Assembly (NCBI RefSeq): GCF_031450785.1
Contig: NZ_JARTWB010000001.1
Coordinates: 1,054,001 to 1,118,000, forward strand
Direction of reading: 5' to 3'
DNA from: Caballeronia sp. LZ062
GTDB taxonomy: Bacteria > Pseudomonadota > Gammaproteobacteria > Burkholderiales > Burkholderiaceae
DNA: 64,000 nt
Shown: in pieces, positions 1 through 64,000 of the stretch
Layout of the letters: the number at the start of each line of letters is the position of its first letter
How positions within the stretch are numbered: the first letter of the stretch is position 1
Notes under the pieces: generated by a model
Told to the model about the DNA's origin: nothing
What the model saw: only the letters and a program-made list of their open reading frames with translations
Databases searched by the model: none
Made by a program: the position numbers and the translations under genes

Positions 1-2190
1 TCGCTCATCGGCGATACCGTCGACAATGTGCCCGGCGTCGAAAAGTGCGGACCCAAGACTGCGCTCAAGTGGCTCACGCAATACGAAACGCTCGATGGCA
101 TCGTCGCACACGCAGGCGAGATCAAAGGTGCGGTAGGAGACAATCTGCGCAAGGCTCTCGACTTCCTGCCGATGGCCAGAAAGCTCGTCACCGTGCACAC
201 GGAATGCGACCTCGCTTCGCAGATCGACTCCATCGAAGAGACGCTGCTAACGCGGCCCGAATCGCGCGACGAGCTGCGCGACGTCTTCCTGCGTCATGGC
301 TTCAAGACCTGGCTGCGCGAGATCGAAATCGCGGATGCCGTCGAAGGCCCGACCGATACGCCGCCCGCCGAAGTCACCGAGATCGTTCATCACTACGAGA
401 CCGTGCAGACGTGGGAACAATTCGATGCATGGCTCGCGCGCATCGAAGCCGCCGAGATCACGTCGTTCGACACCGAAACCACGTCGCTCGATCCGATGGT
501 CGCGCAGATCGTCGGCCTGTCCGTGGCGGTCGAAGCGGGGCATGCCGCGTACATTCCGGTGGCGCATCGCGGGCCGGACGCGCCCGTGCAGTTGCCGCGC
601 GATGAAGTGCTCGCAAAGCTCAAGCCGTGGCTCGAGAATGCGTCGAAGAAGAAGGTCGGCCAGCATCTCAAGTACGACGAGCAAGTGCTCGCGAATCACG
701 GCATCGAACTGAACGGCGTCGAGCACGACACGCTGCTCCAATCGTACGTGCTGGAGTCGCATCGTCCGCACGACATGGACAACCTCGCGTTGCGGCATCT
801 CGGCGTGAAGACCATCAAGTACGAAGACATCGCGGGCAAGGGCGCGGCGCAAATCGGCTTCGACGAAGTGGCGCTGGACAAGGCCGCCGAATACGCAGCG
901 GAGGACGCGGACGTCACGCTGCGCCTGCATCAGGCGCTTTATCCGCAGGTCGCGGAAGAGGAAGGCCTGCTGCGCGTGTACCGCGATATCGAGATGCCGA
1001 CCGCCCGCGTGCTGCGCAAGATGGAGCGCAACGGCGTGCTGATCGACCGCGAGAAGCTCGACGCGCAAAGCAACGAAATCGCCAAGCGCCTGATCGAACT
1101 ACAGGGGCAAGCCTACGAGCACGCTGGCGGCGAATTCAATCTAGGATCGCCGAAGCAGATCGGCCAGATCTTCTTCGAAAAGCTGCAATTGCCCGTCGTG
1201 AAAAAGACGCCGAGCGGCGCGCCTTCCACGGACGAAGAAGTGCTGCAAAAGCTGGCCGAAGACTATCCGCTGCCGAAGGTGCTGCTCGAACATCGCGCGC
1301 TCTCGAAGCTCAAGTCCACGTACACGGACAAGCTGCCGCGCATGGTCAATTCGGCCACGGGGCGCGTGCACACGAACTACGCGCAGGCCGTCGCGGTGAC
1401 GGGGCGCTTGTCGTCGAACGAACCGAATTTGCAAAACATCCCGGTGCGAACGGGCGAAGGCCGGCGCATTCGCGAGGCATTCATTGCGCCGCCGGGCAGC
1501 AAGATCGTGTCGGCGGATTATTCGCAGATCGAACTTCGCATCATGGCGCACATTTCGGGCGATGCATCGCTCATGCGCGCGTTCACGGAAGGCGAGGACG
1601 TGCACCGCGCGACCGCATCGGAAGTGTTCAGCGTGACGCCGCGCGAAGTGGACAACGATCAGCGGCGCATCGCGAAGGTCATCAACTTCGGCCTGATCTA
1701 CGGCATGAGTTCGTTCGGTCTCGCGTCGAATCTCGGGATCACGCGTGATGCGGCGAAGCTCTATATCGACCGCTATTTCGCACGCTATCCGGGCGTGGCC
1801 GCGTACATGGAAACCACGCGCGTCACGGCGAAGATGAACGGCTTCGTCGAGACCGTGTTCGGGCGGCGCCTGTGGCTGCCCGAGATCAATGGCGGCAGCG
1901 GTCCGCGCCGTCAGGCGGCCGAGCGCGCCGCGATCAACGCGCCGATGCAGGGCACCGCCGCCGACCTCATCAAGATGTCGATGATCGCCGTGCAGGACTG
2001 GATCGAAAAAGCGGGGATGCGCACGAAGATGATCATGCAGGTCCACGACGAACTCGTGCTCGAAGTGCCCGAAGAAGAACTGCCGGACGTGCGCAAGCGC
2101 CTGCCCGAACTGATGTGCGGCGTCGCCGAACTGAAGGTGCCGCTCGTGGCGGAAGTGGGCGTCGGCGACAACTGGGAGGAGGCGCACTGA
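1..2190 (+). CDS. polA: DNA polymerase I, 5' end outside window
   Basis: Partial gene: the reading frame is open from base 1, so the N-terminal part of the 5' nuclease domain is missing and 729 residues are visible. The first residues (GDTVDNVPGV) belong to the helix-hairpin-helix part of the 5' nuclease. A 3'-5' exonuclease domain follows with an intact DTETTSLD motif near visible residue 157, so proofreading is probably retained. The polymerase domain shows motif A (DYSQIELR, about residue 506), motif B (RRIAKVINFGLIYG) and motif C (QVHDELVLEV, about residue 680). It acts in Okazaki fragment maturation and repair synthesis. Base 28 is an internal GTG, not the start. Confidence 0.97.
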   Translation, partial: SLIGDTVDNVPGVEKCGPKTALKWLTQYETLDGIVAHAGEIKGAVGDNLRKALDFLPMARKLVTVHTECDLASQIDSIEETLLTRPESRDELRDVFLRHGFKTWLREIEIADAVEGPTDTPPAEVTEIVHHYETVQTWEQFDAWLARIEAAEITSFDTETTSLDPMVAQIVGLSVAVEAGHAAYIPVAHRGPDAPVQLPRDEVLAKLKPWLENASKKKVGQHLKYDEQVLANHGIELNGVEHDTLLQSYVLESHRPHDMDNLALRHLGVKTIKYEDIAGKGAAQIGFDEVALDKAAEYAAEDADVTLRLHQALYPQVAEEEGLLRVYRDIEMPTARVLRKMERNGVLIDREKLDAQSNEIAKRLIELQGQAYEHAGGEFNLGSPKQIGQIFFEKLQLPVVKKTPSGAPSTDEEVLQKLAEDYPLPKVLLEHRALSKLKSTYTDKLPRMVNSATGRVHTNYAQAVAVTGRLSSNEPNLQNIPVRTGEGRRIREAFIAPPGSKIVSADYSQIELRIMAHISGDASLMRAFTEGEDVHRATASEVFSVTPREVDNDQRRIAKVINFGLIYGMSSFGLASNLGITRDAAKLYIDRYFARYPGVAAYMETTRVTAKMNGFVETVFGRRLWLPEINGGSGPRRQAAERAAINAPMQGTAADLIKMSMIAVQDWIEKAGMRTKMIMQVHDELVLEVPEEELPDVRKRLPELMCGVAELKVPLVAEVGVGDNWEEAH

Positions 2191-2332
2191 GGCGCACGGA
2201 GAAGTCTGCGCCAAGAAAAATGCTGGACATGCGACGGCGGTGCTTGTGAACGCGGCGCCGCGTCACCCACAATGAGATAGCGAGGCGAGGGGACAACGCC
2301 GTCCATTTCTACAGGCATAGGGAGAGTTCTTC

Positions 2333-3718
2333 ATGCATCGCTTCATTATCGTCGGCGGCGGGGCCGGCGGTCTCGAACTCGCGACGCGTCTCGGCGACCG
2401 CTTCGGCTCCGGCGAAGGCAAGGCAGACGCGAAGACGAACGCCAAAGCGCCGCGCGCGCAGATCACACTCGTCGACCGCAATCCGACGCACATCTGGAAG
2501 CCGCTCTTGCACGAAGTCGCGGCGGGCAGCATGGACCCGTTCACGCAGGAACTCGAATACGCGGCGCAGGCGCTGTGGCACGGCTTCGAGTTTCAGCAAG
2601 GCGAGCTGATCGGCCTCGACCGCGCGGCGAAGCGCATTAAGATCGGCGCGCTGCGCGACGACGAAGCCGGCGAGCTGTTGCCCGAGCGCGAGCTGGAATA
2701 CGACACGCTCGTGATCGCCATTGGCAGTACGACGCACTTCTTCGGCGTCGAGGGTGCGCAGCAGTATTCCATTGCGCTCGATACGGTCGGTCAGGCCGAG
2801 CTTTTTCGCAAACGGCTGATCGCCGCGTGCATGCGTGCCGAGCACGTCGTGCCCGAACTGGCCGTTGCAGGCGCAGCAGACGCGCAAGAGCCGGTAATCG
2901 TGGAAGCCGCGCCGCGCATTCAAATTGCGATTGTCGGCGCGGGCGCGACGGGCGTCGAACTCTCGGCGGAACTGCGCAATACGGCGCAAGTGCTGTCGGC
3001 ATACGGCCTGCACAAGCTCGATCCGAAGAACGACATTGGCATCGTGCTGATCGAAGCGGGGCCGCGCATTCTGCCGGCGCTGCAGGAGCGCGTATCGACC
3101 GCGACGGCCGAGCTGCTCACGAAGCTCGGCGTGAAGCTGATGACGGGCGAGACCGTGGCGCAAGTCTCGCGTGACACCATCCGCACGGCGAGCGGCAAGA
3201 TCATCCGCGCGGACCTGACGGTGTGGGCGGCGGGCATCAAGGCGCCTGCCGTGCTCGGCCAACTCGACGGTTTGCCGACGAATCGTCTCGGCCAGCTCAT
3301 CGTGCGCCGCACGCTGCAAACCGAAATCGACGACAACGTCTTCGCGCTCGGCGATTGCGCGGCCTGTCCGTGGCCCGGCAACGAACGCAATGTGCCGCCG
3401 CGCGCGCAGGCGGCGCATCAGCAGGCGAGCTTTCTCTTCAAGGCGTTCGCGCGGCGCATGGACGGCAAGCCGCTGCCCGAATACACCTATCGCGATTTCG
3501 GCTCGCTCGTGTCGCTCGGGCATTACAGCGCGGTCGGCAATCTGATGGGCGGGTTGATCGGCGGCAACATGCTGATCGAAGGGCTCTTCGCGCGCTTCAT
3601 GTACATGTCGCTGTACCGGCTGCACGTCGCGGCGCTGCATGGCTACGCGCGCATGGTGCTCGATACCTTCGCGCACTGGCTGCGCAGGTCTACCGCGCCT
3701 CGCGTGAAGCTGCACTGA
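2333..3718 (+). CDS. ndh: Type II NADH dehydrogenase (NDH-2 family)
   Basis: 461-residue FAD-dependent NAD(P)H:quinone oxidoreductase. An N-terminal FAD dinucleotide fold (IIVGGGAGGLELATRLG) opens the protein and a second nucleotide fold (IAIVGAGATGVELSAEL, about residue 200) binds NADH. The C-terminal FAD motif VFALGDCAAC is present. The last part is hydrophobic and basic, as expected for the peripheral membrane anchor of NDH-2, which passes electrons from NADH to quinone without pumping protons. A GGGAGAG ribosome site lies just before the ATG. It stands alone, 142 bases after polA. A related quinone reductase is possible. Confidence 0.88.
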   Translation: MHRFIIVGGGAGGLELATRLGDRFGSGEGKADAKTNAKAPRAQITLVDRNPTHIWKPLLHEVAAGSMDPFTQELEYAAQALWHGFEFQQGELIGLDRAAKRIKIGALRDDEAGELLPERELEYDTLVIAIGSTTHFFGVEGAQQYSIALDTVGQAELFRKRLIAACMRAEHVVPELAVAGAADAQEPVIVEAAPRIQIAIVGAGATGVELSAELRNTAQVLSAYGLHKLDPKNDIGIVLIEAGPRILPALQERVSTATAELLTKLGVKLMTGETVAQVSRDTIRTASGKIIRADLTVWAAGIKAPAVLGQLDGLPTNRLGQLIVRRTLQTEIDDNVFALGDCAACPWPGNERNVPPRAQAAHQQASFLFKAFARRMDGKPLPEYTYRDFGSLVSLGHYSAVGNLMGGLIGGNMLIEGLFARFMYMSLYRLHVAALHGYARMVLDTFAHWLRRSTAPRVKLH

Positions 3719-3939
3719 CCGCTTAAGCGCTTGCGGAACAAAGCTGTTTAGAATGGGCGGCACGCGCGGTGTCGTGCGCGCCCGGGCGATGCGACTTGCC
3801 GCCCGAGTCTGGTCGTGTAGCGCCGCGCTGCGACGTTCCAGCGCGGTTTCCGGTTCAGCGCCATCGGTGCGGCTGCGGCTCGACGACGCGAGCGCGCGCA
3901 TCGGCGGCGCCTTGGCGGCGCTTGCCGCAGGAGCTTCGT

Positions 3940-4815
3940 ATGCTGACACCCGAAGTCGACAGCCTCATCCCGCACATTCCCTTCAACCGGCGTACGTTCA
4001 TCAAGGCCGCTTTCGGCACGGGCTTCGCGGCCGCGGTGCTGCCCGTCTCCGCCCAGACCATTCATACCGATTCCGACGGCCTCGAAGCCGGCGCTGTCGG
4101 CGTGCGCGGCGCGGACGGCACGCTCGTGCCTGCATATCGTGCGCAGCCGTTGGGCAAGACGCATCTGCCGGTCATCATCGTGGTCCACGAGATTTTCGGC
4201 GTGCACGAGCATATCGCCGATGTGTGCCGTCGCTTCGCAAAGCTCGGCTATCTGGCTATCGCGCCGGATCTTTACACGCGGCAAGGCGATGCCTCTGTGT
4301 ATCCGTCGATTCAGCAACTCAACGATCAACTCGTCTCGAAGGTGCCGGACTCGCAGGTAATTTCCGATATCGACGAGACCGTGAAATGGGCCGGCGAGCA
4401 TGGCGGCGATGTGAAGCGGCTCGGCATCACCGGCTTCTGCTGGGGCGGGCGCATTGCGTGGCTGTACGCCGAGCACAATCCGCGCGTGAAGGCGGCGGTG
4501 GCGTGGTACGGGCGACTCACCGGGAACAAGACGGCGAATTCGCCGAGCAATCCCATCGACAACGCCGCCGAGTTGAAAGTGCCCGTGCTCGGCCTGTATG
4601 GGCGGCAGGATCCGAGCATCCCGCAGGACACCATCGAGCAGATGAAGCAGGCTATCGCGAATGGGCCGCCGAGCGCGCGCGGCTCGCAGTTCGTGGTCTA
4701 CGACGACGCGCCGCACGCATTTTTCGCGGATTATCGGCCGAGCTACCGCAAGGCGGACGCCGAGGACGGCTGGAAGCGCGCGCTCGCGTGGTTCAGCGAG
4801 CACGGCGTCAAGTAA
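3940..4815 (+). CDS. Tat-exported dienelactone hydrolase family protein
   Basis: 291-residue alpha/beta hydrolase of the dienelactone hydrolase family. The nucleophile is cysteine in GFCWGG, as in carboxymethylenebutenolidase, and a C-terminal DDAPHAF segment supplies the histidine. The N-terminus carries NRRTFIKAAFGTGFAAAVLPVSA, a twin-arginine signal, so the protein is probably folded and exported to the periplasm. The start was chosen at the ATG preceded by AGGAG. The frame stays open further upstream, but without a ribosome site and with composition unlike a protein. The substrate is unknown. It converges on the sulfurtransferase gene with 7 bases between them. Confidence 0.85.
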   Translation: MLTPEVDSLIPHIPFNRRTFIKAAFGTGFAAAVLPVSAQTIHTDSDGLEAGAVGVRGADGTLVPAYRAQPLGKTHLPVIIVVHEIFGVHEHIADVCRRFAKLGYLAIAPDLYTRQGDASVYPSIQQLNDQLVSKVPDSQVISDIDETVKWAGEHGGDVKRLGITGFCWGGRIAWLYAEHNPRVKAAVAWYGRLTGNKTANSPSNPIDNAAELKVPVLGLYGRQDPSIPQDTIEQMKQAIANGPPSARGSQFVVYDDAPHAFFADYRPSYRKADAEDGWKRALAWFSEHGVK

Positions 4816-4822
4816 GAAGGCG

Positions 4823-5692
4823 TCACGGATTCGCGCCGGTCGCGACGGGGCGGCCCGGATCGGCGCTCCATTCGCTCCATGAGCCGGGATACAGCGCCGC
4901 GCCGTGCAGCCCGGCTATTTCCATGGCGAGCGCGTTGTGGCACGCCGTCACGCCCGATCCGCACTGCAAGACCACGCGATCCGCCGGCGTCCCGCCGATC
5001 AGCGATTCGAACGCTTCGCGCAGTTCGTGCGCGGTCTTGAAGCGGCCTTCCTGCGTCAGATTGTTCTTGAAGAAGTGATTCAGCGCGCCGGGAATATGGC
5101 CGCCGACCGGATCGATGGTTTCGTTCTCGCCGCGATAACGATCGGTGGCGCGCGCATCGATCAACAGATGATCGCGTGTGCCGATGCTGCGCTCGATCGC
5201 TCGCGCATCGACGGTGACTTGAAGCGGCTGGCCGGCCTTGAAGGTACCCGGCGTCTTCGGCGGCACGGCTGTGTTGAGCGGCTTGCCCGCTGCTTCCCAC
5301 GCCTGCAGACCGCCATCGAGCAAGGCGACGGAATCATGCCCGAGCCAGCGCAAGAGCCACCAGAGACGCGCGGCGTACATGCCGCCCTGCGCGTCGTAGG
5401 CGACGACCTGCTGACCTTCATTCAAGCCGAAGCTGGCGAGCTTCTCGACGAGCGCCGCGCGCTCCGGCAACGGATGCCGGCCGTTCGTGCCGGTCTTAAT
5501 ACCGGAGAGGTCGCGGTCCAGATGCAGGTAATGCGCGCCGGGGATGTGCCCAGCGGCGTAGGCGGTCTCGCCCGCTTCCGGGGCAGCGAGATCGAACCGG
5601 CAGTCGAAGACGAGCACGCTGCCGGGCGCGTCGGCGAGCCGATCGGCGAGATTGGCCGCGGAAATGAGCGTGGTGTAGTGAGTGTGCGGCAT
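4823..5692 (-). CDS. sseA: 3-mercaptopyruvate/thiosulfate sulfurtransferase
   Basis: 289-residue tandem rhodanese protein. The N-terminal domain is inactive and contains the GHIPGAHYLHLD motif; the C-terminal domain has a second GHIPGA and the active-site loop CGSGVTAC. That loop is typical of 3-mercaptopyruvate sulfurtransferase, while thiosulfate-preferring rhodaneses usually have CRxGxT. It transfers sulfur from mercaptopyruvate to an acceptor such as thioredoxin or cyanide, in the cytoplasm. The start is the ATG at MPHTHYTTLIS; a few in-frame upstream codons are less likely. The upstream gene on the same strand is the Rieske oxygenase, about 100 bases away. Confidence 0.88.
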   Translation of the reverse strand: MPHTHYTTLISAANLADRLADAPGSVLVFDCRFDLAAPEAGETAYAAGHIPGAHYLHLDRDLSGIKTGTNGRHPLPERAALVEKLASFGLNEGQQVVAYDAQGGMYAARLWWLLRWLGHDSVALLDGGLQAWEAAGKPLNTAVPPKTPGTFKAGQPLQVTVDARAIERSIGTRDHLLIDARATDRYRGENETIDPVGGHIPGALNHFFKNNLTQEGRFKTAHELREAFESLIGGTPADRVVLQCGSGVTACHNALAMEIAGLHGAALYPGSWSEWSADPGRPVATGANP

Positions 5693-5795
5693 GGCGGCTC
5701 CTGATGTCTTCGGCACGGACTTCGAAGTGAACGAACGCCTAGTGTAAACAAGAAAACGGGCCCGAAATCCCGTCTTCTTTCATATGGCGCTGCGC

Positions 5796-6902
5796 TCAGA
5801 TGGTGCCGAGCTGATGCCGCAGGAACTCGTGGAAGTGCTGCATGCCGGATTCCATCGGGCTTTGATACGGCCCGACCTGATTTTCGCCGCGCGACATGAG
5901 CGCGCGACGGCCGGCGTCCATGCGCTCGGCGATTTCGTCGTCCTCGCGCGCCGTTTCCATGTACGCCGCGCGTTCGGCCTCGATGAATTCGCGTTCGAAG
6001 AGCGCGATTTCTTCGGGGTAATAGAACTCGACGATGTTCGTGGTCTTCTGTGTGCCGCGCGGAATGAGCCACGACACGACGAGCACGTGCGGATACCACT
6101 CGATCATGAGACCGGGGTAGTACACCATCCAGATGGCGCCGAACTCCGGCGGCGCGCCGTTGCGAAAGCGCAGCACCTCGTCGTGCCACTTGCGATACGT
6201 CGGGCTGCCGGGCTTTTCCAGATTCTTGTGGACGCCCACCGTCTGCACGCTGTACCAGTCGCCGAATTCCCACTCCAGGTTGTCGCACGACACGAAACTG
6301 CCGAGGCCCGGATGGAAAGGCGCGACGTGGTAGTCCTCCAGATAGACCTCGATGAAGGTCTTCCAGTTGTAGTTGCACTCGTGGACTTCGACGTGATCGA
6401 ACATGAAGCCCGAGAAATCGAAGTGACGCGCCGTGCCGAGCTTGGCGAGATCGGCCGCGACGTTGCGGCCCTGCGCTTCGAAGAGCAGCCCTTGCCAGTT
6501 CTGCAGCGGCGTGGCGCCCAGATTCAGGCACGGTTTGTCCGCGAAATGCGGCGCGCCCAGTAACTGACCGCTCAGATCGTACGTCCAGCGATGCAGCGGG
6601 CAGACGATGTTGTCCGCGCTGCCGCGCCCGTTCAGCATGATCGCCTGACGGTGACGGCACACGTTCGACAGCAGCTCGATGTCGTTTTGCTGGTTGCGGA
6701 CGAGCACGCGCCCTTCGCCCTCGCCCGGAAGCGCGAAATAGTTCCCCGCTTCGGGGACCATGAGTTCGTGCCCGATATAGCGTGGACCTTGCTTGAAAAG
6801 TATGTCGAGTTCGCGCGTAAGAAGCGCTTCGTCAAAGTAAGCCGTGACTGGCAGTTGACTATGAACAGCCTTCAACTGCAATGCATTGCTCAGATTGGAC
6901 AT
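5796..6902 (-). CDS. Rieske aromatic-ring-hydroxylating oxygenase, alpha-subunit type
   Basis: 368-residue two-domain oxygenase. The Rieske [2Fe-2S] ligands are visible as CRHRQ followed by CPLHRW, about residues 80-105. The mononuclear iron site is visible as EDYHVAPFHPG, with the usual two histidines and the bridging acidic residue. It must receive electrons from a ferredoxin/reductase, and none is encoded nearby. The natural substrate cannot be read from sequence; some proteins of this class demethylate or oxidise quaternary amines. The start is MSNLSNALQ. A weak hairpin with a T-rich tail (about 5755-5785) lies after the stop on this strand. Confidence 0.85.
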   Translation of the reverse strand: MSNLSNALQLKAVHSQLPVTAYFDEALLTRELDILFKQGPRYIGHELMVPEAGNYFALPGEGEGRVLVRNQQNDIELLSNVCRHRQAIMLNGRGSADNIVCPLHRWTYDLSGQLLGAPHFADKPCLNLGATPLQNWQGLLFEAQGRNVAADLAKLGTARHFDFSGFMFDHVEVHECNYNWKTFIEVYLEDYHVAPFHPGLGSFVSCDNLEWEFGDWYSVQTVGVHKNLEKPGSPTYRKWHDEVLRFRNGAPPEFGAIWMVYYPGLMIEWYPHVLVVSWLIPRGTQKTTNIVEFYYPEEIALFEREFIEAERAAYMETAREDDEIAERMDAGRRALMSRGENQVGPYQSPMESGMQHFHEFLRHQLGTI

Positions 6903-7222
6903 TCCCACTCCCGATGAAGACGTGAAAGCAGTGAACAACCCAACCATCGAAGATTCGATTTAGGGAGCCCGCGATTATACCGAAATCCGCCTCGCTGGGG
7001 CGCATAAGGTCTTGATTTGGGTATAAATTGTCGTCAGAGTTCCGACAAAAGCGCATTTCGCAGACATTGCGCAAGCCCCGTTCCCCGTGCTTTCGCCGCC
7101 GCAGCGCATAGCTGGGGACGGCGCGCGCCGATGCAGCACGCGCACGGGATGCGGGTCGAAAAATTAGCTTTTGCCGTAGAATGTGCGACTTGGTTCCAAT
7201 TTTCACCGCACATCCACGATTC

Positions 7223-7540
7223 ATGGCGAAGACCGCAGAAGACGCAACAAGCGAAGAAGCCCGCGCCGATGCGCCGGGCGCGGACGCCTCGCCGCCTCCG
7301 CAGAATTACGAAGCGGCGCTGGCCGAACTCGAATCGCTCGTCGCGCGCATGGAAGAGGGCGCGCTCAGCCTCGAGGAATCGCTTGCGGCGTACCGCCGAG
7401 GGGCGGCGCTTGTAGGCTTTTGCCAACAGCAGCTCGAAAAAGTCGAGCAGCAGGTGCGCGTGCTCGACGGCGAGACGCTCAAACCGCTGCCTGGCGACGT
7501 TCAGCGCGCGACGAACGACAACGGGGACGACGACCTATGA
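7223..7540 (+). CDS. xseB: Exodeoxyribonuclease VII small subunit
   Basis: 105 residues. The core YEAALAELESLVARMEEGALSLEESLAAYRRG is the XseB helical-hairpin family signature and is followed by the usual coiled-coil tail. XseB binds XseA to form exonuclease VII, which degrades single-stranded DNA. The N-terminus has about 30 extra low-complexity residues rich in Ala, Glu, Asp and Pro. The start was set at MAKTAED because residues upstream do not look like this family. Its TGA stop overlaps the ispA ATG (ATGA), so the two are translationally coupled, as in many proteobacteria. Confidence 0.93.
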   Translation: MAKTAEDATSEEARADAPGADASPPPQNYEAALAELESLVARMEEGALSLEESLAAYRRGAALVGFCQQQLEKVEQQVRVLDGETLKPLPGDVQRATNDNGDDDL

Positions 7541-8424
7541 CTTTCGAACAATGGATGCGCGGCACGCTCGACCGCGTCGAAACCGCGCTCGAGCACTATC
7601 TTCCCGGCACGGACATCGCGCCGGCGCGTCTGCACGAAGCCATGCGCTATGCCGTGCTCGGCGGCGGCAAGCGCGTGCGTCCGCTTTTGGTTCACGCGGC
7701 CGGCGAACTCACGGGCGCGCGGCCGCAGGCCGTCGAAGCCGCGAGCGCCGCGCTGGAAATGATCCACGTCTATTCGCTCGTGCACGACGACATGCCCGCG
7801 ATGGACGACGACGCCCTGCGTCGCGGCAAGCCCACGGTACACATTCAATATGACGAAGCGACGGCGCTGCTCGTCGGCGACGCGCTTCAGTCGCAGGCGT
7901 TCATTGCGCTGACGGCAGAGGGCAATGGTCTGTCGGATCGCCAGCAGGCTGCGCTCGTGCGCGAACTGGCGGTCGCGAGCGGCTCGGTCGGCATGGCCGG
8001 CGGGCAGGCCATCGACCTCGAAAGCGTCGGGCGCAAGCTGTCGCGGCCCGAACTGGAAACCATGCATCGCAAGAAGACGGGCGCGCTGTTGCGCGCGTCG
8101 GTGCGCATGGGCGCGCTTGCAGGCGACGAGCTGGGCGCGGACGTGCTCGCCGCGCTCGATCAATACGCCGCCGCCGTCGGGCTCGCGTTTCAGGTCGTCG
8201 ACGACATCCTCGATGTCACGGCGGACTCCGCGACGCTCGGCAAAACCGCCGGGAAGGACGCGCAGCACGACAAGCCGACCTACGTGTCGATCATCGGTCT
8301 CGATGCGTCGCGCGAACTCGCGGCACAGCTTGGCCGCGACGCGCACGCCGCCATCCAGCCGTTCGGCGCGCGCGCCCAGCGCCTCGCCGAACTCGCCGAC
8401 CTGGTCGTGAACCGGGCGCACTAA
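7537..8424 (+). CDS. ispA: Polyprenyl synthetase, probable farnesyl diphosphate synthase
   Basis: 295 residues. It condenses dimethylallyl and geranyl diphosphate with isopentenyl diphosphate to give farnesyl diphosphate. The first aspartate-rich motif is [10 protein letters not shown] (near residue 86), with the two-residue insertion typical of bacterial FPP synthases, and the second is [13 protein letters not shown] binds the substrate diphosphate. It lies between xseB and dxs in one operon, the conserved order for isoprenoid precursor supply. The ATG overlaps the xseB stop. Product chain length is assigned by family, not shown directly. Confidence 0.95.
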
Positions 8425-8513
8425 TTGTTGAACGCGTGACGAAGCCCACGGCGCGAAAGGTCAAAGTCAATCGTGCCGAACGAATCACGCCAGTTTTCCT
8501 AAATGGGACGACG

Positions 8514-10424
8514 ATGTACGACTTGCTGAAAACAATCGACGATCCGGCCGATCTGCGTGCCCTCGATCGACGCCAACTGCAGCCGCTTGCCGACGAACTG
8601 CGGGCCTACGTGCTCGACAGCGTGTCGCAGACGGGCGGCCATCTGTCGTCCAACCTCGGCACGGTCGAGCTGACGATCGCGCTGCATTATGTGTTCGATA
8701 CGCCGAACGACCGCATCGTCTGGGACGTCGGTCATCAGACGTATCCGCATAAGATCCTGACCGGACGCCGCGACCGGATGCCGACGCTGCGCCAGCTGAA
8801 CGGCATATCGGGCTTTCCGCGCCGTAGCGAATCCGAATACGACACCTTCGGCACTGCGCATTCGAGCACGTCGATTTCGGCCGCGCTCGGCATGGCCGTC
8901 GCGAACAAGCTGCAAGGCGACAACCGCTATTCCATCGCCGTGATCGGCGACGGCGCGATGACTGCCGGCATGGCGTTCGAGGCAATGAACAACGCGGGCG
9001 TTGCCGACGACGTGCCGCTGCTTGTCATCCTCAACGACAATGACATGTCGATTTCGCCGCCGGTCGGCGCGCTGAACCGCCATCTCGCGCGTCTGATGTC
9101 GGGCCGCTTCTATGCCGCCGCGCGCGCAGGCGTGGAGCGCGTGCTGCGCGCCGCGCCGCCGGTGCTCGACCTCGCGCGCAAACTCGAAGAGCACGCGAAG
9201 GGCATGATCGTGCCGGCCACGCTTTTCGAAGAGTTCGGCTTCAACTACATCGGCCCGATCGACGGGCACGATCTCGATTCGCTCATTCCGACGCTGCAGA
9301 ACATCAAGGAACTGCGCGGCCCGCAATTCCTGCACGTCGTCACGAAGAAAGGTCAGGGCTATAAGCTCGCGGAAGCCGACCCCGTGCTCTATCACGGTCC
9401 CGGCAAGTTCAATCCGGCCGAAGGCATCAAGCCCTCGACCGCACCGTCGAAGAAAACCTACACGCAGGTTTTCGGCGAATGGCTCTGCGACGCCGCCGCG
9501 CAGGATTCGCGCGTGGTCGGCATCACGCCGGCCATGCGCGAAGGCTCGGGCATGGTCGAGTTCGAGAAGCGCTTCCCGGACCGTTACTTCGATGTCGGCA
9601 TCGCCGAGCAGCACGCCGTCACGTTCGCGGGCGGGCTGGCTGCGGACGGCATGAAGCCGGTCGTCGCTATCTATTCGACATTCCTGCAACGCGCCTACGA
9701 CCAGTTGATTCACGACGTCGCGTTGCAGAATCTGCCGGTCGTTTTTGCAATCGACCGCGCGGGTCTCGTGGGCGCGGACGGCGCGACGCACGCGGGCAAT
9801 TACGACCTCGCGTTCCTGCGCTGCATCCCGAACATGACGGTGATGGCCGCCTCCGACGAGAACGAATGCCGCCAGATGCTCTACACGGCGCTTCAGCAGC
9901 CGAACCCGACGGCCGTGCGCTATCCGCGCGGCGCGGGCGCGGGCGTCGCGACCGTCAAGCAGATGACTGCGATTCCGCTCGGCAAGGGCGAAATCCGCCG
10001 TCAGTCGTCACAGAAGATGGGTTCCGGCAAGCGCATCGCAATTCTGGCGTTCGGCACGATGGTCGCGCCGTCGCTGGCCGCAGCCGAAGAACTCGACGCG
10101 ACCGTCGCGAACATGCGTTTCGTGAAGCCCGTCGACGCAGATTTGCTGCGCGAACTCGCCGCGACACACGACGCGCTCGTGACCGTCGAAGAAGGCACGA
10201 TCATGGGCGGCGCGGGTTCCGCGTGCGTCGAGGCGCTGCTCGCGAGCGGCGTCGTCAAGCCGGTGCTGCAGCTCGGCTTGCCGGACGTGTTCATCGACCA
10301 CGGCGATCCTGCCAAGCTGCTCGCGAGCGTCGGGCTCGATGCAGCCGGCATCGCGCGCTCCATTCGCGAGCGCTTCCTGTCCGCCGTCGAAGCGGCGGAC
10401 AAGCTGACCAAACGCGTCGCCTGA
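8514..10424 (+). CDS. dxs: 1-deoxy-D-xylulose-5-phosphate synthase
   Basis: 636 residues, close to the family's usual 620-640. It condenses pyruvate and glyceraldehyde-3-phosphate, the first step of the MEP isoprenoid pathway. TPP-binding residues are visible in the [18 protein letters not shown] region, and conserved blocks include [20 protein letters not shown] and [13 protein letters not shown]. The pyrimidine-domain glutamate lies in the last of these. The start at [11 protein letters not shown] matches the family; an in-frame ATG 26 codons upstream is unlikely. It follows ispA by 89 bases and ends before a strong terminator. Confidence 0.97.
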
Positions 10425-10486
10425 CGCGGAATCGGCCACGGGCGCTCGGGGCGCGCCGTTCATCGGCCATTGGCTGACAATTGATT

Positions 10487-10526
10487 CGCATACGGCGCGG
10501 GCCGAGTCCCGCGCCGTATGCGTTTT
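10487..10526 (+). terminator. Rho-independent terminator after dxs
   Basis: Perfect inverted repeat CGCATACGGCGCGGG / CCCGCGCCGTATGCG with a short loop (CCGAG or similar), followed by TTTT. It ends the xseB-ispA-dxs operon and separates it from folE2. Confidence 0.88.
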
Positions 10527-10573
10527 ATCGTGCAGCGCCGCGCCCGAGCGCCGGTGCAAAAAGGACATAACAA

Positions 10574-11371
10574 ATGAATCAGATGAATCCCGCCTTTGTG
10601 ATGCCAGATGTCCAAAGCACGCCCGACACGCGTCAGATCGAGATCCAGCGCGTCGGCGTCAAGGGCGTGCGGCATCCGTTGTCGGTGCGCACAGAAAGCG
10701 GTGTGCAGCCGAGCGTCGGCGTATGGAATCTCGACGTGCATTTGCCCGCCGAACAGAAAGGCACGCACATGTCGCGCTTCGTCGCGCTGCTCGAAGAGCA
10801 TCGCGAGCCGCTGGATCAGGCCGCGCTGCGTGCCATGCTCGCGTCGATGCTGGCGAAGCTCGAAGCGCATTCCGGCCGCATCGAAGTGACGCTGCCGTAT
10901 TTTGTGATGAAGACGGCGCCGGTGTCCGGCGTGCAGAGCCTGCTCGACTATGAGGCGACCTTCATCGCCGAGAAGCGCGACGGCGAAACGCGTCTGTCGC
11001 TCAAAGTGCTCGTGCCGGTAACGAGCCTGTGTCCGTGTTCGAAGAAAATCTCGCAGTACGGCGCGCACAATCAGCGCTCGCACGTGACTATCTCGGCGCA
11101 ATTGTCGGGCGACGTGGCGGTGGAAGACTTGGTGCGCATCGCGGAGGAAGAGGCATCGTGCGAACTGTGGGGCCTGCTCAAGCGCCCCGACGAGAAGTTC
11201 GTGACCGAGCGCGCCTATGAGAATCCCAAGTTTGTGGAAGACCTCGTGCGCGATATCGCGACGCGGCTGAACGCGGACGAGCGCATCGCCGCCTATGTGC
11301 TCGAAGCGGAGAACTTCGAGTCGATCCACAATCACAGCGCGTATGCGGTGATCGAGCGCGACAAGCCGTGA
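10574..11371 (+). CDS. folE2: GTP cyclohydrolase I type 2 (FolE2/COG1469)
   Basis: 265 residues. It converts GTP to 7,8-dihydroneopterin triphosphate, the first step of folate and queuosine-type pterin synthesis. Recognisable blocks are [17 protein letters not shown] and [10 protein letters not shown], the last containing the active-site cysteine, with SIHNHSAYA near the C-terminus. FolE2 enzymes use metals other than zinc and are often deployed in zinc limitation in organisms that also have FolE; in Burkholderia, FolE2 is common as a housekeeping enzyme. No Zur-like site was recognised. The gene is flanked by terminators on both sides, so it is monocistronic. Confidence 0.95.
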
Positions 11372-11396
11372 TTGCGTGCGGGAAAACGTCGAGTGC

Positions 11397-11423
11397 AAGC
11401 CGGTCCGAGCGACCGGCTTTTTT
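11397..11423 (+). terminator. Terminator after folE2
   Basis: Stem AAGCCGGTC / GACCGGCTT with a five-base loop and a run of T, 26 bases after the folE2 stop. It abuts the 3' end of the convergent LysR gene. Confidence 0.88.
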
Positions 11424-12319
11424 CATGCGAATTCCATTTGCGCCGACGCATGCGTCTGGCGCACCGAGTCCACGACAAGCGACGCCAGCCGGTCGATTGG
11501 CGGCGAGGCGCTTCCCGGTGCACGATGCAGCGCGAGCGTGATGGCGGGCAGTGTCGGCAGGCCGTGTTCGGCTTCGTCGAGCGCGCGCACGGTGGCAGGC
11601 AGGCCGTAGCACGTGCGCACGGTCACGCCGAGTCCTGCGGCGGCTGCCGCCCACAAACCGGAGAGGCTCGGGCTCGTGAAGGCGACGCGCCATTTGATGC
11701 CCGCGCGATCCAGCGCCGCCGTCGCCGCGCTGTGAAACAGACAGGGACGGTCAAACGCGATGAGCGGCAGCGGCTCGTCGCGGCTCATTTGCCACGGAAC
11801 GGTTGACGAGCCGATCCAGCGCATCGACGGGGAGGCGAGCGGCTGCATCTGCGCCGCGCCCGTCGTGCCCCACACGAGCGCGAGGTCGAGCTGCCCGGCG
11901 TCGATGCGTTCCAGCAGTTCGGTATTGCGCGCGACGCGTGCCTCAATCCGCACTTTCGGATGCGCCCGCGCAAAGCGGCCGAGCACGTCCGGCAGCACGA
12001 CTTCGCCGAAATCTTCCTGCAGACCGAGCCGAATCCAGCCTTCCAGATCGACGCCGCGTACCGCGACGGACGCTTCGTCGTTCAGTTCGACGAGGCGTCG
12101 CGCGTAAGCGAGCATGACTTCACCCGCGTCCGTCAGCGCGAGCCCGCGCCCGGATTTGCGAAAGAGCCTGATGCCGGCTTGCTCTTCTAGCTTGCGAATC
12201 TGCGCGCTGATCGCGGACGTCGAGCGCCCGACGCGATCCGCCGCTTTCGCAAAGCTGCCGAGGTCCATGCCGGCGACGAAGCTGCGCAGCACGGCAAGGT
12301 CGAACGTAACGTGATTCAT
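11423..12319 (-). CDS. LysR-family transcriptional regulator
   Basis: 298 residues with an N-terminal winged helix-turn-helix (FAKAADRVGRSTSAISAQIRKLE, about residues 20-45) and a C-terminal LysR substrate domain. The start was placed at MNHVTFDL, which has AGGAT at usable distance; an ATG three codons upstream has no room for a ribosome site. It is divergent from an MFS transporter gene, the classical arrangement for a LysR regulator of its neighbour. The inverted repeat at 12335-12357 between them is a candidate operator. The inducer is unknown. Confidence 0.9.
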   Translation of the reverse strand: MNHVTFDLAVLRSFVAGMDLGSFAKAADRVGRSTSAISAQIRKLEEQAGIRLFRKSGRGLALTDAGEVMLAYARRLVELNDEASVAVRGVDLEGWIRLGLQEDFGEVVLPDVLGRFARAHPKVRIEARVARNTELLERIDAGQLDLALVWGTTGAAQMQPLASPSMRWIGSSTVPWQMSRDEPLPLIAFDRPCLFHSAATAALDRAGIKWRVAFTSPSLSGLWAAAAAGLGVTVRTCYGLPATVRALDEAEHGLPTLPAITLALHRAPGSASPPIDRLASLVVDSVRQTHASAQMEFA

Positions 12320-12334
12320 CGCAACCATCCTGGT

Positions 12335-12357
12335 TTTTCGGACGACGCATCCGAAAA
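12335..12357. promoter_or_regulatory. Inverted repeat, candidate LysR operator
   Basis: TTTTCGGA and TCCGAAAA form a perfect 8-base inverted repeat with a 7-base spacer, between the divergent LysR and MFS start codons. The size and position fit an LTTR recognition site. No other copy was noticed in the window. Confidence 0.45.
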
Positions 12358-12424
12358 TTTGTGATTTTCAGGACGATGCTAAGCGGTCAGACTGCTCCGA
12401 GTCAAACTAAAAACGAGGACAGCG

Positions 12425-13657
12425 ATGGCAACACTTCCATTATCAAATGCGCCCACGCTAAGGGCTGCACACCGATGGAAAGTGCTCGGCGTAGGCGTGG
12501 CGGCGAACGCGAGCTTCTCGGCTGCGGCGACGGGCATTCCAACCACAGCGGTGTGGCTGCGCAGCGGCTATCACCTCGACAATGGAGGCTTGGGACTCGT
12601 GCTCGGCGCGCTGGGGCTGGGCGTCGCGGTCTCGGAATTGCCGTGGGGCGTGCTCACGGACCGTTGGGGCGACCGGCCCGTTCTGCTGACGGGCCTGTTC
12701 GCCACGGCTGCCACGCTGCTCGCAATGAGCGTCCTCGCGACGCCGCCCGCGGCCACGCTCGGCTTTCTCGTCTTCGCGATGTGCCTGCTCGGATTGCTCG
12801 GCGGCAGCGTCAACGGATCGAGCGGGCGCGCGGTCATGTCGTGGTTCGCCGAAAACGAGCGCGGCCTCGCGATGAGCATTCGCCAGACGGCGGTCCCGCT
12901 GGGCGGCGGAATCGGCGCGGCGCTGCTGCCGTGGCTCGCCTCGACGCATGGCTTCACGGCGGTGTTCGGCGCGCTCGCCGCGATGTGCGCGGTCTCGGGT
13001 GCATTCGCGTGGCGCTGGCTGCGCGAGCCGCCGGTGGCCGCGCATCGGCCAGCCGCGCTCCTCACCGATCCAGCGAATCGCAGCCCGCTTCGGCGCCCGT
13101 GCATCTGGCGGATGGTGACGGGCATCGGCGTGCTGTGCGTGCCGCAGTTCGCGGTGCTGACCTTCGCGACCGTGTTCCTGCACGATGCGGGCGGCTTCGG
13201 CGTCACGGCGATCAGCGCGACGATGGGCGCGATCCAGCTCGGCGCGATGGTCATGCGCGTCGCGAGCGGCCGTCTCACGGACCGGCACGGCAATCGGCGC
13301 GCGTATTTGCGTGCTTCGACGCTCGTGGCGTCGGCATCGTTCGTCGCGCTGGCGGCGGCCACGGCGTTCGGCGTTGCGCGCGCGCCGGTGCTGCTTGCCG
13401 CGATCCTCGTGCTCGCGGGCGTGTGCGTGTCCGCATGGCACGGCGTCGCGTACACGGAACTGGCAACGCTCGCCGGCACCGCGCACGCGGGCACCGTGCT
13501 CGGCATGGCGAATACGGCGGTGTACGTCGGGTTCTTTCTGACGCCGCTCGCCATTGCGCAAGTGTTGTCGTTCGGCTCGTGGACGACCGTATGGCTCGTG
13601 GCCGGACTGTCTGCGCTCTTCGCGCTGCCGTTGTTTCCGCGGCGCGCCCGGCCGTAG
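12425..13657 (+). CDS. MFS transporter
   Basis: 410 residues with about twelve hydrophobic segments. The loop after the second segment carries GVLTDRWGDRP and a similar GRLTDRHGNRR occurs in the second half, the two MFS signature loops. It is probably an efflux or cyanate/drug-type transporter of the inner membrane; the substrate cannot be read. GAGGAC lies just before the ATG. The divergent LysR gene is the likely regulator. A GST gene follows closely (36 bases) and may be cotranscribed. Confidence 0.88.
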   Translation: MATLPLSNAPTLRAAHRWKVLGVGVAANASFSAAATGIPTTAVWLRSGYHLDNGGLGLVLGALGLGVAVSELPWGVLTDRWGDRPVLLTGLFATAATLLAMSVLATPPAATLGFLVFAMCLLGLLGGSVNGSSGRAVMSWFAENERGLAMSIRQTAVPLGGGIGAALLPWLASTHGFTAVFGALAAMCAVSGAFAWRWLREPPVAAHRPAALLTDPANRSPLRRPCIWRMVTGIGVLCVPQFAVLTFATVFLHDAGGFGVTAISATMGAIQLGAMVMRVASGRLTDRHGNRRAYLRASTLVASASFVALAAATAFGVARAPVLLAAILVLAGVCVSAWHGVAYTELATLAGTAHAGTVLGMANTAVYVGFFLTPLAIAQVLSFGSWTTVWLVAGLSALFALPLFPRRARP

Positions 13658-13693
13658 AATGCTTTCCCGGCAATGGCAACGAGGGAGCGCATC

Positions 13694-14320
13694 GTGATTC
13701 TGATCGGCCAATACGACTCGCCGTTCGTGCGGCGCGTCGCCATCGCGTTAAGGCTCTACGACATGCCGTATGAGCATCGCCCGTGGTCCGTGTTCGGCGA
13801 TGCCGACAAGATCGCGCCGTTCAATCCGCTGATTCGCGTGCCGACGCTCGTGCTCGACTCGGGCGACGTGCTCATCGAAAGTGCGATGATCCTCGATTAT
13901 CTCGACGAAGAGGCGGGCCCCGAGCGCGCGATGATTCCGCCGGCGGGCGCCACGCGGCGCCACGCGCTGAAGGTTTGCGCGCTCGCCACGGGTCTTGCCG
14001 ATAAAGCTGTCGCGCTCGTCTACGAACGCGTGCTGCACAGGGAGAAGTCGCAGGCGTGGGTGGATCGCTGCACGGGGCAAGTCGAGCGCGTGCTGGATGT
14101 GCTCGAAGCGGACCGCGCCGCGCGCCCGACGCCGTTCTGGTACGGCGATGCCATCGGTCAAGCGGACATCGCGGTGGCGTGCGCGCTGCGCTTTGCCCGC
14201 GAAGCGCATCCGCAGCTTTTCGCGGAAACGCGCTGGCCGTCGCTCATCGGCCACGCGGACCGCTGCGAGACGCTGCCGGTTTTCAGCGCCGTGGTGCAGC
14301 CGTTCAACCCGCCGAAATAG
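13694..14320 (+). CDS. Glutathione S-transferase family protein
   Basis: 208 residues. An N-terminal thioredoxin-like domain (ILIGQYDSPFVRRVAIALR, with the cis-proline region RVPTLVLDSGDVLIES) binds glutathione, and an all-alpha C-terminal domain follows. SPFVRR places a serine or tyrosine as catalytic residue, as in bacterial beta/theta-like GSTs. The start is a GTG with GAGGGAG at ideal spacing; an in-frame ATG seven codons upstream is the alternative. The function is conjugation or reduction of an unknown substrate. It ends three bases before the convergent tsaD stop. Confidence 0.87.
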   Translation: MILIGQYDSPFVRRVAIALRLYDMPYEHRPWSVFGDADKIAPFNPLIRVPTLVLDSGDVLIESAMILDYLDEEAGPERAMIPPAGATRRHALKVCALATGLADKAVALVYERVLHREKSQAWVDRCTGQVERVLDVLEADRAARPTPFWYGDAIGQADIAVACALRFAREAHPQLFAETRWPSLIGHADRCETLPVFSAVVQPFNPPK

Positions 14321-14323
14321 CGG

Positions 14324-15361
14324 TCAGCCTCCCGCGAGCGAAGTCAGGTCCCAGCGCGGCTTCACGGTGAACGCGTAATCGCGCACGGCCTGGTCCGGCC
14401 AGCGCGCGAGCCGCAGCGCGCCCGCCAGCGCGATCATCGCGCCATTGTCGGTGCAAAGCGATAAATCCGGATAGTGCACGTCGAAGCGGCGCTTCTTCGC
14501 CGCAGCCGAGAGCGCCTCGCGCAACTGCCGGTTCGCGCCGACGCCGCCCGCCACGACGAGCCGCTTGAGGCCCGTCTTCTTCAGCGCGGCGAGCGACTTG
14601 GCGACCAGCACGTCGACGGCGGCATCGACGAAACCGCGCGCCAGGTCGGCTTTCGCCTGCTCGCAGACGTTCCCGCCCGACGCACCGAGCTTGCGGCTAT
14701 GCGTCAGCACGGCGGTTTTCAGGCCGCTAAAGCTGAAGTCGAGGTCGCCCGAATGCAGCATCGGGCGCGGCAGCGCGACCGCGCCCGGCGTACCGAATTC
14801 GGCCAGACGCGACACTTCCGGCCCGCCCGGATAGCCGAGCCCGAGCAGCTTCGCGGTCTTGTCGAAGGCCTCGCCGGCGGCATCGTCCAGCGTTTCGCCG
14901 AGCGTCTCGTAGACGCCCACATCGGTGACGCGCATCAGTTGCGTATGGCCGCCCGACACCAGGAGCGCGACGAACGGAAACGGCGGCGGCGAATCGACGA
15001 GAAGCGGCGAGAGCAGATGCCCTTCCAGATGGTGAATGCCGACAGTCGGCTTGTCCCACGCCATGGCGAGCGCATTGGCGATGCTCGCGCCGACCAGCAG
15101 CGCGCCTGCCAGACCCGGTCCTTGCGTGAACGCGATCGCGTCGATGCTGTGGCGCTCGACGCGCGCCTCGTTCATCACCTGTTCGAGCAGCGGCAGCGCG
15201 CGGCGGATGTGATCGCGCGACGCGAGTTCCGGCACGACGCCGCCGTACTCGCGATGCATGGCGATCTGCGAGTGAAGGGCGTGCGAAAGCAGGCCGCGCT
15301 CTGTGTCGTAGAGCGCGAGGCCGGTTTCGTCGCAGGAACTTTCGATGCCGAGAACGAGCAT
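14324..15361 (-). CDS. tsaD: tRNA N6-threonylcarbamoyladenosine synthase catalytic subunit
   Basis: 345 residues of the ASKHA fold. It transfers threonylcarbamoyl to A37 of ANN-decoding tRNAs, working with TsaB, TsaC and TsaE. The start is [13 protein letters not shown], and the metal-binding histidines are in [19 protein letters not shown] and [10 protein letters not shown] bind nucleotide and substrate. Chosen start is the ATG immediately before LVLGIESS; nine upstream codons are possible but not conserved in the family. It is divergent from the flavoprotein gene at 15451. Confidence 0.96.
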
Positions 15362-15450
15362 GGCGGTGACATCCACTGGGTGCATCAAGCGAACCGAAAA
15401 GTATAGCAGCGGGCCGCGCGGCGCGTTCGCGGCGGCAGTTACAATGCGGC

Positions 15451-16677
15451 ATGGAATCCTTCGATATCGCCGTGATCGGCGCGGGCGCGGCCGGCATGAT
15501 GTGCGCGGCCGTTGCGGCTCAGACAGGCCGGCGCGTCGTGCTGATCGACCACGCCGAGCGTCTCGCCGAGAAAATCCGAATCTCGGGCGGCGGGCGCTGC
15601 AATTTCACGAACGTCAACGCGCAGCCGGCCAATTTTCTCTCGGCGAATCCGCATTTCTGTCGCTCGGCGCTCGCGCGCTACACGCCGCGCGATTTCCTCG
15701 CTTTGCTCAAGCAGTATCGCGTGAAGTGGCACGAGAAGCACAAAGGCCAGCTTTTCTGCGACGACTCCAGCGAGACGATCATCGACGTCTTGCGCAGCGA
15801 ATGCGAGGCGGGCGGCGTTGCGTGGCGGCGTCCGGTGAGCGTGCACGCGATCCGTCACGACGGCGCGCGCTTCGCACTCGATACGACCGCCGGCGCTATT
15901 GGTGCGCCTGCGCTCGTCATCGCGACGGGCGGCCTGTCGATACCGAAGATCGGCGCGACCGACTTCGGCTACCGCATCGCGAAGCAATTCGGCCACAAGC
16001 TCGTCGATACGCGGCCCGCGCTCGTGCCGCTCACGTTCACGTCCGCCGACTGGGCGCCGTTCGCCGCGCTGTCCGGGCTTTCGCTGCCGGTACGCATCAG
16101 TACCGGAAACGGCAAGACGCGCGGCGAATTCGACGAAGACTTGCTGCTGACGCATCGCGGGCTCTCGGGTCCGGGCGTCCTGCAAATTTCAAGCTACTGG
16201 AATCCGTCCGAGCCGATTCGGGTCGATCTGCTGCCGGAACTCGACGCCACCGAATTGCTGCTGGAAGCGAAAGCCGAATCGCGCAAGCAGATCGGCAACT
16301 TCCTCGCCGAATATTTGCCGGCGCGCCTCGCGCACGCCTGGCTCGACGCGCAGCGCGTGCCGCTCGATGCGCGCCTCGCCGATCTGCCCGACCGCACGCT
16401 GAAGGCAATCGGCGCGTCGTTGTCCGGCTGGTCACTCACGCCGAGCGGCACCGAGGGCTATCGCAAGGCGGAAGTCACCCGCGGCGGAGTCGATACGCGC
16501 GAACTCTCGTCGTCCACGATGATGAGCGAACGCGTGCCCGGCCTCTACTTCGTGGGCGAGGCGGTGGACGTCACCGGCTGGCTCGGCGGCTATAACTTCC
16601 AGTGGGCGTGGGCATCCGGCGTGGCGGCTGGAAAGGCTGCGGCGGAGTACGCACGCGGCGTCGCGAAGGTAGCCTGA
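15451..16677 (+). CDS. NAD(P)/FAD-dependent oxidoreductase of the HI0933/BaiN family
   Basis: 408 residues. The N-terminal FAD fold reads [20 protein letters not shown], followed by the family signature [11 protein letters not shown]. The C-terminal part has [24 protein letters not shown], also typical of this family. It is a soluble flavoprotein; members have been linked to reduction of bile-acid-like double bonds in gut bacteria, but the role in proteobacteria is unsettled. It lies divergently from tsaD and upstream of the yqeY-dnaG-rpoD region, from which it is separated by its own 260-base gap. Confidence 0.9.
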
Positions 16678-16725
16678 GACGTCCGCCCGGCAGGTGTTTC
16701 ACCGGTCTCGGATCACAGACCCGTT

Positions 16726-16734
16726 TGCTATACT
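16726..16734 (+). promoter_or_regulatory. Extended -10 promoter upstream of yqeY-dnaG
   Basis: TGCTATACT is a near-consensus extended -10 element; no good -35 element sits 17 bases upstream. Initiation is expected near 16741. It can drive both the short transcript ending at 16872 and, by readthrough, yqeY-dnaG. Confidence 0.6.
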
Positions 16735-16740
16735 CGGACG

Positions 16741-16875
16741 GTCATCGAAGGAGCCCGCGCGCCTTTTTTCGCGCTTCTTCGCTCTGGCTGACGCGACAGC
16801 GGCGCGCATCGCTGCAAGCTCCAGACGGCCCGCTTACAGTCCCGCTTGAGGAACCTCCCCAAGCGGGTTTTTGCT
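16741..16875 (+). ncRNA. Candidate short RNA or leader in the place of rpsU
   Basis: The stretch between the extended -10 element and a terminator-like hairpin (CCCGCTTG / CAAGCGGG at 16841-16867, then TTTTTGCTTT) would give a transcript of about 135 bases. It has no start codon with a ribosome site and no ribosomal protein S21 sequence, although rpsU commonly precedes dnaG in this part of proteobacterial genomes. It may be an independent small RNA, an attenuating leader for yqeY-dnaG, or a scar left by loss or transfer of rpsU. No match to a known RNA family was recognised. Confidence 0.4.
16841..16872 (+). terminator. Terminator-like hairpin before yqeY
   Basis: Stem CCCGCTTG / CAAGCGGG with an 11-base loop, followed by five T. 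It lies 69 bases before the yqeY start, so it would attenuate transcription into yqeY-dnaG. Confidence 0.7.
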
Positions 16876-16940
16876 TTCGCGGCGCAAGGCAGTCGGCAAG
16901 TCGGCCGGAATTTCTTTTTCGCAATTGCACCGGGTGAAAG

Positions 16941-17387
16941 ATGAGCCTCAAGGACCAGATCAACGACGACATGAAGACTGCCATGCGCGCGCGCGAAACC
17001 GAGCGCCTCGGCACGATTCGCCTGCTGCTCGCGGCGATCAAGCAGCGTGAAGTCGACGATCGCGTGACGCTCGACGACGCGGGCGTGACCGCCGTCATCG
17101 ACAAAATGATCAAGCAGCGCAAGGATTCGGTCAGCCAGTTTCAGGCGGCGGGCCGCGACGATCTCGTCGCGAAGGAAAACGCCGAACTCGCCGTGCTCGC
17201 CGCGTACATGCCGGAGCAGCTTTCCGCCGATGCGATCGCCGCCGAAGTGCAGGCCGCCGTCGCCGCGACGGGCGCCACCGGTCCGCAGGACATGGGCAAG
17301 GTCATGGGCGTGCTCAAGACGAAACTCGCGGGCAAGGCGGACATGACCGCCGTTTCCGCGCAGGTGAAAGCGGCGCTCGCGAAGTAA
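16941..17387 (+). CDS. GatB/YqeY domain-containing protein
   Basis: 148 residues, the usual length of stand-alone YqeY proteins. It begins MSLKDQINDDMKTAMRARE and contains AYMPEQLS and the GPQDMGKVMGVLKTKLAGKADM block that resembles the C-terminal tail domain of the amidotransferase subunit GatB. The family is thought to act on tRNA or to bind RNA; its exact role is not known. GGGTG precedes the ATG. It lies 21 bases before dnaG, probably in the same transcript. Confidence 0.9.
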   Translation: MSLKDQINDDMKTAMRARETERLGTIRLLLAAIKQREVDDRVTLDDAGVTAVIDKMIKQRKDSVSQFQAAGRDDLVAKENAELAVLAAYMPEQLSADAIAAEVQAAVAATGATGPQDMGKVMGVLKTKLAGKADMTAVSAQVKAALAK

Positions 17388-17408
17388 CCGCTTCCGCGCT
17401 CTCATCAG

Positions 17409-19292
17409 GTGATTCCTCACGCATTTCTGCAGGATTTGCTCAACCGCGTCGATATCGTCGACGTGGTGGGCCGCTACGTCCAGTTGAAGAAGGGCGGCGC
17501 GAACTTCATGGGCCTGTGCCCGTTTCATAACGAGAAAAGCCCGTCGTTCACCGTGAGTCCGACGAAGCAGTTTTATCACTGCTTTGGCTGCGGCGCGCAC
17601 GGCACGGCCATCGGCTTTCTCATGGAGCACACGGGGCTCACGTTCCCCGAAGCCGTGAAGGATCTGGCGCAAGGCGCGGGTTTGACGGTGCCGCAGGAGC
17701 CGTCGAATTCGTTCCGCGGCGGCGGTTATGGCAGCGAAAGCGCGCCGAGCAAGGCGGTGAGCGTCGCGCTGACGGAAGTCATGCAGACGGCCTGCGATTT
17801 CTACAGGAAGCAGTTGCGCGCGGCGCCGAACGCCATCGCGTATCTGAAAAAGCGCGGATTGACCGGGGAGGTGGCGGCGCGCTTCGGCCTGGGCTACGCG
17901 CCGGACGGCTGGCAGAACCTGGAAGCCGCGTTCCCCGACTACCGCAACGACAATCTCGTCGAAGCGGGCCTCGTCATCGTCAGCGAGAAGACTGACGCGC
18001 AAGGCCAGCCGCGCCGCTACGACCGCTTTCGCGAACGCGTGATGTTCCCCATCCGCAACGTGAAGGGCAACGTTATCGGCTTCGGCGGGCGCGTGCTGGA
18101 TGGCGGCGAGCCCAAGTATTTGAATTCGCCGGAAACGCCGCTATTTAGCAAAGGCAGCGAGCTGTACGGCCTCTTCGAAGCGCGCCTCGCCATTCGCGAA
18201 TTGGGCTACGCGCTCGTCGTCGAAGGGTATATGGATGTCGTCGCGCTCGCCCAACTCGGCTTTGCGAACGCGGTCGCCACGTTGGGGACGGCGTGCACGC
18301 CCATCCACGTGCAAAAGCTCTTCCGGCAGACCGACACCGTGGTGTTCAGCTTCGACGGCGATTCGGCCGGCCGACGCGCCGCGCGCCGCGCGCTCGAAGC
18401 GGCGCTGCCGCACGCGGCGGACAATCGGACCATCAAGTTCCTCTTCCTGCCGAAGGAGCACGATCCGGACAGCTACGTGCGCGAATTCGGCACGGACGGC
18501 TTCGGCGAACAGGTCGATCGCGCTATGCCGTTGTCGCAATTCCTCTTGAACGAGGTGCTGAACGACAAGGAACTGGAGCAGCCGGAGGGCCGCGCGAAGG
18601 CGCTCTTCGACGCAAAGCCGCTCCTGCAAGCCCTTCCGGCGAACGCGTTGCGGGTGCAGATCCTGCATATGCTGGCAGACCGGCTCGCGACGCCGTTCAC
18701 GGAAATTGCGGCGCTTTGCGACATCGACTCACGCGCCGCGGCCGTCGCCCGCGCGTCGGTGCCGAAGAGCGAGCGGCGTCGCGTGACGGGCCAGGAGCAG
18801 CGGGCGCTGCGCAATCTGGTGATGTATCCGGGCATCGCGGCATCGCTCGATGAAGAGAGCGAACGCACACTCGTGACCATGACCGAGCACGGTGAATTGT
18901 TTAGCGAAGTGCTCGGCCATGTGCGCGAGTTGGGCGGCGCGGCGGAATTTCAGATGTTGTCGGACGTTTTGAGAAATGCAGCAAATGCACCGACCTACGA
19001 GGATATCTTCCAGGAAATTCTCGCCTATGATGAAAACGTGCGGGATTTGCTGTTACGCGACCCGTCCGACGAAGACGCTGCGCAGCGCGTCGACGAGCAA
19101 AAGCGGCTGTTGACGGAAGAACTGCTTGCAACGGTCGTCAAGCTGCGCCACGACAGTTACCGTGCGCGGCTCGATCAACTGGCGCGGCAGGCAAGCCTCT
19201 CGGCGGAGGAGGTGGCGGAGTTCTCGGATCTGTCGGCGAAAGTCGCGCAGATCAAGGCGGGACGGGGCGCAAGCCCGGATCGCGGGAGGTGA
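17409..19292 (+). CDS. dnaG: DNA primase
   Basis: 627 residues. It synthesises RNA primers at the replication fork. The N-terminal zinc-binding domain has CPFHNEKSPSF and YHCFGCGAHG, about residues 38-65. The TOPRIM catalytic core shows VEGYMDVVAL and FDGDSAGRRAARRAL. The C-terminal helicase-binding domain is helical and less conserved. The start is GTG, preceded by a weak purine stretch; the family usually starts at this position (IPHAFLQDLL). It is located between yqeY and rpoD, with a promoter for rpoD at its 3' end. Confidence 0.97.
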   Translation: MIPHAFLQDLLNRVDIVDVVGRYVQLKKGGANFMGLCPFHNEKSPSFTVSPTKQFYHCFGCGAHGTAIGFLMEHTGLTFPEAVKDLAQGAGLTVPQEPSNSFRGGGYGSESAPSKAVSVALTEVMQTACDFYRKQLRAAPNAIAYLKKRGLTGEVAARFGLGYAPDGWQNLEAAFPDYRNDNLVEAGLVIVSEKTDAQGQPRRYDRFRERVMFPIRNVKGNVIGFGGRVLDGGEPKYLNSPETPLFSKGSELYGLFEARLAIRELGYALVVEGYMDVVALAQLGFANAVATLGTACTPIHVQKLFRQTDTVVFSFDGDSAGRRAARRALEAALPHAADNRTIKFLFLPKEHDPDSYVREFGTDGFGEQVDRAMPLSQFLLNEVLNDKELEQPEGRAKALFDAKPLLQALPANALRVQILHMLADRLATPFTEIAALCDIDSRAAAVARASVPKSERRRVTGQEQRALRNLVMYPGIAASLDEESERTLVTMTEHGELFSEVLGHVRELGGAAEFQMLSDVLRNAANAPTYEDIFQEILAYDENVRDLLLRDPSDEDAAQRVDEQKRLLTEELLATVVKLRHDSYRARLDQLARQASLSAEEVAEFSDLSAKVAQIKAGRGASPDRGR

Positions 19293-19294
19293 AC

Positions 19295-19303
19295 TGCTAT
19301 AAT
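19295..19303 (+). promoter_or_regulatory. Extended -10 promoter for rpoD
   Basis: TGCTATAAT, a consensus -10 with the TG extension, lies right after the dnaG stop. No convincing -35 element is present at 17 bases. The resulting rpoD leader would be almost 390 bases long. Confidence 0.6.
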
Positions 19304-19698
19304 AAAAAGTTGAAATTCGTTGCTTTTTTTCAACGATTTGTACGATTGCGCTGGCTGTCGACTTTGGTGGCGGCGAGACGTGCGAAACGTTTCAGAGAAG
19401 TTACGAGAGTTGCAAGGGCGCTGACTGAATCGGCAATCGAAGCCCGATGAAGCGGCGAAAGTGCCGCGAAAGCGAGGCTCGACACATACAAGAGGCGGAT
19501 AAGCACGCCGACGAACAGACGGGCGCAAGGGTAGCGGCTGCTATTGCGAGTAGGAGCGATTCACGTTCGGGCGCGTTGCTCGAACCGCGATAGCGCCCCG
19601 GGCAGGGCACGCAGCCACGCAGTGAGGCACGTGCGCATTGGGTATTCACGGTTCCATCGGTTGCCGTCCGGCAGCCGCGAGTCGAGACTAGAGCCTGT
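19304..19698 (+). other. Long untranslated leader of rpoD
   Basis: About 395 bases between the promoter and the rpoD start. No gene, known riboswitch or terminator was recognised. The length leaves room for regulation of sigma-factor synthesis or a second promoter. Confidence 0.4.
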
Positions 19699-21753
19699 AT
19701 GGCGAACTCCATGACGAAAAAGCTGAACGATGTACCCGTCGAAGACGACGCAACGCAAAACGCAGAGCCTGCCGCCGCACCTGCGGCGAAGGTCGAGAAG
19801 GCCAAGGCACGCGACCGCCGCGCCAAGGAGAAGGCGCTGCTGAAAGACGCGTTCGCGTCGAGCGCGCCCGGCACCGTCGAAGAGCTGGAGGAGCGCCGCT
19901 CGAAACTGCGCGCGCTCATCAAGCTCGGCAAAGAGCGCGGGTTCCTCACGTACGCCGAAATCAACGATCACCTTCCGGACAATTTCACGGAAACCGAGGC
20001 GATCGAAGGCATCATCAGCACGTTCAACGACATGGGCGTGGCGGTGTACGAACAGGCGCCCGACGCCGAGACGCTGCTTCTGAACGACAACGCGCCGAAC
20101 GCCTCCGCCGACGATGAAGTCGAGGAAGAAGCCGAAGTCGCGCTGTCCACGGTCGACTCCGAATTCGGCCGCACGACCGATCCCGTGCGCATGTACATGC
20201 GCGAAATGGGCACGGTCGAGCTGCTGACGCGCGAAGGCGAAATCGAGATCGCGAAGCGCATCGAGGACGGCCTCAAGCACATGGTCATGGCGATCTCCGC
20301 GTGCCCGACGACCATCGCGGACATTCTCGCGATGGCCGAACGCGTGCAGAACGAGGAAACGCGCGTCGACGAACTCGTCGATGGTCTCATCGACCCGAAC
20401 GCGGAAGACACCGACGGCTTCTCCGAACAGGAAGCCGAGGCGATCGAATCCGAGGACGAGGAAGCCGACGAGGAAAGCGACGAAGAAGAGGACGACGATG
20501 ACGGCGCCGCGCAAGCGAGCGCAAACGCCGCTCAACTCGAGGCGCTGAAGCGCCAGTCGCTCGAGAAGTTCTCGCTCATCAGCGAGTGGTTCGACAAGAT
20601 GCGTCGCGCCTACGAGAAGGAAGGCTACAAGTCGAAGGCGTACCTGAAGGCGCAGGAAGCCATTCAGACGGAGCTCATGTCGATCCGCTTCACGGCCCGC
20701 ACCGTCGAGCGCCTGTGCGACACGCTGCGCGCTCAGGTCGACGAAGTGCGTCAGGTCGAGCGGCAGATCCTGCATACGGTCGTCGACAAGTGCGGCATGC
20801 CACGGGCCGAGTTCATCGCCCGTTTCCCGGGCAATGAGACGGACCTCGACTGGGCCGACAAGGTCGTCGCGGAAGGGCACGGTTACAGCGCCGTGCTCGA
20901 GCGCAACATTCCCGCGATCCGCGAGCAGCAGCAGCGGCTGCTGGACTTGCAGGCGCGCGTCGTGTTGCCGCTCAAGGACCTGAAAGAAACGAATCGCCAG
21001 ATGGCGGCGGGCGAATTGAAGGCGCGTCAGGCGAAGCGCGAAATGACGGAGGCGAATTTGCGTCTCGTGATTTCGATTGCGAAGAAATACACGAACCGCG
21101 GATTGCAATTTCTCGATCTGATTCAGGAAGGCAATATCGGCCTGATGAAGGCGGTGGACAAATTCGAATATCGTCGCGGCTATAAGTTTTCGACTTACGC
21201 GACGTGGTGGATTCGCCAGGCTATTACGCGGTCGATTGCGGACCAGGCGCGCACCATTCGTATTCCGGTTCACATGATCGAGACGATCAACAAAATGAAC
21301 CGTATCTCACGGCAGATTTTGCAGGAAACCGGTCTGGAGCCCGACCCGGCTACGCTTGCCGAGAAGATGGAAATGCCCGAGGACAAAATCCGCAAAATCA
21401 TGAAGATCGCGAAGGAGCCGATCTCCATGGAAACGCCGATCGGCGACGACGACGACTCGCATCTCGGCGATTTCATCGAAGATACGAACACGGTGGCGCC
21501 GTCGGATGCCGCGTTGCATGCGAGCATGCGCGATGTCGTGAAGGATGTGCTCGACTCGCTGACACCGCGCGAGGCGAAGGTGCTGCGGATGCGCTTCGGC
21601 ATCGAAATGAGCACGGATCACACGCTCGAAGAGGTAGGCAAGCAGTTCGATGTGACCCGTGAGCGCATTCGCCAGATCGAGGCAAAGGCATTGCGCAAGC
21701 TGCGCCACCCGAGCCGGTCGGACAAGCTGAAGTCGTTCCTCGAGGGCAATTGA
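19699..21753 (+). CDS. rpoD: RNA polymerase primary sigma factor sigma-70
   Basis: 684 residues. Region 1.1 lies near residues 70-120, region 1.2 begins [13 protein letters not shown], and a long acidic stretch (residues about 245-275) lies in the non-conserved region. Region 2 contains [15 protein letters not shown] (the -10 recognition helix) and region 4.2 contains [18 protein letters not shown] for -35 recognition. It directs housekeeping transcription. The start was set at [11 protein letters not shown]; a more distal start is possible because the N-terminus is variable in this group. The gene closes the yqeY-dnaG-rpoD region and is followed by a strong terminator. Confidence 0.97.
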
Positions 21754-21840
21754 TGCGCGTCTCGGGCTTGTATTGAGAGACGTTGTAAGGCAAACTCGCA
21801 AACCTTCGAGAGTCGCCTTTGGCATCCTTCTGACGCATCA

Positions 21841-21867
21841 GAAAGCGCCGCACGGCGCTTTCTTTTT
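21841..21867 (+). terminator. Strong terminator after rpoD
   Basis: Perfect 10-base inverted repeat GAAAGCGCCG / CGGCGCTTTC followed by TTTTT, 87 bases after the rpoD stop. Confidence 0.93.
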
Positions 21868-21884
21868 GCCCTCCGTTTTTGCCC

Positions 21885-21961
21885 GGGCCGGAAGCTTAAC
21901 TGGTATAAGCTGTCGACTCATAATCGACCGATAGTGGGTTCGAGTCCCACCCGGCCCACCA
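21885..21961 (+). tRNA. tRNA with CAT anticodon, tRNA-Ile2 (lysidine type) or elongator tRNA-Met
   Basis: 77 bases fold into a full cloverleaf: acceptor GGGCCGG / CCGGCCC, D stem GCTT / AAGC, anticodon stem GTCGA / TCGAC around loop CTCATAA (anticodon 21919-21921), T arm GTGGG-TTCGAGT-CCCAC, discriminator A and encoded CCA. The paired first base (G1-C72) argues against an initiator tRNA. The anticodon stem resembles the Ile2 tRNA, whose C34 becomes lysidine, more than elongator Met, but this is not certain from sequence alone. The 3' end marks the start of the decayed island. Confidence 0.9.
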
Positions 21962-22505
21962 GTAGTTACTTCAAAATATCATAGGGTTAGCGGGGGTTTG
22001 GTCGCTGACGGTTGCCTTCAGGGACACTTCGGGGACGCTGGTGAGTTGCGGTGTCCACTCGGGCCTTCAACCGTCGCCTTGTCCAGTTAACCTTTGCGGC
22101 GCGCCGCCGACCATCTTACCTTCAGTCCATCAGCCTCTTCTGCGTGGACGCCCCGTTCCCCAGAAGACAAGCCCAGCCGAAAATCGAGTATTAGCCGGCA
22201 CGAGCGGGCGGGCATTGCGTGTAGCGTAGAAAGACCGAGGGCGGTTCAGTGAATACGCGGCTTTCACAAGACGGTTCTTATAGGACCGAACTTGCGGATA
22301 GAAATCCACGTGGACGTCCGTCGCGTACATCGTCGGTGGTGGACAGCTAGTCTGACGCCGTGCGGGCTACCGCGGGCGTCCAGACGGCTCGAACAGTAGC
22401 ACGTCCAATCCCGCTGCCGACCCTGACGGAATCGGAGAATAAGCTGAGGGCGGCGCCCGTCGCAGCCTCTACGGACAATCACCGCCGGGACGCATTCCAG
22501 CGTCG
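21962..22505. other. Non-coding start of the island
   Basis: About 540 bases after the tRNA. Short open frames exist on both strands, but none has a recognisable family, ribosome site or plausible composition. No second copy of the tRNA 3' end was seen by eye downstream. Confidence 0.5.
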
Positions 22506-22862
22506 TTATCGCACGTTTTCATGACGAGAAGTTCTCGCGCGCATCCACGTTACTGCTGCGCCAATGCCAATCCAGATTATCCCGCCAGTAATGCCCTTCA
22601 TACCACTTGCGACGAGCAGCAGCACCGTCATCGCAAAAGCCGATGGCAAAATGCTTTGCGGCAAAGGTGTCTCAAATGCTGGGGAAGCACTGTCCCTTCG
22701 ACGCAGTTGCAGGAGCACAAGCAACGGCGGTATGAAATGCAGGACGTACAGAAACCCACTGACCGCCGTTGCACTTGCCGGCGAGCCGAACATCGCCATC
22801 ACGATCAGCAGGCTTCCGCTCAACAGGACCGCAAGAAGTGGAGTGCCGGTTCTTGGTTGCAA
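22506..22862 (-). pseudogene. C-terminal remnant of an APC-family amino-acid permease
   Basis: About 118 residues with three or four hydrophobic segments. The opening RTGTPLLAVLLSG resembles the start of transmembrane segment 9 to 10 of APC permeases (typically TPxxA), and the middle contains PPLLVLLQLRRRD followed by two further membrane segments. A complete permease of this family has about 450-500 residues and twelve segments, so roughly three quarters is missing. No upstream sequence in any frame supplies the rest. It is probably a non-functional leftover from rearrangement of the island. Confidence 0.6.
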
Positions 22863-23013
22863 CCTCGCAAGGCATTGCTACGGATCGGAATGTCGTTGTT
22901 GTTGGGTTGATCATCGTGCATAAATGCTTGCTACCCGCACAACTCCGCAAGGTAGGATTGGTTAAGTAGTCGTAAAACGAGACAAGCGACGCCCACCAAG
23001 CAGGGAAACAGGA

Positions 23014-23525
23014 ATGAATTTGAAGCGCCTCTACGCGAGCGTGCAGATAGTGTGTGTCGGACGGGGCTCCGCGACGCGCGAAGCCAACGATGCGCTGCAA
23101 GCGACCATCGGCGAGAACGTCGGTCGTATCCGGTCGATCGCCGCGCAGCACGTTGCCGACGTCGAGGGCGCGGTGATGCGCAGCGTGCAGACCGGGCGAG
23201 ATCGCGGCAGTCTGACGGATAAGCTGCAGGAGCGGTACGCGCCGACCCGCTCGCGTGCCGCTTTCATCGCGCGCGACATAATTGCAAGGCGATGGAGACG
23301 GTCGTGCGCGTGCGTCAGGAGGGCTTGGGCATCACCGAGGCGATCTGGATGCACAGCCACGGCGGCAAGCATCCGCGACCGTCGCACGTGGCCGCCGACG
23401 GCAAGCGTTACACGATCAGCGAGGGCATGTATCTCGACGGCGTGTGGGCGTGGCAGAGACGCGAGCCGAAGTGCCGGTGCGTGAGCCGGTCCGTGATTCC
23501 GGGGCTGGACGCGGCATCACCCTGA
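23014..23525 (+). pseudogene. Phage head-morphogenesis (Mu gpF-like) protein, truncated and frameshifted
   Basis: The first frame (to about 23280) reads ATIGENVGRIRSIAAQHV and VEGAVMRSVQTGRD, typical of the helical part of gpF/SPP1 gp7-like minor head proteins. The match then moves to another frame, from METVVRVRQEGLGI through MHSHGGKHPRPSHV, DGKRY and CRCVSRSVIPGL to a stop at 23525. These are the conserved C-terminal histidine/cysteine motifs of the family. The N-terminal half of the protein is also absent. The shift lies close to 23275-23290. Such proteins act in procapsid assembly; this copy cannot be functional. Confidence 0.75.
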
Positions 23526-23590
23526 GCGGCGACCGATACCAACTTGGTTCTGAGGAAGGGCCGCCCGGGCCGCTGCATGGATCCAGTTGC

Positions 23591-24430
23591 TCATGGAGCC
23601 GGTATCTTCGCAGCCAGCGCCGCCGCCTCCTCGGCACAGTCGCGTGTCGGCGTATTACCCTTGGCCCGCTGCGACTGGATTTCGCTCTTGGCTGCTTTCA
23701 TGTCTGCCATGAACTCGTCGCTGCCATGTAGTCGGGCTACGGTGGCGGCACCCATCAGACGGCCTGCTGCAATATCGCTCATCCAATGCACATTACAAAT
23801 GGCGCGGCTTTCACCATAACTCAGTCCGCGCGCCAACAGCGCATCTGATTGGGACGGCGACAGTTCACTGAGCATCAGCCCCCAGGCCCAGCCGATTGCG
23901 GCATGGCCGGAAGGATACGAGCCGTCCTGTCGAAGCGAAGCCTCTTCGCTCGGCGTGCAGGTCGGTTGATCCGCGATGACGAATGGACGCGGCCGGTTAT
24001 AAGTGTTCTTAGCCCGATAAGTCGAAAGGCCGACGTCCGTTAGACTGCGACGCAGCAACTGATAAAGGAAGGGCGTTTCCACGTCGTTGATGCGTGTGCC
24101 GAGGGCACAGGAGAATGATTCGGCCGCCGAGGGAAAGGACAGTTGCGCGTCCTCTGTCGCCAGTCGGATTCGCTTTGAATCGCGAACCTCCTGGCTGGCA
24201 TCGTCAAAAGCGCGATCCGCCTTTGCTGCCGCCGAGCCTTTTGCCGGTGGAGGGGGCAAGAGGCTCAGGCTATCGGGCAGTTCGCTGGTGGCGAGGTAGC
24301 CGGTTAGGTAGCCTGGCCGTAGTTCCTTGACTGCAGCAGGGCGGGGCGGCTGAGCCCAAACGGCCGAAGTGGATGCGAGCAAAGCGCCATAGAGTAGCGC
24401 GGCGACAGTCGTGTTTCTACAGGTTTTCAT
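23591..24430 (-). CDS. Class A non-specific acid phosphatase (PAP2 superfamily)
   Basis: 279 residues with a Sec signal (MKTCRNTTVAALLYGALLAS... ending SAVWAQ). The PAP2 catalytic motifs are all present: KNTYNRPRP (K-x6-RP), YPSGHA, and SRAICNVHWMSD (SR-x5-H-x3-D). This spacing is that of bacterial class A acid phosphatases such as PhoN/PhoC, which release phosphate from organic monoesters in the periplasm. The start was placed at the ATG of the signal peptide; the frame extends 31 codons upstream without signal features. It sits in the island between phage remnants and has no operon partner. Confidence 0.9.
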   Translation of the reverse strand: MKTCRNTTVAALLYGALLASTSAVWAQPPRPAAVKELRPGYLTGYLATSELPDSLSLLPPPPAKGSAAAKADRAFDDASQEVRDSKRIRLATEDAQLSFPSAAESFSCALGTRINDVETPFLYQLLRRSLTDVGLSTYRAKNTYNRPRPFVIADQPTCTPSEEASLRQDGSYPSGHAAIGWAWGLMLSELSPSQSDALLARGLSYGESRAICNVHWMSDIAAGRLMGAATVARLHGSDEFMADMKAAKSEIQSQRAKGNTPTRDCAEEAAALAAKIPAP

Positions 24431-25450
24431 TTCGTACACGTTCAATGTGTTGGCGCAGATAAGAAGCGTGATCAACGGCTGTGGGATGCCTGTCGTCGAC
24501 ATCGCGTCATGGGACACCGGCAAAATCTGACTTCGCTCCGCTCAATTATCGCGCGTGTGCTCATTCTAAGATTGCCGCGCGTTGGCATGAACCCCTCCAA
24601 CTGAGTGGGTGAATGAAACGGCGAATCTGTTATCGTTGAGCCTTCAGTTCTGCAGAAATGCTGGTGAGCGTCGGGTGTCACAGTTAGCTGTTCGAACGGT
24701 TTGAAAACGAGTTTGGGGGAAAGTCGCTAATCAGTGATATCTTCAAATAGCTGGGCGCCATGTGAATAGCGCGATTGCCAGAATGCGCTCTCGCGGGGCT
24801 GAAGGTCATTGAGTCGAGCTGGATCACTTGCTGTTGATGTACGGAGAGTAGCTTCCGGAAGGGCAAGGCACTCCTCTAAGTAGCCTCTCGAACGCTTTGG
24901 CTAGTTTGTCCTTGATTTCTCTCACCGTGGACTAGTCACGCGGAGGGGAAGACTTCCATGTCCTGACCGATAGCAGAACCACTCAAGCTCCAAACGGAGA
25001 AACAAACCAACGCGGTTAACGCGCGCCGGCATTTAATTCTAAGAGGATCAAGCGCCGCGCGGCGCATGATTGTCAGTGGTGGGTCGATCAACGCGACGTT
25101 ACTTGATTCATCCGTCTTTGTAGTCGGCTGTAAGTTAGTCCAGCGGGCCATTATGCATCGATATTTCGGATCGCTAATGATCGGTGTGGAGCTGACTGTC
25201 GTGTGCTGGCTGCATAGTATCGGCTCCTTCGCCGCGACGTTGGTGGCTCATCGGAAAGGGCGGCCCGTCGGACGTGCGCGCTGGTTCGTGCATTTGCAAC
25301 GGAGCTCGAGGACAAGCGTAGCGGTCCGGGAACCGTATGGCGGCGGCACGTGGGAGCAAAAAGGAAGCGAACGTTGCGCACCGACACGCAGGTGAGGGTC
25401 CGAGGGCGATTCCGTCCAAACAGTGAAAACCGTGATTGAAATGCGCTAGC
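24431..25450. other. Kilobase without a recognisable gene
   Basis: Between the acid phosphatase and the phage remnant. The base composition is visibly less GC-rich than the core. Open frames of 60-130 codons occur on both strands, overlap each other and match no family recognised here. Confidence 0.5.
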
Positions 25451-25902
25451 ATGCCTCTGATTCCTTTTCCAAACGTCCCGCCTGAGGCGGGTGTGCCGGA
25501 CCTCAATCGTTCACCGCTGGCGGCGAGCGTGCTCACTGACGTGACGCAGGCGCTGCAGGGGCTCAATTACTTCGGCTTACAGGGCCAGCGACGCGCCGCA
25601 ATCGATCGTGTGCGACGATGAGGGAAACGCGCTGGTGACGCCGGACGCAGTCGTCGACATCGGCTTTCGCGGCGAGCAGCGCGTCGCGTCCTTTCCCGTC
25701 AGGCAGCGCGCGTTTGATTCCTATGACAGGTGGCGCAGCTGGAGAACTGACGCTGCGGCTCGCGTGCGGCGGCCGAAACATGAACCGCGACGCATTTCTG
25801 ACGGCGCTTGAGTCGCTGCTCGGGTCGCTCGCGCGCGTCAACGTCAGGACGCCCGACGGGACGTATCGTGACCATAGCCAACGCGCGCAACAAGCTCAAT
25901 GA
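25451..25902 (+). pseudogene. Phage structural-type protein with at least two frameshifts
   Basis: Three consecutive frames read as one protein: MPLIPFPNVPPEAGVPDLNR (from 25451), then CDDEGNALVTPDAVVDIGFRGE (from about 25610), then ELTLRLACGGRNMNRDAFL and RVNVRTPDGTYR (to 25902). The opening and the overall layout resemble a small tail- or baseplate-associated protein common in Burkholderia prophages, though no symbol can be given. Frame changes fall near 25600 and 25730. Its 3' end overlaps the zinc-ribbon gene that follows, as would be expected of an original operon. Confidence 0.55.
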
Positions 25903-26761
25903 CGCAATGGAATCGCAGCGCCTGCAGATCACGGCAGCCGAACACGATGTTGAGCAGGCGCAGACATCGTTTCGGGCTTGGGCGACCACGCGGCAAGTGA
26001 CGCAAAGCGCCGGGAACGATCCCGAGGTGGCGAAGCGGGTTCGACAGATCGACGCGCTTATTGCGCATCAGCGCGAAGTTCAGCGCGCGGCCGAAGAACT
26101 GACTCAGCAGGACCTTCGACTCAGCGCGCTGGAGAAGGAAGATCAGGAAAGGCTTGGAAAGCTTCAGGATGATGCAAATAGTCGATACGACGTCGCACTG
26201 CGCGAGCAGGCTCTACGCGTGTTCGGCTGGCGGCTCGCGGTAACTTTACCGCTGCTGCTAATTGCGGGCTGGCTTTTGATTCGCCGTCGTCATTCGGCAT
26301 ATTGGCCGTTTGTCTATGGATTCGGGGTCTTTGCGGCGTTCACCTTCTTTGTCGAGCTCGTGCCGTATTTGCCTGGCTATGGCGGCTACGTCCGCTATGG
26401 AGTGGGTATTGTGGGTACGCTGATCGGTGGACAGTACCTCATCCGCGCACTTACGCGCTATCGCGAACAGCAACGAATCGCCGAAGCGCAGAGCGAAGAT
26501 CAGCGGCGCGCGTCGCTGAGTTATGACATGGTCATGGCCAGACTCGCGAAAAACGTGTGCCCTGGTTGCGAACGCGCTCTGCCTGCGGACAGTTTGAACG
26601 AGAATTTCTGTCAGCACTGCGGGATGTGTTTGTTCAATAAGTGCGGTCCCTGCAATTCCCGCAAGAATGCGTTTGTCCGCTTTTGTCAGTCGTGCGGTAG
26701 TCCAGCGGCGTTAGGCTCGTTCCAGCCCGACGCGCCTGCTGCCGGGCGATCGAGCGCCTAA
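25868..26761 (+). CDS. Membrane protein with N-terminal coiled coil and C-terminal zinc ribbons
   Basis: About 297 residues from a GTG at 25868; an ATG at 25907 is an alternative. The N-terminal ~120 residues form a long charged helix (ESQRLQITAAEHDVEQAQ... QRAAEELTQQDLRLSALEKE). Three hydrophobic segments follow (about 145-230). The C-terminus has zinc-ribbon cysteine pairs: CPGC, CQHCGMC, CGPCNSRK and CQSCG. Homologs recalled from Burkholderia phage-like islands share this layout and are often labelled endopeptidase without evidence. The function is unknown. The gene is intact although its upstream neighbour is broken, which suggests retained function or recent decay. Confidence 0.65.
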   Translation: MTIANARNKLNDAMESQRLQITAAEHDVEQAQTSFRAWATTRQVTQSAGNDPEVAKRVRQIDALIAHQREVQRAAEELTQQDLRLSALEKEDQERLGKLQDDANSRYDVALREQALRVFGWRLAVTLPLLLIAGWLLIRRRHSAYWPFVYGFGVFAAFTFFVELVPYLPGYGGYVRYGVGIVGTLIGGQYLIRALTRYREQQRIAEAQSEDQRRASLSYDMVMARLAKNVCPGCERALPADSLNENFCQHCGMCLFNKCGPCNSRKNAFVRFCQSCGSPAALGSFQPDAPAAGRSSA

Positions 26762-27183
26762 GTGTTCCGCTGTACCGTCCGATCCTGGGGTATTTGTCGA
26801 ACGGGCGGAGCCGAAGCATCAGGCAGTGGCTGCGTGGCAAGCCATACTCGCGGCACATTCCGCCTACTTCATGCCAGCCTTGTTAGTACTTAGGAAGCCG
26901 ATGGTTTGTCGTTTGGCAGAAACGCTTTTTTCATTGGCTTCCCTCTCTGCAACGGACCTTACACCGTCACCGTAATAGACGCGGGGAGCAGGTCAGCATC
27001 AATCAAAGCTCGGTTTTAACGGGTCTAGCGCGCGATCAAGCGACGTTATGTCCGCCTCCCCGCCAATCAGAAACGAGCGTTCGACATATGCCGTCGCTTC
27101 GATGAAAAGCGCACTATGGTCGAAAAAAGCGCCTATAACTGAACGCAGCGCAGCGAACCCGTTGCTGTCATCAAGGAGGCGTT
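26762..27183. other. Intergenic stretch in island
   Basis: About 420 bases with no supported gene or recognised element. Confidence 0.45.
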
Positions 27184-27792
27184 ATGGACCAATTGAACTC
27201 TCAGAAGGCGAGCCTGGAAGCGAACGCGTCGACGACGGACGCAGCCTGCGGATTCAATGAGGCAACGAACCAAGACTATGCGGACTGGAAGCGATTGCGC
27301 CTTGTCATCGAGCACGAGAATACCCTGGTCAATCATCGCCTCACCTGGCTGTTGACGTCGCAAACCGTCGCGTTTGCCGCAATCGCGGTCATTTTCAAAG
27401 AGTGGCTGCCCGATCGCAAGGACGGCGGCACGTACGACTTGCTGCTTGCTCTGATGATTCTGGTCTGCCTCCTTGGCTTCGGAACCGCGCTACTCGTCTC
27501 GCGCGGTCTCTTGCATGCACAGACGCACATCGCCCGGCTGGACCGATGGTGGTACTCCCCGGACCGTGCGAACATGTCCATGGATTTCCCCAGAACACGA
27601 AACGAACGGCTCGAGGAACGACGGGCAAGAATGGAGTTGGCGCAGGAGAAGCTTGGTTCGCATCCGCCGCTTCAGCATCAAACCGACTTACGATCTGATG
27701 ACCTGCTGAGTCCATCTAACCTCCCCGCGTGCTTCATGTATATGTGGCCGGTGATCGGGGCGATCCTCGTTTTCGTTCGTCTTGCGATATAG
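27184..27792 (+). CDS. Small two- or three-segment membrane protein of unknown function
   Basis: 202 residues, preceded by a consensus AGGAGG. A polar N-terminus leads to LRLVIEHENTLVNHRLTWLL, a conserved-looking amphipathic stretch that introduces the first membrane segment (about 60-75). A second segment lies near 90-110 (LLLALMILVCLLGFGTALLV), then a charged cytoplasmic-type region, and a final segment at the C-terminus (MYMWPVIGAILVFVRLAI). The ENxLxNHRLxWLL pattern is found in other small bacterial membrane proteins of unknown role. The gene stands alone in the island. No function is assigned. Confidence 0.7.
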   Translation: MDQLNSQKASLEANASTTDAACGFNEATNQDYADWKRLRLVIEHENTLVNHRLTWLLTSQTVAFAAIAVIFKEWLPDRKDGGTYDLLLALMILVCLLGFGTALLVSRGLLHAQTHIARLDRWWYSPDRANMSMDFPRTRNERLEERRARMELAQEKLGSHPPLQHQTDLRSDDLLSPSNLPACFMYMWPVIGAILVFVRLAI

Positions 27793-28059
27793 GTGATGCC
27801 GTAAGCGGCTGCATCATAAGTGACGATCGACTGTTGGGCCGAGCTGTCGCATCGAGCGATGCGTGTGAGATTGGCAAAGGCGTCGTTGAGCGTGAACAAC
27901 ATTTTCGTGGGTGAAGGCCGGTCCGACGAGATGCGCGACGTTCCGACTCGCAGCGAAATTCGCACGACGAACACCAGCGGCACGCTGCGCTGCTGCTAAC
28001 AACACCAACAGGGCTGGCCATCGAACCATGGCCGCCGCCGCCAGACGTTGCTGATCACA

Positions 28060-28390
28060 TCAAAACGCGTGACGCAACGCGACACGTGCAACGAACTGAT
28101 TCAATGCCGATGACACCCCTGCAATCGGCTTGCTCGGGCTCCGTAAAGAGAACATGGCGATAGACTTCCGGCTTATACAGTGCAAGGTACTGGCCGCCGG
28201 GACACAACGTACTTCTTCCGCTCCAGTACGCCTCGCTGAATGGAATCTGGACGTTCGAACGATCGACCTGCGAGGTAGCCGTCGTGCTGTAAAGGTAAGT
28301 CTTGTGGCGAGACCACACCAACACTCGCCATTCACACTGCTCTTTGAACGACCCGGCGAGACCGGGCATAGTTTCAGCAGACGTCTTCAC
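28060..28390 (-). pseudogene. Possible outer-membrane porin remnant
   Basis: Two overlapping frames on the minus strand together resemble the C-terminal third of a Burkholderia general porin: KTYLYSTTATSQVD in one frame, and GVSSALNQFVARVALRHAF immediately before a stop in the other. The terminal aromatic F preceded by a basic LRH is the usual end of these trimeric porins. A full porin has about 350-400 residues and a signal peptide; neither is present. The match is by eye and the frame change lies near 28100-28250. Confidence 0.45.
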
Positions 28391-28461
28391 GCATCACAGA
28401 CGCGGCGACCACCACATCGCTCAAACCCCATCCCACGAATCCTCAAGCTCAAGCCCAGAAA

Positions 28462-29514
28462 TCACCGCGGATGGTTCTGCACGAAAGTCCGAAAAGACGC
28501 ATAGGCCGGCTTCTGCGTATGTCCATCACCTTGCATCATTCCATACGCGCCTTCCGCATCGTCGTAAAGCTCATACGCCTGAATAGACTGAATGTTGTAT
28601 TTGGACGCCACGCTCACATATTGGGACATCATGTCGTTGCCGGTGAGATACGAAGCGATCTGAAAGAGCGATCCCAAGCTCGGCCGCACGCCGAATTCGT
28701 TGATCCAGATCGGTTTGCCCATTTCATGCAGAACCGCCAGCACGTCATGGCATCCCGTGCCACCGCATGCGTTGGTGATGTCGCCTTCGTTGGAATACCA
28801 GTGCCATGCCGTGATGTCCCAGCTAACGGCCGGATGGCCCCACGTGCCGTCAGGTTGTGAACCGTCGGCAAGCATCTGATAGAACGCATAGTGCAGCCAC
28901 GTGCCGCCCAGCACGATCTTTCCCTCGGTGTCTTCGGATTTGACGCCCGCGATCAGGCCGCGAATGATGCCTCGGGCGATCTGATACTTTCGGCTGTCGT
29001 AGTGTTGCCAGACGACGCCGTCGACATTCCCGTTCAGCGTCGCAGCCTCCAGTTCATTGCCGACCTCGTAATACTTGTAGTGGTATGCACTGGCCGTCTG
29101 CTTTCCGAGCGTATAGCCCGCGTTATACGCGTCCTGCTCGTTGCTGTATCCGAGGCCCAGCAGCATCACGGGATACACGGTGACGCCACCCGCAGCCATT
29201 ATTTGTGCAATGCCGGCGAGCTTGTTCGCAGAGGCCTGGTTATAGACCTCGTTTCGGTAGATGGTGGCGCCCAGGTCGTGCAGTTGAGAAAGCTGCGTTT
29301 GAGGACTGGAGATGTCGTACGCACCGCCGCTGTTGTTATGGCCGTTCATGCCATAGAAGATCGAACTGCTTGTATTTGCGCTTTTGGCCGTCGCAGCGAG
29401 CGTGCTGCTCTTGCCCGTCGCTGCGTCAACGGCACTGCCGTTGTCCCCGCCGCAAGCTGCAAGCAGCAAGCTCGTCGTGACCGCGCCGACAATCGCAATA
29501 TGCTTAAGCGACAT
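28462..29514 (-). CDS. Putative lipoprotein glycoside hydrolase, clan GH-A fold
   Basis: About 350 residues. The N-terminus MSLKHIAIVGAVTTSLLLAACGGD is a lipoprotein signal with a lipobox cysteine. The mature protein begins FYGMNGHNN and has the alternating helix/strand layout of a TIM barrel. YYEVGNELEAA supplies a probable acid/base glutamate after strand 4, and PIWINEFGVRP a probable nucleophile glutamate near strand 7, the GH-A pattern seen in GH39- and GH5-like enzymes. The substrate is unknown. The start could be 15 codons upstream (MKKSTRP). It has no operon partner. Confidence 0.75.
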   Translation of the reverse strand: MSLKHIAIVGAVTTSLLLAACGGDNGSAVDAATGKSSTLAATAKSANTSSSIFYGMNGHNNSGGAYDISSPQTQLSQLHDLGATIYRNEVYNQASANKLAGIAQIMAAGGVTVYPVMLLGLGYSNEQDAYNAGYTLGKQTASAYHYKYYEVGNELEAATLNGNVDGVVWQHYDSRKYQIARGIIRGLIAGVKSEDTEGKIVLGGTWLHYAFYQMLADGSQPDGTWGHPAVSWDITAWHWYSNEGDITNACGGTGCHDVLAVLHEMGKPIWINEFGVRPSLGSLFQIASYLTGNDMMSQYVSVASKYNIQSIQAYELYDDAEGAYGMMQGDGHTQKPAYASFRTFVQNHPR

Positions 29515-30267
29515 GAAAGGGCGAGTAATGGAAGGGCAAGGGCGAGTCGATTTCTTCATGATTATTAGTCGTACTAAATGGCGTGCCGTATTGAGTGCGA
29601 TGAGATGGTGCATCCATCGTGATGGACGGCTCGGACGGAAAACGCGAGCGGACCCGCGCGGATAAGCGAACGCGGCGCCGAATCAACCCGCGAGCGGATC
29701 AAACGGATGCTTCGGAACGCGCTGCCGACTCATGAACAGCAGTCGAAGACGTTGATGTATGCGCGACTATGGCGCATTCTCGGCGAAGGCTCGCCGAAAC
29801 GTATCAAGAACAAGGCTTGATCACGCTCTGTCCAGACTGAACTGCAACAGTAGATTGCAGTCAGAATTACTCGTTCGATGCGAAGCAATGCCGTAAGTAG
29901 GCAAGCGTTGCCGGTGACTGAGACAGCGGCGAAAGGTTACTTGGTTCTCGGTTCGATGTAAACCTCAGCCGCAACAAAATGGCTGTCGCGAATGACGAGT
30001 AAAGTGAAGTAGTTGGCGAACCTAAACAAATATCAATCGCACGTGAAAACGGCGCACGCATTGAGGGAAAAGCGTTTCAGGCAGTCAGCGATCCATTCGC
30101 ATGACTAAGCAAGGTAAAAGATACGAGGAATGCCTGCCGCGTGAGAAAAATTGCATACGAACGACCGATGCCGATATCTCGCTCTGCCTCGGAACATGTT
30201 AGCCTCTCGTTTTTTTGTCACTGCGGCGGGGCACCGGCCGCTGCGGAATTTAACGCACATCGCCCAT
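29515..30267. other. Intergenic stretch in island
   Basis: About 750 bases. A short frame ending at 29819 (LPTHEQQSKTLMYARLWRIL near its end) is open for about 60 codons but has no start with a ribosome site and no recognised family. Nothing else is supported. Confidence 0.4.
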
Positions 30268-30627
30268 ATGACGTACAGAAGTCCGCAAGTCGCCGAGTTG
30301 ATGGCGCAAAGAGAGTCGCTGGAGAAGGAGCTGGCCGAAGCACGGCGCAAAGAAGAGCGCCTTGCGCTGATCGAGATCGTGGAGAAGATGCGTCAATACG
30401 GCATCACGTTGAACGAACTGATGGGACGTAAGACCGGCACGCAGTCGGCTGTGCCTGACGTGGCGATCAAGTATCGCGACCCGGCAAGCGGCGCGACGTG
30501 GAGCGGGCGCGGTCGTGCGCCGCAATGGCTTGCGGGCAAGGACCGCGACGCCTTCCTGGTCGAGCGATCCGCGAACCTGTCGCCGCGACAGGCTTCGCAG
30601 GCGTCGCTCTTTGCGGACGAAGACTGA
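30268..30627 (+). CDS. H-NS histone family nucleoid protein
   Basis: 119 residues. The N-terminal half is a coiled-coil oligomerisation region (LMAQRESLEKELAEARRKEERLAL) and the C-terminal half carries the H-NS DNA-binding core: KYRDPASGATWSGRGRAPQWL. This family binds AT-rich DNA and silences acquired genes. The layout is typical of the many small H-NS paralogues in Burkholderia. The start is the ATG of MTYRSPQV; an upstream in-frame start exists but the extra residues are not family-like. It sits at the edge of an AT-richer island, its expected kind of target. Confidence 0.88.
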   Translation: MTYRSPQVAELMAQRESLEKELAEARRKEERLALIEIVEKMRQYGITLNELMGRKTGTQSAVPDVAIKYRDPASGATWSGRGRAPQWLAGKDRDAFLVERSANLSPRQASQASLFADED

Positions 30628-30682
30628 GCGCGCAGGTCGTTGACGGCTGCGCGTAAGCCGATCTGCGTGCTTCAACGCGGTA

Positions 30683-31051
30683 TCACTGCGCCAGTACGAC
30701 CTGCGCGATCAAGCCTGTCGCAGCAGCGACGAGCACATAGTCCGCGCCGACGCCGACCCACTGATAGCCGCGCGGCGGCTGACGCAGGCCGTGGCCGCGC
30801 CAGTCGTCGACCACATATTGGTGATCGCGATATTCGCTCGACAGGCGATCGCCTTTGTGCCAGTCAGGATGACCGCGATCACGGCCGGCCTGCTCAGGCG
30901 GACGCGGCTCGTCGTGGCCATGCATCATCGGCGCGTGATGGCCGTCCGGGCCGTGATCGCGATCCGGACCGTGCGACGGCTGCGCGAAGCTTGCGCCCGC
31001 CGAGAGACCCAGTGTGGCCGACAACAGCGCAACCAAGATTCCTTTCTTCAT
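30683..31051 (-). CDS. Small secreted histidine-rich protein, RcnB-like
   Basis: 122 residues with a clear signal peptide (MKKGILVALLSATLGLSAGASFA) and an AGGAG site before the ATG. The mature N-terminus is rich in His, Asp and Pro (HGPDRDHGPDGHHAPMMHGH), suggesting metal binding. The C-terminal half, RDHQYVVDDWRGHGLRQPPRGYQWV, followed by a hydrophobic tail, is the RcnB-domain pattern; RcnB is a periplasmic protein involved in nickel/cobalt tolerance. Whether this paralogue binds metal is inferred. It stands alone. Confidence 0.75.
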   Translation of the reverse strand: MKKGILVALLSATLGLSAGASFAQPSHGPDRDHGPDGHHAPMMHGHDEPRPPEQAGRDRGHPDWHKGDRLSSEYRDHQYVVDDWRGHGLRQPPRGYQWVGVGADYVLVAAATGLIAQVVLAQ

Positions 31052-31322
31052 GAAACGCTTCTCCTCGTAGAGTGATGATCGATCGCTTGCAGGGATCGTC
31101 GTCCCTTGGCGCGAACAGGCGGTCACTCTACGTGGTGAGGCGGCGGGATGCCGTGAGAATGTGTAAGCAACGCTTACTTCGCGTTACTCAGCGGAGCGCC
31201 AAGCGCCGCAATGCCGTATCCGCCCATACATAACGCTGAATGAGAACAATAAAAATGTTTTGCTATCGGCGCACGTAATTCTGGCCCACCATGAAACGAT
31301 TTAATAAAGCATGGAGAGGGAC

Positions 31323-32774
31323 ATGGATAGCAAAGCAGAAGTGGAGCGCTACGAGTTGTTGATTGGCGGTGAATCCGTCGCGCCGAGCGGCGGCGAATAT
31401 TCGACGAACCTCGATCCGGCAACTGAAAACACGATTGCTTATGTCGCGCAGGGCACGTCGGCCGATGTGGATCGCGCGGTGCAGGCCGCGCGCGCCGCGT
31501 TGAAACCCTGGAATGCAATTCGCGCCGCCGAGCGGGGCCGCATTCTCATGCGGCTCGCGGACCTGCTGCGCGAGAATCAGGAAGAACTGGCGGCGCTGGA
31601 AAGCCTCGACGCCGGCAAGCCCGTTGCCGGCGTCCAGCGTCAGGACGTGCCCGCGGCCATCGATACACTCGCGTATTACGCCGGCTGGTGCGACAAGATC
31701 AACGGTCAGGTCGTGCCCGCGCGTCCCGACGCCCTCACGTACACGGTGCGCGAGCCGGTCGGCGTGGTCGGCGCCATTGTCCCGTGGAATTTCCCGCTGA
31801 TGATTGGCATGTGGAAAATCGCGCCCGCGCTGGCGTGCGGCTGCACCTTGATCGTCAAGCCCGCCGAAATCACGCCGCTTTCCGCGCTGATGGTCGGCCG
31901 GCTCGCGCTCGAGGCGGGCGTTCCGCCGGGCGTGCTGAATATCGTGACGGGCAAGGGCTCGGTGGTCGGGGATTCCATGGTCGCGCATCCGGGCATCGAC
32001 AAGATCACGTTCACGGGTTCGCCTTCGGTCGGGCGCGGCATTCTGCAGGGCGCGGCGGGCAACTTTAAGCGTGTGACGCTGGAATTGGGCGGGAAATCGG
32101 CCAACGTCATCTTCGCCGATGCAAACATCGACAGCGCCGTGCGCGCCGCGGCATCGGGCATCTTCTTCAACGCGGGACAGGTGTGCTCGGCGGGGTCGCG
32201 CGTGCTCGCGCAGCGCGCGGTCTATGACGAAGTAGTCGAACGCCTTTCGCTGCGCGCGCAAACGATCAAACTCGGCGATCCATCGGCACGCGAGACGAAC
32301 ATGGGCCCGCTCATCTCCGCGAAGCAGATGAAGACCGTGCTCGATTATGTGGATATCGGCAAGGGCGAGGGTGCGTCGCTGGTGACAGGCGGACGGCGCG
32401 CGGGCGAGCGCGGCTACTTCGTCGAGCCGACCGTGTTCGCGAACGTCCAGCACGAGATGCGCATCTCGCAGGAAGAAATCTTCGGGCCGGTGGCGAGCGT
32501 CATTCCTTTCGACGATGAAGCCGACGCACTGCGCATCGCCAACGGCACCGCTTACAGTCTCGCGGCGGGCGTCTGGAGCGCGGATATCGGCCGGGTGCAT
32601 CGCATGGCGGCCGAACTGAAGGCGGGTACCGTCTGGGTCAATACTTACGGCTATACGGACGTGCGGCTGCCGTGGGGCGGTTCCGGCGATTCGGGCTTTG
32701 GTCGCGAGCACGGCGACGTGGCCATCGAAAACTTCACGGAGCCGAAGGCGGTATGGGTGTCGTTGACGCCTTGA
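31323..32774 (+). CDS. NAD(P)-dependent aldehyde dehydrogenase
   Basis: 483 residues. It oxidises an aldehyde to the acid. PWNFPLMIGMWK is the cofactor-binding N-terminal block, LELGGKS contains the catalytic-base glutamate and NAGQVCSAGSR the catalytic cysteine. Similarity is to betaine/phenylacetaldehyde/4-aminobutyraldehyde-type enzymes, but substrate cannot be read. The ATG at 31323 has GGAGAGG at good spacing and is preferred to one 12 bases upstream. Its downstream neighbour is on the opposite strand, followed by a CbbR-like LysR gene. It may belong to the C2 metabolism of the following region but has no direct link. Confidence 0.92.
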   Translation: MDSKAEVERYELLIGGESVAPSGGEYSTNLDPATENTIAYVAQGTSADVDRAVQAARAALKPWNAIRAAERGRILMRLADLLRENQEELAALESLDAGKPVAGVQRQDVPAAIDTLAYYAGWCDKINGQVVPARPDALTYTVREPVGVVGAIVPWNFPLMIGMWKIAPALACGCTLIVKPAEITPLSALMVGRLALEAGVPPGVLNIVTGKGSVVGDSMVAHPGIDKITFTGSPSVGRGILQGAAGNFKRVTLELGGKSANVIFADANIDSAVRAAASGIFFNAGQVCSAGSRVLAQRAVYDEVVERLSLRAQTIKLGDPSARETNMGPLISAKQMKTVLDYVDIGKGEGASLVTGGRRAGERGYFVEPTVFANVQHEMRISQEEIFGPVASVIPFDDEADALRIANGTAYSLAAGVWSADIGRVHRMAAELKAGTVWVNTYGYTDVRLPWGGSGDSGFGREHGDVAIENFTEPKAVWVSLTP

Positions 32775-32826
32775 GCGACCAGGATCGCCGCGCCGGGCGC
32801 GGTGGTTTGCGAGCAGGAATGCGCAA

Positions 32827-32846
32827 AGGGCGGCCGAAGCCGCCCT
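32827..32846 (-). terminator. Hairpin between ALDH and 32868 gene
   Basis: Perfect stem AGGGCGGC / GCCGCCCT with a TTCG loop on the minus strand, followed by a short T run. It lies between convergent gene ends and may serve both. Confidence 0.6.
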
Positions 32847-32867
32847 CAAAGAGAAAACTGAATCGAC

Positions 32868-33212
32868 TCAAACGCGAGCCTGCGCGCTTTCCTTGTCGCG
32901 AGAGCGCCAGAGCCGAGCGCGCTGCGTGCTGTCCTCATACTGAACGGTGTTCTGCCGGCAAGCCTCGATGGTCATGTTCTTGCGCTCGACAATGGCCTGG
33001 CAAAGAAACTCGGCGCTATATGCTTTGAGCAGATGCGGACACTGCGTTCCGATGTATTGCGCGATTTTCCCGTAGTCGCTGTCCGCCGATGCCAGCGAGC
33101 GATACGTGTCCGCGTCCCAGCGGAACATCAGATCGAGTTCTTCGAAAGCGGTATTGAATGCGCAGACTTGCACCAGAACTTCGCGGTCGTCGCTTTGCAT
33201 GGCTTGGCTCAT
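32868..33212 (-). CDS. Conserved hypothetical protein
   Basis: 114 residues, acidic in the N-terminal half, no signal peptide or membrane segment. It has four cysteines (VCAF, TQCPHL, FLCQA, ACRQ) spread through an otherwise helical sequence. The family is not recognised. Start chosen at MSQAMQSDD because a GAGGAGAC stretch lies upstream of it. It is transcribed toward the ALDH gene and away from the LysR gene. Confidence 0.6.
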   Translation of the reverse strand: MSQAMQSDDREVLVQVCAFNTAFEELDLMFRWDADTYRSLASADSDYGKIAQYIGTQCPHLLKAYSAEFLCQAIVERKNMTIEACRQNTVQYEDSTQRARLWRSRDKESAQARV

Positions 33213-33302
33213 GATCGTCTCCTCAGTGGCCGCAGGGCATAGAGCGAGAATAGGCAAAGCCATTCATACACGACAGTCAAAGTTTCTTCGCTTACTCATT
33301 CC

Positions 33303-34256
33303 CTAAAGGTTATGGGTCGGCTTTCCCGTCTTGGCGACGATATGCGTTATCGCCTCGATCTGGGCCGCGCCTTCTTCGATCAGGAAATGCTTGAACGCCA
33401 GCGCCACTGGCGGCAGACGCTTGTTATTGCGGTGCACGACAAACCAGTTGAGCATGACCGGAAAGCCTTCGATGTCGAGCACTGCCAGCTTGCCGACCTG
33501 CAACTCCATGCTAATGGTATGCGCCGATAGAAAACTCAGTCCCATTCCCGCGATCACCGCCTGTTTGATGGTCTCGGTGCTCGTAATCTCCATCGCGACG
33601 TTCAGGTTGGTCAGTCTGCCCGCGAAGCCTTCTTCCATGGAATTCCACGTGTCCGAGCCGCGTTCGCGAACGATGAACGGCTCATCGGCGAGTGCTTCCA
33701 GCGGAATATCGCTTTGCCCGACGAGCGGATGATCCGGTGGCGCGACGATCACATAAGGATGCGGCGCAAACGATACGTTGACGGTATCCATATCGCGCGG
33801 CGGCCGCACCATCACGGCCAGATCCGTCAGATTGTCGGACAGTTGATGCAGCAATTCCTCGCGGTTATGAACAGCGAGATTGAGCCGCACATCGGTATTA
33901 CGTTTGGTGAATTCGGCCAGAAGCCGGGGAAAGAAGTAATCGCCCGCGCTAATCACGGCGACGTTGAGCGTGCCTCCGGAAATACCCTTGAGACGCGCCA
34001 TTGCGTCGTCGGCTTCGCGGAATTGCTCCAATATCGCCCTGCTGTAATGGAGCATTTCGTTGCCGGCCGGAGTGAGATAGATTTTCTTGCCGAGCTGTTC
34101 GAAGAGAGGCAAACCGGCGTGTTCCTCCAGCTGCTTGACCTGCGTGGAGACGGCCGGCTGCGTGAGATAGAGCTCTTCCGCCGCACGCGAAAAACTGAGC
34201 CGCCGCGCGACCGTTTCGAAGATTTTGAGTTGGCGCAGGGTGGCGTTCCTTAGCAC
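33303..34256 (-). CDS. LysR-family regulator, CbbR-like
   Basis: 317 residues from a GTG start. The HTH reads SFSRAAEELYLTQPAVSTQVKQLEE (about residues 22-46), and the effector domain has the CbbR-like layout (NVAVISAGDYFFPRLLAEF, MVRPPRDMDTV, STETIKQAVIAGMGLSFLS). CbbR proteins control carbon-fixation operons in response to metabolites; no cbb gene is in the window, so the name is only by similarity. The 400-base gap to the oxlT-like gene separates it from the oxalate locus. A regulatory link is possible but not shown. Confidence 0.88.
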   Translation of the reverse strand: MLRNATLRQLKIFETVARRLSFSRAAEELYLTQPAVSTQVKQLEEHAGLPLFEQLGKKIYLTPAGNEMLHYSRAILEQFREADDAMARLKGISGGTLNVAVISAGDYFFPRLLAEFTKRNTDVRLNLAVHNREELLHQLSDNLTDLAVMVRPPRDMDTVNVSFAPHPYVIVAPPDHPLVGQSDIPLEALADEPFIVRERGSDTWNSMEEGFAGRLTNLNVAMEITSTETIKQAVIAGMGLSFLSAHTISMELQVGKLAVLDIEGFPVMLNWFVVHRNNKRLPPVALAFKHFLIEEGAAQIEAITHIVAKTGKPTHNL

Positions 34257-34661
34257 GGCAAGCTCTCATCCATTCACGATAGCTAACTTATACAATAATT
34301 TTTTTTAACTTTCCTTAATCATTTTTGTACCGCACGATGCTTTCACGTGCCCCGCAGTTGTAAGCCGCTTTATAGCTGACGCTTGCTAGGCGCACGGCAT
34401 CGCCGCAGTACACCAAGCCCGAAAGGGCTGCATCGCCCATCCGGACTTATTGGGAATCGCTCGAAATGATTCTTCGATCGCCTGACGCGGATGTTGCCCA
34501 CATGTGCGAACCCATCGCCCTCCGGGACACGCGACGCCACGCCCGCGCCGCCTGGCCCGAGCATCTTCCCTGACCGACCGCATCGCCCGCCGGCTTTTCG
34601 CCGGTGATCTCGCTGTACATCAAGCGCCGCACGAGCGCAGAGACAGATATCGGAGACAGAC
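34257..34661. other. Intergenic between LysR and oxlT-like gene
   Basis: 405 bases containing the divergent promoters. An AT-rich stretch at 34284-34325 precedes the LysR gene. No gene is supported. GGAGACAGAC directly before 34662 is the transporter ribosome site. Confidence 0.5.
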
Positions 34662-36014
34662 ATGGCAAGCGCAGACACGATGGTGTCCGGGCAGTCGCAC
34701 GGGCGTCATCACAACCGGTGGATCCAACTGGCGATCGGCATCGTATGCATGGGCCTCGTCGCCAATCTTCAATACGCCTGGACCCTTTTCGTTGTTCCGA
34801 TGGATGCCAAGCACCATTGGGGTCAAGCGGCGATTCAGACGGCATTCACCATCTTCATCGTCACCGAAACATGGCTCGTGCCGGTCGAAGGCTGGCTCGT
34901 CGACAAATTCGGACCGCGCCCGGTCGTGATCGGCGGATCGGTTTGCGCGGCCATCGGCTGGGTCATCGATGCGCACGCGACGAGTCTCGTCCACCTCTAC
35001 ATCGCGGCGGTGATTGCCGGCATCGGCGCGGGCTGTGTGTACGGCACGTGCGTCGGCACGGCGCTCAAGTGGTTCCCGGACAAGCGCGGACTCGCGGCGG
35101 GCCTGACGGCGGCGGGCTTCGGCGCGGGCGCGGCCGTCACGGTCATCCCGATCTCGAACATGATCCAGTCGTCCGGCTACGAGCACGCGTTCATGTTCTT
35201 CGGCATCTTCCAGGGCGTGTGCATTTTCCTGCTCGCGCTGATGCTGGTGCGGCCGAAGCCGCCGGTGAACGTCGCGCCGGCCAGGCGGATCGTGTCCACG
35301 AAAATCGACTACACGACCGGCCAGATGGTGCGCTCGCCGCTTTTCTGGGTGCTGTACCTCATGTTCGTGTTCGTGGCGGCGGGCGGCGTGATCGCCACGG
35401 CGCAGTTCGGGCCGATAGCGAAGGAATACGGCTTCGCGAAGATGCCGGTGAACCTGTTCGGCATCACGCTGCCGCTGCTGGCGATGACGCTTTCCATCGA
35501 CAACCTGTGCAACGGCTTCACGCGTCCGCTGTGCGGTTTCATTTCCGACCGGATCGGCCGCGAGAACACGATGTTCATCATCTTTCTAGGCGAAGGCGTG
35601 GCGCTGCTCGGGCTCATGCAGTTCGGCCATCATCCGTATCTCTTCATGCTGTTCGCCGCAATGACCTTCCTGTGCTGGGGCGAAATCTTCTCGATCTTCC
35701 CGGCGACCTGCGCGGACACGTTCGGCAGCAAGTACGCCGCCGCCAACGCGGGTACGCTGTACACCGCGAAGGGCACGGCGTCGATGCTGGTGCCGCTCGC
35801 GTCGGTGCTCGCGTCCATCGGTTCATGGAACGCGGTGTTCATCACGGCCGCGACGACGTCGATTGCCGCGGGCCTGTGCGCCAAGTTCGTGCTCGCGCCC
35901 ATGAGAAAGCGCTGGATCGAGAACACCGTTGCAGCGACCTCGGGCGATTCATCGGTCAACGCGTCCTTTCAGGCCGGCTGGCCCGAAGCGCCGGGCAAGA
36001 CGTCGGTCCAATAA
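34662..36014 (+). CDS. MFS oxalate/formate antiporter-type transporter (OxlT family)
   Basis: 450 residues, twelve membrane segments. The N-terminal half has LQYAWTLFVVPMDAKHHW, then EGWLVDKFGPRPVVIGG (first MFS loop), and the second half has GFISDRIGRENTMFI. The arrangement is that of oxalate:formate antiporters (OxlT), which bring in oxalate. Ribosome site GGAGACAGAC. The LysR gene 12 bases downstream is probably cotranscribed. Frc and a PanE-like reductase close by support oxalate as the substrate, though the OxlT family also carries other small acids. Confidence 0.82.
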   Translation: MASADTMVSGQSHGRHHNRWIQLAIGIVCMGLVANLQYAWTLFVVPMDAKHHWGQAAIQTAFTIFIVTETWLVPVEGWLVDKFGPRPVVIGGSVCAAIGWVIDAHATSLVHLYIAAVIAGIGAGCVYGTCVGTALKWFPDKRGLAAGLTAAGFGAGAAVTVIPISNMIQSSGYEHAFMFFGIFQGVCIFLLALMLVRPKPPVNVAPARRIVSTKIDYTTGQMVRSPLFWVLYLMFVFVAAGGVIATAQFGPIAKEYGFAKMPVNLFGITLPLLAMTLSIDNLCNGFTRPLCGFISDRIGRENTMFIIFLGEGVALLGLMQFGHHPYLFMLFAAMTFLCWGEIFSIFPATCADTFGSKYAAANAGTLYTAKGTASMLVPLASVLASIGSWNAVFITAATTSIAAGLCAKFVLAPMRKRWIENTVAATSGDSSVNASFQAGWPEAPGKTSVQ

Positions 36015-36026
36015 GGAAAGCAGCGC

Positions 36027-36971
36027 ATGCGCGTACGTACGGCCGCTCCCGCGCATGGGCCTTCGGTATCGCTGCATCAGTTGCGGCTCTTCGTGACGCT
36101 CGCGCGATATCGCAGCTTCACTCGCGCGGGCGACGAATTCGGCATCACGCAATCGGCGGTCAGCCGCAGCATTCGAGAGCTCGAAGAAGAAATCGCGCTA
36201 CGGCTCTTCGACCGGACCACGCGGCAGGTCACGCTGACTGATACGGGGCGCAAGCTGCTCGCGCGTATCGCGCCGCTCGTCGAGGAACTGGAAGCGACGC
36301 TGCGGCCTTCTCCGGACAATTTCACCGGACGAGGCGTCGTTCACATAGCGAGCAGTTGCGGTCTGACGGCGAGCGTCTTGCCGGCGCTGCTCGCGTCCTG
36401 CAAGGAGCGGCTGCCGGATGTGACGGTTGCGGTCATCGACCGCCCGCAGAATGCCGTGCTTCAGCTCGTGCGGTCGGGCGAGGCGGAAATCGGCATCGTG
36501 ATCGCGCCGGACACCTTGGACGAACTGGCCGCCGAACCGCTTTTCGCCGATGCTTTCGCGGCCGTCGTCGGCGCGTCGCATCCGCTGGCGCAGGCGTCGC
36601 GTCTGGACTGGCATCAGTTGCGCGCCACGCCGCTCCTTCTCCTCGACGACGATACGGGCAGCCTTGCCTCCGTCGAGGCCGCGCTCGCCCGCCACGCGGT
36701 AGCGGGCGCCGTGCGCCAGCGGCTGACGCAACCGGCAGCCGTGGCGCGCATGGCCGAGGCGGGTCTCGGCGTCGGCGTGCTGCCCATGCACACGCGGCTC
36801 GTTTGCAACAGCGCACGCACGCGCTTCATTCCCCTCACGCCCGAAATTGCTCGCACAGTCATGATCGTGCGTCGCCGAGGCCGCGCTTTGCGCGAGAGCG
36901 CGGCGAACGTCTGGTCGCACATCATCGCTTCGACGCATACTCTGAATACGTTGCAGGCCGTCGAGGCCTGA
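36027..36971 (+). CDS. LysR-family regulator in the oxalate locus
   Basis: 314 residues. HTH: SFTRAGDEFGITQSAVSRSIRELEE (residues about 31-55), followed by the LysR effector domain (GVVHIASSCGLTASVLPALL...). It begins 12 bases after the transporter stop with AAGGAA as ribosome site, so the two are probably one transcript. Its role may be control of oxalate uptake; the GntR protein at 38450 is the better candidate for the enzyme genes because of its site repeats. Confidence 0.88.
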   Translation: MRVRTAAPAHGPSVSLHQLRLFVTLARYRSFTRAGDEFGITQSAVSRSIRELEEEIALRLFDRTTRQVTLTDTGRKLLARIAPLVEELEATLRPSPDNFTGRGVVHIASSCGLTASVLPALLASCKERLPDVTVAVIDRPQNAVLQLVRSGEAEIGIVIAPDTLDELAAEPLFADAFAAVVGASHPLAQASRLDWHQLRATPLLLLDDDTGSLASVEAALARHAVAGAVRQRLTQPAAVARMAEAGLGVGVLPMHTRLVCNSARTRFIPLTPEIARTVMIVRRRGRALRESAANVWSHIIASTHTLNTLQAVEA

Positions 36972-37037
36972 CCTCTCACGAATCGGAAGGCGCCGCCGCA
37001 TACGGGTTTTCGCTCGTCTGCCGTCGCACGAATCGCC

Positions 37038-37066
37038 TTGTTCTGGCGGAACGTGGAATGTAGTAT
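37038..37066 (+). promoter_or_regulatory. Promoter of the panE-like gene
   Basis: TTGTTC at 37038-37043 and TAGTAT at 37061-37066 with a 17-base spacer. The operator-like repeat at 37065-37080 overlaps the end of the -10 and the expected start site. Confidence 0.55.
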
Positions 37067-37080
37067 CTTGTATATCAGAA
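37065..37080 (+). promoter_or_regulatory. Operator-like repeat, copy 1 (panE-like gene)
   Basis: ATCTTGTATATCAGAA. The identical 16 bases occur in inverted orientation at 38151-38166, and the core TTGTATATCA recurs at 41607-41616. It overlaps the promoter, fitting a repressor site. The GntR regulator at 38450 is the likely ligand. Confidence 0.65.
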
Positions 37081-37110
37081 GCTGCAAGCCTACGACTCTA
37101 GGAGACAACC

Positions 37111-38124
37111 ATGAAGATCTGCGTGTACGGCGCCGGCGCCATCGGCGGTTACATGGGCGCGCAACTCGCGCGCGCTGGAGCGGACGTCAGCTTCGTCGCG
37201 CGTGGGCCGCACCTCGCGGCGATGCAGGCGAACGGCGTGCGGCTACGGATCGACGGGGCAGAGCACACCGTCAAGGTACGTTGCACGAACAATCCCGCCG
37301 AACTCGGGCCGCAGGACTACGTGATCATCGCGCTGAAGGCGCATTCGGTGCCGGGCGTGGTCGATCTGATGCCGCCGCTGCTCGGACCCGACACGGCGAT
37401 CGTGACTGCGGTCAACGGCTTGCCTTACTGGTATTTCTATCAGCACGGCGGCGCGCTCGCCGGCACGACACTGCAAAGCATCGATCCGGGCGGCAGGCAG
37501 TGGAGCGTGTTCGGACCGGAGCGGGCTATCGGCTGCGTGCTGCTGCCCGCTGCGGAGATTGCGGAGCCGGGCGTGATCGAGCATCACTATGGCAAGAAGT
37601 TTCCCATCGGCGAGCCCAGCGGGGAGACCACGCCACGCCTTCAGGCGCTGCACGACATCATGGCCGCCGCCGACATGGAAGCGCCGATGCGCGACAACAT
37701 CCGCGACGAAATCTGGCTGAAGCTCTGGGGCAACCTCTGCTTCAACCCGATCAGCGCGCTCACGCACGCTACGCTCGATGTCCTCACGAGCGATCCTGGC
37801 ACCCGCGCGCTGTCGAAGGCGATGATGCTGGAGGCGAAGGCGATCGGCGACAAGCTCGGCGTCAACTTCCGGGTGGACGTCGAGCGGCGCATCAACGGCG
37901 CGGGCGCGGTGGGCGCGCACAAAACGTCGATGCTCATGGACTGCGAAGCGGGCCGGCCGATGGAAATCGATCCGCTCATCACGGTCGTGCAGGAAATCGG
38001 GCGCCTGGTTAATGTCGAGACGCCGATGATCGATGCCGTCCTTGCATTGATCAAGCTGCGCGAAGCCGTCAATCAGGGAACCGCCCGGGCCCAGCCGACG
38101 CCGCAGACGCAAAAAGCAGCCTAA
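37111..38124 (+). CDS. panE2: PanE-family 2-dehydropantoate reductase homologue, probable oxalyl-CoA reductase
   Basis: 337 residues. The N-terminal NADP fold reads YGAGAIGGYMGAQLARAGADV, and the catalytic lysine region is EIWLKLWGNLCFNP (Lys204 by count). PanE reduces ketopantoate, but in Methylobacterium extorquens the paralogue PanE2 reduces oxalyl-CoA to glyoxylate. The position here, next to frc, an OxlT transporter and shared regulator sites, makes the same role likely. That role is inferred from context; the protein could instead be an ordinary ketopantoate reductase. It has its own promoter overlapping an operator copy, and its downstream partner gene is on the same strand 114 bases away. 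Confidence 0.75.
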   Translation: MKICVYGAGAIGGYMGAQLARAGADVSFVARGPHLAAMQANGVRLRIDGAEHTVKVRCTNNPAELGPQDYVIIALKAHSVPGVVDLMPPLLGPDTAIVTAVNGLPYWYFYQHGGALAGTTLQSIDPGGRQWSVFGPERAIGCVLLPAAEIAEPGVIEHHYGKKFPIGEPSGETTPRLQALHDIMAAADMEAPMRDNIRDEIWLKLWGNLCFNPISALTHATLDVLTSDPGTRALSKAMMLEAKAIGDKLGVNFRVDVERRINGAGAVGAHKTSMLMDCEAGRPMEIDPLITVVQEIGRLVNVETPMIDAVLALIKLREAVNQGTARAQPTPQTQKAA

Positions 38125-38150
38125 ACTGCATCCAACGGCACCCGCGTTGT

Positions 38151-38166
38151 TTCTGATATACAAGAT
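38151..38166 (-). promoter_or_regulatory. Operator-like repeat, copy 2 (38239/GntR genes)
   Basis: TTCTGATATACAAGAT on the plus strand is the exact reverse complement of copy 1. It lies 26 bases upstream of the -10 promoter at 38177-38205. Confidence 0.65.
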
Positions 38167-38176
38167 GCAAAATATG

Positions 38177-38205
38177 TTGCGTCCTGCTGCGTTGCACCAT
38201 ATACT
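38177..38205 (+). promoter_or_regulatory. Promoter of the 38239-GntR operon
   Basis: TTGCGT and TATACT separated by 17 bases. The operator copy lies just upstream of the -35 element, which would fit autoregulation. Confidence 0.55.
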
Positions 38206-38238
38206 GAAGGCTCTTGAGTGATTTGACCGGAGCCTGAA

Positions 38239-38460
38239 ATGAGCATCGCCTTGTTGGTTGTCGTTGGAATCGCGCTGGTTGCCGTGGGTGTGGGCGTTAC
38301 GTTTATGATTGCGTCGGCGGTGCCGCAGGACATGCTGCAACGCGCACAGGAACACGGTCGGTTTGCCGGACTCGCGGCGGACGACCAGAATGGCGGTTCG
38401 GGCAAGCGCGTCGTCGCGGACCGTCCGCAAATGGGAAACCAAGCCATCAATGCCATCTGA
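38239..38460 (+). CDS. Small single-membrane-segment protein
   Basis: 73 residues. The N-terminus is one hydrophobic segment, LLVVVGIALVAVGVGVTFMI, followed by a polar tail. GGAGC precedes the ATG. Its last 11 bases overlap the start of the GntR gene, so the two are translationally coupled. It has no recognised family. It could be an anchor or a partner of the regulator, or a small transporter-like component of the oxalate locus. Confidence 0.65.
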   Translation: MSIALLVVVGIALVAVGVGVTFMIASAVPQDMLQRAQEHGRFAGLAADDQNGGSGKRVVADRPQMGNQAINAI

Positions 38461-39181
38461 TACTCAATCCGTAGACAGGCCGGAAGTTCGCCCGAGCGGG
38501 CTGGCGCTGTCGCTCGAGCCGATTAACGCCACGGTCTCGCTGCGCGATCAGGCGTACGCCAAACTGCGGCAGGCCATCGCGGAGGCGGACATCTACCGTT
38601 CGCGGGAAGAAATCCGTCTGGACGAAAAAGAGCTGACCGAAGCGCTGGGCGTTTCGCGAACGCCTATCCGGGAGGCCATGACGCTGCTGGAGCAGGAAGG
38701 CTTTCTGCGCACGGTGCCGCGTCGCGGGGTGTATATCCTGCGCAAGACCAAGCGCGAGATCGTCGAGATGATCCACATGTGGGCGGCGCTCGAAAGCATG
38801 GCGGCGCGCCTTGCCACGCAGCGCGCGACGGACGAGGAAATCGCGCAGCTTCGTCACATGTTCGACAATTTCCGCGACAGCACGCCGGCCGAGCATATCG
38901 ACGAGTACTCGGAAGCGAATATCGCGTTCCATCAGGCGATCGTGCGGCTGTCGAAGTCGCAAATCATCTTCGACACGATCAAGAACATCTTCGTGCACGT
39001 GCGCGCCATCCGGAAGATGACGATCTCGCAGAGCGACCGCGCGTCGCGCTCGATCGTCGATCACATGCGCATCATCGAGGCGTTGGAGAAGCGGGACACC
39101 GAGCTCGTCGAGCGGCTCGTGAGGCAGCACTCGCTGGATCTGGCGGCGTTCGTCGAGGCAAACTGCGATTTCCTGGATTGA
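38450..39181 (+). CDS. GntR-family (FCD-type) transcriptional regulator, probable local oxalate regulator
   Basis: 243 residues. Winged HTH: ELTEALGVSRTPIREAMTLLEQEGFLRTVPRRGVYI (about residues 60-95), then a C-terminal FCD helical domain with metal-binding-type residues (EANIAFHQAIVRLSK, HVRAIRK, IVDHMRIIEAL). FCD GntR regulators often respond to small carboxylic acids. The start overlaps the end of the 38239 gene. It is the only GntR protein in the window and its gene lies between operator-like copies at 37065, 38151, 41441 and 41607, so it is proposed as the regulator of all four promoters. Confidence 0.9.
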   Translation: MPSDTQSVDRPEVRPSGLALSLEPINATVSLRDQAYAKLRQAIAEADIYRSREEIRLDEKELTEALGVSRTPIREAMTLLEQEGFLRTVPRRGVYILRKTKREIVEMIHMWAALESMAARLATQRATDEEIAQLRHMFDNFRDSTPAEHIDEYSEANIAFHQAIVRLSKSQIIFDTIKNIFVHVRAIRKMTISQSDRASRSIVDHMRIIEALEKRDTELVERLVRQHSLDLAAFVEANCDFLD

Positions 39182-39210
39182 GCTTCGAGCAGCGCGAATA
39201 GTCACAAGCA

Positions 39211-39247
39211 AAAGGCCGCACGGTAATCGCCGTGCGGCCTTTTTTTG
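39211..39247. terminator. Bidirectional terminator between GntR and sucD
   Basis: Stem AAAGGCCGCACGG / CCGTGCGGCCTTT with a six-base loop and T runs on the plus strand and A-rich flank on the other. It separates the convergent transcripts. Confidence 0.88.
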
Positions 39248-39262
39248 CGCCCGCAGAACCCG

Positions 39263-40135
39263 CTAGCGCATCGCCCGCAGCATCGTTTCGCCGAGCGCCG
39301 CGGGCGAATCCGCGACATGGATGCCCGCCGATCTCATCGCGTCGATCTTCGCGCTCGCCGTGCCCGAGCCGCCCGAGACAATCGCGCCCGCGTGCCCCAT
39401 GCGGCGTCCCGGCGGCGCGCTCGTACCGGCGATGAAGCCGACCACCGGCTTTTTCGTTTTCGCGTCCTTCAGGAACTGCGCCGCTTCTTCCTCCGCCGAT
39501 CCGCCGATCTCGCCGATCATGATGATGCCTTCAGTCGCGTCGTCGGCGAGGAAAAGCGAGAGGCAGTCGATGAAATTGGTCCCGTTCACCGGATCGCCGC
39601 CGATGCCGATGCACGTCGTCTGGCCGAGCCCGGCCGCCGTCGTCTGCGCGACGGCTTCATACGTCAGCGTACCCGAGCGCGACACCACGCCGATCTTCCC
39701 CGGCTGATGAATATGCCCCGGCATGATGCCGATCTTGCACGCGCCCGGCGTAATGACGCCCGGACAGTTCGGCCCGACGAGCCGGCTCGGCGAACCCGCC
39801 AGTGCGCGCTTCACGCGCACCATGTCGAGCACCGGGATTCCTTCGGTGATGCAGACGATCAGCGGCACTTCGGCATCGATGGCTTCGAGGATCGCATCGG
39901 CGGCGAAGGGTGGCGGCACGTAGATCACGGAAGCGTCCGCGCCGGTTTTGGCGACCGCGTCGGCGACGGTGTCGAAGACCGGCAGATCGAGATGCGTCGT
40001 GCCGCCCTTGCCGGGCGTGACGCCGCCGACCATTCGCGTGCCGTATGCAATCGCCTGTTCCGAGTGAAAGGTGCCTTGCGCGCCGGTGAAGCCCTGGCAG
40101 ATCACCTTCGTGTGCTTGTCGATCAAGACGCTCAT
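39263..40135 (-). CDS. sucD: Succinate-CoA ligase-type alpha subunit
   Basis: 290 residues, the normal SucD size. CoA-binding N-terminus [16 protein letters not shown], and the phosphorylated histidine in [14 protein letters not shown]. Sequence is SucD-like rather than malate-CoA ligase (MtkB)-like, but differs from housekeeping SucD around the substrate region. AGGAAG precedes the ATG. It follows sucC by 11 bases. In the oxalate locus it may make a CoA thioester (succinyl-CoA or another) from ATP to feed the CoA-transferase. It is probably a second, specialised copy, since housekeeping sucCD usually lies elsewhere. Confidence 0.88.
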
Positions 40136-40146
40136 GGGGCTTCCTC

Positions 40147-41337
40147 TCAATGGTGGACGGCGCTGACGATCTTGTCGGCGGCATCGGCGAGATTGTCGGC
40201 GGAAATGATGGTGAGTCCGGACGCGCGCAGAATGTCGCGTCCTGCATCGACGTTGGTGCCGGCCAGACGCACCACGAGCGGCACGCGCAGATCGACTTCG
40301 CGCGCCGCCGCGACGACGCCTTCTGCGATCACGTCGCAGCGCATGATGCCGCCGAATATGTTGACCAGAATGCCTTGCACCTTCGGATCGCGCAGGATCA
40401 GCTTGAAGGCGGTCGCCACCCGTTCCTGCGTCGCGCCGCCGCCCACGTCGAGGAAGTTCGCCGGCTCGCCGCCGTAGAGCTTGATGATGTCCATGGTGGC
40501 CATCGCGAGGCCCGCGCCGTTCACCATGCAGCCGATGCTGCCGTCCAGCTTCACGTAGTTGAGGCCGTGCTTCGCGGCTTCGATTTCGGCGGGATCTTCT
40601 TCGTCTTCGTCGCGCAGGGCTTCCACGTCCGGACGACGGTACAGCGCGTTGTCGTCGAAATTGAGCTTCGCGTCGAGCGCCATGACGTCGCCGGAGCCGG
40701 TCACGACGAGCGGATTCACTTCGACCACGGACGCATCGAGCTCGACGAACGCCTGATACAGCGCGGCGATGAACTCCGCCGCCGCTTTCACCTGATTGCC
40801 GGTGAGCCCAAGCCCGAACCCGATCTTCCGAGTGTGAAAGGGCTGCAGGCCGGTCGCCGGATCGATCGCGACCTTGAGAATCTTCTCGGGCGTGCGATGC
40901 GCGACTTCCTCGATCTCCATGCCGCCTTCCGTCGACGCCATGATCGTGATGCGCGACGTCGCCCGGTCGACGAGCATCCCGAGATACAGCTCGCGTGCGA
41001 TATCGCAGCCTTCCTCGATATAAAGACGCTTCACCTCCTTGCCGGCCGGTCCGGTCTGCTTCGTGACGAGCACCGACGACAGCATCTTCTGAGCGTTCTC
41101 GCGCACGTCTTCCACCGACTTCACCACGCGCACGCCGCCTTTGGCCTCCGGATCGTTGGCGAAGCGGCCCGCGCCGCGCCCGCCCGCATGAATCTGCGAC
41201 TTCACGACCCACACCGGGCCGCCGAGCGCGCTGGCCGCATCCGCGGCTTCCTGCGCCGTGAAAGCGACGCGGCCATGCGGCACCGCGACGCCGTACTTTC
41301 GCAGTAGCGCCTTCGCTTGATATTCGTGGATGTTCAT
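40147..41337 (-). CDS. sucC: Succinate-CoA ligase-type beta subunit
   Basis: 396 residues. ATP-grasp N-terminal half ([15 protein letters not shown]), and the Rossmann-like half with [14 protein letters not shown] and [17 protein letters not shown] precedes the ATG. It is the first gene of the pair, read away from the TPP-frc operon. The promoter region (41338-41683) holds two operator-like copies. Subunit assignment is by family; whether the acid is succinate, malate, oxalate or another cannot be read from sequence. An ATP-grasp CoA ligase in this locus fits the need to regenerate CoA esters. Confidence 0.88.
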
Positions 41338-41440
41338 TCCGTCTCCTGTTGCGACCAGGCGTGCGGCCGGAGCCGGCCGGTGCAGTCGCTTGTCAGCACG
41401 TCTCATGGGATGGCGCAGACTGAAGACGCCGCTGCGCGTA

Positions 41441-41460
41441 TTAGATATATCACATATCAA
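41441..41460 (-). promoter_or_regulatory. Operator-like repeat, copy 4 (sucCD)
   Basis: TTAGATATATCACATATCAA: contains TATATCACA as in copy 3 but is less perfect than copies 1 and 2. It lies about 105 bases before the sucC start. Confidence 0.5.
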
Positions 41461-41603
41461 GGTGTGCGCGGAATCGTTACTTGATGCTTCAGTGCAGCAT
41501 ATCGAGCCGCTTTAATCCCGTCGCAACAGGCGACGGAGCGATGATGCGCCGCGTCACAGGGTTTGTTCCAATCAGATGTTCGTTGACTAATACTGTGTGT
41601 GGA

Positions 41604-41619
41604 ATATTGTATATCACAG
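41604..41619 (+). promoter_or_regulatory. Operator-like repeat, copy 3 (TPP-frc operon)
   Basis: ATATTGTATATCACAG. The core TTGTATATCA is identical to copies 1 and 2. It overlaps the -10 element of the TTGACT promoter, a repressing position. Confidence 0.65.
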
Positions 41620-41683
41620 CAACCGGACGAACAGCGCGACGTTCGGCGAGAGAGAAATCACCCATTCGAGGAGGAGACAACAC

Positions 41684-43450
41684 ATGTCCGAAGTCGTCAG
41701 CAGCCGTCCGGAAGTCGCTCCAGCCACCACCACCGCCGATGACACGCTCAAGCAAAAGACGCGCGGCGCGGGCGTCGTTTCGGGCGGCCATCTCGTCGCG
41801 CGAGCGCTCAAGAACGAAGGCGTCGATACCATCTTCACGCTGTGCGGCGGTCATATCATCGATATCTACGACGGCTGCGTCGATGAAGGCATCCGGATCA
41901 TCGACGTGCGCCACGAACAGGTCGCCGCCCACGCCGCCGACGGCTACGCGCGTCAAACCGGCAAGCTCGGCTGCGTGGTGACGACCGCCGGCCCCGGCTG
42001 CACGAACGCGGTCACGGGCGTCGCCACGGCGTTTCGCTCGGAAAGCCCGATCATCCATATCGGCGGGCAGGGCGCACTCACGCAGCACAAGATGGGCTCG
42101 CTGCAAGACCTTCCGCACGTCGACATGATGTCGCCCATCACCAAGTTCGCGGCGACCGTGCCGAGCACGGAGCGCGTCGCCGACATCGTGTCGATGGCCG
42201 CCCGCGAAGCCTTCAACGGCGCGCCCGGCCCGGCGTATCTGGAAATCCCGCGCGACGTGCTCGACCGTGAAATCGACGTGAGCAAGGCCGTGATTCCGCA
42301 ACCCGGGCGCTATCGTGCATCGACAAAATCGGTCGGTGATCCGAAGGACATCGAAAAGCTCGCCGATCTGCTTGTGAACTCCGAGCGCCCGGCGATCCTG
42401 TACGGCCAGCAAGTGTGGACGGCGCGCGGCCATGAAGAAGCGATCGCGCTGCTGCGCGGCCTCGATATTCCCGGCTACTTCAACGGCGCGAGCCGCGGCC
42501 TCTTGCCGCCGGGCGATCCGCATCACTTCGACCGCACGCGCTCGCAGGCTTTCGCGAAGGCGGACCTGATCGTGATCGTCGGCACGCCGTTCGATTTCCG
42601 GATGGGTTACGGCAAGCGCATCAGCAAGGAACTGAAGCTGGTGCAGATCGACATGGATTACCGTACGGTCGGCAAGAATCGCGATATCGACCTCGGTCTT
42701 GTCGGCGATCCGGGCGCGATTCTCGGCGCGGTGCTGCAAGCCGCGAGCGGCCGGTTGAAGAACGACAAGCGCCAGTCGCGCCAGGCCTGGATGCGCGAAC
42801 TCGCGGCGGCGGAAGAAACCGCGACCGCCAAGCTCATGCCGCTCTTCACGTCCGATGCCAGCCCGATTCATCCGTATCGCGTAGCCCACGAGATCAATCA
42901 GTTCCTGTCCGACGACACCATTTATATCGGCGATGGCGGCGACGTCGTCACGATCTCGGCGCAAGCCGTGCGTCCGCGCCGCCCCGGCCAGTGGATGGAC
43001 CCCGGCGCGCTCGGCTCGCTCGGCGTCGGCACGGGATTCGCCATCGCGGCGGGCCTCGCCAATCCGGAGAAGGAAGTGCTCTGCTACTACGGCGACGGCG
43101 CGTTCTCCATGACCTCGTTCGACATGGAAACGGCCAACCGCTTCGGCGTGCCGTATATCGCGGTGATCGGCAACAACTCGGCGATGAACCAGATTCGCTA
43201 CGGCCAGCTCGCGAAATACGGCGAAGAGCGCGGCAACGTCGGCAATCTGCTCTCGGACGTGCCGTATGGCCGCTTCGCTGAGATGCTCGGCGGCTACGGC
43301 GAGGAAGTCTACGAGGCGTCGAAAATCGCGGGCGCGTTGCAGCGCGCGCGCGAGTCCATCGCGAAAACCGGCAAGAGCGCGGTCATCAATATTTGGGTCG
43401 ATCCTACGGTGTACGCGCCTGGCACGATGGCCCAGACGATGTACAAATAA
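41684..43450 (+). CDS. TPP-dependent enzyme resembling acetolactate synthase, in the place of oxalyl-CoA decarboxylase
   Basis: 588 residues. The catalytic glutamate lies in [18 protein letters not shown] (Glu78); the TPP-binding motif begins CYYGDGAF (GDG at 470) and ends at GNNSAMNQ (about 497). It has a ThDP pyrimidine domain, a central domain and a PP domain. Oxalyl-CoA decarboxylases differ in several blocks: here [18 protein letters not shown] is acetolactate-synthase-like where Oxc has SAPGFLNG. The neighbouring frc gene suggests it may decarboxylate oxalyl-CoA or act as a 2-hydroxyacyl-CoA lyase, or condense glyoxylate. Function is inferred. GGAGGAG precedes the ATG. About 30 N-terminal residues before the fold are low-complexity. 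Confidence 0.75.
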
Positions 43451-43481
43451 AGAACGCGATCGAAGACACAGGGAGACAGCC

Positions 43482-44738
43482 ATGAACACCTCGGGCAAGG
43501 CACTGGATGGCGTTCGCATCCTCGATTTCACGCACGTTCAATCGGGTCCGACCTGCACGCAGTTGCTGGCGTGGTTCGGCGCGGACGTTATCAAGGTAGA
43601 GCGCGCCGGCGCAGGCGACATCACGCGGGAGCAATTGCGCGATATCCCCGACGCGGACAGCCTTTACTTCACGATGCTCAACCACAACAAGCGGTCGATC
43701 ACCATCGACACGAAGAATCCCGAGGGCAAGAAAGTGCTCGAAACGCTCGTCAAGAAGTGCGACGTGCTGGTCGAGAACTTCGCGCCGGGCGCGCTCGACC
43801 GCATGGGCTTCTCGTGGGAGCGCATCCAGGAACTGAACCCGGCGATGATCGTGGCGTCGGTCAAGGGCTTCGGGCCGGGGCCGTACGAAGACTGCAAGGT
43901 CTACGAGAACGTCGCGCAGTGCGCGGGCGGCGCGGCATCGACCACGGGTTTCGACGACGGTCCGCCGACCGTCACCGGCGCGCAGATCGGCGATTCGGGC
44001 ACGGGGCTGCACCTCGCGCTCGGCATTGTCACGGCCCTGTATCAGCGCAACCGCACCGGACGCGGGCAGAAAGTGCTCGCGGCCATGCAGGACGGCGTGC
44101 TCAATCTGTGCCGCGTGAAATTGCGCGACCAGCAGCGCCTCGAACGCACCGGCGTGATGAAAGAGTACCCGCAGTATCCGAACGGCAAGTTCGGCGAAGC
44201 GGTGCCGCGCGCAGGCAACGCATCCGGCGGCGGCCAGCCGGGCTGGATTCTCAAGTGCAAGGGCTGGGAAACCGACCCGAACGCGTACATCTACTTCATC
44301 ACGCAGGCGCCGGTGTGGGGCGAAATCTGCAAGGTCATCGGCAAGGAAGAGTGGATCGAGCATCCGGACTACAAGACGCCCAATGCGCGCCTGCCGCGGT
44401 TGAAAGAAATCTTCGCGGAAATCGAGCGCTGGACCATGTCGAAAACCAAGTTTCAGGCCATGGAAATCCTGAACAAGCACGACATTCCGTGCGGCCCGAT
44501 TCTCTCGATGAAGGAGATTGCCGAAGAACCGTCGCTCAGAAAGACCGGCACGGTCGTGGAAGTGGACCATCCGGTGCGCGGCAAATACCTGACGGTCGGC
44601 AACCCGATCAAGCTCTCGGACAGCCCGACGGAAGTCGTGCGCTCGCCGCTGCTCGGCGAGCATACCGATGAAGTCATGGCCGAACTCGGCTACACGCAGG
44701 ACCAGATCGCCACGCTGAAGAGCCTCGGCGCGATCTGA
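43482..44738 (+). CDS. frc: Formyl-CoA:oxalate CoA-transferase
   Basis: 418 residues of the class III CoA-transferase family. It moves CoA from formyl-CoA (or another donor) to oxalate. Conserved blocks match the Oxalobacter enzyme: [32 protein letters not shown], and [12 protein letters not shown], where Asp171 corresponds to the nucleophile Asp169 of the family; the glycine-rich loop [12 protein letters not shown] is intact. GGGAGA precedes the ATG. It follows the TPP gene by 31 bases in the same operon. This gene is the strongest evidence that the region is about oxalate. Confidence 0.93.
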
Positions 44739-44793
44739 ACCCTTACTCCCGATGCGGACGAAACTCGTCCTCTAATAAACGGAGACACGCCAA

Positions 44794-47001
44794 ATGAACA
44801 GCACGGTCGTCCAGGAACGCAGCGAAGCAGTCCAGTCTTTCCCGCCCGCATCGAATGTCGTGCCGTTGCACGCAGCGGACGCAAAGCGCCGTGTCGCGGA
44901 GATCTTCGAGCGCGTGAAGGCCGAGGGCCGCACGTCGCTGACTGCGCCGGAAGGCAAGCTCGTCTGCGACGCCTACGGTATCTCGGTGCCGCAGGAAGGC
45001 GTGGCGACCAGCGCGGACGACGCCGCGAAGCTCGCGTCCTTCATCGGCTTCCCGGTGGTGCTGAAGATCGTCTCGCCGGAGATTCTGCACAAGACCGAGG
45101 CGGGCGGCGTGCTCGTCGGCGTGAAGAACGAAGCCGACGTGAAGGCAGGCTACGCGACGATCATCGAAAATGCGAAGAAGTACGATGCGAACGCGACCAT
45201 CGTGGGCGTGCAGGTGCAGCAGATGGTCGGCGCGGGACAGGAAGTGATCATCGGCGCGGTCACGGACCCGTCGTTCGGCAAGCTGATCGCGTTCGGGCTC
45301 GGCGGCGTGCTTGTCGAAGTGCTGAAGGACGTGACGTTTCGCTTAGCTCCGGTGACGCGCGAAGAAGCCGAGTCGATGCTCGACGGCATTCAGGCCGCCG
45401 ATGTGCTGCGCGGCGTGCGTGGCGCGGAAGCCGTCGACCGCGATGCACTGGTGACGCTGATCGAGCGCGTGTCGCGCCTCGTCGACGACTTCCCGCAAAT
45501 CTCCGAGATGGATCTGAATCCGGTCTTCGCGAGCCCGAACGGAGCGGTGGCGGCGGACGTGCGCATCGTGATGGACTTCGAGCCGGCCGAGCCGCGCTAT
45601 CGCCCGACGCAGGAGCAGATCGTCACGCAGATGAACCGCATCATGAAGCCGGATGCCGTCGCGGTGATCGGCGCGTCGAACGAGGACGGCAAGATCGGCA
45701 ACTCGGTCATGAAAAACCTGATCAACGGCGGCTACCAGGGGACCATCTATCCGATTCACCCGAAAGCCGACGAAATCATGGGCCGCAAGGCGTACAAGAG
45801 CGTGAAAGACGTGCCGGGCGTGATCGACGTGGCCGTGTTCGCGATTCCCGCGAAGTTCGTCGCGCAGGCGCTCGTCGAAGTGGGCGAGAAGCAGATTCCC
45901 GGCGCGGTGCTGATTCCGTCCGGCTTCGCCGAAACGGGCAATCAGGAGGGGCAGGAAGAGCTGGTGCGGATTGCGCGTCAGTACGATATCCGCATGATGG
46001 GACCGAACATCTACGGCTTCTATTACACGCCGAAGAATCTGTGCGCGACGTTCTGCACGCCCTACGACGTGAAGGGCAAGGCGGCGCTCTCGTCGCAATC
46101 GGGCGGCATCGGCATGGCGATCATCGGCTTTTCGCGCTCGGCGAAGATGGGCGTTTCGGCTATCGTCGGCCTCGGCAACAAGAGCGATATCGACGAGGAC
46201 GATCTGCTCACGTTCTTCGAGCAGGACGACAACACGGAAATCATCGCGCAGCACTGCGAAGATCTGAAGGACGGCCGATCCTTCGCCGAAGCCGCGCGGC
46301 GCGTGTCGAAGAAAAAGCCGGTCGTCGTGCTGAAGGCGGGCAGAACGAGCCTCGGCGCGCGCGCGGCGAGTTCGCACACCGGCGCGCTCGCGGGCAACGA
46401 CAAGATCTACGAGGACGTGTTCGCGCAATGCGGCGTGATCCGCGCCCGGTCGCTGCGCGACTTGCTCGAGTTCGCGCGCGGCATTCCGAAGCTGCCGACG
46501 CCGAAGGGTGAAAACACCGTCATCATCACGGGCGCGGGCGGATCGGGCGTGCTGCTCTCGGACGCCTGCGTGGACAACGGCCTTTCGCTGATGACCATGC
46601 CCGACGATCTCGACGCCGCGTTCCGCAAGTTCATTCCGCCGTTCGGCGCGGCGGGCAATCCGGTCGACATCACCGGCGGCGAGCCGCCGACCACGTACAA
46701 GAACACGATCAAGCTCGGACTCGAAGACGACCGCATCCATTCGATCATTCTCGGTTATTGGCACACGATCATCACGCCGCCGATGGTCTTCGCCAAACTC
46801 GTGATCGAAGTGAAGGAGGAGATGAAGGCGCGCGGCATCGAAAAGCCGATCGTGGCGTCGCTCGCCGGTGACGTGCAGGTGGAGGAGGCCGCCGAGTATC
46901 TGTACGAGCACGGCGTGCCGGCTTACGCGTATTCGACCGAGTTGCCCGTCGCGGTGCTCGGCGCGAAATACAAGTGGGCGCGCGGCGCGGGCCTGATCTG
47001 A
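44794..47001 (+). CDS. ADP-forming acyl-CoA synthetase (acetate-CoA ligase family)
   Basis: 735 residues in one chain. The order is an ATP-grasp domain (residues about 40-250; GFPVVLKIVSPEILHKTEAGG) followed by CoA-binding (VAVIGASNEDGKIGNSVMKN), ligase and catalytic-histidine domains (ASSHTGALAGNDKIYEDVFAQCGV). Other members have these reversed. It makes an acyl-CoA from an acid, CoA and ATP, releasing ADP. Position directly after frc (55 bases, GGAGA ribosome site) suggests an acid of this pathway, such as oxalate, formate or glycolate, but this is inference. Confidence 0.88.
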   Translation: MNSTVVQERSEAVQSFPPASNVVPLHAADAKRRVAEIFERVKAEGRTSLTAPEGKLVCDAYGISVPQEGVATSADDAAKLASFIGFPVVLKIVSPEILHKTEAGGVLVGVKNEADVKAGYATIIENAKKYDANATIVGVQVQQMVGAGQEVIIGAVTDPSFGKLIAFGLGGVLVEVLKDVTFRLAPVTREEAESMLDGIQAADVLRGVRGAEAVDRDALVTLIERVSRLVDDFPQISEMDLNPVFASPNGAVAADVRIVMDFEPAEPRYRPTQEQIVTQMNRIMKPDAVAVIGASNEDGKIGNSVMKNLINGGYQGTIYPIHPKADEIMGRKAYKSVKDVPGVIDVAVFAIPAKFVAQALVEVGEKQIPGAVLIPSGFAETGNQEGQEELVRIARQYDIRMMGPNIYGFYYTPKNLCATFCTPYDVKGKAALSSQSGGIGMAIIGFSRSAKMGVSAIVGLGNKSDIDEDDLLTFFEQDDNTEIIAQHCEDLKDGRSFAEAARRVSKKKPVVVLKAGRTSLGARAASSHTGALAGNDKIYEDVFAQCGVIRARSLRDLLEFARGIPKLPTPKGENTVIITGAGGSGVLLSDACVDNGLSLMTMPDDLDAAFRKFIPPFGAAGNPVDITGGEPPTTYKNTIKLGLEDDRIHSIILGYWHTIITPPMVFAKLVIEVKEEMKARGIEKPIVASLAGDVQVEEAAEYLYEHGVPAYAYSTELPVAVLGAKYKWARGAGLI

Positions 47002-47052
47002 TCCAAGAATACGGCGCGGGCCGCGGCTCGCGCCAACTAGAAAGGGATTTCC

Positions 47053-47832
47053 GTGACCACCTGGATACGTTTTCGCGATGCCGACGGGCATATCGGCTTT
47101 GGCACGCTCGACGAGCGCTCGGGCCGCGTCGTGCAGCACGACGGCGCGCTCTTCGAGCAGCCGCGCCCGACCGACATCTCCTTTGCCGTGGACGACCTTA
47201 CTCTGCTCGCGCCCTGCGAGCCGAGCAAGGTCATCGCGCTGTGGAACAACTACTACGCGCTCTCGCAGAAGCTCGACAAGGCGCCGCCGCAGCATCCGCT
47301 CTTTCTGATCAAGCCGCCGATGTCGGTCATCGGGCCGAACGAGTCGATTCGCCGGCCGAAGAATTACCACGGCAAGATTGCCTACGAGGGCGAACTGGGT
47401 GTCGTGATCGGCAAGAAGGTGTCGTGCGCGTCGGTGGAAGAAGCCGAGGACGCGATCTTCGGCTACACGTGCGTGAACGACGTCACTGCCATCGAGCTGC
47501 TGCAGGAAGATCCCAACTTCGCGCAATGGTGCCGCTCGAAGGGCTTCGACACGTTCACGTGCCTCGGGCCGGGAATCGTCAGCGGTTTCGACTGGCGCAG
47601 CGCGAATGTCGTCACGACCGTCGACGGAGTGGAGCGCCAGAACTACCCGCTCGACGACATGATTTTCTCGCCCGCCGAGCAGGTCAGCCTGCTTTCGCAC
47701 GACATGACGCTCGCGCCCGGCGACGTGATCGCGTGTGGAACGTCCGTCGGCGTCGGGTCGATCAAGGACGGCGCGCGTGTCGATGTGTCAATCGGAGGGA
47801 TCGGCACGTTGTCGAATGTGCTGGCGGCGTAG
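47053..47832 (+). CDS. Fumarylacetoacetate hydrolase family protein
   Basis: 259 residues from a GTG with AAAGGGA. The FAH-fold metal motif is YEGELGVVIGKK (Glu-x-Glu) with the acidic ligand further on in GYTCVNDVTAIELL. The family includes acylpyruvases, oxaloacetate decarboxylases and 2-oxo-pent-4-enoate hydratases. At the end of the TPP-frc-ligase operon it may act on an oxo-acid related to oxalate. The first 50 residues are shorter than in classical FAH. No Zn or Mg is visible beyond the motif. Confidence 0.85.
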   Translation: MTTWIRFRDADGHIGFGTLDERSGRVVQHDGALFEQPRPTDISFAVDDLTLLAPCEPSKVIALWNNYYALSQKLDKAPPQHPLFLIKPPMSVIGPNESIRRPKNYHGKIAYEGELGVVIGKKVSCASVEEAEDAIFGYTCVNDVTAIELLQEDPNFAQWCRSKGFDTFTCLGPGIVSGFDWRSANVVTTVDGVERQNYPLDDMIFSPAEQVSLLSHDMTLAPGDVIACGTSVGVGSIKDGARVDVSIGGIGTLSNVLAA

Positions 47833-47852
47833 GCGTCGAGAGAAAGCAGAAA

Positions 47853-47887
47853 CGGCAAAGCCGGCGCGCGAGGCGCCGGCTTTGCCG
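47853..47887 (+). terminator. Terminator-like hairpin after FAH gene
   Basis: Perfect stem CGGCAAAGCCGGCGC / GCGCCGGCTTTGCCG with a short loop. The T run is weak, so it may act in both directions, with the convergent CsbD gene on the other side. Confidence 0.65.
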
Positions 47888-47934
47888 CTCAAGCGTGTGC
47901 GCGCTGCCGTGAAGCACAGCGCGTCGCCTTTACC

Positions 47935-48189
47935 TTACCGATCGCGATTCCACAATGCGCCCAGCAGGAATCCGACGGCCGCGGCGATCAGCACGCCGTT
48001 GATCGGCTGATCGGAGACGGCGCTGCGAACGTTGTCGAGCGTCTGCCCGTACGTCTGCTGCAGCGAGCCGAGCGCCTGACGCGCCTTGCCTTCGACCTGC
48101 GTGCCCGAATCGCCCGTCAGCGCGCCGACCGCGTCCTGCACCTTGCCGACCACGTTTTGAGCCGTGCCTTCCACTTGATCTTGCACCAT
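47935..48189 (-). CDS. CsbD family stress protein
   Basis: 84 residues. The CsbD core QVEGTAQNVVGKVQDAVGALTGD is followed by a second partial repeat (QVEGKARQALGSLQQTYGQTLDN) and a C-terminal hydrophobic segment ending in WNRDR. CsbD proteins are abundant in general stress, function not known. The membrane tail is typical of the Burkholderia subgroup. GGGAGG precedes the ATG of MVQDQ. It ends 100 bases from the FAH gene. Confidence 0.85.
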   Translation of the reverse strand: MVQDQVEGTAQNVVGKVQDAVGALTGDSGTQVEGKARQALGSLQQTYGQTLDNVRSAVSDQPINGVLIAAAVGFLLGALWNRDR

Positions 48190-48307
48190 GGTGCCTCCCA
48201 TTCTCGTTGAAGCGGTTTGCGTTGGTCTTGCCCCGATACTGCTTCGATTCAACCGGCAGCGCCGGAACGGACGATAGAGCACGGTTCATGCCCAGCGCGC
48301 GTTTCGC

Positions 48308-48664
48308 TCACGCGGGGTCCACGAGATGAGCCACGAGCGCGAGCAAATCGTCGATGGAAAGCGGCTTTCTGCGAAAACGCGCGTCGGGATGATGCAGCTC
48401 CGGCGCGTGCGCGGCGGCGCTCATAAGAATCACCGGCACCTTGTTGAGCGTGTCGCTCGCCGCGAGAGTGCGGATCAGCTCGACGCCGTCCATGTGCGGC
48501 ATCATCCAGTCGGTGATGATGACGTCCGGCGCGTTCATGTTGGCCGCGTCGAGCGCAAGGCGCCCGTTCGACGCCGTCGTCACCTCGTAGCCTTCCATTT
48601 CGAGCACGAGCCGCCACGTGGTCAGGATGTCGAATTCGTCGTCGACGACAAGGATCTTTTTCAT
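48308..48664 (-). CDS. Single-domain response regulator
   Basis: 118 residues, only a receiver domain. Acidic pocket DD at 9-10, phosphorylation site Asp52 (IITDWMMPHMDG), Ser82 and conserved Lys100 (FRRKPLS). There is no output domain, so it must work through protein contact. Its start overlaps the stop of the KaiC-like gene by four bases (ATGA), so the two are coupled and the KaiC-like ATPase is the obvious partner. No histidine kinase is encoded nearby. Confidence 0.9.
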   Translation of the reverse strand: MKKILVVDDEFDILTTWRLVLEMEGYEVTTASNGRLALDAANMNAPDVIITDWMMPHMDGVELIRTLAASDTLNKVPVILMSAAAHAPELHHPDARFRRKPLSIDDLLALVAHLVDPA

Positions 48665-50172
48665 GTGCGCGGGCCGGGGTCCGACACGGACAGCGCAGGG
48701 GAAAGCGACGGATGCCCGGACAGGATGCCCGTCGGCCCGATGAAAGTCTCCGTGATGTGCAAGCCGCGAGAATCGATCGTCAGGCGGCGGATCGTCGAGT
48801 CGTGCGCGCTTTCGCGCTGCTTCACGACCGTCACCATACGGTGCAGCGCGGAATCCGCTTCGACGTAGCGCATGAGCACGATGTTCTCGGTCATCGCCGA
48901 TGCGCGCATGGTCGCGGGCGGCGCCGGTTCGCCATACAGCGTCAGTTCTTCGGTGATGATCGTCGTGACGCCGGCATCGCGCAGCCGCAGCGTGAGCGCG
49001 TTGAGAAAGAGGCCGAACCGTTCAACCCGGTTCGCAGACTGACCGAAGCCGTCGATGCCGTCCACCACGAGCCGCGACGCATTCGTGCGCCCGACGACGG
49101 CGAGCAGTTCCGCGGCGAGTTCGTCGATGGACAGCTCGACTGCCGAATGCCAGTCGATGGTGAGGCGCCCGTCCTTCACCGCATCGGTCAGATCGATGTT
49201 CACTTGCCGCGCTTTCGCGATCAGCCGCTGCGGCGATTCGTAGAGGCCGAAATAAACGCACCGCTCGCCGTTTGCGACGCCTGCCTGCAAAAACTTGAGC
49301 CCGAGCAACGTCTTGCCGACGCCGGAAGGCCCGACGAGCGTGGTCGTGGAGCCGCGCGCGACGCCGCCGCCCATCATGCGGTCGAATTCGGGGAAGCCGA
49401 ACGTGAGCTTTGAATCGTAGTGGCGCGGGGCGTTTTGATTAGCGGGCGAAGCCTCCAGACGCGGGAACGCGACAAGGCCGTTTGTCGAGATATTGAAGAA
49501 ATGCTTGCCGAGCAGATGATCGCGGGCGCGCAGCTTGTGCACCTCGATCTCGCGCGAGCGGCGCATGCCGTTGCTGAAACGGTTCAGTTCGATCAAGCCG
49601 TCGACGAGCGTGTGTTCCGGATGCGGCTCGTTGCCGGAAAGCGGCGCGAGAATCAGCGTGGTGCAGCGCGCCGCGCTCACGAACGCCGAGAGTTCATGGA
49701 TGAACTGCGAAAGCGCAAGCTCCGTCGAACTGAACTCGCGTGCGCTGCGAAAGCCGTCGATGACCATGAAGCGCGGGCGGCTCGACTTGATCGTCGAAGC
49801 GATCAGCGCCAGAAAGCCCGAGAGGCCGTCGCGCATCAGTTCGTGGTAGCCGCTCACGAAGAGCATGCGGTCGGAGATGGCGTCGGCGTCGTAGAACGAC
49901 AGCGCGCGCAAATGCGACAAGAGCTTCGTGTGCGATTCGGCGATGAGCGTGACGTACAGCACCTTGTCGCCCTGCGCGACGCGGTGAAAGGCGATTTGCG
50001 AGGAAAGAATCGTCTTGCCCGCGCCCGCCATGCCTTCGATCATATAGAGCCCGCCTCCGACGAGGCCGCCGCCGAGTATTTCGTCCAGCCCCGGGACGCC
50101 GGTTGTGACGTTGTCGTCGTTCGCAGTGCGCTCGGGGGATGGCTCGGAGGGAAGATTGTCGTCTTGGCTCAT
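48661..50172 (-). CDS. KaiC-like RecA-superfamily ATPase with two KaiC domains
   Basis: 503 residues. Two KaiC domains, each with a Walker A: GMAGAGKT (47-54) and GPSGVGKT (about 281-288), and each preceded by a short GVPGLDEILGGG / GFPEFDRMMGGG signature. Non-cyanobacterial KaiC paralogues are signalling ATPases, not clocks; KaiA and KaiB are not seen. Residues FRSARE and ELTLYGEPA precede the second half, typical of this subfamily. The response-regulator gene overlaps its end. A role in light, redox or stress signalling is an inference. Confidence 0.9.
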   Translation of the reverse strand: MSQDDNLPSEPSPERTANDDNVTTGVPGLDEILGGGLVGGGLYMIEGMAGAGKTILSSQIAFHRVAQGDKVLYVTLIAESHTKLLSHLRALSFYDADAISDRMLFVSGYHELMRDGLSGFLALIASTIKSSRPRFMVIDGFRSAREFSSTELALSQFIHELSAFVSAARCTTLILAPLSGNEPHPEHTLVDGLIELNRFSNGMRRSREIEVHKLRARDHLLGKHFFNISTNGLVAFPRLEASPANQNAPRHYDSKLTFGFPEFDRMMGGGVARGSTTTLVGPSGVGKTLLGLKFLQAGVANGERCVYFGLYESPQRLIAKARQVNIDLTDAVKDGRLTIDWHSAVELSIDELAAELLAVVGRTNASRLVVDGIDGFGQSANRVERFGLFLNALTLRLRDAGVTTIITEELTLYGEPAPPATMRASAMTENIVLMRYVEADSALHRMVTVVKQRESAHDSTIRRLTIDSRGLHITETFIGPTGILSGHPSLSPALSVSDPGPRT

Positions 50173-50525
50173 GAATTTTCGTTTTTACCGGCGAAACCGC
50201 TCATACAGGACGCGAATTATGGCTGACTATCGGCAACGTGTCGCTATTTGATGCGCTCGCATCCTTACGCGCGCGCGTGCGCACTGGCTTCGCAATGCGT
50301 CCGGGCCGCAGCGGAAACGGCCGCGCGAGCGCATTCGCGGTTCGCCGTGCATATTCCGAGCCCGTGAAGATGGGGGCTGCAGATTTGTCCGGGACAGACG
50401 ACTTTGAGAACCCTCTCATGGGCGGCGGGCGGCGGCGCTGGTCAAATACGGTCTCGATGTCCTGGATGCCGTGAGTTTCCGGCTCCGCTCTTCGGCGCTC
50501 TGCGCCAGCCTCTGCTTTCCATGCC
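50173..50525. other. Intergenic region upstream of the KaiC-like gene
   Basis: 353 bases. It must hold the KaiC-operon promoter and possibly that of the small exported protein. No gene is supported. Confidence 0.45.
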
Positions 50526-50804
50526 ATGAAACGTTCGCACTCGATCTTGGGCGCCGTCGCGCTCGCCGCTTGTCTGGCTTCTCATTGGGTTTCGTCGTCC
50601 GCCGCTTCTCGCCCGGTCGAGCCGTTGCCGGACCCGCATATTCTGTCCGCCGCGCCGTTCGAATTTCGCGCGGACAGCGGCATTTTCTCGCCCATGCACG
50701 CCCCAGTAACCGATTCTCGTATTTTCTCGCCGCTTCCTGCACCGGCCAGTCACGACACCATGCAGTTGTCTCAGGCGCATTACAGGCGCCGGCAATTCGC
50801 TTAA
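50526..50804 (+). CDS. Small putative exported protein
   Basis: 92 residues with a signal-like N-terminus, MKRSHSILGAVALAACLASH and WVSSSAASR after it. The rest is Pro-rich with two similar nonapeptide-like pieces, GIFSPMHAP and RIFSPLPAP. No domain is recognised and no clear ribosome site is present. It may be a real secreted peptide or a chance frame. Confidence 0.4.
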   Translation: MKRSHSILGAVALAACLASHWVSSSAASRPVEPLPDPHILSAAPFEFRADSGIFSPMHAPVTDSRIFSPLPAPASHDTMQLSQAHYRRRQFA

Positions 50805-50888
50805 CGGGCCGCGCATTATCTGGCATTCACCGCCGCGTGTCGCCATAATCGAATGCGAATCCCATTGCCGATATTCTGGGAAATCGCA

Positions 50889-51530
50889 ATGAAATGCTTG
50901 GGTGTTTCATATTCAGCGTTGATCGCGGCGCTTTGCATGTTATGGCTTGGTCTGTGCGCCCCGGCCAGTCAGGCGCAATCCGGCCGTGCATCTGATTCGC
51001 CGGACAATGCGGCGTCCGCGAACGGCGACATTGCGGAACTGGAAGCGTTGACGCGCGACGGCAAAATCACGACGCTGCGGAAAGCCGTGAACGGCAGTTA
51101 CGGCGCGAGCCTCGCGTATTATCGCGAGCAAGTGACGTATTATGCGGCGTTATTTCAAGTCGATAAATCCTGGCGCGTAGTCAAGACGCAAAATGAGGCG
51201 CGCGCAGAATCCGTCTTTGCGGATTTTGCGAAGACGTCCGTATCGCTCGCCGATGCCGAGATTCGCCGCATCAAGCTCGAAGCGGAAACGGCCTATGCGC
51301 AAAGGCTGATCGCGGCGCAACAGGCGCGCGCGAGCAGGCTGCAGGCGGACCTAAATGTCGCGCACGCCCAGCAGAGCGAAGTGGCCAACCATCAGCAAGC
51401 GGAGCAGGACGCCATCCGTCAATTGCGCACGGAACAGGCGGCGGCGCAGGCGCAACTTCGCGCGCTGCAATTGCGTGTGCAGGAATTGCAAAAGCAAGCC
51501 GACGGTGATCTTCCCGCATCTGGAAAATAA
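50889..51530 (+). CDS. DUF2968 family exported protein
   Basis: 213 residues. Signal peptide CLGVSYSALIAALCMLWLGL, mature start near SQAQ. ELEALTRDGKITTLRKAVNGSYGASLAYY is the DUF2968 signature; the C-terminal 100 residues are an extended coiled coil rich in Gln and Ala (QSEVANHQQAEQDAIRQLRT...). The function is unknown; such proteins are exported in Burkholderia. Start set at MKCLGV, with an in-frame ATG 12 codons upstream as alternative. Confidence 0.78.
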   Translation: MKCLGVSYSALIAALCMLWLGLCAPASQAQSGRASDSPDNAASANGDIAELEALTRDGKITTLRKAVNGSYGASLAYYREQVTYYAALFQVDKSWRVVKTQNEARAESVFADFAKTSVSLADAEIRRIKLEAETAYAQRLIAAQQARASRLQADLNVAHAQQSEVANHQQAEQDAIRQLRTEQAAAQAQLRALQLRVQELQKQADGDLPASGK

Positions 51531-51707
51531 GCGACTCGTTCGACGCATCGGAAAAGTTCTGGAAATTGGGATTTATCTCGGCGGGAGATTCAATACGCGT
51601 TGCTAGAATCGCAGCGCTTCAGAAATTCCCGGTTCCGTTCGGGCGTCACATCGTATTACAAACCGCACCTGATTCCAGGTCTCGCGTTTCCCCAGTCGAA
51701 TCAAAAG

Positions 51708-52412
51708 ATGCTTAAAAATACCGTTGCCGTCGTTCTCGCTGCCGCCGCTGTGCTCGCAGGTTGCTCAACCACTTCCGGTCCCACGTTCAATATCAATGAA
51801 ATCCAGACGTCGAACGGGCAGAAGGCATTCCGTTCCGAATGCTATGGCGCGTTGCAGAGCGGCAGTTCCTGCATGGAAGCCGCGCAGAAGATGTGCGGCA
51901 ACCAGCCGGTGAACGTATTGCAGAACGTCGAGGGCACGAACGCGCCGGGTAATGCTCGCGAAGTCGTCTTCACCTGCGGTATGCCGCCGCAGCCGGCGGC
52001 CGTGCAGCAGGCCGAACCGCAGCCTGTCATCGCCGCGGCGCCGGCTGTCGCTCCGGCTATCGCGCCGGTACGCAAGGTAACGCTCGACGAAAAGACCAAC
52101 TTCGCCTTCGATAGCGCGCGACTCACGCCGAAGGCCCGCGCCATTCTCGACCGCCTGATTGCCGAAGGGCGCGGCGTGACGTTCTCGTCCGTGGTCGTGG
52201 AGGGTTATACGGATTCGACCGGTTCCGCGTCGTATAACGTGGCGCTGTCCGAACGCCGAGCGCGCGCCGTGCTCGAATACCTGAAAGGCCACGGGTTGCA
52301 GGCGCAGGACTTCGCGACGAAGGCCCTCGGCGAGTCGAATCCGGTTGCATCGAACGCCACCAGCGGCGGCCGTGCCGAGAACCGTCGCGTGGAAGTCGTC
52401 CTCACGCAATAA
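51708..52412 (+). CDS. OmpA-family outer-membrane lipoprotein
   Basis: 234 residues. Lipoprotein signal MLKNTVAVVLAAAAVLAGCS with the lipobox cysteine, a linker with four cysteines (CYGAL, CMEAA, MCGNQ, FTCGM), and a C-terminal OmpA domain that binds peptidoglycan: NFAFDSARLTPKARAILDRL, VVEGYTDSTGSASYN, LSERRARAVLEYL, GGRAENRRVEVVL. It anchors the outer membrane to peptidoglycan. Followed by a strong terminator. It may be an independent unit. Confidence 0.92.
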   Translation: MLKNTVAVVLAAAAVLAGCSTTSGPTFNINEIQTSNGQKAFRSECYGALQSGSSCMEAAQKMCGNQPVNVLQNVEGTNAPGNAREVVFTCGMPPQPAAVQQAEPQPVIAAAPAVAPAIAPVRKVTLDEKTNFAFDSARLTPKARAILDRLIAEGRGVTFSSVVVEGYTDSTGSASYNVALSERRARAVLEYLKGHGLQAQDFATKALGESNPVASNATSGGRAENRRVEVVLTQ

Positions 52413-52437
52413 CGCGTTCGGATGTCGCTGTCGAAGA

Positions 52438-52471
52438 AGCTCGCGGACCTCACGGTCCGCGAGCTTTTTTT
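52438..52471 (+). terminator. Terminator after OmpA lipoprotein
   Basis: Perfect stem AGCTCGCGGACC / GGTCCGCGAGCT around TCAC, followed by six T. Confidence 0.93.
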
Positions 52472-52488
52472 CGTCTGCGTCGCGGTGT

Positions 52489-53007
52489 TCAGAAGAGCGC
52501 GAGTTGCTCGCGGCCCCGGCCACCTTCGAGCGTCAGCAGCCACCTTTTGCGATCGACGCCGCCAGCGTAGCCCGTCAATTCACCGTCGCCGCCGATCACG
52601 CGATGACACGGCACGATGATCGCCACCGGATTGCGCCCGTTCGCGCCGCCCACCGCCCGCGATGCGCCCGGCGGCAAGCCGAGCCGCCGCGCGAGATCGC
52701 CGTAGGTCCAGGCGTCGCCGAAAGGAATCTGGCGCAGGAGATCCCAGACCTGTTGCTGGAACGCCGTGCCGTGCAGTTTGACCGGCACCGAGAAAGTCAG
52801 CCGCTCCCCCGCGAAGTATTCGGCGACCTCATTGCAGGCGGCTTCGATGACGCGTGGCGCGGGCCTCTCGTCGTGGACAATCGCGTGCGGCGGCACATCC
52901 GCCGGAAAGTGCTTCTGCCCGACGAAGAAAAGTCCGGTCAGACACGCATTTTCGGCGCGATACACAATCGGGCCGAGCGGACTCGGGCGGACGTGGCACT
53001 CAATCAC
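52489..53007 (-). CDS. ogt: Methylated-DNA-protein-cysteine methyltransferase
   Basis: 172 residues. The alkyl-accepting site is PVAIIVPCHRVIGGDG (PCHRV), with the arginine finger region GGANGRNPV before it and YGDLARRLGLP as the HTH. It removes O6-methylguanine lesions by a one-way transfer to its cysteine. The N-terminal half is the partial Ada-like domain. No Ada-type N-terminal regulatory domain. It follows the 53036 gene on the same strand by 28 bases and may be cotranscribed with it. Confidence 0.93.
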   Translation of the reverse strand: MIECHVRPSPLGPIVYRAENACLTGLFFVGQKHFPADVPPHAIVHDERPAPRVIEAACNEVAEYFAGERLTFSVPVKLHGTAFQQQVWDLLRQIPFGDAWTYGDLARRLGLPPGASRAVGGANGRNPVAIIVPCHRVIGGDGELTGYAGGVDRKRWLLTLEGGRGREQLALF

Positions 53008-53035
53008 GCTGCGTCTCCGCGCTCAGGCGGTGCCG

Positions 53036-53296
53036 TCAGATGAACGGGTTATCGGCGGTGCCGGTCGGCGCTGTGGGTTCGTCCGGCAGCTTCGCCGGGA
53101 GCTTCGCGTCCTTCGCGAGCGCCTCGACGATTGCGCCGAGCGCATCGTGCAGCGCCTTCGCGGCGGCAAGGCCGGTCTGGTCCCGCGCGATGGTGAGATC
53201 GCCGCTGATCGTCACGCGCGTCTTGCCGTTGACGATGTTGATGGCGTCGCCCGCGATGTTCATCGCGTCGGTATCGTTGGCAAAGGGCTTAAACAC
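53036..53296 (-). CDS. Conserved hypothetical protein
   Basis: 86 residues, no cysteine, no signal. The centre NIAGDAINIVNGKTRVTISGDLTIARDQ is beta-rich with a GDLTI motif, and the C-terminus is helical. The family is not recognised. It starts eight bases before the end of the nuclease gene, so it is translationally coupled to it. Its close link to a secreted nuclease may be meaningful but nothing known supports a role such as immunity. Confidence 0.65.
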   Translation of the reverse strand: MFKPFANDTDAMNIAGDAINIVNGKTRVTISGDLTIARDQTGLAAAKALHDALGAIVEALAKDAKLPAKLPDEPTAPTGTADNPFI

Positions 53297-54047
53297 CTCT
53301 CAATCCTCCAATTCGTTTGTCTTTCAGCGAATCCGGAATCCCGGGAAACGCGAGACCGCTCATCGCTTCCAGTTCGCGCACGGTCTTCATCGTATAGGTA
53401 TTCGTCGGCGTGTTCTCGACCACCACCGCGAACGCAATCTGCCGCTGCGGCAAATACACGACCTTGTACAACTGCGTCGGCACCAAGACGCGCGATTCGC
53501 CGATGGTCTGCAACTGCCGCCCCGCGAACAGCGGTCCGGTGACGACATACGCCTCGCCCGATTCCTCGGTGAGCCGGCGCACGGCCTGCTCGATGCGCGA
53601 CCAGATGCGCCGGTTGTTCGACGGGTCCTGCGGCACGATGTTCGCCAGCGAAAACGATTCGGCCATGCCCTGCTGGCTCGCGCGATCGCCCGCCGGGCTC
53701 ATGTGGCCGCGGTCGTAGCCGCTGCGCTTGTAGTCGTCGAGTTGCGCGCTATCGCCGCGCGGCAGCCGCTTGTCGACGAAAAAGCGGTTGGTGCGCGTGT
53801 TGTCCTTCGCGTCGTCGACGCTTTGCGCCGTGAGATGCTCCGCCGACCACAGCGGCCCGTGCGTGACGCCCGAGTGAAGGAGCGCGAAATCCGAATAGCA
53901 GATTTCCTGCGTGGCCGCGCGCATCTTGGCATTGGTCACGACGGGTTCGCGCCCGGACGGGCTGAACTGCGGGCAGTCGTTGGCGACCGCGCTGATGCAC
54001 ACCGCGCCGAAAAGCGCGGCGACGAGTGCCTTGAACCTTGCTTGCAT
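53289..54047 (-). CDS. DNA/RNA non-specific endonuclease family protein
   Basis: 252 residues. Sec signal MQARFKALVAALFGAVCISAVANDC. The catalytic DRGH motif is YDRGHMSPAGDRAS, with downstream NIVPQDPSNNRRIW; this is the beta-beta-alpha metal nuclease fold, one Mg bound through Asn. Cysteines near the N-terminus may make a disulfide. The protein would degrade nucleic acids in the periplasm or outside. Start at MQARF was chosen because the signal peptide begins there. Confidence 0.9.
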   Translation of the reverse strand: MQARFKALVAALFGAVCISAVANDCPQFSPSGREPVVTNAKMRAATQEICYSDFALLHSGVTHGPLWSAEHLTAQSVDDAKDNTRTNRFFVDKRLPRGDSAQLDDYKRSGYDRGHMSPAGDRASQQGMAESFSLANIVPQDPSNNRRIWSRIEQAVRRLTEESGEAYVVTGPLFAGRQLQTIGESRVLVPTQLYKVVYLPQRQIAFAVVVENTPTNTYTMKTVRELEAMSGLAFPGIPDSLKDKRIGGLRGV

Positions 54048-54190
54048 GCTTTGAAAATCCCGACTGATTGCGATGCTTCGAAACGCCCCGGCTGCGCCCG
54101 CTTCGATCCGCGGCCGGCGAGGGCGGCACAGTATAAGGGCTTGTCGCGCGCTAGAATCGCTCGGGCCATTCATCTCGATAAAAACAGCCC

Positions 54191-55231
54191 ATGAAATCGA
54201 TGCCTCTTTCCGCGCGATCCTTGCTGCTGACGCTGGCTTCCTGCGTGTCATTGGCGGCGGCCGCGCCCGCATTCGCCGAGGAACCCGCCTACGGCCCCGA
54301 GTTGCAGGGCTTCGAGTATCCGTATCCGGTCGCGCGCTTCGCGTTCACGTCGCAGCGGCAGGTCGTGCGCATGGCCTATATGGACGTGCATCCGGCGCAT
54401 CCGAACGGGCGCACGGCGGTGCTGCTGCACGGTAAGAACTTCTGCGCGGCGACGTGGAAAGAGACCATCGACACGTTGAGCGACGCGGGCTATCGCGTGA
54501 TCGCGCCGGACCAGATCGGCTTTTGCAAGTCGACCAAGCCCGAGCGTTATCAGTACAGCTTCCAGCAACTCGCGCGCAACACGCACGCGCTGCTCGGCGC
54601 GCTCGGCGTGAATCGCCCGACGCTGATCGCGCATTCGACGGGCGGCATGATCGCCGTGCGCTATGCGCTGATGTATCCGCAGGAGACCGAGCAACTGGCG
54701 CTCGTCAATCCGATCGGGCTGGAGGACTGGAAGGCGAAGGGCGTGCCCTCCATTTCCATCGACGACTGGTATGCCCGCGAACTGAAGACGAGCGCCGAAG
54801 GCATCCGCATTTACGAGAAGAACACGTATTACGCGGGCCAGTGGCGCGACAACTACGAGCCGTGGGTGCAGATGCTCGCCGGTATGTATCGCGGGCCGGG
54901 GAAAGATATCGTCGCGTGGAATTCGGCGCTGCTGTACGACATGATCTACACGCAGCCGGTGGTCTATGAGTTCCCGAACTTGAAGACGCCGACGCTGCTT
55001 CTGATCGGCGACAAGGACACGACGGCCATCGGCAAGGATCTCGCGCCGCCGGAGATTCGTCCGACGCTCGGGCGTTATCCGGAGTTGGCGAAACAGGCGA
55101 AGGAGCGCATTCCGAACGCGACGCTCGTCGAGTTCCCCGACGCCGGCCACGCGCCCCAAATGCAGGAGCCGGCTGCGTTCCACAAGGCGTTGCTCGACGG
55201 CCTCGCGGCGTTGCATCCGAAAGCCGAATGA
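54191..55231 (+). CDS. Exported alpha/beta hydrolase
   Basis: 346 residues. Signal peptide MKSMPLSARSLLLTLASCVSLAAA. The hydrolase core shows LLHGKNF (oxyanion), the nucleophile elbow AHSTGG, LLIGDKDTT (acidic residue region) and DAGHAPQ (histidine). It is an epoxide-hydrolase/esterase type fold with an unknown substrate. It is divergent from the nuclease gene and ends five bases from the convergent MATE gene. Confidence 0.88.
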   Translation: MKSMPLSARSLLLTLASCVSLAAAAPAFAEEPAYGPELQGFEYPYPVARFAFTSQRQVVRMAYMDVHPAHPNGRTAVLLHGKNFCAATWKETIDTLSDAGYRVIAPDQIGFCKSTKPERYQYSFQQLARNTHALLGALGVNRPTLIAHSTGGMIAVRYALMYPQETEQLALVNPIGLEDWKAKGVPSISIDDWYARELKTSAEGIRIYEKNTYYAGQWRDNYEPWVQMLAGMYRGPGKDIVAWNSALLYDMIYTQPVVYEFPNLKTPTLLLIGDKDTTAIGKDLAPPEIRPTLGRYPELAKQAKERIPNATLVEFPDAGHAPQMQEPAAFHKALLDGLAALHPKAE

Positions 55232-55235
55232 CGCT

Positions 55236-56630
55236 TCAGCGCGAATCGCCTGTGCAGGACGCGCGCTCGATCGAAGGCAGCTGAATCAGCAGCGCGACGC
55301 CGCGCGCGGCCATGAAAACGGTGAGCGCGAACCATAGGCCGTGATTGCCGAGCGCGCCCGTGAACGCCCACGCCGCAAGCAGGAAGACGGCGAGCGACGC
55401 GGCCATCGCCTGCATCAGCTCGCGGGTGCGCGTTGCGCCGATGAACACGCCGTCGAGTTGAAAGCCCGCGACGGACGCGAGCGGCAGAATCGCCGCCCAC
55501 GGCAGATAGCGCGACGCCGCCGCGCGCACGACGGGCTGATCCGTCAGCCGGCCGATGATCCATTCGCCGCCCAGCCAATAGACGACGCAGAAGCCCGCCG
55601 CGCCGATGGCGGACCACAGCATCGTCACTTTGACGGCCTGACGGAACGCGTGACGGTCGCGCGCGCCGGTCGCCGCGCCGACCAGCGCTTCGGCGGCGTG
55701 CGCGAAGCCGTCGAGGCCGAACGCCATGAAGGTCTGGAAATTCAGCAGGAGCGCGTTCGCGGCGAGAATCGTGTCGCCCTGACGCGCGCCCACATGCGCG
55801 AACCAGCCGAACGAAGCCAGCAGACACAGCGTGCGGATGAAGATGTCGCGGTTGATCGCAACGAGGCGTTTGATCGCGCGGGCGTCGATCAGGCTGCGGA
55901 GCGCGAGCGGCGCGAGCCCACGCTCACGCAGACGCCAGAGCATCGCGAGCCCGAACGCGAAGCCGCAAAAATCGGCGAAAGCGGTCGCCGCGCCGATCCC
56001 CGCAATGCCCCAGCCGAAGCGATACACGAAGAGCAGCACCGCGCCGATGTTCACCGCGTTGATGAACACCTGCGTCGCGAGCGCGAGCCGCACGCGCTGG
56101 CAGCCAAGCAAAAAGCCCAGCACCGCGTAGTTGCCGAGCGCGAACGGCGCGGCCCAGATACGCGCGTGGCAATACGCCCTCGCCGTCTGCTGAACGGCCG
56201 CGCTGCCGCCGAGCGCGGCGAGCGCATAGCGGATTATCGGCACCTGCAGCGCAAGCACCGCCGCGCCGATGGCGAGCGACAGCATCAACGCGCGCAGCAC
56301 GTGGGCGCGCAGCGCGGCGGCATCGCGCGCGCCGAACGCCTGCGCGACGAGGCCCGTGGTGCCCATGCGCAGAAAGCCGAAGCTCCAGAACACGAAGCTG
56401 AAAACCAGTCCGCCGAGCGCGACGCCGCCGAGATAGTGCGGGCCGTCGAGATGCCCGGCGACGGCGGTATCGACTGCGCCGAGAATCGGCTGCGTCAGAT
56501 TCGCGAGGACGATGGGAAACGCGAGCGTCAGTACGCGGCGGTGCCAGTGCGTCGGCAGGGCGGCGGATTGCGGCTTGTCGGCGGGCGCGGTCAAGTGAGA
56601 TTCGCAGAGCGTCGGTGGAAGACGCGACAT
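55236..56630 (-). CDS. MATE-family efflux transporter (DinF-like)
   Basis: 464 residues, about twelve membrane segments. [24 protein letters not shown] is the first segment of MATE exporters, followed by [19 protein letters not shown]. It resembles the DinF branch. It is an inner-membrane multidrug/toxin exporter driven by H+ or Na+. Start at MSRLPPTL. Divergent from ynfA with 77 bases between. Confidence 0.9.
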
Positions 56631-56707
56631 TGTCGCGAGCGCGCGTCGCCGGCGCAACGCCCCGCGGGCAGCCGATAATGCGAGTCCGTTCGGCCCGTTC
56701 GCGCTCG

Positions 56708-57025
56708 ATGAAAACCTTTCTGCTTTATGCCGTGACCGCCGTCGCTGAGATTGCGGGCTGCTATTTCCCGTATCGATGGCTCAAGGGCGGCGGCTCGCCG
56801 TGGCTTGTCGTGCCGGGGGCGCTGTCGCTCGCGCTTTTCGCGTGGCTCTTGACCTTGCACGATGCCGCCGCCGGACGCGTCTACGCGGCTTATGGCGGCG
56901 TCTATATCGGCGTGGCGATTGCGTGGCTGTGGGCGGTCGAGCGCATTCGGCCAAACGCGTGGGACGTGGCAGGCGCGGCAATCGCGCTTATCGGCATGTG
57001 CGTGATCGCCTTCCAGCCGCGTTGA
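56708..57025 (+). CDS. ynfA: YnfA/UPF0060 membrane protein
   Basis: 105 residues, four transmembrane segments. Signature [22 protein letters not shown] and [23 protein letters not shown]-related family, function uncertain. It lies between the divergent MATE gene and the convergent DUF2891 gene. The start was chosen because the family begins at MKTFLLYA. Confidence 0.93.
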
Positions 57026-57040
57026 CGCATCACGTTGGCA

Positions 57041-58063
57041 TCACGCTTCCAGCGCGAGCAGCGCGAAGGTCGCGAGCCAGTGTTCGCCCATGTAATCGCC
57101 CGCGACGTGCGCGATGCCCGAGGCCAGATGCTCGGCGGCGCTCGCCTCCAGCACGGCGACGCGCGCGTCGCCTGCCGGGAGCGCCCGCGCGATTGTCCGC
57201 TGGCACCAGGCGCGGCTCAAATTGAGCCCGTCGAGGTGCGCCAACTTGCCGTCGCTGCGATCCGTGACCGTGGCAGGCACGAAGAGCGTCGCAGGTTCGC
57301 GCTTGGCGAGGCGGGGCAGGAAGGCATCGAGCCAGCCGGCGAAGCGGCCTTCAGGCAGAACGTGGCGCATGAGCACCGCTTCCATCAGCGAGGGCGACAA
57401 GAATTCGTCGCCCGCAGGTTCCCACGCCTGACAATCTGCATCGTCCTGGAACCAACGCAACGCTGTTTCCGTCAGCAGGCGTTCGAACGGCGCATTGCCG
57501 ACGGTGCGCGCATAGCCGAGCGACAACGTCAGCGCAAACGCCATATTGAAGTGCGTGCCGACGCGCAGCGGATACGTCGATTTGGGCAGAAACTCGGTGA
57601 AACGGTCGACGAAGGCATCCGCGAGCGGTTGCAGCGTGCGCGCCCAACGCGCGCCGTCTTCCGATTGCATCGCGTGCAACTGACCCGCGAGCGCCAGCAG
57701 CCACGCCCAGCCGTAGGGGCGCTCGAAGCCGCGCGAAGCCGGACGCTGCAAATAGGCGACTTCTGCCGCGACGTTTGCCTCGGTGAAATGCTCGTCGATG
57801 ACCGCGCGAATGCGCCCGGCTTCGGCCAAGCCGGGAAAGCGGTCGAAGAGGCGGGCGATCAGCCAGTAACCATGCACGCACGAATGCCAGTCGAAGCTGC
57901 CGTAGAAGATCGGATGCAGCGCGCGCGGGCTTTGCGCGTCGGCGTCGCTCGCGAGCACGTGATCGAGCTTGTTGGGGTACTCGCGTGTCAAATGGCCGAG
58001 CGCCACTTGCGCGAATCTCGACGCAAGCGAGGCGTCGAGCGTGACCGGTTCGTGCTTGTCCAT
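57041..58063 (-). CDS. DUF2891 family protein
   Basis: 340 residues, soluble. Conserved HPIFYGSFDWHSCVHGYW and RPYGWAWLLALA, with the (alpha/alpha)6-like helical layout suggestive of a glycosidase-type barrel. The function is unknown. Ribosome site AGCGAGG. Its promoter region, shared with the kgtP-like gene, carries a 13-base inverted repeat at 58105-58135. Confidence 0.85.
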   Translation of the reverse strand: MDKHEPVTLDASLASRFAQVALGHLTREYPNKLDHVLASDADAQSPRALHPIFYGSFDWHSCVHGYWLIARLFDRFPGLAEAGRIRAVIDEHFTEANVAAEVAYLQRPASRGFERPYGWAWLLALAGQLHAMQSEDGARWARTLQPLADAFVDRFTEFLPKSTYPLRVGTHFNMAFALTLSLGYARTVGNAPFERLLTETALRWFQDDADCQAWEPAGDEFLSPSLMEAVLMRHVLPEGRFAGWLDAFLPRLAKREPATLFVPATVTDRSDGKLAHLDGLNLSRAWCQRTIARALPAGDARVAVLEASAAEHLASGIAHVAGDYMGEHWLATFALLALEA

Positions 58064-58104
58064 GCAAACCTCGCTTTTCCGTTATTCGATGCAAACCGAA
58101 ACCG

Positions 58105-58135
58105 AGACTTTATCGATAAATGATCGATAAAGTCT
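58105..58135. promoter_or_regulatory. Perfect 13-base inverted repeat in divergent promoter
   Basis: AGACTTTATCGAT / ATCGATAAAGTCT with a 5-base spacer, 42 bases upstream of DUF2891 and 185 upstream of the kgtP-like gene. It is AT-rich against a GC-rich background and is a candidate operator for a local regulator. Confidence 0.5.
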
Positions 58136-58319
58136 TTGACTCGGGAAATCACCTAGTCGCTGGCGCGAGAGGGCTTCGCGCCGGGTAGGCAACAATCGGT
58201 TTGCGCGCCGTGCGCCGACGCGTCGTTTAAACTTGCGCCCGAGCGCCGACAGAGCGTGCCGTCCCGGCCTTTTGCGCCGGGCCTGACATCCGACAGAGAC
58301 AAAAGAGTTCATTGCAACC

Positions 58320-59615
58320 ATGACCGATCTTCCCCATTACACCGCAGAGGACACCCGGCGACGCGTTTTCGCGATTGTCGGTGCATCGTCGGGCAATCTC
58401 GTCGAATGGTTCGACTTCTATATCTATTCGTTCCTCGCACTGTACTTTTCAGCCGCGTTCTTTCCCGGCAGCAATCCGACCGTGCAGCTACTGAACACGG
58501 CGGGCGTGTTCGCGGCGGGCTTCCTGATGCGTCCGATCGGCGGCTGGCTATTCGGCCGGATCGCCGACAAGCACGGCCGCCGCAACGCGATGATGATCTC
58601 CGTCCTGATGATGTGCGGCGGCTCGCTCGTGATCACCTTTCTGCCGACCTACGCGAGTATCGGCGCATGGGCGCCGCTGCTGCTCTTGATCGCGCGGCTG
58701 TTCCAGGGCTTGTCGGTGGGCGGCGAATACGGTACGAGCGCGACGTATATGAGTGAAGTGGCGCTGCGCGGGCGGCGCGGTTTCTTCGCATCGTTCCAGT
58801 ACGTCACGCTGATCGGCGGACAGCTTGCCGCGCTGCTCGTGCTCGTCATTCTCCAGCTTTTCCTCTCGACGGAAGAACTGAAGGCGTGGGGCTGGCGCAT
58901 TCCGTTTTTCGTCGGCGCGTGCGCGGCGCTGGTTTCGCTGTACCTGCGCCGCTCACTCGATGAAACCACGACCGCCGAGACCCGCGAACGCAAGGAAGCC
59001 GGCACGATCGCCGGGCTGATGCAGCACAAGGCCGCGTTCATGACGGTCGTGGGATTCACGGCGGGCGGCTCGCTCATCTTTTATACGTTCACCACGTACA
59101 TGCAGAAGTATCTGGTCAACACGGCGGGCATGCACGCGAAGACCGCCAGTAACGTGATGACCGTCGCGCTCCTCGTCTATATGCTGTTGCAGCCGGTGTT
59201 CGGCGCGCTGTCGGACCGCATCGGCCGCCGCCAGTCGATGCTCTGGTTCGGCGCGCTCGCCACGCTTTGCACCGTGCCGCTGCTGCACGCGCTGCGCGAC
59301 GTGACGAGCCCGGTCATGGCGTTCGTGCTCGTCGTCGCGGCGCTCGCCATCGTGAGCTTCTATACCTCTATCAGCGGTCTCATCAAGGCCGAGATGTTTC
59401 CGCCGGAAGTGCGCGCGCTGGGCGTCGGGCTTTCGTATGCAGTGGCGAACGCGGTGTTCGGCGGATCGGCGGAATATGTCGCGCTCAAGTTCAAGACGGA
59501 GGGCATGGAATCCGGCTTCTACTGGTATGTGACGGTGATGTGCGCCATCTCGCTCCTCGTCTCGTGGAGGATGATGGACCCGAGCAAGGAAGGCTATCTG
59601 CGCAACGAGCCGTAA
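58320..59615 (+). CDS. MFS metabolite:H+ symporter, KgtP/ProP-like
   Basis: 431 residues, twelve segments. The N-terminal [20 protein letters not shown] and [19 protein letters not shown] are signatures of the metabolite:H+ symporter (MHS) family. Closest in style to the 2-oxoglutarate permease KgtP. Substrate is inferred by family only. The promoter is shared with the divergent DUF2891 gene. Confidence 0.88.
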
Positions 59616-59855
59616 GTGTCCTGCCGCGTCCGGACCGGCGCGGCATTCTCAATCCGGCGCGCCCGGCGCGGACAAGGAAGTCCGTCCGGCTTGCCGATGA
59701 CGGTAGTATGGTGTTTTATGCGGTATGTGTCGGTAGACGACGCGCCGGGCCCGGCGTACGGTGGCAATCGGAAACAGGATAAGCATGTGCGCGGCCGGAT
59801 TGCGCGCTACAGCGAGGCGCGGCGCGCTGCGCCTCGGTCTGCAGGGAGCCTGTCC

Positions 59856-60530
59856 ATGGAAGATTTCGACGAAACGTTGTTTGTCGTCTGGCGATCGAAC
59901 CTGAACGTTCTGGTCGGTTCGCCCGGCGGCGCGGCGCGTCTTGCGCGCATGATGAACTTCTCGCCGTCGTTCATGAAGCTCATCGTGGCCGGTCAGCGGG
60001 ACTTCAACGAGGAGTTCGTGCGCGGCATCGAACTCGTGTCCGGCTTGCCGCCGCACTGGATGGACGAGCGCCGCAACGCCGCTGACGTGCCTGCCGAAGT
60101 CAAGCGCGCGCTCGACGAGGAAAGGCCGTTCGCCGTGTTTCGCGGCACGGCGCACCCCGCGCCCAAGCGTTCGGTGCTGCGCGGCCCCGAGCCGCTTCTC
60201 TCGCAGACGGAAGCCACGCGGCGCGTCGCCGATCTCGCGCAACAGCAGGCCGAGGTCAACCGGCGCGATCTGCTTTTCAGGAAGAATCGCGAGCTGCTGT
60301 CACAGGATTTGCGCCGGCTCGAACGCCAGCTTGGGTTGTTGCAGGTCGAACCGATGCTGCCGCGAGCCGACGAACTCATCGCCTCCGACCGCATGAGCGA
60401 AGCGGCGAAGGCCGATCTGTCCGGGCGGCTCGAACAGATCGACAAACACGTGAAGCTCTTGCATCAACACGTGGAGAAACTGGTCGCGCTGCTTTCATCG
60501 CCCGACGAGCCGGGCGCGAACGACAGCTGA
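59856..60530 (+). CDS. Conserved hypothetical with N-terminal HTH-like segment
   Basis: 224 residues from the ATG with AGGGAG. The N-terminal region (GSPGGAARLARMMNFSPSFMKLIVAGQRDFNEEF) looks like a small Cro-type HTH, and the C-terminal 100 residues are a charged coiled coil. No named family is recognised. The frame runs to 59616, but upstream residues are implausible. Its stop is next to the convergent 53-codon gene. Confidence 0.6.
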   Translation: MEDFDETLFVVWRSNLNVLVGSPGGAARLARMMNFSPSFMKLIVAGQRDFNEEFVRGIELVSGLPPHWMDERRNAADVPAEVKRALDEERPFAVFRGTAHPAPKRSVLRGPEPLLSQTEATRRVADLAQQQAEVNRRDLLFRKNRELLSQDLRRLERQLGLLQVEPMLPRADELIASDRMSEAAKADLSGRLEQIDKHVKLLHQHVEKLVALLSSPDEPGANDS

Positions 60531-60531
60531 T

Positions 60532-60693
60532 TTACTTCTTCGCTCGCTTGTCTTCGGCTTGTGACTCCGGCTCGGGATGCACGGCAATCGGATCGCTGGC
60601 CGGGAACGTCTCTTCGAGGGCTTCGTCGAGCAAGTCCTCTTCGTTCGCAGGTTTCTGCTCTTTCGTCGCTTCGGTCTGGCGTGGCTGCGTCAT
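60532..60693 (-). CDS. Short acidic protein, 53 residues
   Basis: The sequence is strongly acidic and Pro/Glu-rich (EEDLLDEALEETFPASDPIAV), with the DEALEETFPASDPIAV end seen in small conserved Burkholderia proteins. No fold is known. GGAG precedes the ATG. The gene ends next to the 59856 gene. Confidence 0.65.
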   Translation of the reverse strand: MTQPRQTEATKEQKPANEEDLLDEALEETFPASDPIAVHPEPESQAEDKRAKK

Positions 60694-60742
60694 GATGCGC
60701 TCCGCGATGTGGATCGAGCGTCTCAATATAGCAGCCATGCCA

Positions 60743-61807
60743 TCAGCGCGCCCAGCGGTAGTCCGCCGGGCGCACGCCTGTCCATTTCCGGAACGCCCGC
60801 CGAAACGCGCTCGGTTCCGAAAAGCCGAGCGCAGCGGCAATCTCGGGAATCGTCTCGTTGGTGTCCGCTAGACGCGAAATGGCGAGGTCGCGCCGCAGCG
60901 CGTCCTTGATGGCCTGAAGCGTCAGGCCTTCCTGTTTCAGACGCCGCCGCAGCGTGGCTTCCGCCATGTTGAGCGATACGGCCATGCGGTCCGCATCGGG
61001 CCAGTCGGCGGGCGTCGTTTCGCGCAGCCGCTTGCGAATGCGCGCCGCGAGCGACTCGGGATTGCGATATTTCACGATGAAATTCGCGGGCGCGTCGCGC
61101 AGAAACGTCTTGAGCGTCGATGGTGTCTGCACCACGGGAAGCGTCGCGCACTCGGGCGCGAGATCGACATAGGTTTGCGGCTGATCGAAGCGCATGGCGT
61201 CGCAGAACATCAGGCGGTATTCGTCGCTATCGCGCGGCTCGTCGCAGCGCAGGTTGGCGGCGAGCACCGGAACGCGCCGCCCGACGAGCCAGCACAGCAA
61301 GCCATACACGAGGATGAAGCCCGTGGCGTAAGCGAACATCGTCTTCGGCGCGCGGGCGTCGCGCAGGACGATCCGCACGCGCGTCTCGTCAATTTGCGCC
61401 TCGAAGGTCAACTCGTCGAGCACGAGCCGCATGAAACCCGCGATACGTCCGAGCGCCTGCGCGCCGTCGCGTGCGCCGAGCGCCGCCTGCGACATCAGCA
61501 CGAAGCTGCCGCGCCGCATCGGGTGCGCGTCTTGACCGAAGAACTCGTCATCGAGCGCGTCGGCTATCGCGTGCCACAGGCGGCCGTATTGCGCGGGCGA
61601 GACGCGGGCGCGCGGCGAATCCAGCATTGCGTGCGCGATGCCCGCTGCATCGAGCAGCGCCGCGCGCCCGACGCCGCGCGCTTCGGCGCATCGCAGCGCC
61701 GCGTCGACGAGACTCACGGCGATCGAATCGCGCTCGAACTCTCTTCTGCGGATTGGGGTTGTCACTAGGTGGCGAAAGCGTTCAGTTAGCGTGATCGTTC
61801 TGGTCAT
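60743..61807 (-). CDS. AraC-family transcriptional regulator
   Basis: 354 residues. An N-terminal AraC-type binding domain (about residues 30-230) is followed by two HTH in the C-terminus: ATLRRRLKQEGLTLQAIKDAL and IPEIAAALGFSEPSAFRRAF. It precedes, and is divergent from, an acyl-CoA dehydrogenase/acyl-CoA synthetase pair, its likely target. The effector is unknown; the N-terminal domain style (ArgR/OruR-like) often accompanies lipid or ester degradation genes. Confidence 0.9.
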   Translation of the reverse strand: MTRTITLTERFRHLVTTPIRRREFERDSIAVSLVDAALRCAEARGVGRAALLDAAGIAHAMLDSPRARVSPAQYGRLWHAIADALDDEFFGQDAHPMRRGSFVLMSQAALGARDGAQALGRIAGFMRLVLDELTFEAQIDETRVRIVLRDARAPKTMFAYATGFILVYGLLCWLVGRRVPVLAANLRCDEPRDSDEYRLMFCDAMRFDQPQTYVDLAPECATLPVVQTPSTLKTFLRDAPANFIVKYRNPESLAARIRKRLRETTPADWPDADRMAVSLNMAEATLRRRLKQEGLTLQAIKDALRRDLAISRLADTNETIPEIAAALGFSEPSAFRRAFRKWTGVRPADYRWAR

Positions 61808-61907
61808 CGGCCGGGCGCGGACGATTGCCTAGACTGGCGAAGCGCCCGCCGCGCATCGGCGAGCCAGTGTATCCGAACGACTGACGAGGCCATCTGCGAG
61901 TTCAACC

Positions 61908-63044
61908 ATGATCGACAGTTTTCTCACCGAAGAGCAGCGCATGATTCGCGACGCGGCGCGCCAGTTTTCGGCTGAAGTGCTCGCGCCGAACGCGAGCCAG
62001 TGGGACCGCGACGGCGCGATTCCCGATGCCGTCGTGCGCCAGTTGGGCGAACTCGGCCTGCTCGGCATGATCGTGCCGGCGGAACTCGGCGGCACCTACA
62101 GCGACTACACCGCCTACGCGCTCGCGATGGAGGAAATCGCGGCCGGCTGCGCGTCGTGCGCGACGATGATGAGCGTGCACAATTCCGTCGGCTGCGGGCC
62201 GATTCTCGCGTACGGCACCGACGCGCAAAAGGCCGAATGGCTGCCGAAGCTCGCGAGCGGCGAAGTGATCGGGGCGTTCTGCCTGACCGAGCCGCAAGCC
62301 GGCTCCGAGGCGAACAATCTGCACGTGCGCGCCGTCGAGCGCGACGGGCAGTGGATCATCTCCGGCAGCAAGCAGTTCGTGACGAACGGGCGGCGCGCGG
62401 GCGTCGCCATCGTGTTCGCCGTTACCGACCCGGAAGCGGGCAAGCGCGGCATCTCGGCTTTCATCGTGCCGACGAACACGCCGGGTTTCAACGTCGGACC
62501 GCCCGAGCACAAACTCGGCATCCGCGCATCGGATACGTGTCCGATCACCTTCGACGACTGCGCGATTCCCGCCGCGAATCTGCTCGGCGCGCGGGGCGAA
62601 GGGCTCAAGATCGCGCTGTCGAATCTGGAAGGCGGGCGCATCGGGATTGCGGCGCAGGCGCTCGGCATCGCGCGCGCCGCCTTCGATGCAGCGCGCGCCT
62701 ACGCACGAGATCGCGTGCAGTTCGGCAAGCCGATCCGCGAGCATCAGTCGGTCGCGAACATGCTCGCCGACATGCAGACGCAGATCAACGCCGCGCGGCT
62801 TCTGGTACTGCACGCCGCGCGGATGCGCACCGAAGGCGTGCCGTGTTTGTCGGAGGCGTCGCAGGCGAAACTCTTCGCATCCGAGATGGCCGAGCGCGTG
62901 TGTTCGGATGCGATTCAGATCCATGGCGGCTACGGCTATCTTCAGGACTACCCGGTGGAGCGGCATTATCGCGATGCGCGCATCACGCAAATTTACGAAG
63001 GCACGAGCGAAGTCCAGCGCATGGTGATTGCGCGCAACGTCTAG
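61908..63044 (+). CDS. Acyl-CoA dehydrogenase
   Basis: 378 residues. FAD-binding sequences include [17 protein letters not shown] and FVTNGRRAG; the catalytic base glutamate is [12 protein letters not shown]. It introduces the alpha-beta double bond into an acyl-CoA, using ETF as acceptor. Chain type is not readable. 22 bases before the acyl-CoA synthetase, so the two form one operon for activation and oxidation of an acid. Confidence 0.92.
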
Positions 63045-63066
63045 CGGCATATAAGGAGGAGACGCC

Positions 63067-64000
63067 ATGAATCGAGCCGGGCCGTTCATCGAAGCGAGAG
63101 ACTTTCTGCTGCGTCACCGAACCGACTACGACACCGCGTACCGCAAATTCAGATGGCCCGTGCTGGACCGCTTCAACTGGGCGCTCGATTATTTCGATCC
63201 GATGGCGCGCGGCAACGACGCGCCCGCGCTTTGCATCGTCGACGAAAGCGGCGATGAAACGCGGCTCACGTTCGCCGAGATGAGCGAGCGGTCGGCGCGT
63301 GTGGCGAATCATTTCCGCGCAATCGGCGTGAAGCGCGGCGAGCGTATCTTGCTGATGCTGCCGAATCGCGTCGAGTTATGGGAGACCATGCTCGCCGCGA
63401 TGAAGCTCGGCGCGATCGTGCTGCCCGCGACGACGCAGCTTGCAAGCGGCGACCTGCGCGAGCGCATCGCGCTGGGACGCGTGGATCATGCTATCGTCGA
63501 TGCGAACGAAACGCACAAGTTCGACGGCATCGACTTGCACGGACTGCGCATGTCCGTCGGCGGCGCGCGCGACGGCTGGCTCGGCTACGACGCGGCCTAC
63601 GATGCATCGCCCGAATTCGATGCTGACGCCGAAACAATGGCGAGCGATCCGTATCTCTTGTACTTCACATCGGGCACGACGTCGAAGCCGAAGCTCGTCG
63701 CGCATACGCACGAGAGCTATCCGGTCGGGCATCTTTCGACGATGTACTGGATCGGCCTGCAACCCGGCGACGTTTATTGGAATATAAGTTCGCCCGGCTG
63801 GGCGAAACACGCGTGGAGCTGCTTCTTCGCGCCGTGGAATGCGCAGGCGTGCGTGTTCATCTACAACTTCAGCCGCTTCGACGCCGCGCGCACACTGAAC
63901 GTGCTCGTGACGCACGACGTCACCACGCTCTGCGCGCCGCCGACCGTGTGGCGGATGCTCGTGCAGGAACCGCTGGCGCAGTACAAGGTGAAGCTGCGCG
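63067..64000 (+). CDS. AMP-forming acyl-CoA synthetase, 3' end outside window
   Basis: Partial: 311 codons visible. MNRAGPFIEARDFLLRHRTD and LTFAEMSERSARVANHF are followed by the AMP-binding P-loop LLYFTSGTTSKPKL (about residue 200) and NISSPGWAKHAWS. The pattern is the medium-chain acyl-CoA synthetase (ACSM) branch. It activates a short- or medium-chain acid for the dehydrogenase encoded just upstream. AAGGAGGAGA precedes the ATG. Confidence 0.9.
   Translation, partial: MNRAGPFIEARDFLLRHRTDYDTAYRKFRWPVLDRFNWALDYFDPMARGNDAPALCIVDESGDETRLTFAEMSERSARVANHFRAIGVKRGERILLMLPNRVELWETMLAAMKLGAIVLPATTQLASGDLRERIALGRVDHAIVDANETHKFDGIDLHGLRMSVGGARDGWLGYDAAYDASPEFDADAETMASDPYLLYFTSGTTSKPKLVAHTHESYPVGHLSTMYWIGLQPGDVYWNISSPGWAKHAWSCFFAPWNAQACVFIYNFSRFDAARTLNVLVTHDVTTLCAPPTVWRMLVQEPLAQYKVKLR

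Follow-up and report, generated by a model that had tools for sequence, protein, structure and literature searches.

A ThDP enzyme beside Frc as a probable non-orthologous oxalyl-CoA decarboxylase in an oxalate locus of Caballeronia sp. LZ062

Gene content of the locus

The window, meaning the whole stretch of DNA analysed here, comprises 64,000 nt of Caballeronia sp. LZ062, a genome with a completeness of 98.9%. The genes of the locus are listed below by position in the window, strand and profile matches.

34662-36014, + strand: OxlT, oxalate/formate antiporter (TIGR04259, 633 bits, cut-off 335)
36027-36971, + strand: LysR-type regulator (PF00126 and PF03466, over gathering cut-off)
37111-38124, + strand: PanE/ApbA-type reductase, candidate oxalyl-CoA reductase (NF005089, 514 bits, cut-off 223)
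38309-39181 (ORF), + strand: GntR/FCD regulator (PF00392, PF07729; start probably near 38450)
about 39263-40135, - strand: SucD-like CoA ligase alpha (NF004230, 466 bits, cut-off 336; start inferred from profile match)
about 40147-41337, - strand: SucC-like CoA ligase beta (NF001913, 587 bits, cut-off 370; start inferred from profile match)
41684-43450 (alternative start 41675), + strand: ThDP enzyme, proposed non-orthologous oxalyl-CoA decarboxylase (three TPP domains)
43482-44738, + strand: Frc, formyl-CoA:oxalate CoA-transferase (TIGR03253, 734.5 bits, cut-off 504.2)
44794-47001, + strand: ADP-forming acyl-CoA synthetase, candidate oxalate or formate CoA ligase (PF13549, PF13607, PF19045)
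47053-47832, + strand: FAA-hydrolase-family (FAH) protein (PF01557, 190.6 bits)

Both OxlT and Frc score over the cut-offs of their models, in agreement with the original prediction, which had placed an OxlT-type transporter at 34662 and an Frc at 43482 and had read the region as an oxalate-utilisation locus. Compared with PDB sequences, Frc aligned end to end with E. coli YfdW at 618 bits and reached about 550 bits with O. formigenes Frc; its GDSGTG motif and an 11-residue stretch align with YfdW. We take the catalytic roles in Frc to lie with an Asp nucleophile and a glycine-rich loop. The two CoA ligases that had been described, sucCD and the ADP-forming acyl-CoA synthetase, are likewise present. 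The SucC-like ligase scored 556 bits with the malate-CoA ligase model (cut-off 604), and the ADP-forming synthetase remained under every NCBIfam equivalog cut-off. The PanE-family protein at 37111 holds as a good candidate oxalyl-CoA reductase, both by its NF005089 score and by its relatives in Oxc loci and ThDP loci. The original prediction was silent on the ThDP gene at 41684-43450, although this gene is inside the interval that it covered. The gene encodes 588 aa and lies 31 bp upstream of Frc, the place usual for Oxc.

Assignment of the ThDP enzyme

The ThDP enzyme reached only 232 of 739.4 bits on the Oxc model TIGR03254 and 247 of 557 bits on PRK09259, and the earlier statement that the locus has no classical Oxc is supported. 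In the whole-genome search for a classical oxc that had been proposed as a check, 12 candidates were scored and 8 ThDP matches came out, all of them under the Oxc cut-off; no classical Oxc was found elsewhere in this genome. The enzyme does not exceed the cut-off of any NCBIfam model. Its best model was PRK05858, acetolactate synthase, with 448 bits (cut-off 587), and NF058623, the actinobacterial 2-hydroxyacyl-CoA lyase, gave 357 of 600 bits. In source annotations it is labelled either as acetolactate synthase or as sulfoacetaldehyde acetyltransferase. These two labels, together with Gcl, were set aside on the basis of the profile scores, the tree and the genome's own IlvB-like and Gcl-like enzymes.

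Among proteins of solved structure, the closest in sequence is AcHACL (274 bits), an actinobacterial 2-hydroxyacyl-CoA lyase. In an enzyme tree (24 rows, long outer branches), the 7 Oxc rows form a clade (support 100/100) separate from the 9 rows of the ThDP family, and the ThDP family joins AcHACL (93/91). The same tree places the ThDP family, OXC, HACL and AcHACL in one clade as against other ThDP enzymes (99/95). The structure predicted from the enzyme and 41 close sequences (mean pLDDT 77.7) is nearest to HACL/HICL enzymes, with Oxc matched too. The CoA site is not visible in this model.

We also compared active-site residues across 41 aligned members of the ThDP family. The family keeps neither the active-site residues of Oxc nor the full set of AcHACL. 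Tyr120, Glu121 and Tyr483 of Oxc (O. formigenes numbering) are replaced by Leu, Gln and Asn, and the poorly aligned column of Ser553 has Ala or Asn. Relative to AcHACL, the first CoA arginine (R273) is retained as Arg286, the second (R417) is replaced by Ala426 and the acid/base Glu493 by Ile504, each in 41/41 members. The Gly-Gly-His motif (His57), Thr101, Leu140-Gln141 and one CoA arginine are common to the family and AcHACL. The ThDP-activating glutamate Glu78 is kept in 41/41, and the Gcl-like enzyme has Val at this position. Two features recall the IlvB-like (L002) and Gcl-like (L003) enzymes that the genome encodes elsewhere: the stretch following the NN motif and the Ala in place of the second CoA arginine. 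Invariant R286, Q503 and R505, together with the C-terminal tail, are candidate contacts for CoA and the carboxylate.

Genomic context and distribution

In 74 of 80 relatives, Frc lies downstream of the ThDP gene, no more than 700 bp away and in the same orientation; among the remaining 6, 5 stop at a contig edge and in L032 the pair is adjacent by layout. None of the 80 ThDP loci contains a classical Oxc. Neighbours were tallied in the 47 loci flanked by 7 kb or more on each side, the 33 with shorter flanks being left out, and comprised FAH (35), the ADP-forming synthetase (27), PanE (24) and SucCD (20). The 42 classical Oxc loci of a Burkholderiaceae sample had GntR (33), OxlT (28), FAH (26), Frc of the window's type (26) and PanE (23) as neighbours. 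The rows taken were 42 of 58 Oxc places (57 over cut-off plus G145), 15 of 18 ThDP places and 3 loci with neither.

The ThDP enzyme and Oxc alternate in one conserved locus frame. Locus L116 has the gene order of the window with Oxc-Frc1 in place of the ThDP gene, and L120 has GntR-ThDP-Frc1, where Frc1 is the type that adjoins Oxc elsewhere. A tree of GntR, a regulator common to both kinds of locus (104 rows, 98 after removal of identical ones), built by a quick method with SH-aLRT support only, contains 9 ThDP/Oxc label changes, at least 4 of them by starred branches.

Counts of whole genomes, which can be seen below, included as Oxc carriers G145, whose Oxc is split over contig ends, and G306 of the order sample, whose partial Oxc is just under the cut-off.

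Burkholderiaceae, 150 genomes, 73 with Frc: Oxc only 54; ThDP only 14; both 3; neither 2
Alphaproteobacterial order, 297 genomes, 87 with Frc: Oxc only 59; ThDP only 24; both 0; neither 4

Among genomes with Frc the two enzymes rarely occur together. Over all 297 genomes of the order, 60 carry Oxc, 24 carry the ThDP enzyme and none carries both. Five of these 24 entered the sample through the set of ThDP loci collected here, and the order counts without them are 0 both, 19 ThDP only, 59 Oxc only and 4 neither. Calculated over all genomes, with Frc or not, and ignoring the relatedness of genomes, exclusion is weak in the family sample (p = 0.11) and moderate in the order sample (p = 0.006). Both enzymes occur together in 3/17 ThDP genomes of the family sample and in 7/44 named ThDP genomes (44 were searched, with 34 further loci outside the search), and therefore they are not always alternatives. 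Frc with neither enzyme was found in six genomes of the family and order samples.

Four strains are reported to grow on oxalate (PMC3886118, PMC13184526): P. phenoliruptrix LMG 22037, P. tuberum LMG 21444, P. graminis C4D1M and C. grimmiae R27. All four have the ThDP-Frc pair and OxlT, and no Oxc over cut-off was found in their assemblies, which are of unstated completeness. The copy of the enzyme in P. graminis C4D1M is 86% identical to that of the window. One of these papers, from 2026, states that some oxalate growers 'lacked oxc', and the sections of it examined name no replacement (PMC13184526). As a hidden route we searched for one other oxalate-degrading enzyme, the bicupin oxalate decarboxylase (TIGR03404). 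It had no match at E 0.001 in 9/10 genomes, the four growers among those without a match; G072 had one partial match of 20 bits.

Proposed pathway and alternatives

We propose, with a probability of roughly three in four, that the ThDP enzyme is a non-orthologous oxalyl-CoA decarboxylase that regenerates formyl-CoA for Frc, with PanE as an assimilatory side branch. Directly observed are the gene content, the lack of any Oxc over cut-off in the genome, the alternation of both decarboxylase genes in one locus frame and the occurrence of the ThDP gene in published oxalate growers; what the enzyme catalyses, and what PanE and the ligases contribute, is inferred. The position of the enzyme inside the CoA-dependent group of the tree also favours this reading. 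Against it count the substituted Oxc residues, the Ala at the second CoA arginine, the genomes that have both enzymes, the weak to moderate exclusion over all genomes and the six Frc genomes that have neither. Oxalate would be imported via OxlT, and Frc would convert formyl-CoA and oxalate to oxalyl-CoA and formate. The ThDP enzyme would then convert oxalyl-CoA to formyl-CoA and CO2 and so renew the CoA donor of Frc, performing the task of Oxc from another CoA-dependent ThDP lineage. PanE would divert part of the oxalyl-CoA to glyoxylate, which would then serve biosynthesis (the genome has a Gcl-like gene at another place), and the CoA thioester removed by this branch would be replaced by the ADP-forming synthetase, the SucCD-like ligase or both. 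Priming of the cycle or supply of the reductive branch is a possible role for both ligases, but of the 47 loci with long flanks 27 have the ADP-forming synthetase and 20 have SucCD.

The original prediction had held that the locus lacks a decarboxylase and that Frc must receive its CoA from a compound other than formyl-CoA. This part is unsupported: a ThDP enzyme of the CoA-dependent decarboxylase/lyase group occupies the position of Oxc, and it takes the place of Oxc in further genomes as well as in strains published as growing on oxalate. The corresponding scheme, in which Frc or the ligases activate oxalate and PanE only reduces it to glyoxylate for assimilation and oxidation, appears quite improbable. 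The presence of PanE and two CoA ligases in the locus is consistent with it, as is locus L119 (G061, same genus), which keeps OxlT, PanE, SucCD and Frc, has no more than remnants of the ThDP gene and shows no Oxc over the cut-off. However, the scheme offers no role for the ThDP gene next to Frc, PanE is present in only 24/47 ThDP loci, and in C. necator deletion of frc-oxc abolishes growth on oxalate although ApbA2 remains (PMC7486775).

A different activity of the ThDP enzyme was also considered. As a 2-hydroxyacyl-CoA lyase/synthase it would interconvert a 2-hydroxyacyl-CoA with formyl-CoA and an aldehyde, and the substrate of the locus would be a 2-hydroxy acid, either alone or alongside oxalate. 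The affinity to AcHACL in sequence and tree and the residues common to both argue for this reading, which we nevertheless consider unlikely, given the Ile at the position of Glu493 in all members, the OxlT- and Frc-containing frame typical of oxalate loci, and the occurrence of the gene in oxalate growers without Oxc. A role as a carboligase akin to acetolactate synthase or to glyoxylate carboligase, with glyoxylate made by PanE as substrate, is highly unlikely. Such a role would fit the best-scoring model (though under its cut-off), the source names and the resemblance to IlvB-like and Gcl-like enzymes after the NN motif and at the CoA arginine, but the genome already encodes enzymes of both kinds elsewhere, Glu78 stands where Gcl has Val, the tree groups the enzyme with CoA-dependent ones, and its gene accompanies Frc rather than PanE. 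There is also a slight chance that the enzyme joins the formyl-CoA carbanion derived from oxalyl-CoA to glyoxylate of the PanE branch, giving tartronyl-CoA, instead of or besides protonation. The acetolactate synthase-like segment and the missing Oxc residues are compatible with this reaction.

Significance and comparison with known systems

The pair frc and oxc provides the traditional genome-mining markers of oxalate users (PMC13184526). In the part of the open-access literature covered by our search we met no published report of an enzyme such as the one proposed here. If the decarboxylase reading is true, oxalate growers without oxc among soil and plant bacteria would be explained and the missing decarboxylase would receive a named gene. 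The capacity for oxalate breakdown would also have been under-counted, since the ThDP enzyme occurs without Oxc in 14/73 Frc genomes of the family and 24/87 of the order. It would further mean that oxalyl-CoA decarboxylation arose a second time, separately, and would offer formyl-CoA chemistry a new scaffold.

As in the classical systems of Oxalobacter formigenes and B. phytofirmans PsJN (oxlT-oxc-frc), OxlT and a genuine Frc are present in the window, and a ThDP enzyme is encoded immediately next to Frc; unlike theirs, this enzyme differs from Oxc in score, in tree position and in active-site residues. The enzyme differs from AcHACL in having neither Glu493 nor Arg417 and in the location of its gene in an oxalate locus, and from acetolactate synthase, its highest-scoring NCBIfam model, in remaining under the cut-off and in its oxalate-locus frame. 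The PanE of the window and M. extorquens PanE2, which is reportedly an oxalyl-CoA reductase, belong to one protein family. A PanE-family protein in the oxalate locus is found in the window and in 23/42 Oxc loci, and counterparts of the window's gene, 72-76% identical, stand in oxc loci of genomes taken as Cupriavidus. C. necator ApbA2, encoded near frc-oxc and 51% identical to M. extorquens PanE2, is required for normal growth on oxalate (PMC7486775). The PanE part of the locus is therefore a known arrangement. Like the window, C. necator carries a PanE-type reductase with its oxalate genes, as an assimilatory branch (PMC7486775), and it differs from the window in having an annotated oxc, in place of which the window has the ThDP enzyme.

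Locus and its ThDP enzyme

Profile searches placed the oxalate/formate antiporter OxlT, a PanE-type reductase, a divergent SucD-SucC pair, the formyl-CoA:oxalate CoA-transferase Frc and an ADP-forming acyl-CoA synthetase where the original prediction had them, and its oxalate reading of the locus is right. Interspersed are genes for two regulators, of the LysR and GntR/FCD types, and for an FAA-hydrolase-family (FAH) protein. The prediction made no mention of the gene for a ThDP enzyme, which ends 31 bp ahead of frc.

31311-32774, +, aldehyde dehydrogenase, below every listed NCBIfam cut-off
39263-41337, -, SucD-SucC pair
41684-43450, +, ThDP enzyme, 588 aa
43482-44738, +, Frc
47053-47832, +, FAH gene

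The claimed absence of classical oxalyl-CoA decarboxylase (Oxc, TIGR03254) was borne out by a search of the whole genome (5.06 Mb, 3 contigs, completeness 98.9%), in which zero proteins exceeded the Oxc cut-off and the top match was the window's own ThDP enzyme (232 vs 739 bits). The prediction's main inference, that the pathway lacks a decarboxylase, is probably wrong. The ThDP enzyme occupies the Oxc position and is a candidate non-orthologous decarboxylase, the more interesting feature of the locus.

Classification of the ThDP enzyme

The ThDP enzyme is distinct from classical Oxc. An NCBIfam scan returned zero models at cut-off (PRK05858 448 of 587, HACL 357 of 600, Oxc 232 of 739 bits), and among solved structures the nearest in sequence was the actinobacterial 2-hydroxyacyl-CoA lyase AcHACL (274 bits), followed by HACL/S (265) and, further away, O. 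formigenes Oxc (173). A tree of 24 rows covered the ThDP family, Oxc, AcHACL, one HACL and the remaining ThDP enzymes of the genome. In it the family formed a single branch with AcHACL as sister (support 93/91), both lying within a group that includes Oxc and HACL (99/95), with the latter two as its opposite half (100/100). Given the length of the outer branches, the sister relation to AcHACL is less certain than the split from Oxc. The 41 family members aligned (76-98% identity to the window copy) all share Glu78, Gly-Gly-His57, Thr101, Leu140-Gln141, Arg286 and most of the C-terminal tail, and in them Oxc Tyr120, Glu121 and Tyr483 as well as AcHACL Glu493 and Arg417 are all substituted.

Comparison of ThDP and Oxc loci

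We took the 80 best-matching relatives from named genomes, among the matches listed. Frc lies downstream on the same strand within 700 bp in 74 of these; five others are at a contig edge, and in locus L032 the two genes are adjacent by layout with overlapping matches. Classical Oxc was found in 0 of these 80 loci. The closest named loci among the matches listed are from Caballeronia (ThDP enzyme identity 96-100%). In Cupriavidus and kin (L018, L019, L021, L022, L024, L028) identity to the window copy is 86-88% for the ThDP enzyme but only 61-64% for the adjoining Frc; at least three types of Frc neighbour the ThDP gene, counting that of L120.

Companions were tallied in the 47 of these listed loci with flanks of 7 kb or more in each direction: GntR 42, OxlT 37, FAH 35, synthetase 27, PanE 24, SucC 20 and SucD 20. 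Relatives of the window's aldehyde dehydrogenase (about 80% identity) stand near OxlT in 12 of the 47. Much of this frame recurs in classical Oxc loci from the same bacterial family, 42 of which were compared (GntR 33, OxlT 28, FAH 26, PanE 23); 26 of the 42 hold a second Frc of the type in the window's or the Cupriavidus ThDP loci. At least three of GntR, OxlT, FAH, second Frc and PanE are present in 25/42 Oxc loci vs 12/15 ThDP loci. The order in L116, OxlT-LysR-PanE-GntR-Oxc-Frc1-Frc-FAH, is that of the window with Oxc-Frc1 replacing the ThDP gene, and L120 (GntR-ThDP-Frc1) has the ThDP gene beside the Frc type that adjoins Oxc elsewhere. In L106 and L125, Oxc is accompanied by a SucDC-Frc-synthetase block that has no ThDP gene. 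Along the tree built from GntR, labels switch between Oxc and ThDP 9 times vs a shuffled mean of 26.8, at least four of these on starred branches. These shared frames and label changes mean that, behind related regulators, one enzyme has taken the place of the other on more than one occasion.

Distribution and growth on oxalate

Frc exceeded the cut-off in 73 of 150 genomes of the family, of which 54 have Oxc alone, 14 the ThDP enzyme alone, 3 both and 2 neither. In 297 genomes of an alphaproteobacterial order, taken around Labrys okinawensis, Oxc was found in 60 (one without Frc over cut-off), the ThDP enzyme in 24 and both in 0; 4 of the 87 with Frc have neither. With kinship ignored, the exclusion is strong within Frc genomes (Fisher p = 2e-10, family; 1e-17, order) and weak (p = 0.11, family) or moderate (p = 0.006, order) over all genomes. 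In eleven genomes of only 1.0-1.6 Mb (G196, G247, G284, G316, G343, G369, G391, G409, G446, G463, G478) a ThDP enzyme of 65-68% identity adjoins Frc, one copy having an internal TAA; these are possibly small-genome oxalate users.

Kost et al. 2014 (PMC3886118) report growth of B. phenoliruptrix LMG22037, B. tuberum LMG21444 and B. graminis LMG18924 with calcium oxalate as the only carbon source. In a 2026 ISME J paper (PMC13184526) growth is scored for P. tuberum LMG21444, P. graminis C4D1M (= LMG 18924) and C. grimmiae LMG 27580 (= R27); the paper also describes growers on oxalate that 'lacked oxc'. Genomes under these four strain names are among our loci (L040, L045, L037, L012). All four have OxlT over cut-off and the ThDP-Frc pair; Oxc exceeded the cut-off in 0/4, and the bicupin oxalate decarboxylase model had no match in 4/4. 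The pair's Frc is the sole one over cut-off in P. phenoliruptrix, P. tuberum and P. graminis, and likewise in C. grimmiae if G108 is its genome, as the coordinates suggest.

Discussion

Several points speak against the decarboxylase reading. The ThDP enzyme lacks one CoA arginine and the recognisable contacts of Oxc, and could possibly be a lyase or a carboligase. Both enzymes also occur together in some genomes (classical Oxc in 7 of 44 named ThDP genomes searched), and Frc is found with neither in six (G048 and G061, family; G264, G335, G385 and G419, order), where in G048 Frc begins 0.2 kb from the contig start. A scheme of reduction only is likewise possible. In L119 (G061, the window's genus; 8600-9140) the ThDP and synthetase genes are missing from the SucC-Frc interval and short ThDP C-terminal remnants precede Frc, with OxlT, PanE, SucCD, Frc and FAH retained.

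Frc requires a CoA donor, classically formyl-CoA. A PsJN oxc mutant did not grow on oxalate (PMC3886118), nor did a C. necator frc-oxc deletion, though ApbA2, a PanE-type oxalyl-CoA reductase, was kept (PMC7486775). With Oxc absent, the ThDP enzyme encoded beside Frc would be the obvious source of formyl-CoA. The PanE branch, modelled on the C. necator case, would lead from oxalyl-CoA to glyoxylate. Every oxalyl-CoA so reduced would cost the Frc cycle one CoA thioester, so an ATP-driven synthetase would be useful for resupply; the ADP-forming synthetase and the SucCD-like ligase, present in some loci only, are candidates. The window's SucC reaches 556 of 604 bits with the malate-CoA ligase model, close to cut-off, and relatives of the pair recur in ThDP loci, so the pair may be a CoA ligase for oxalate or another acid. 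As for the decarboxylase candidate itself, oxalyl-CoA decarboxylation would require no catalyst for a substrate hydroxyl, as we infer from PMC8760513, and this fits the loss of the residue corresponding to Glu493 of AcHACL.
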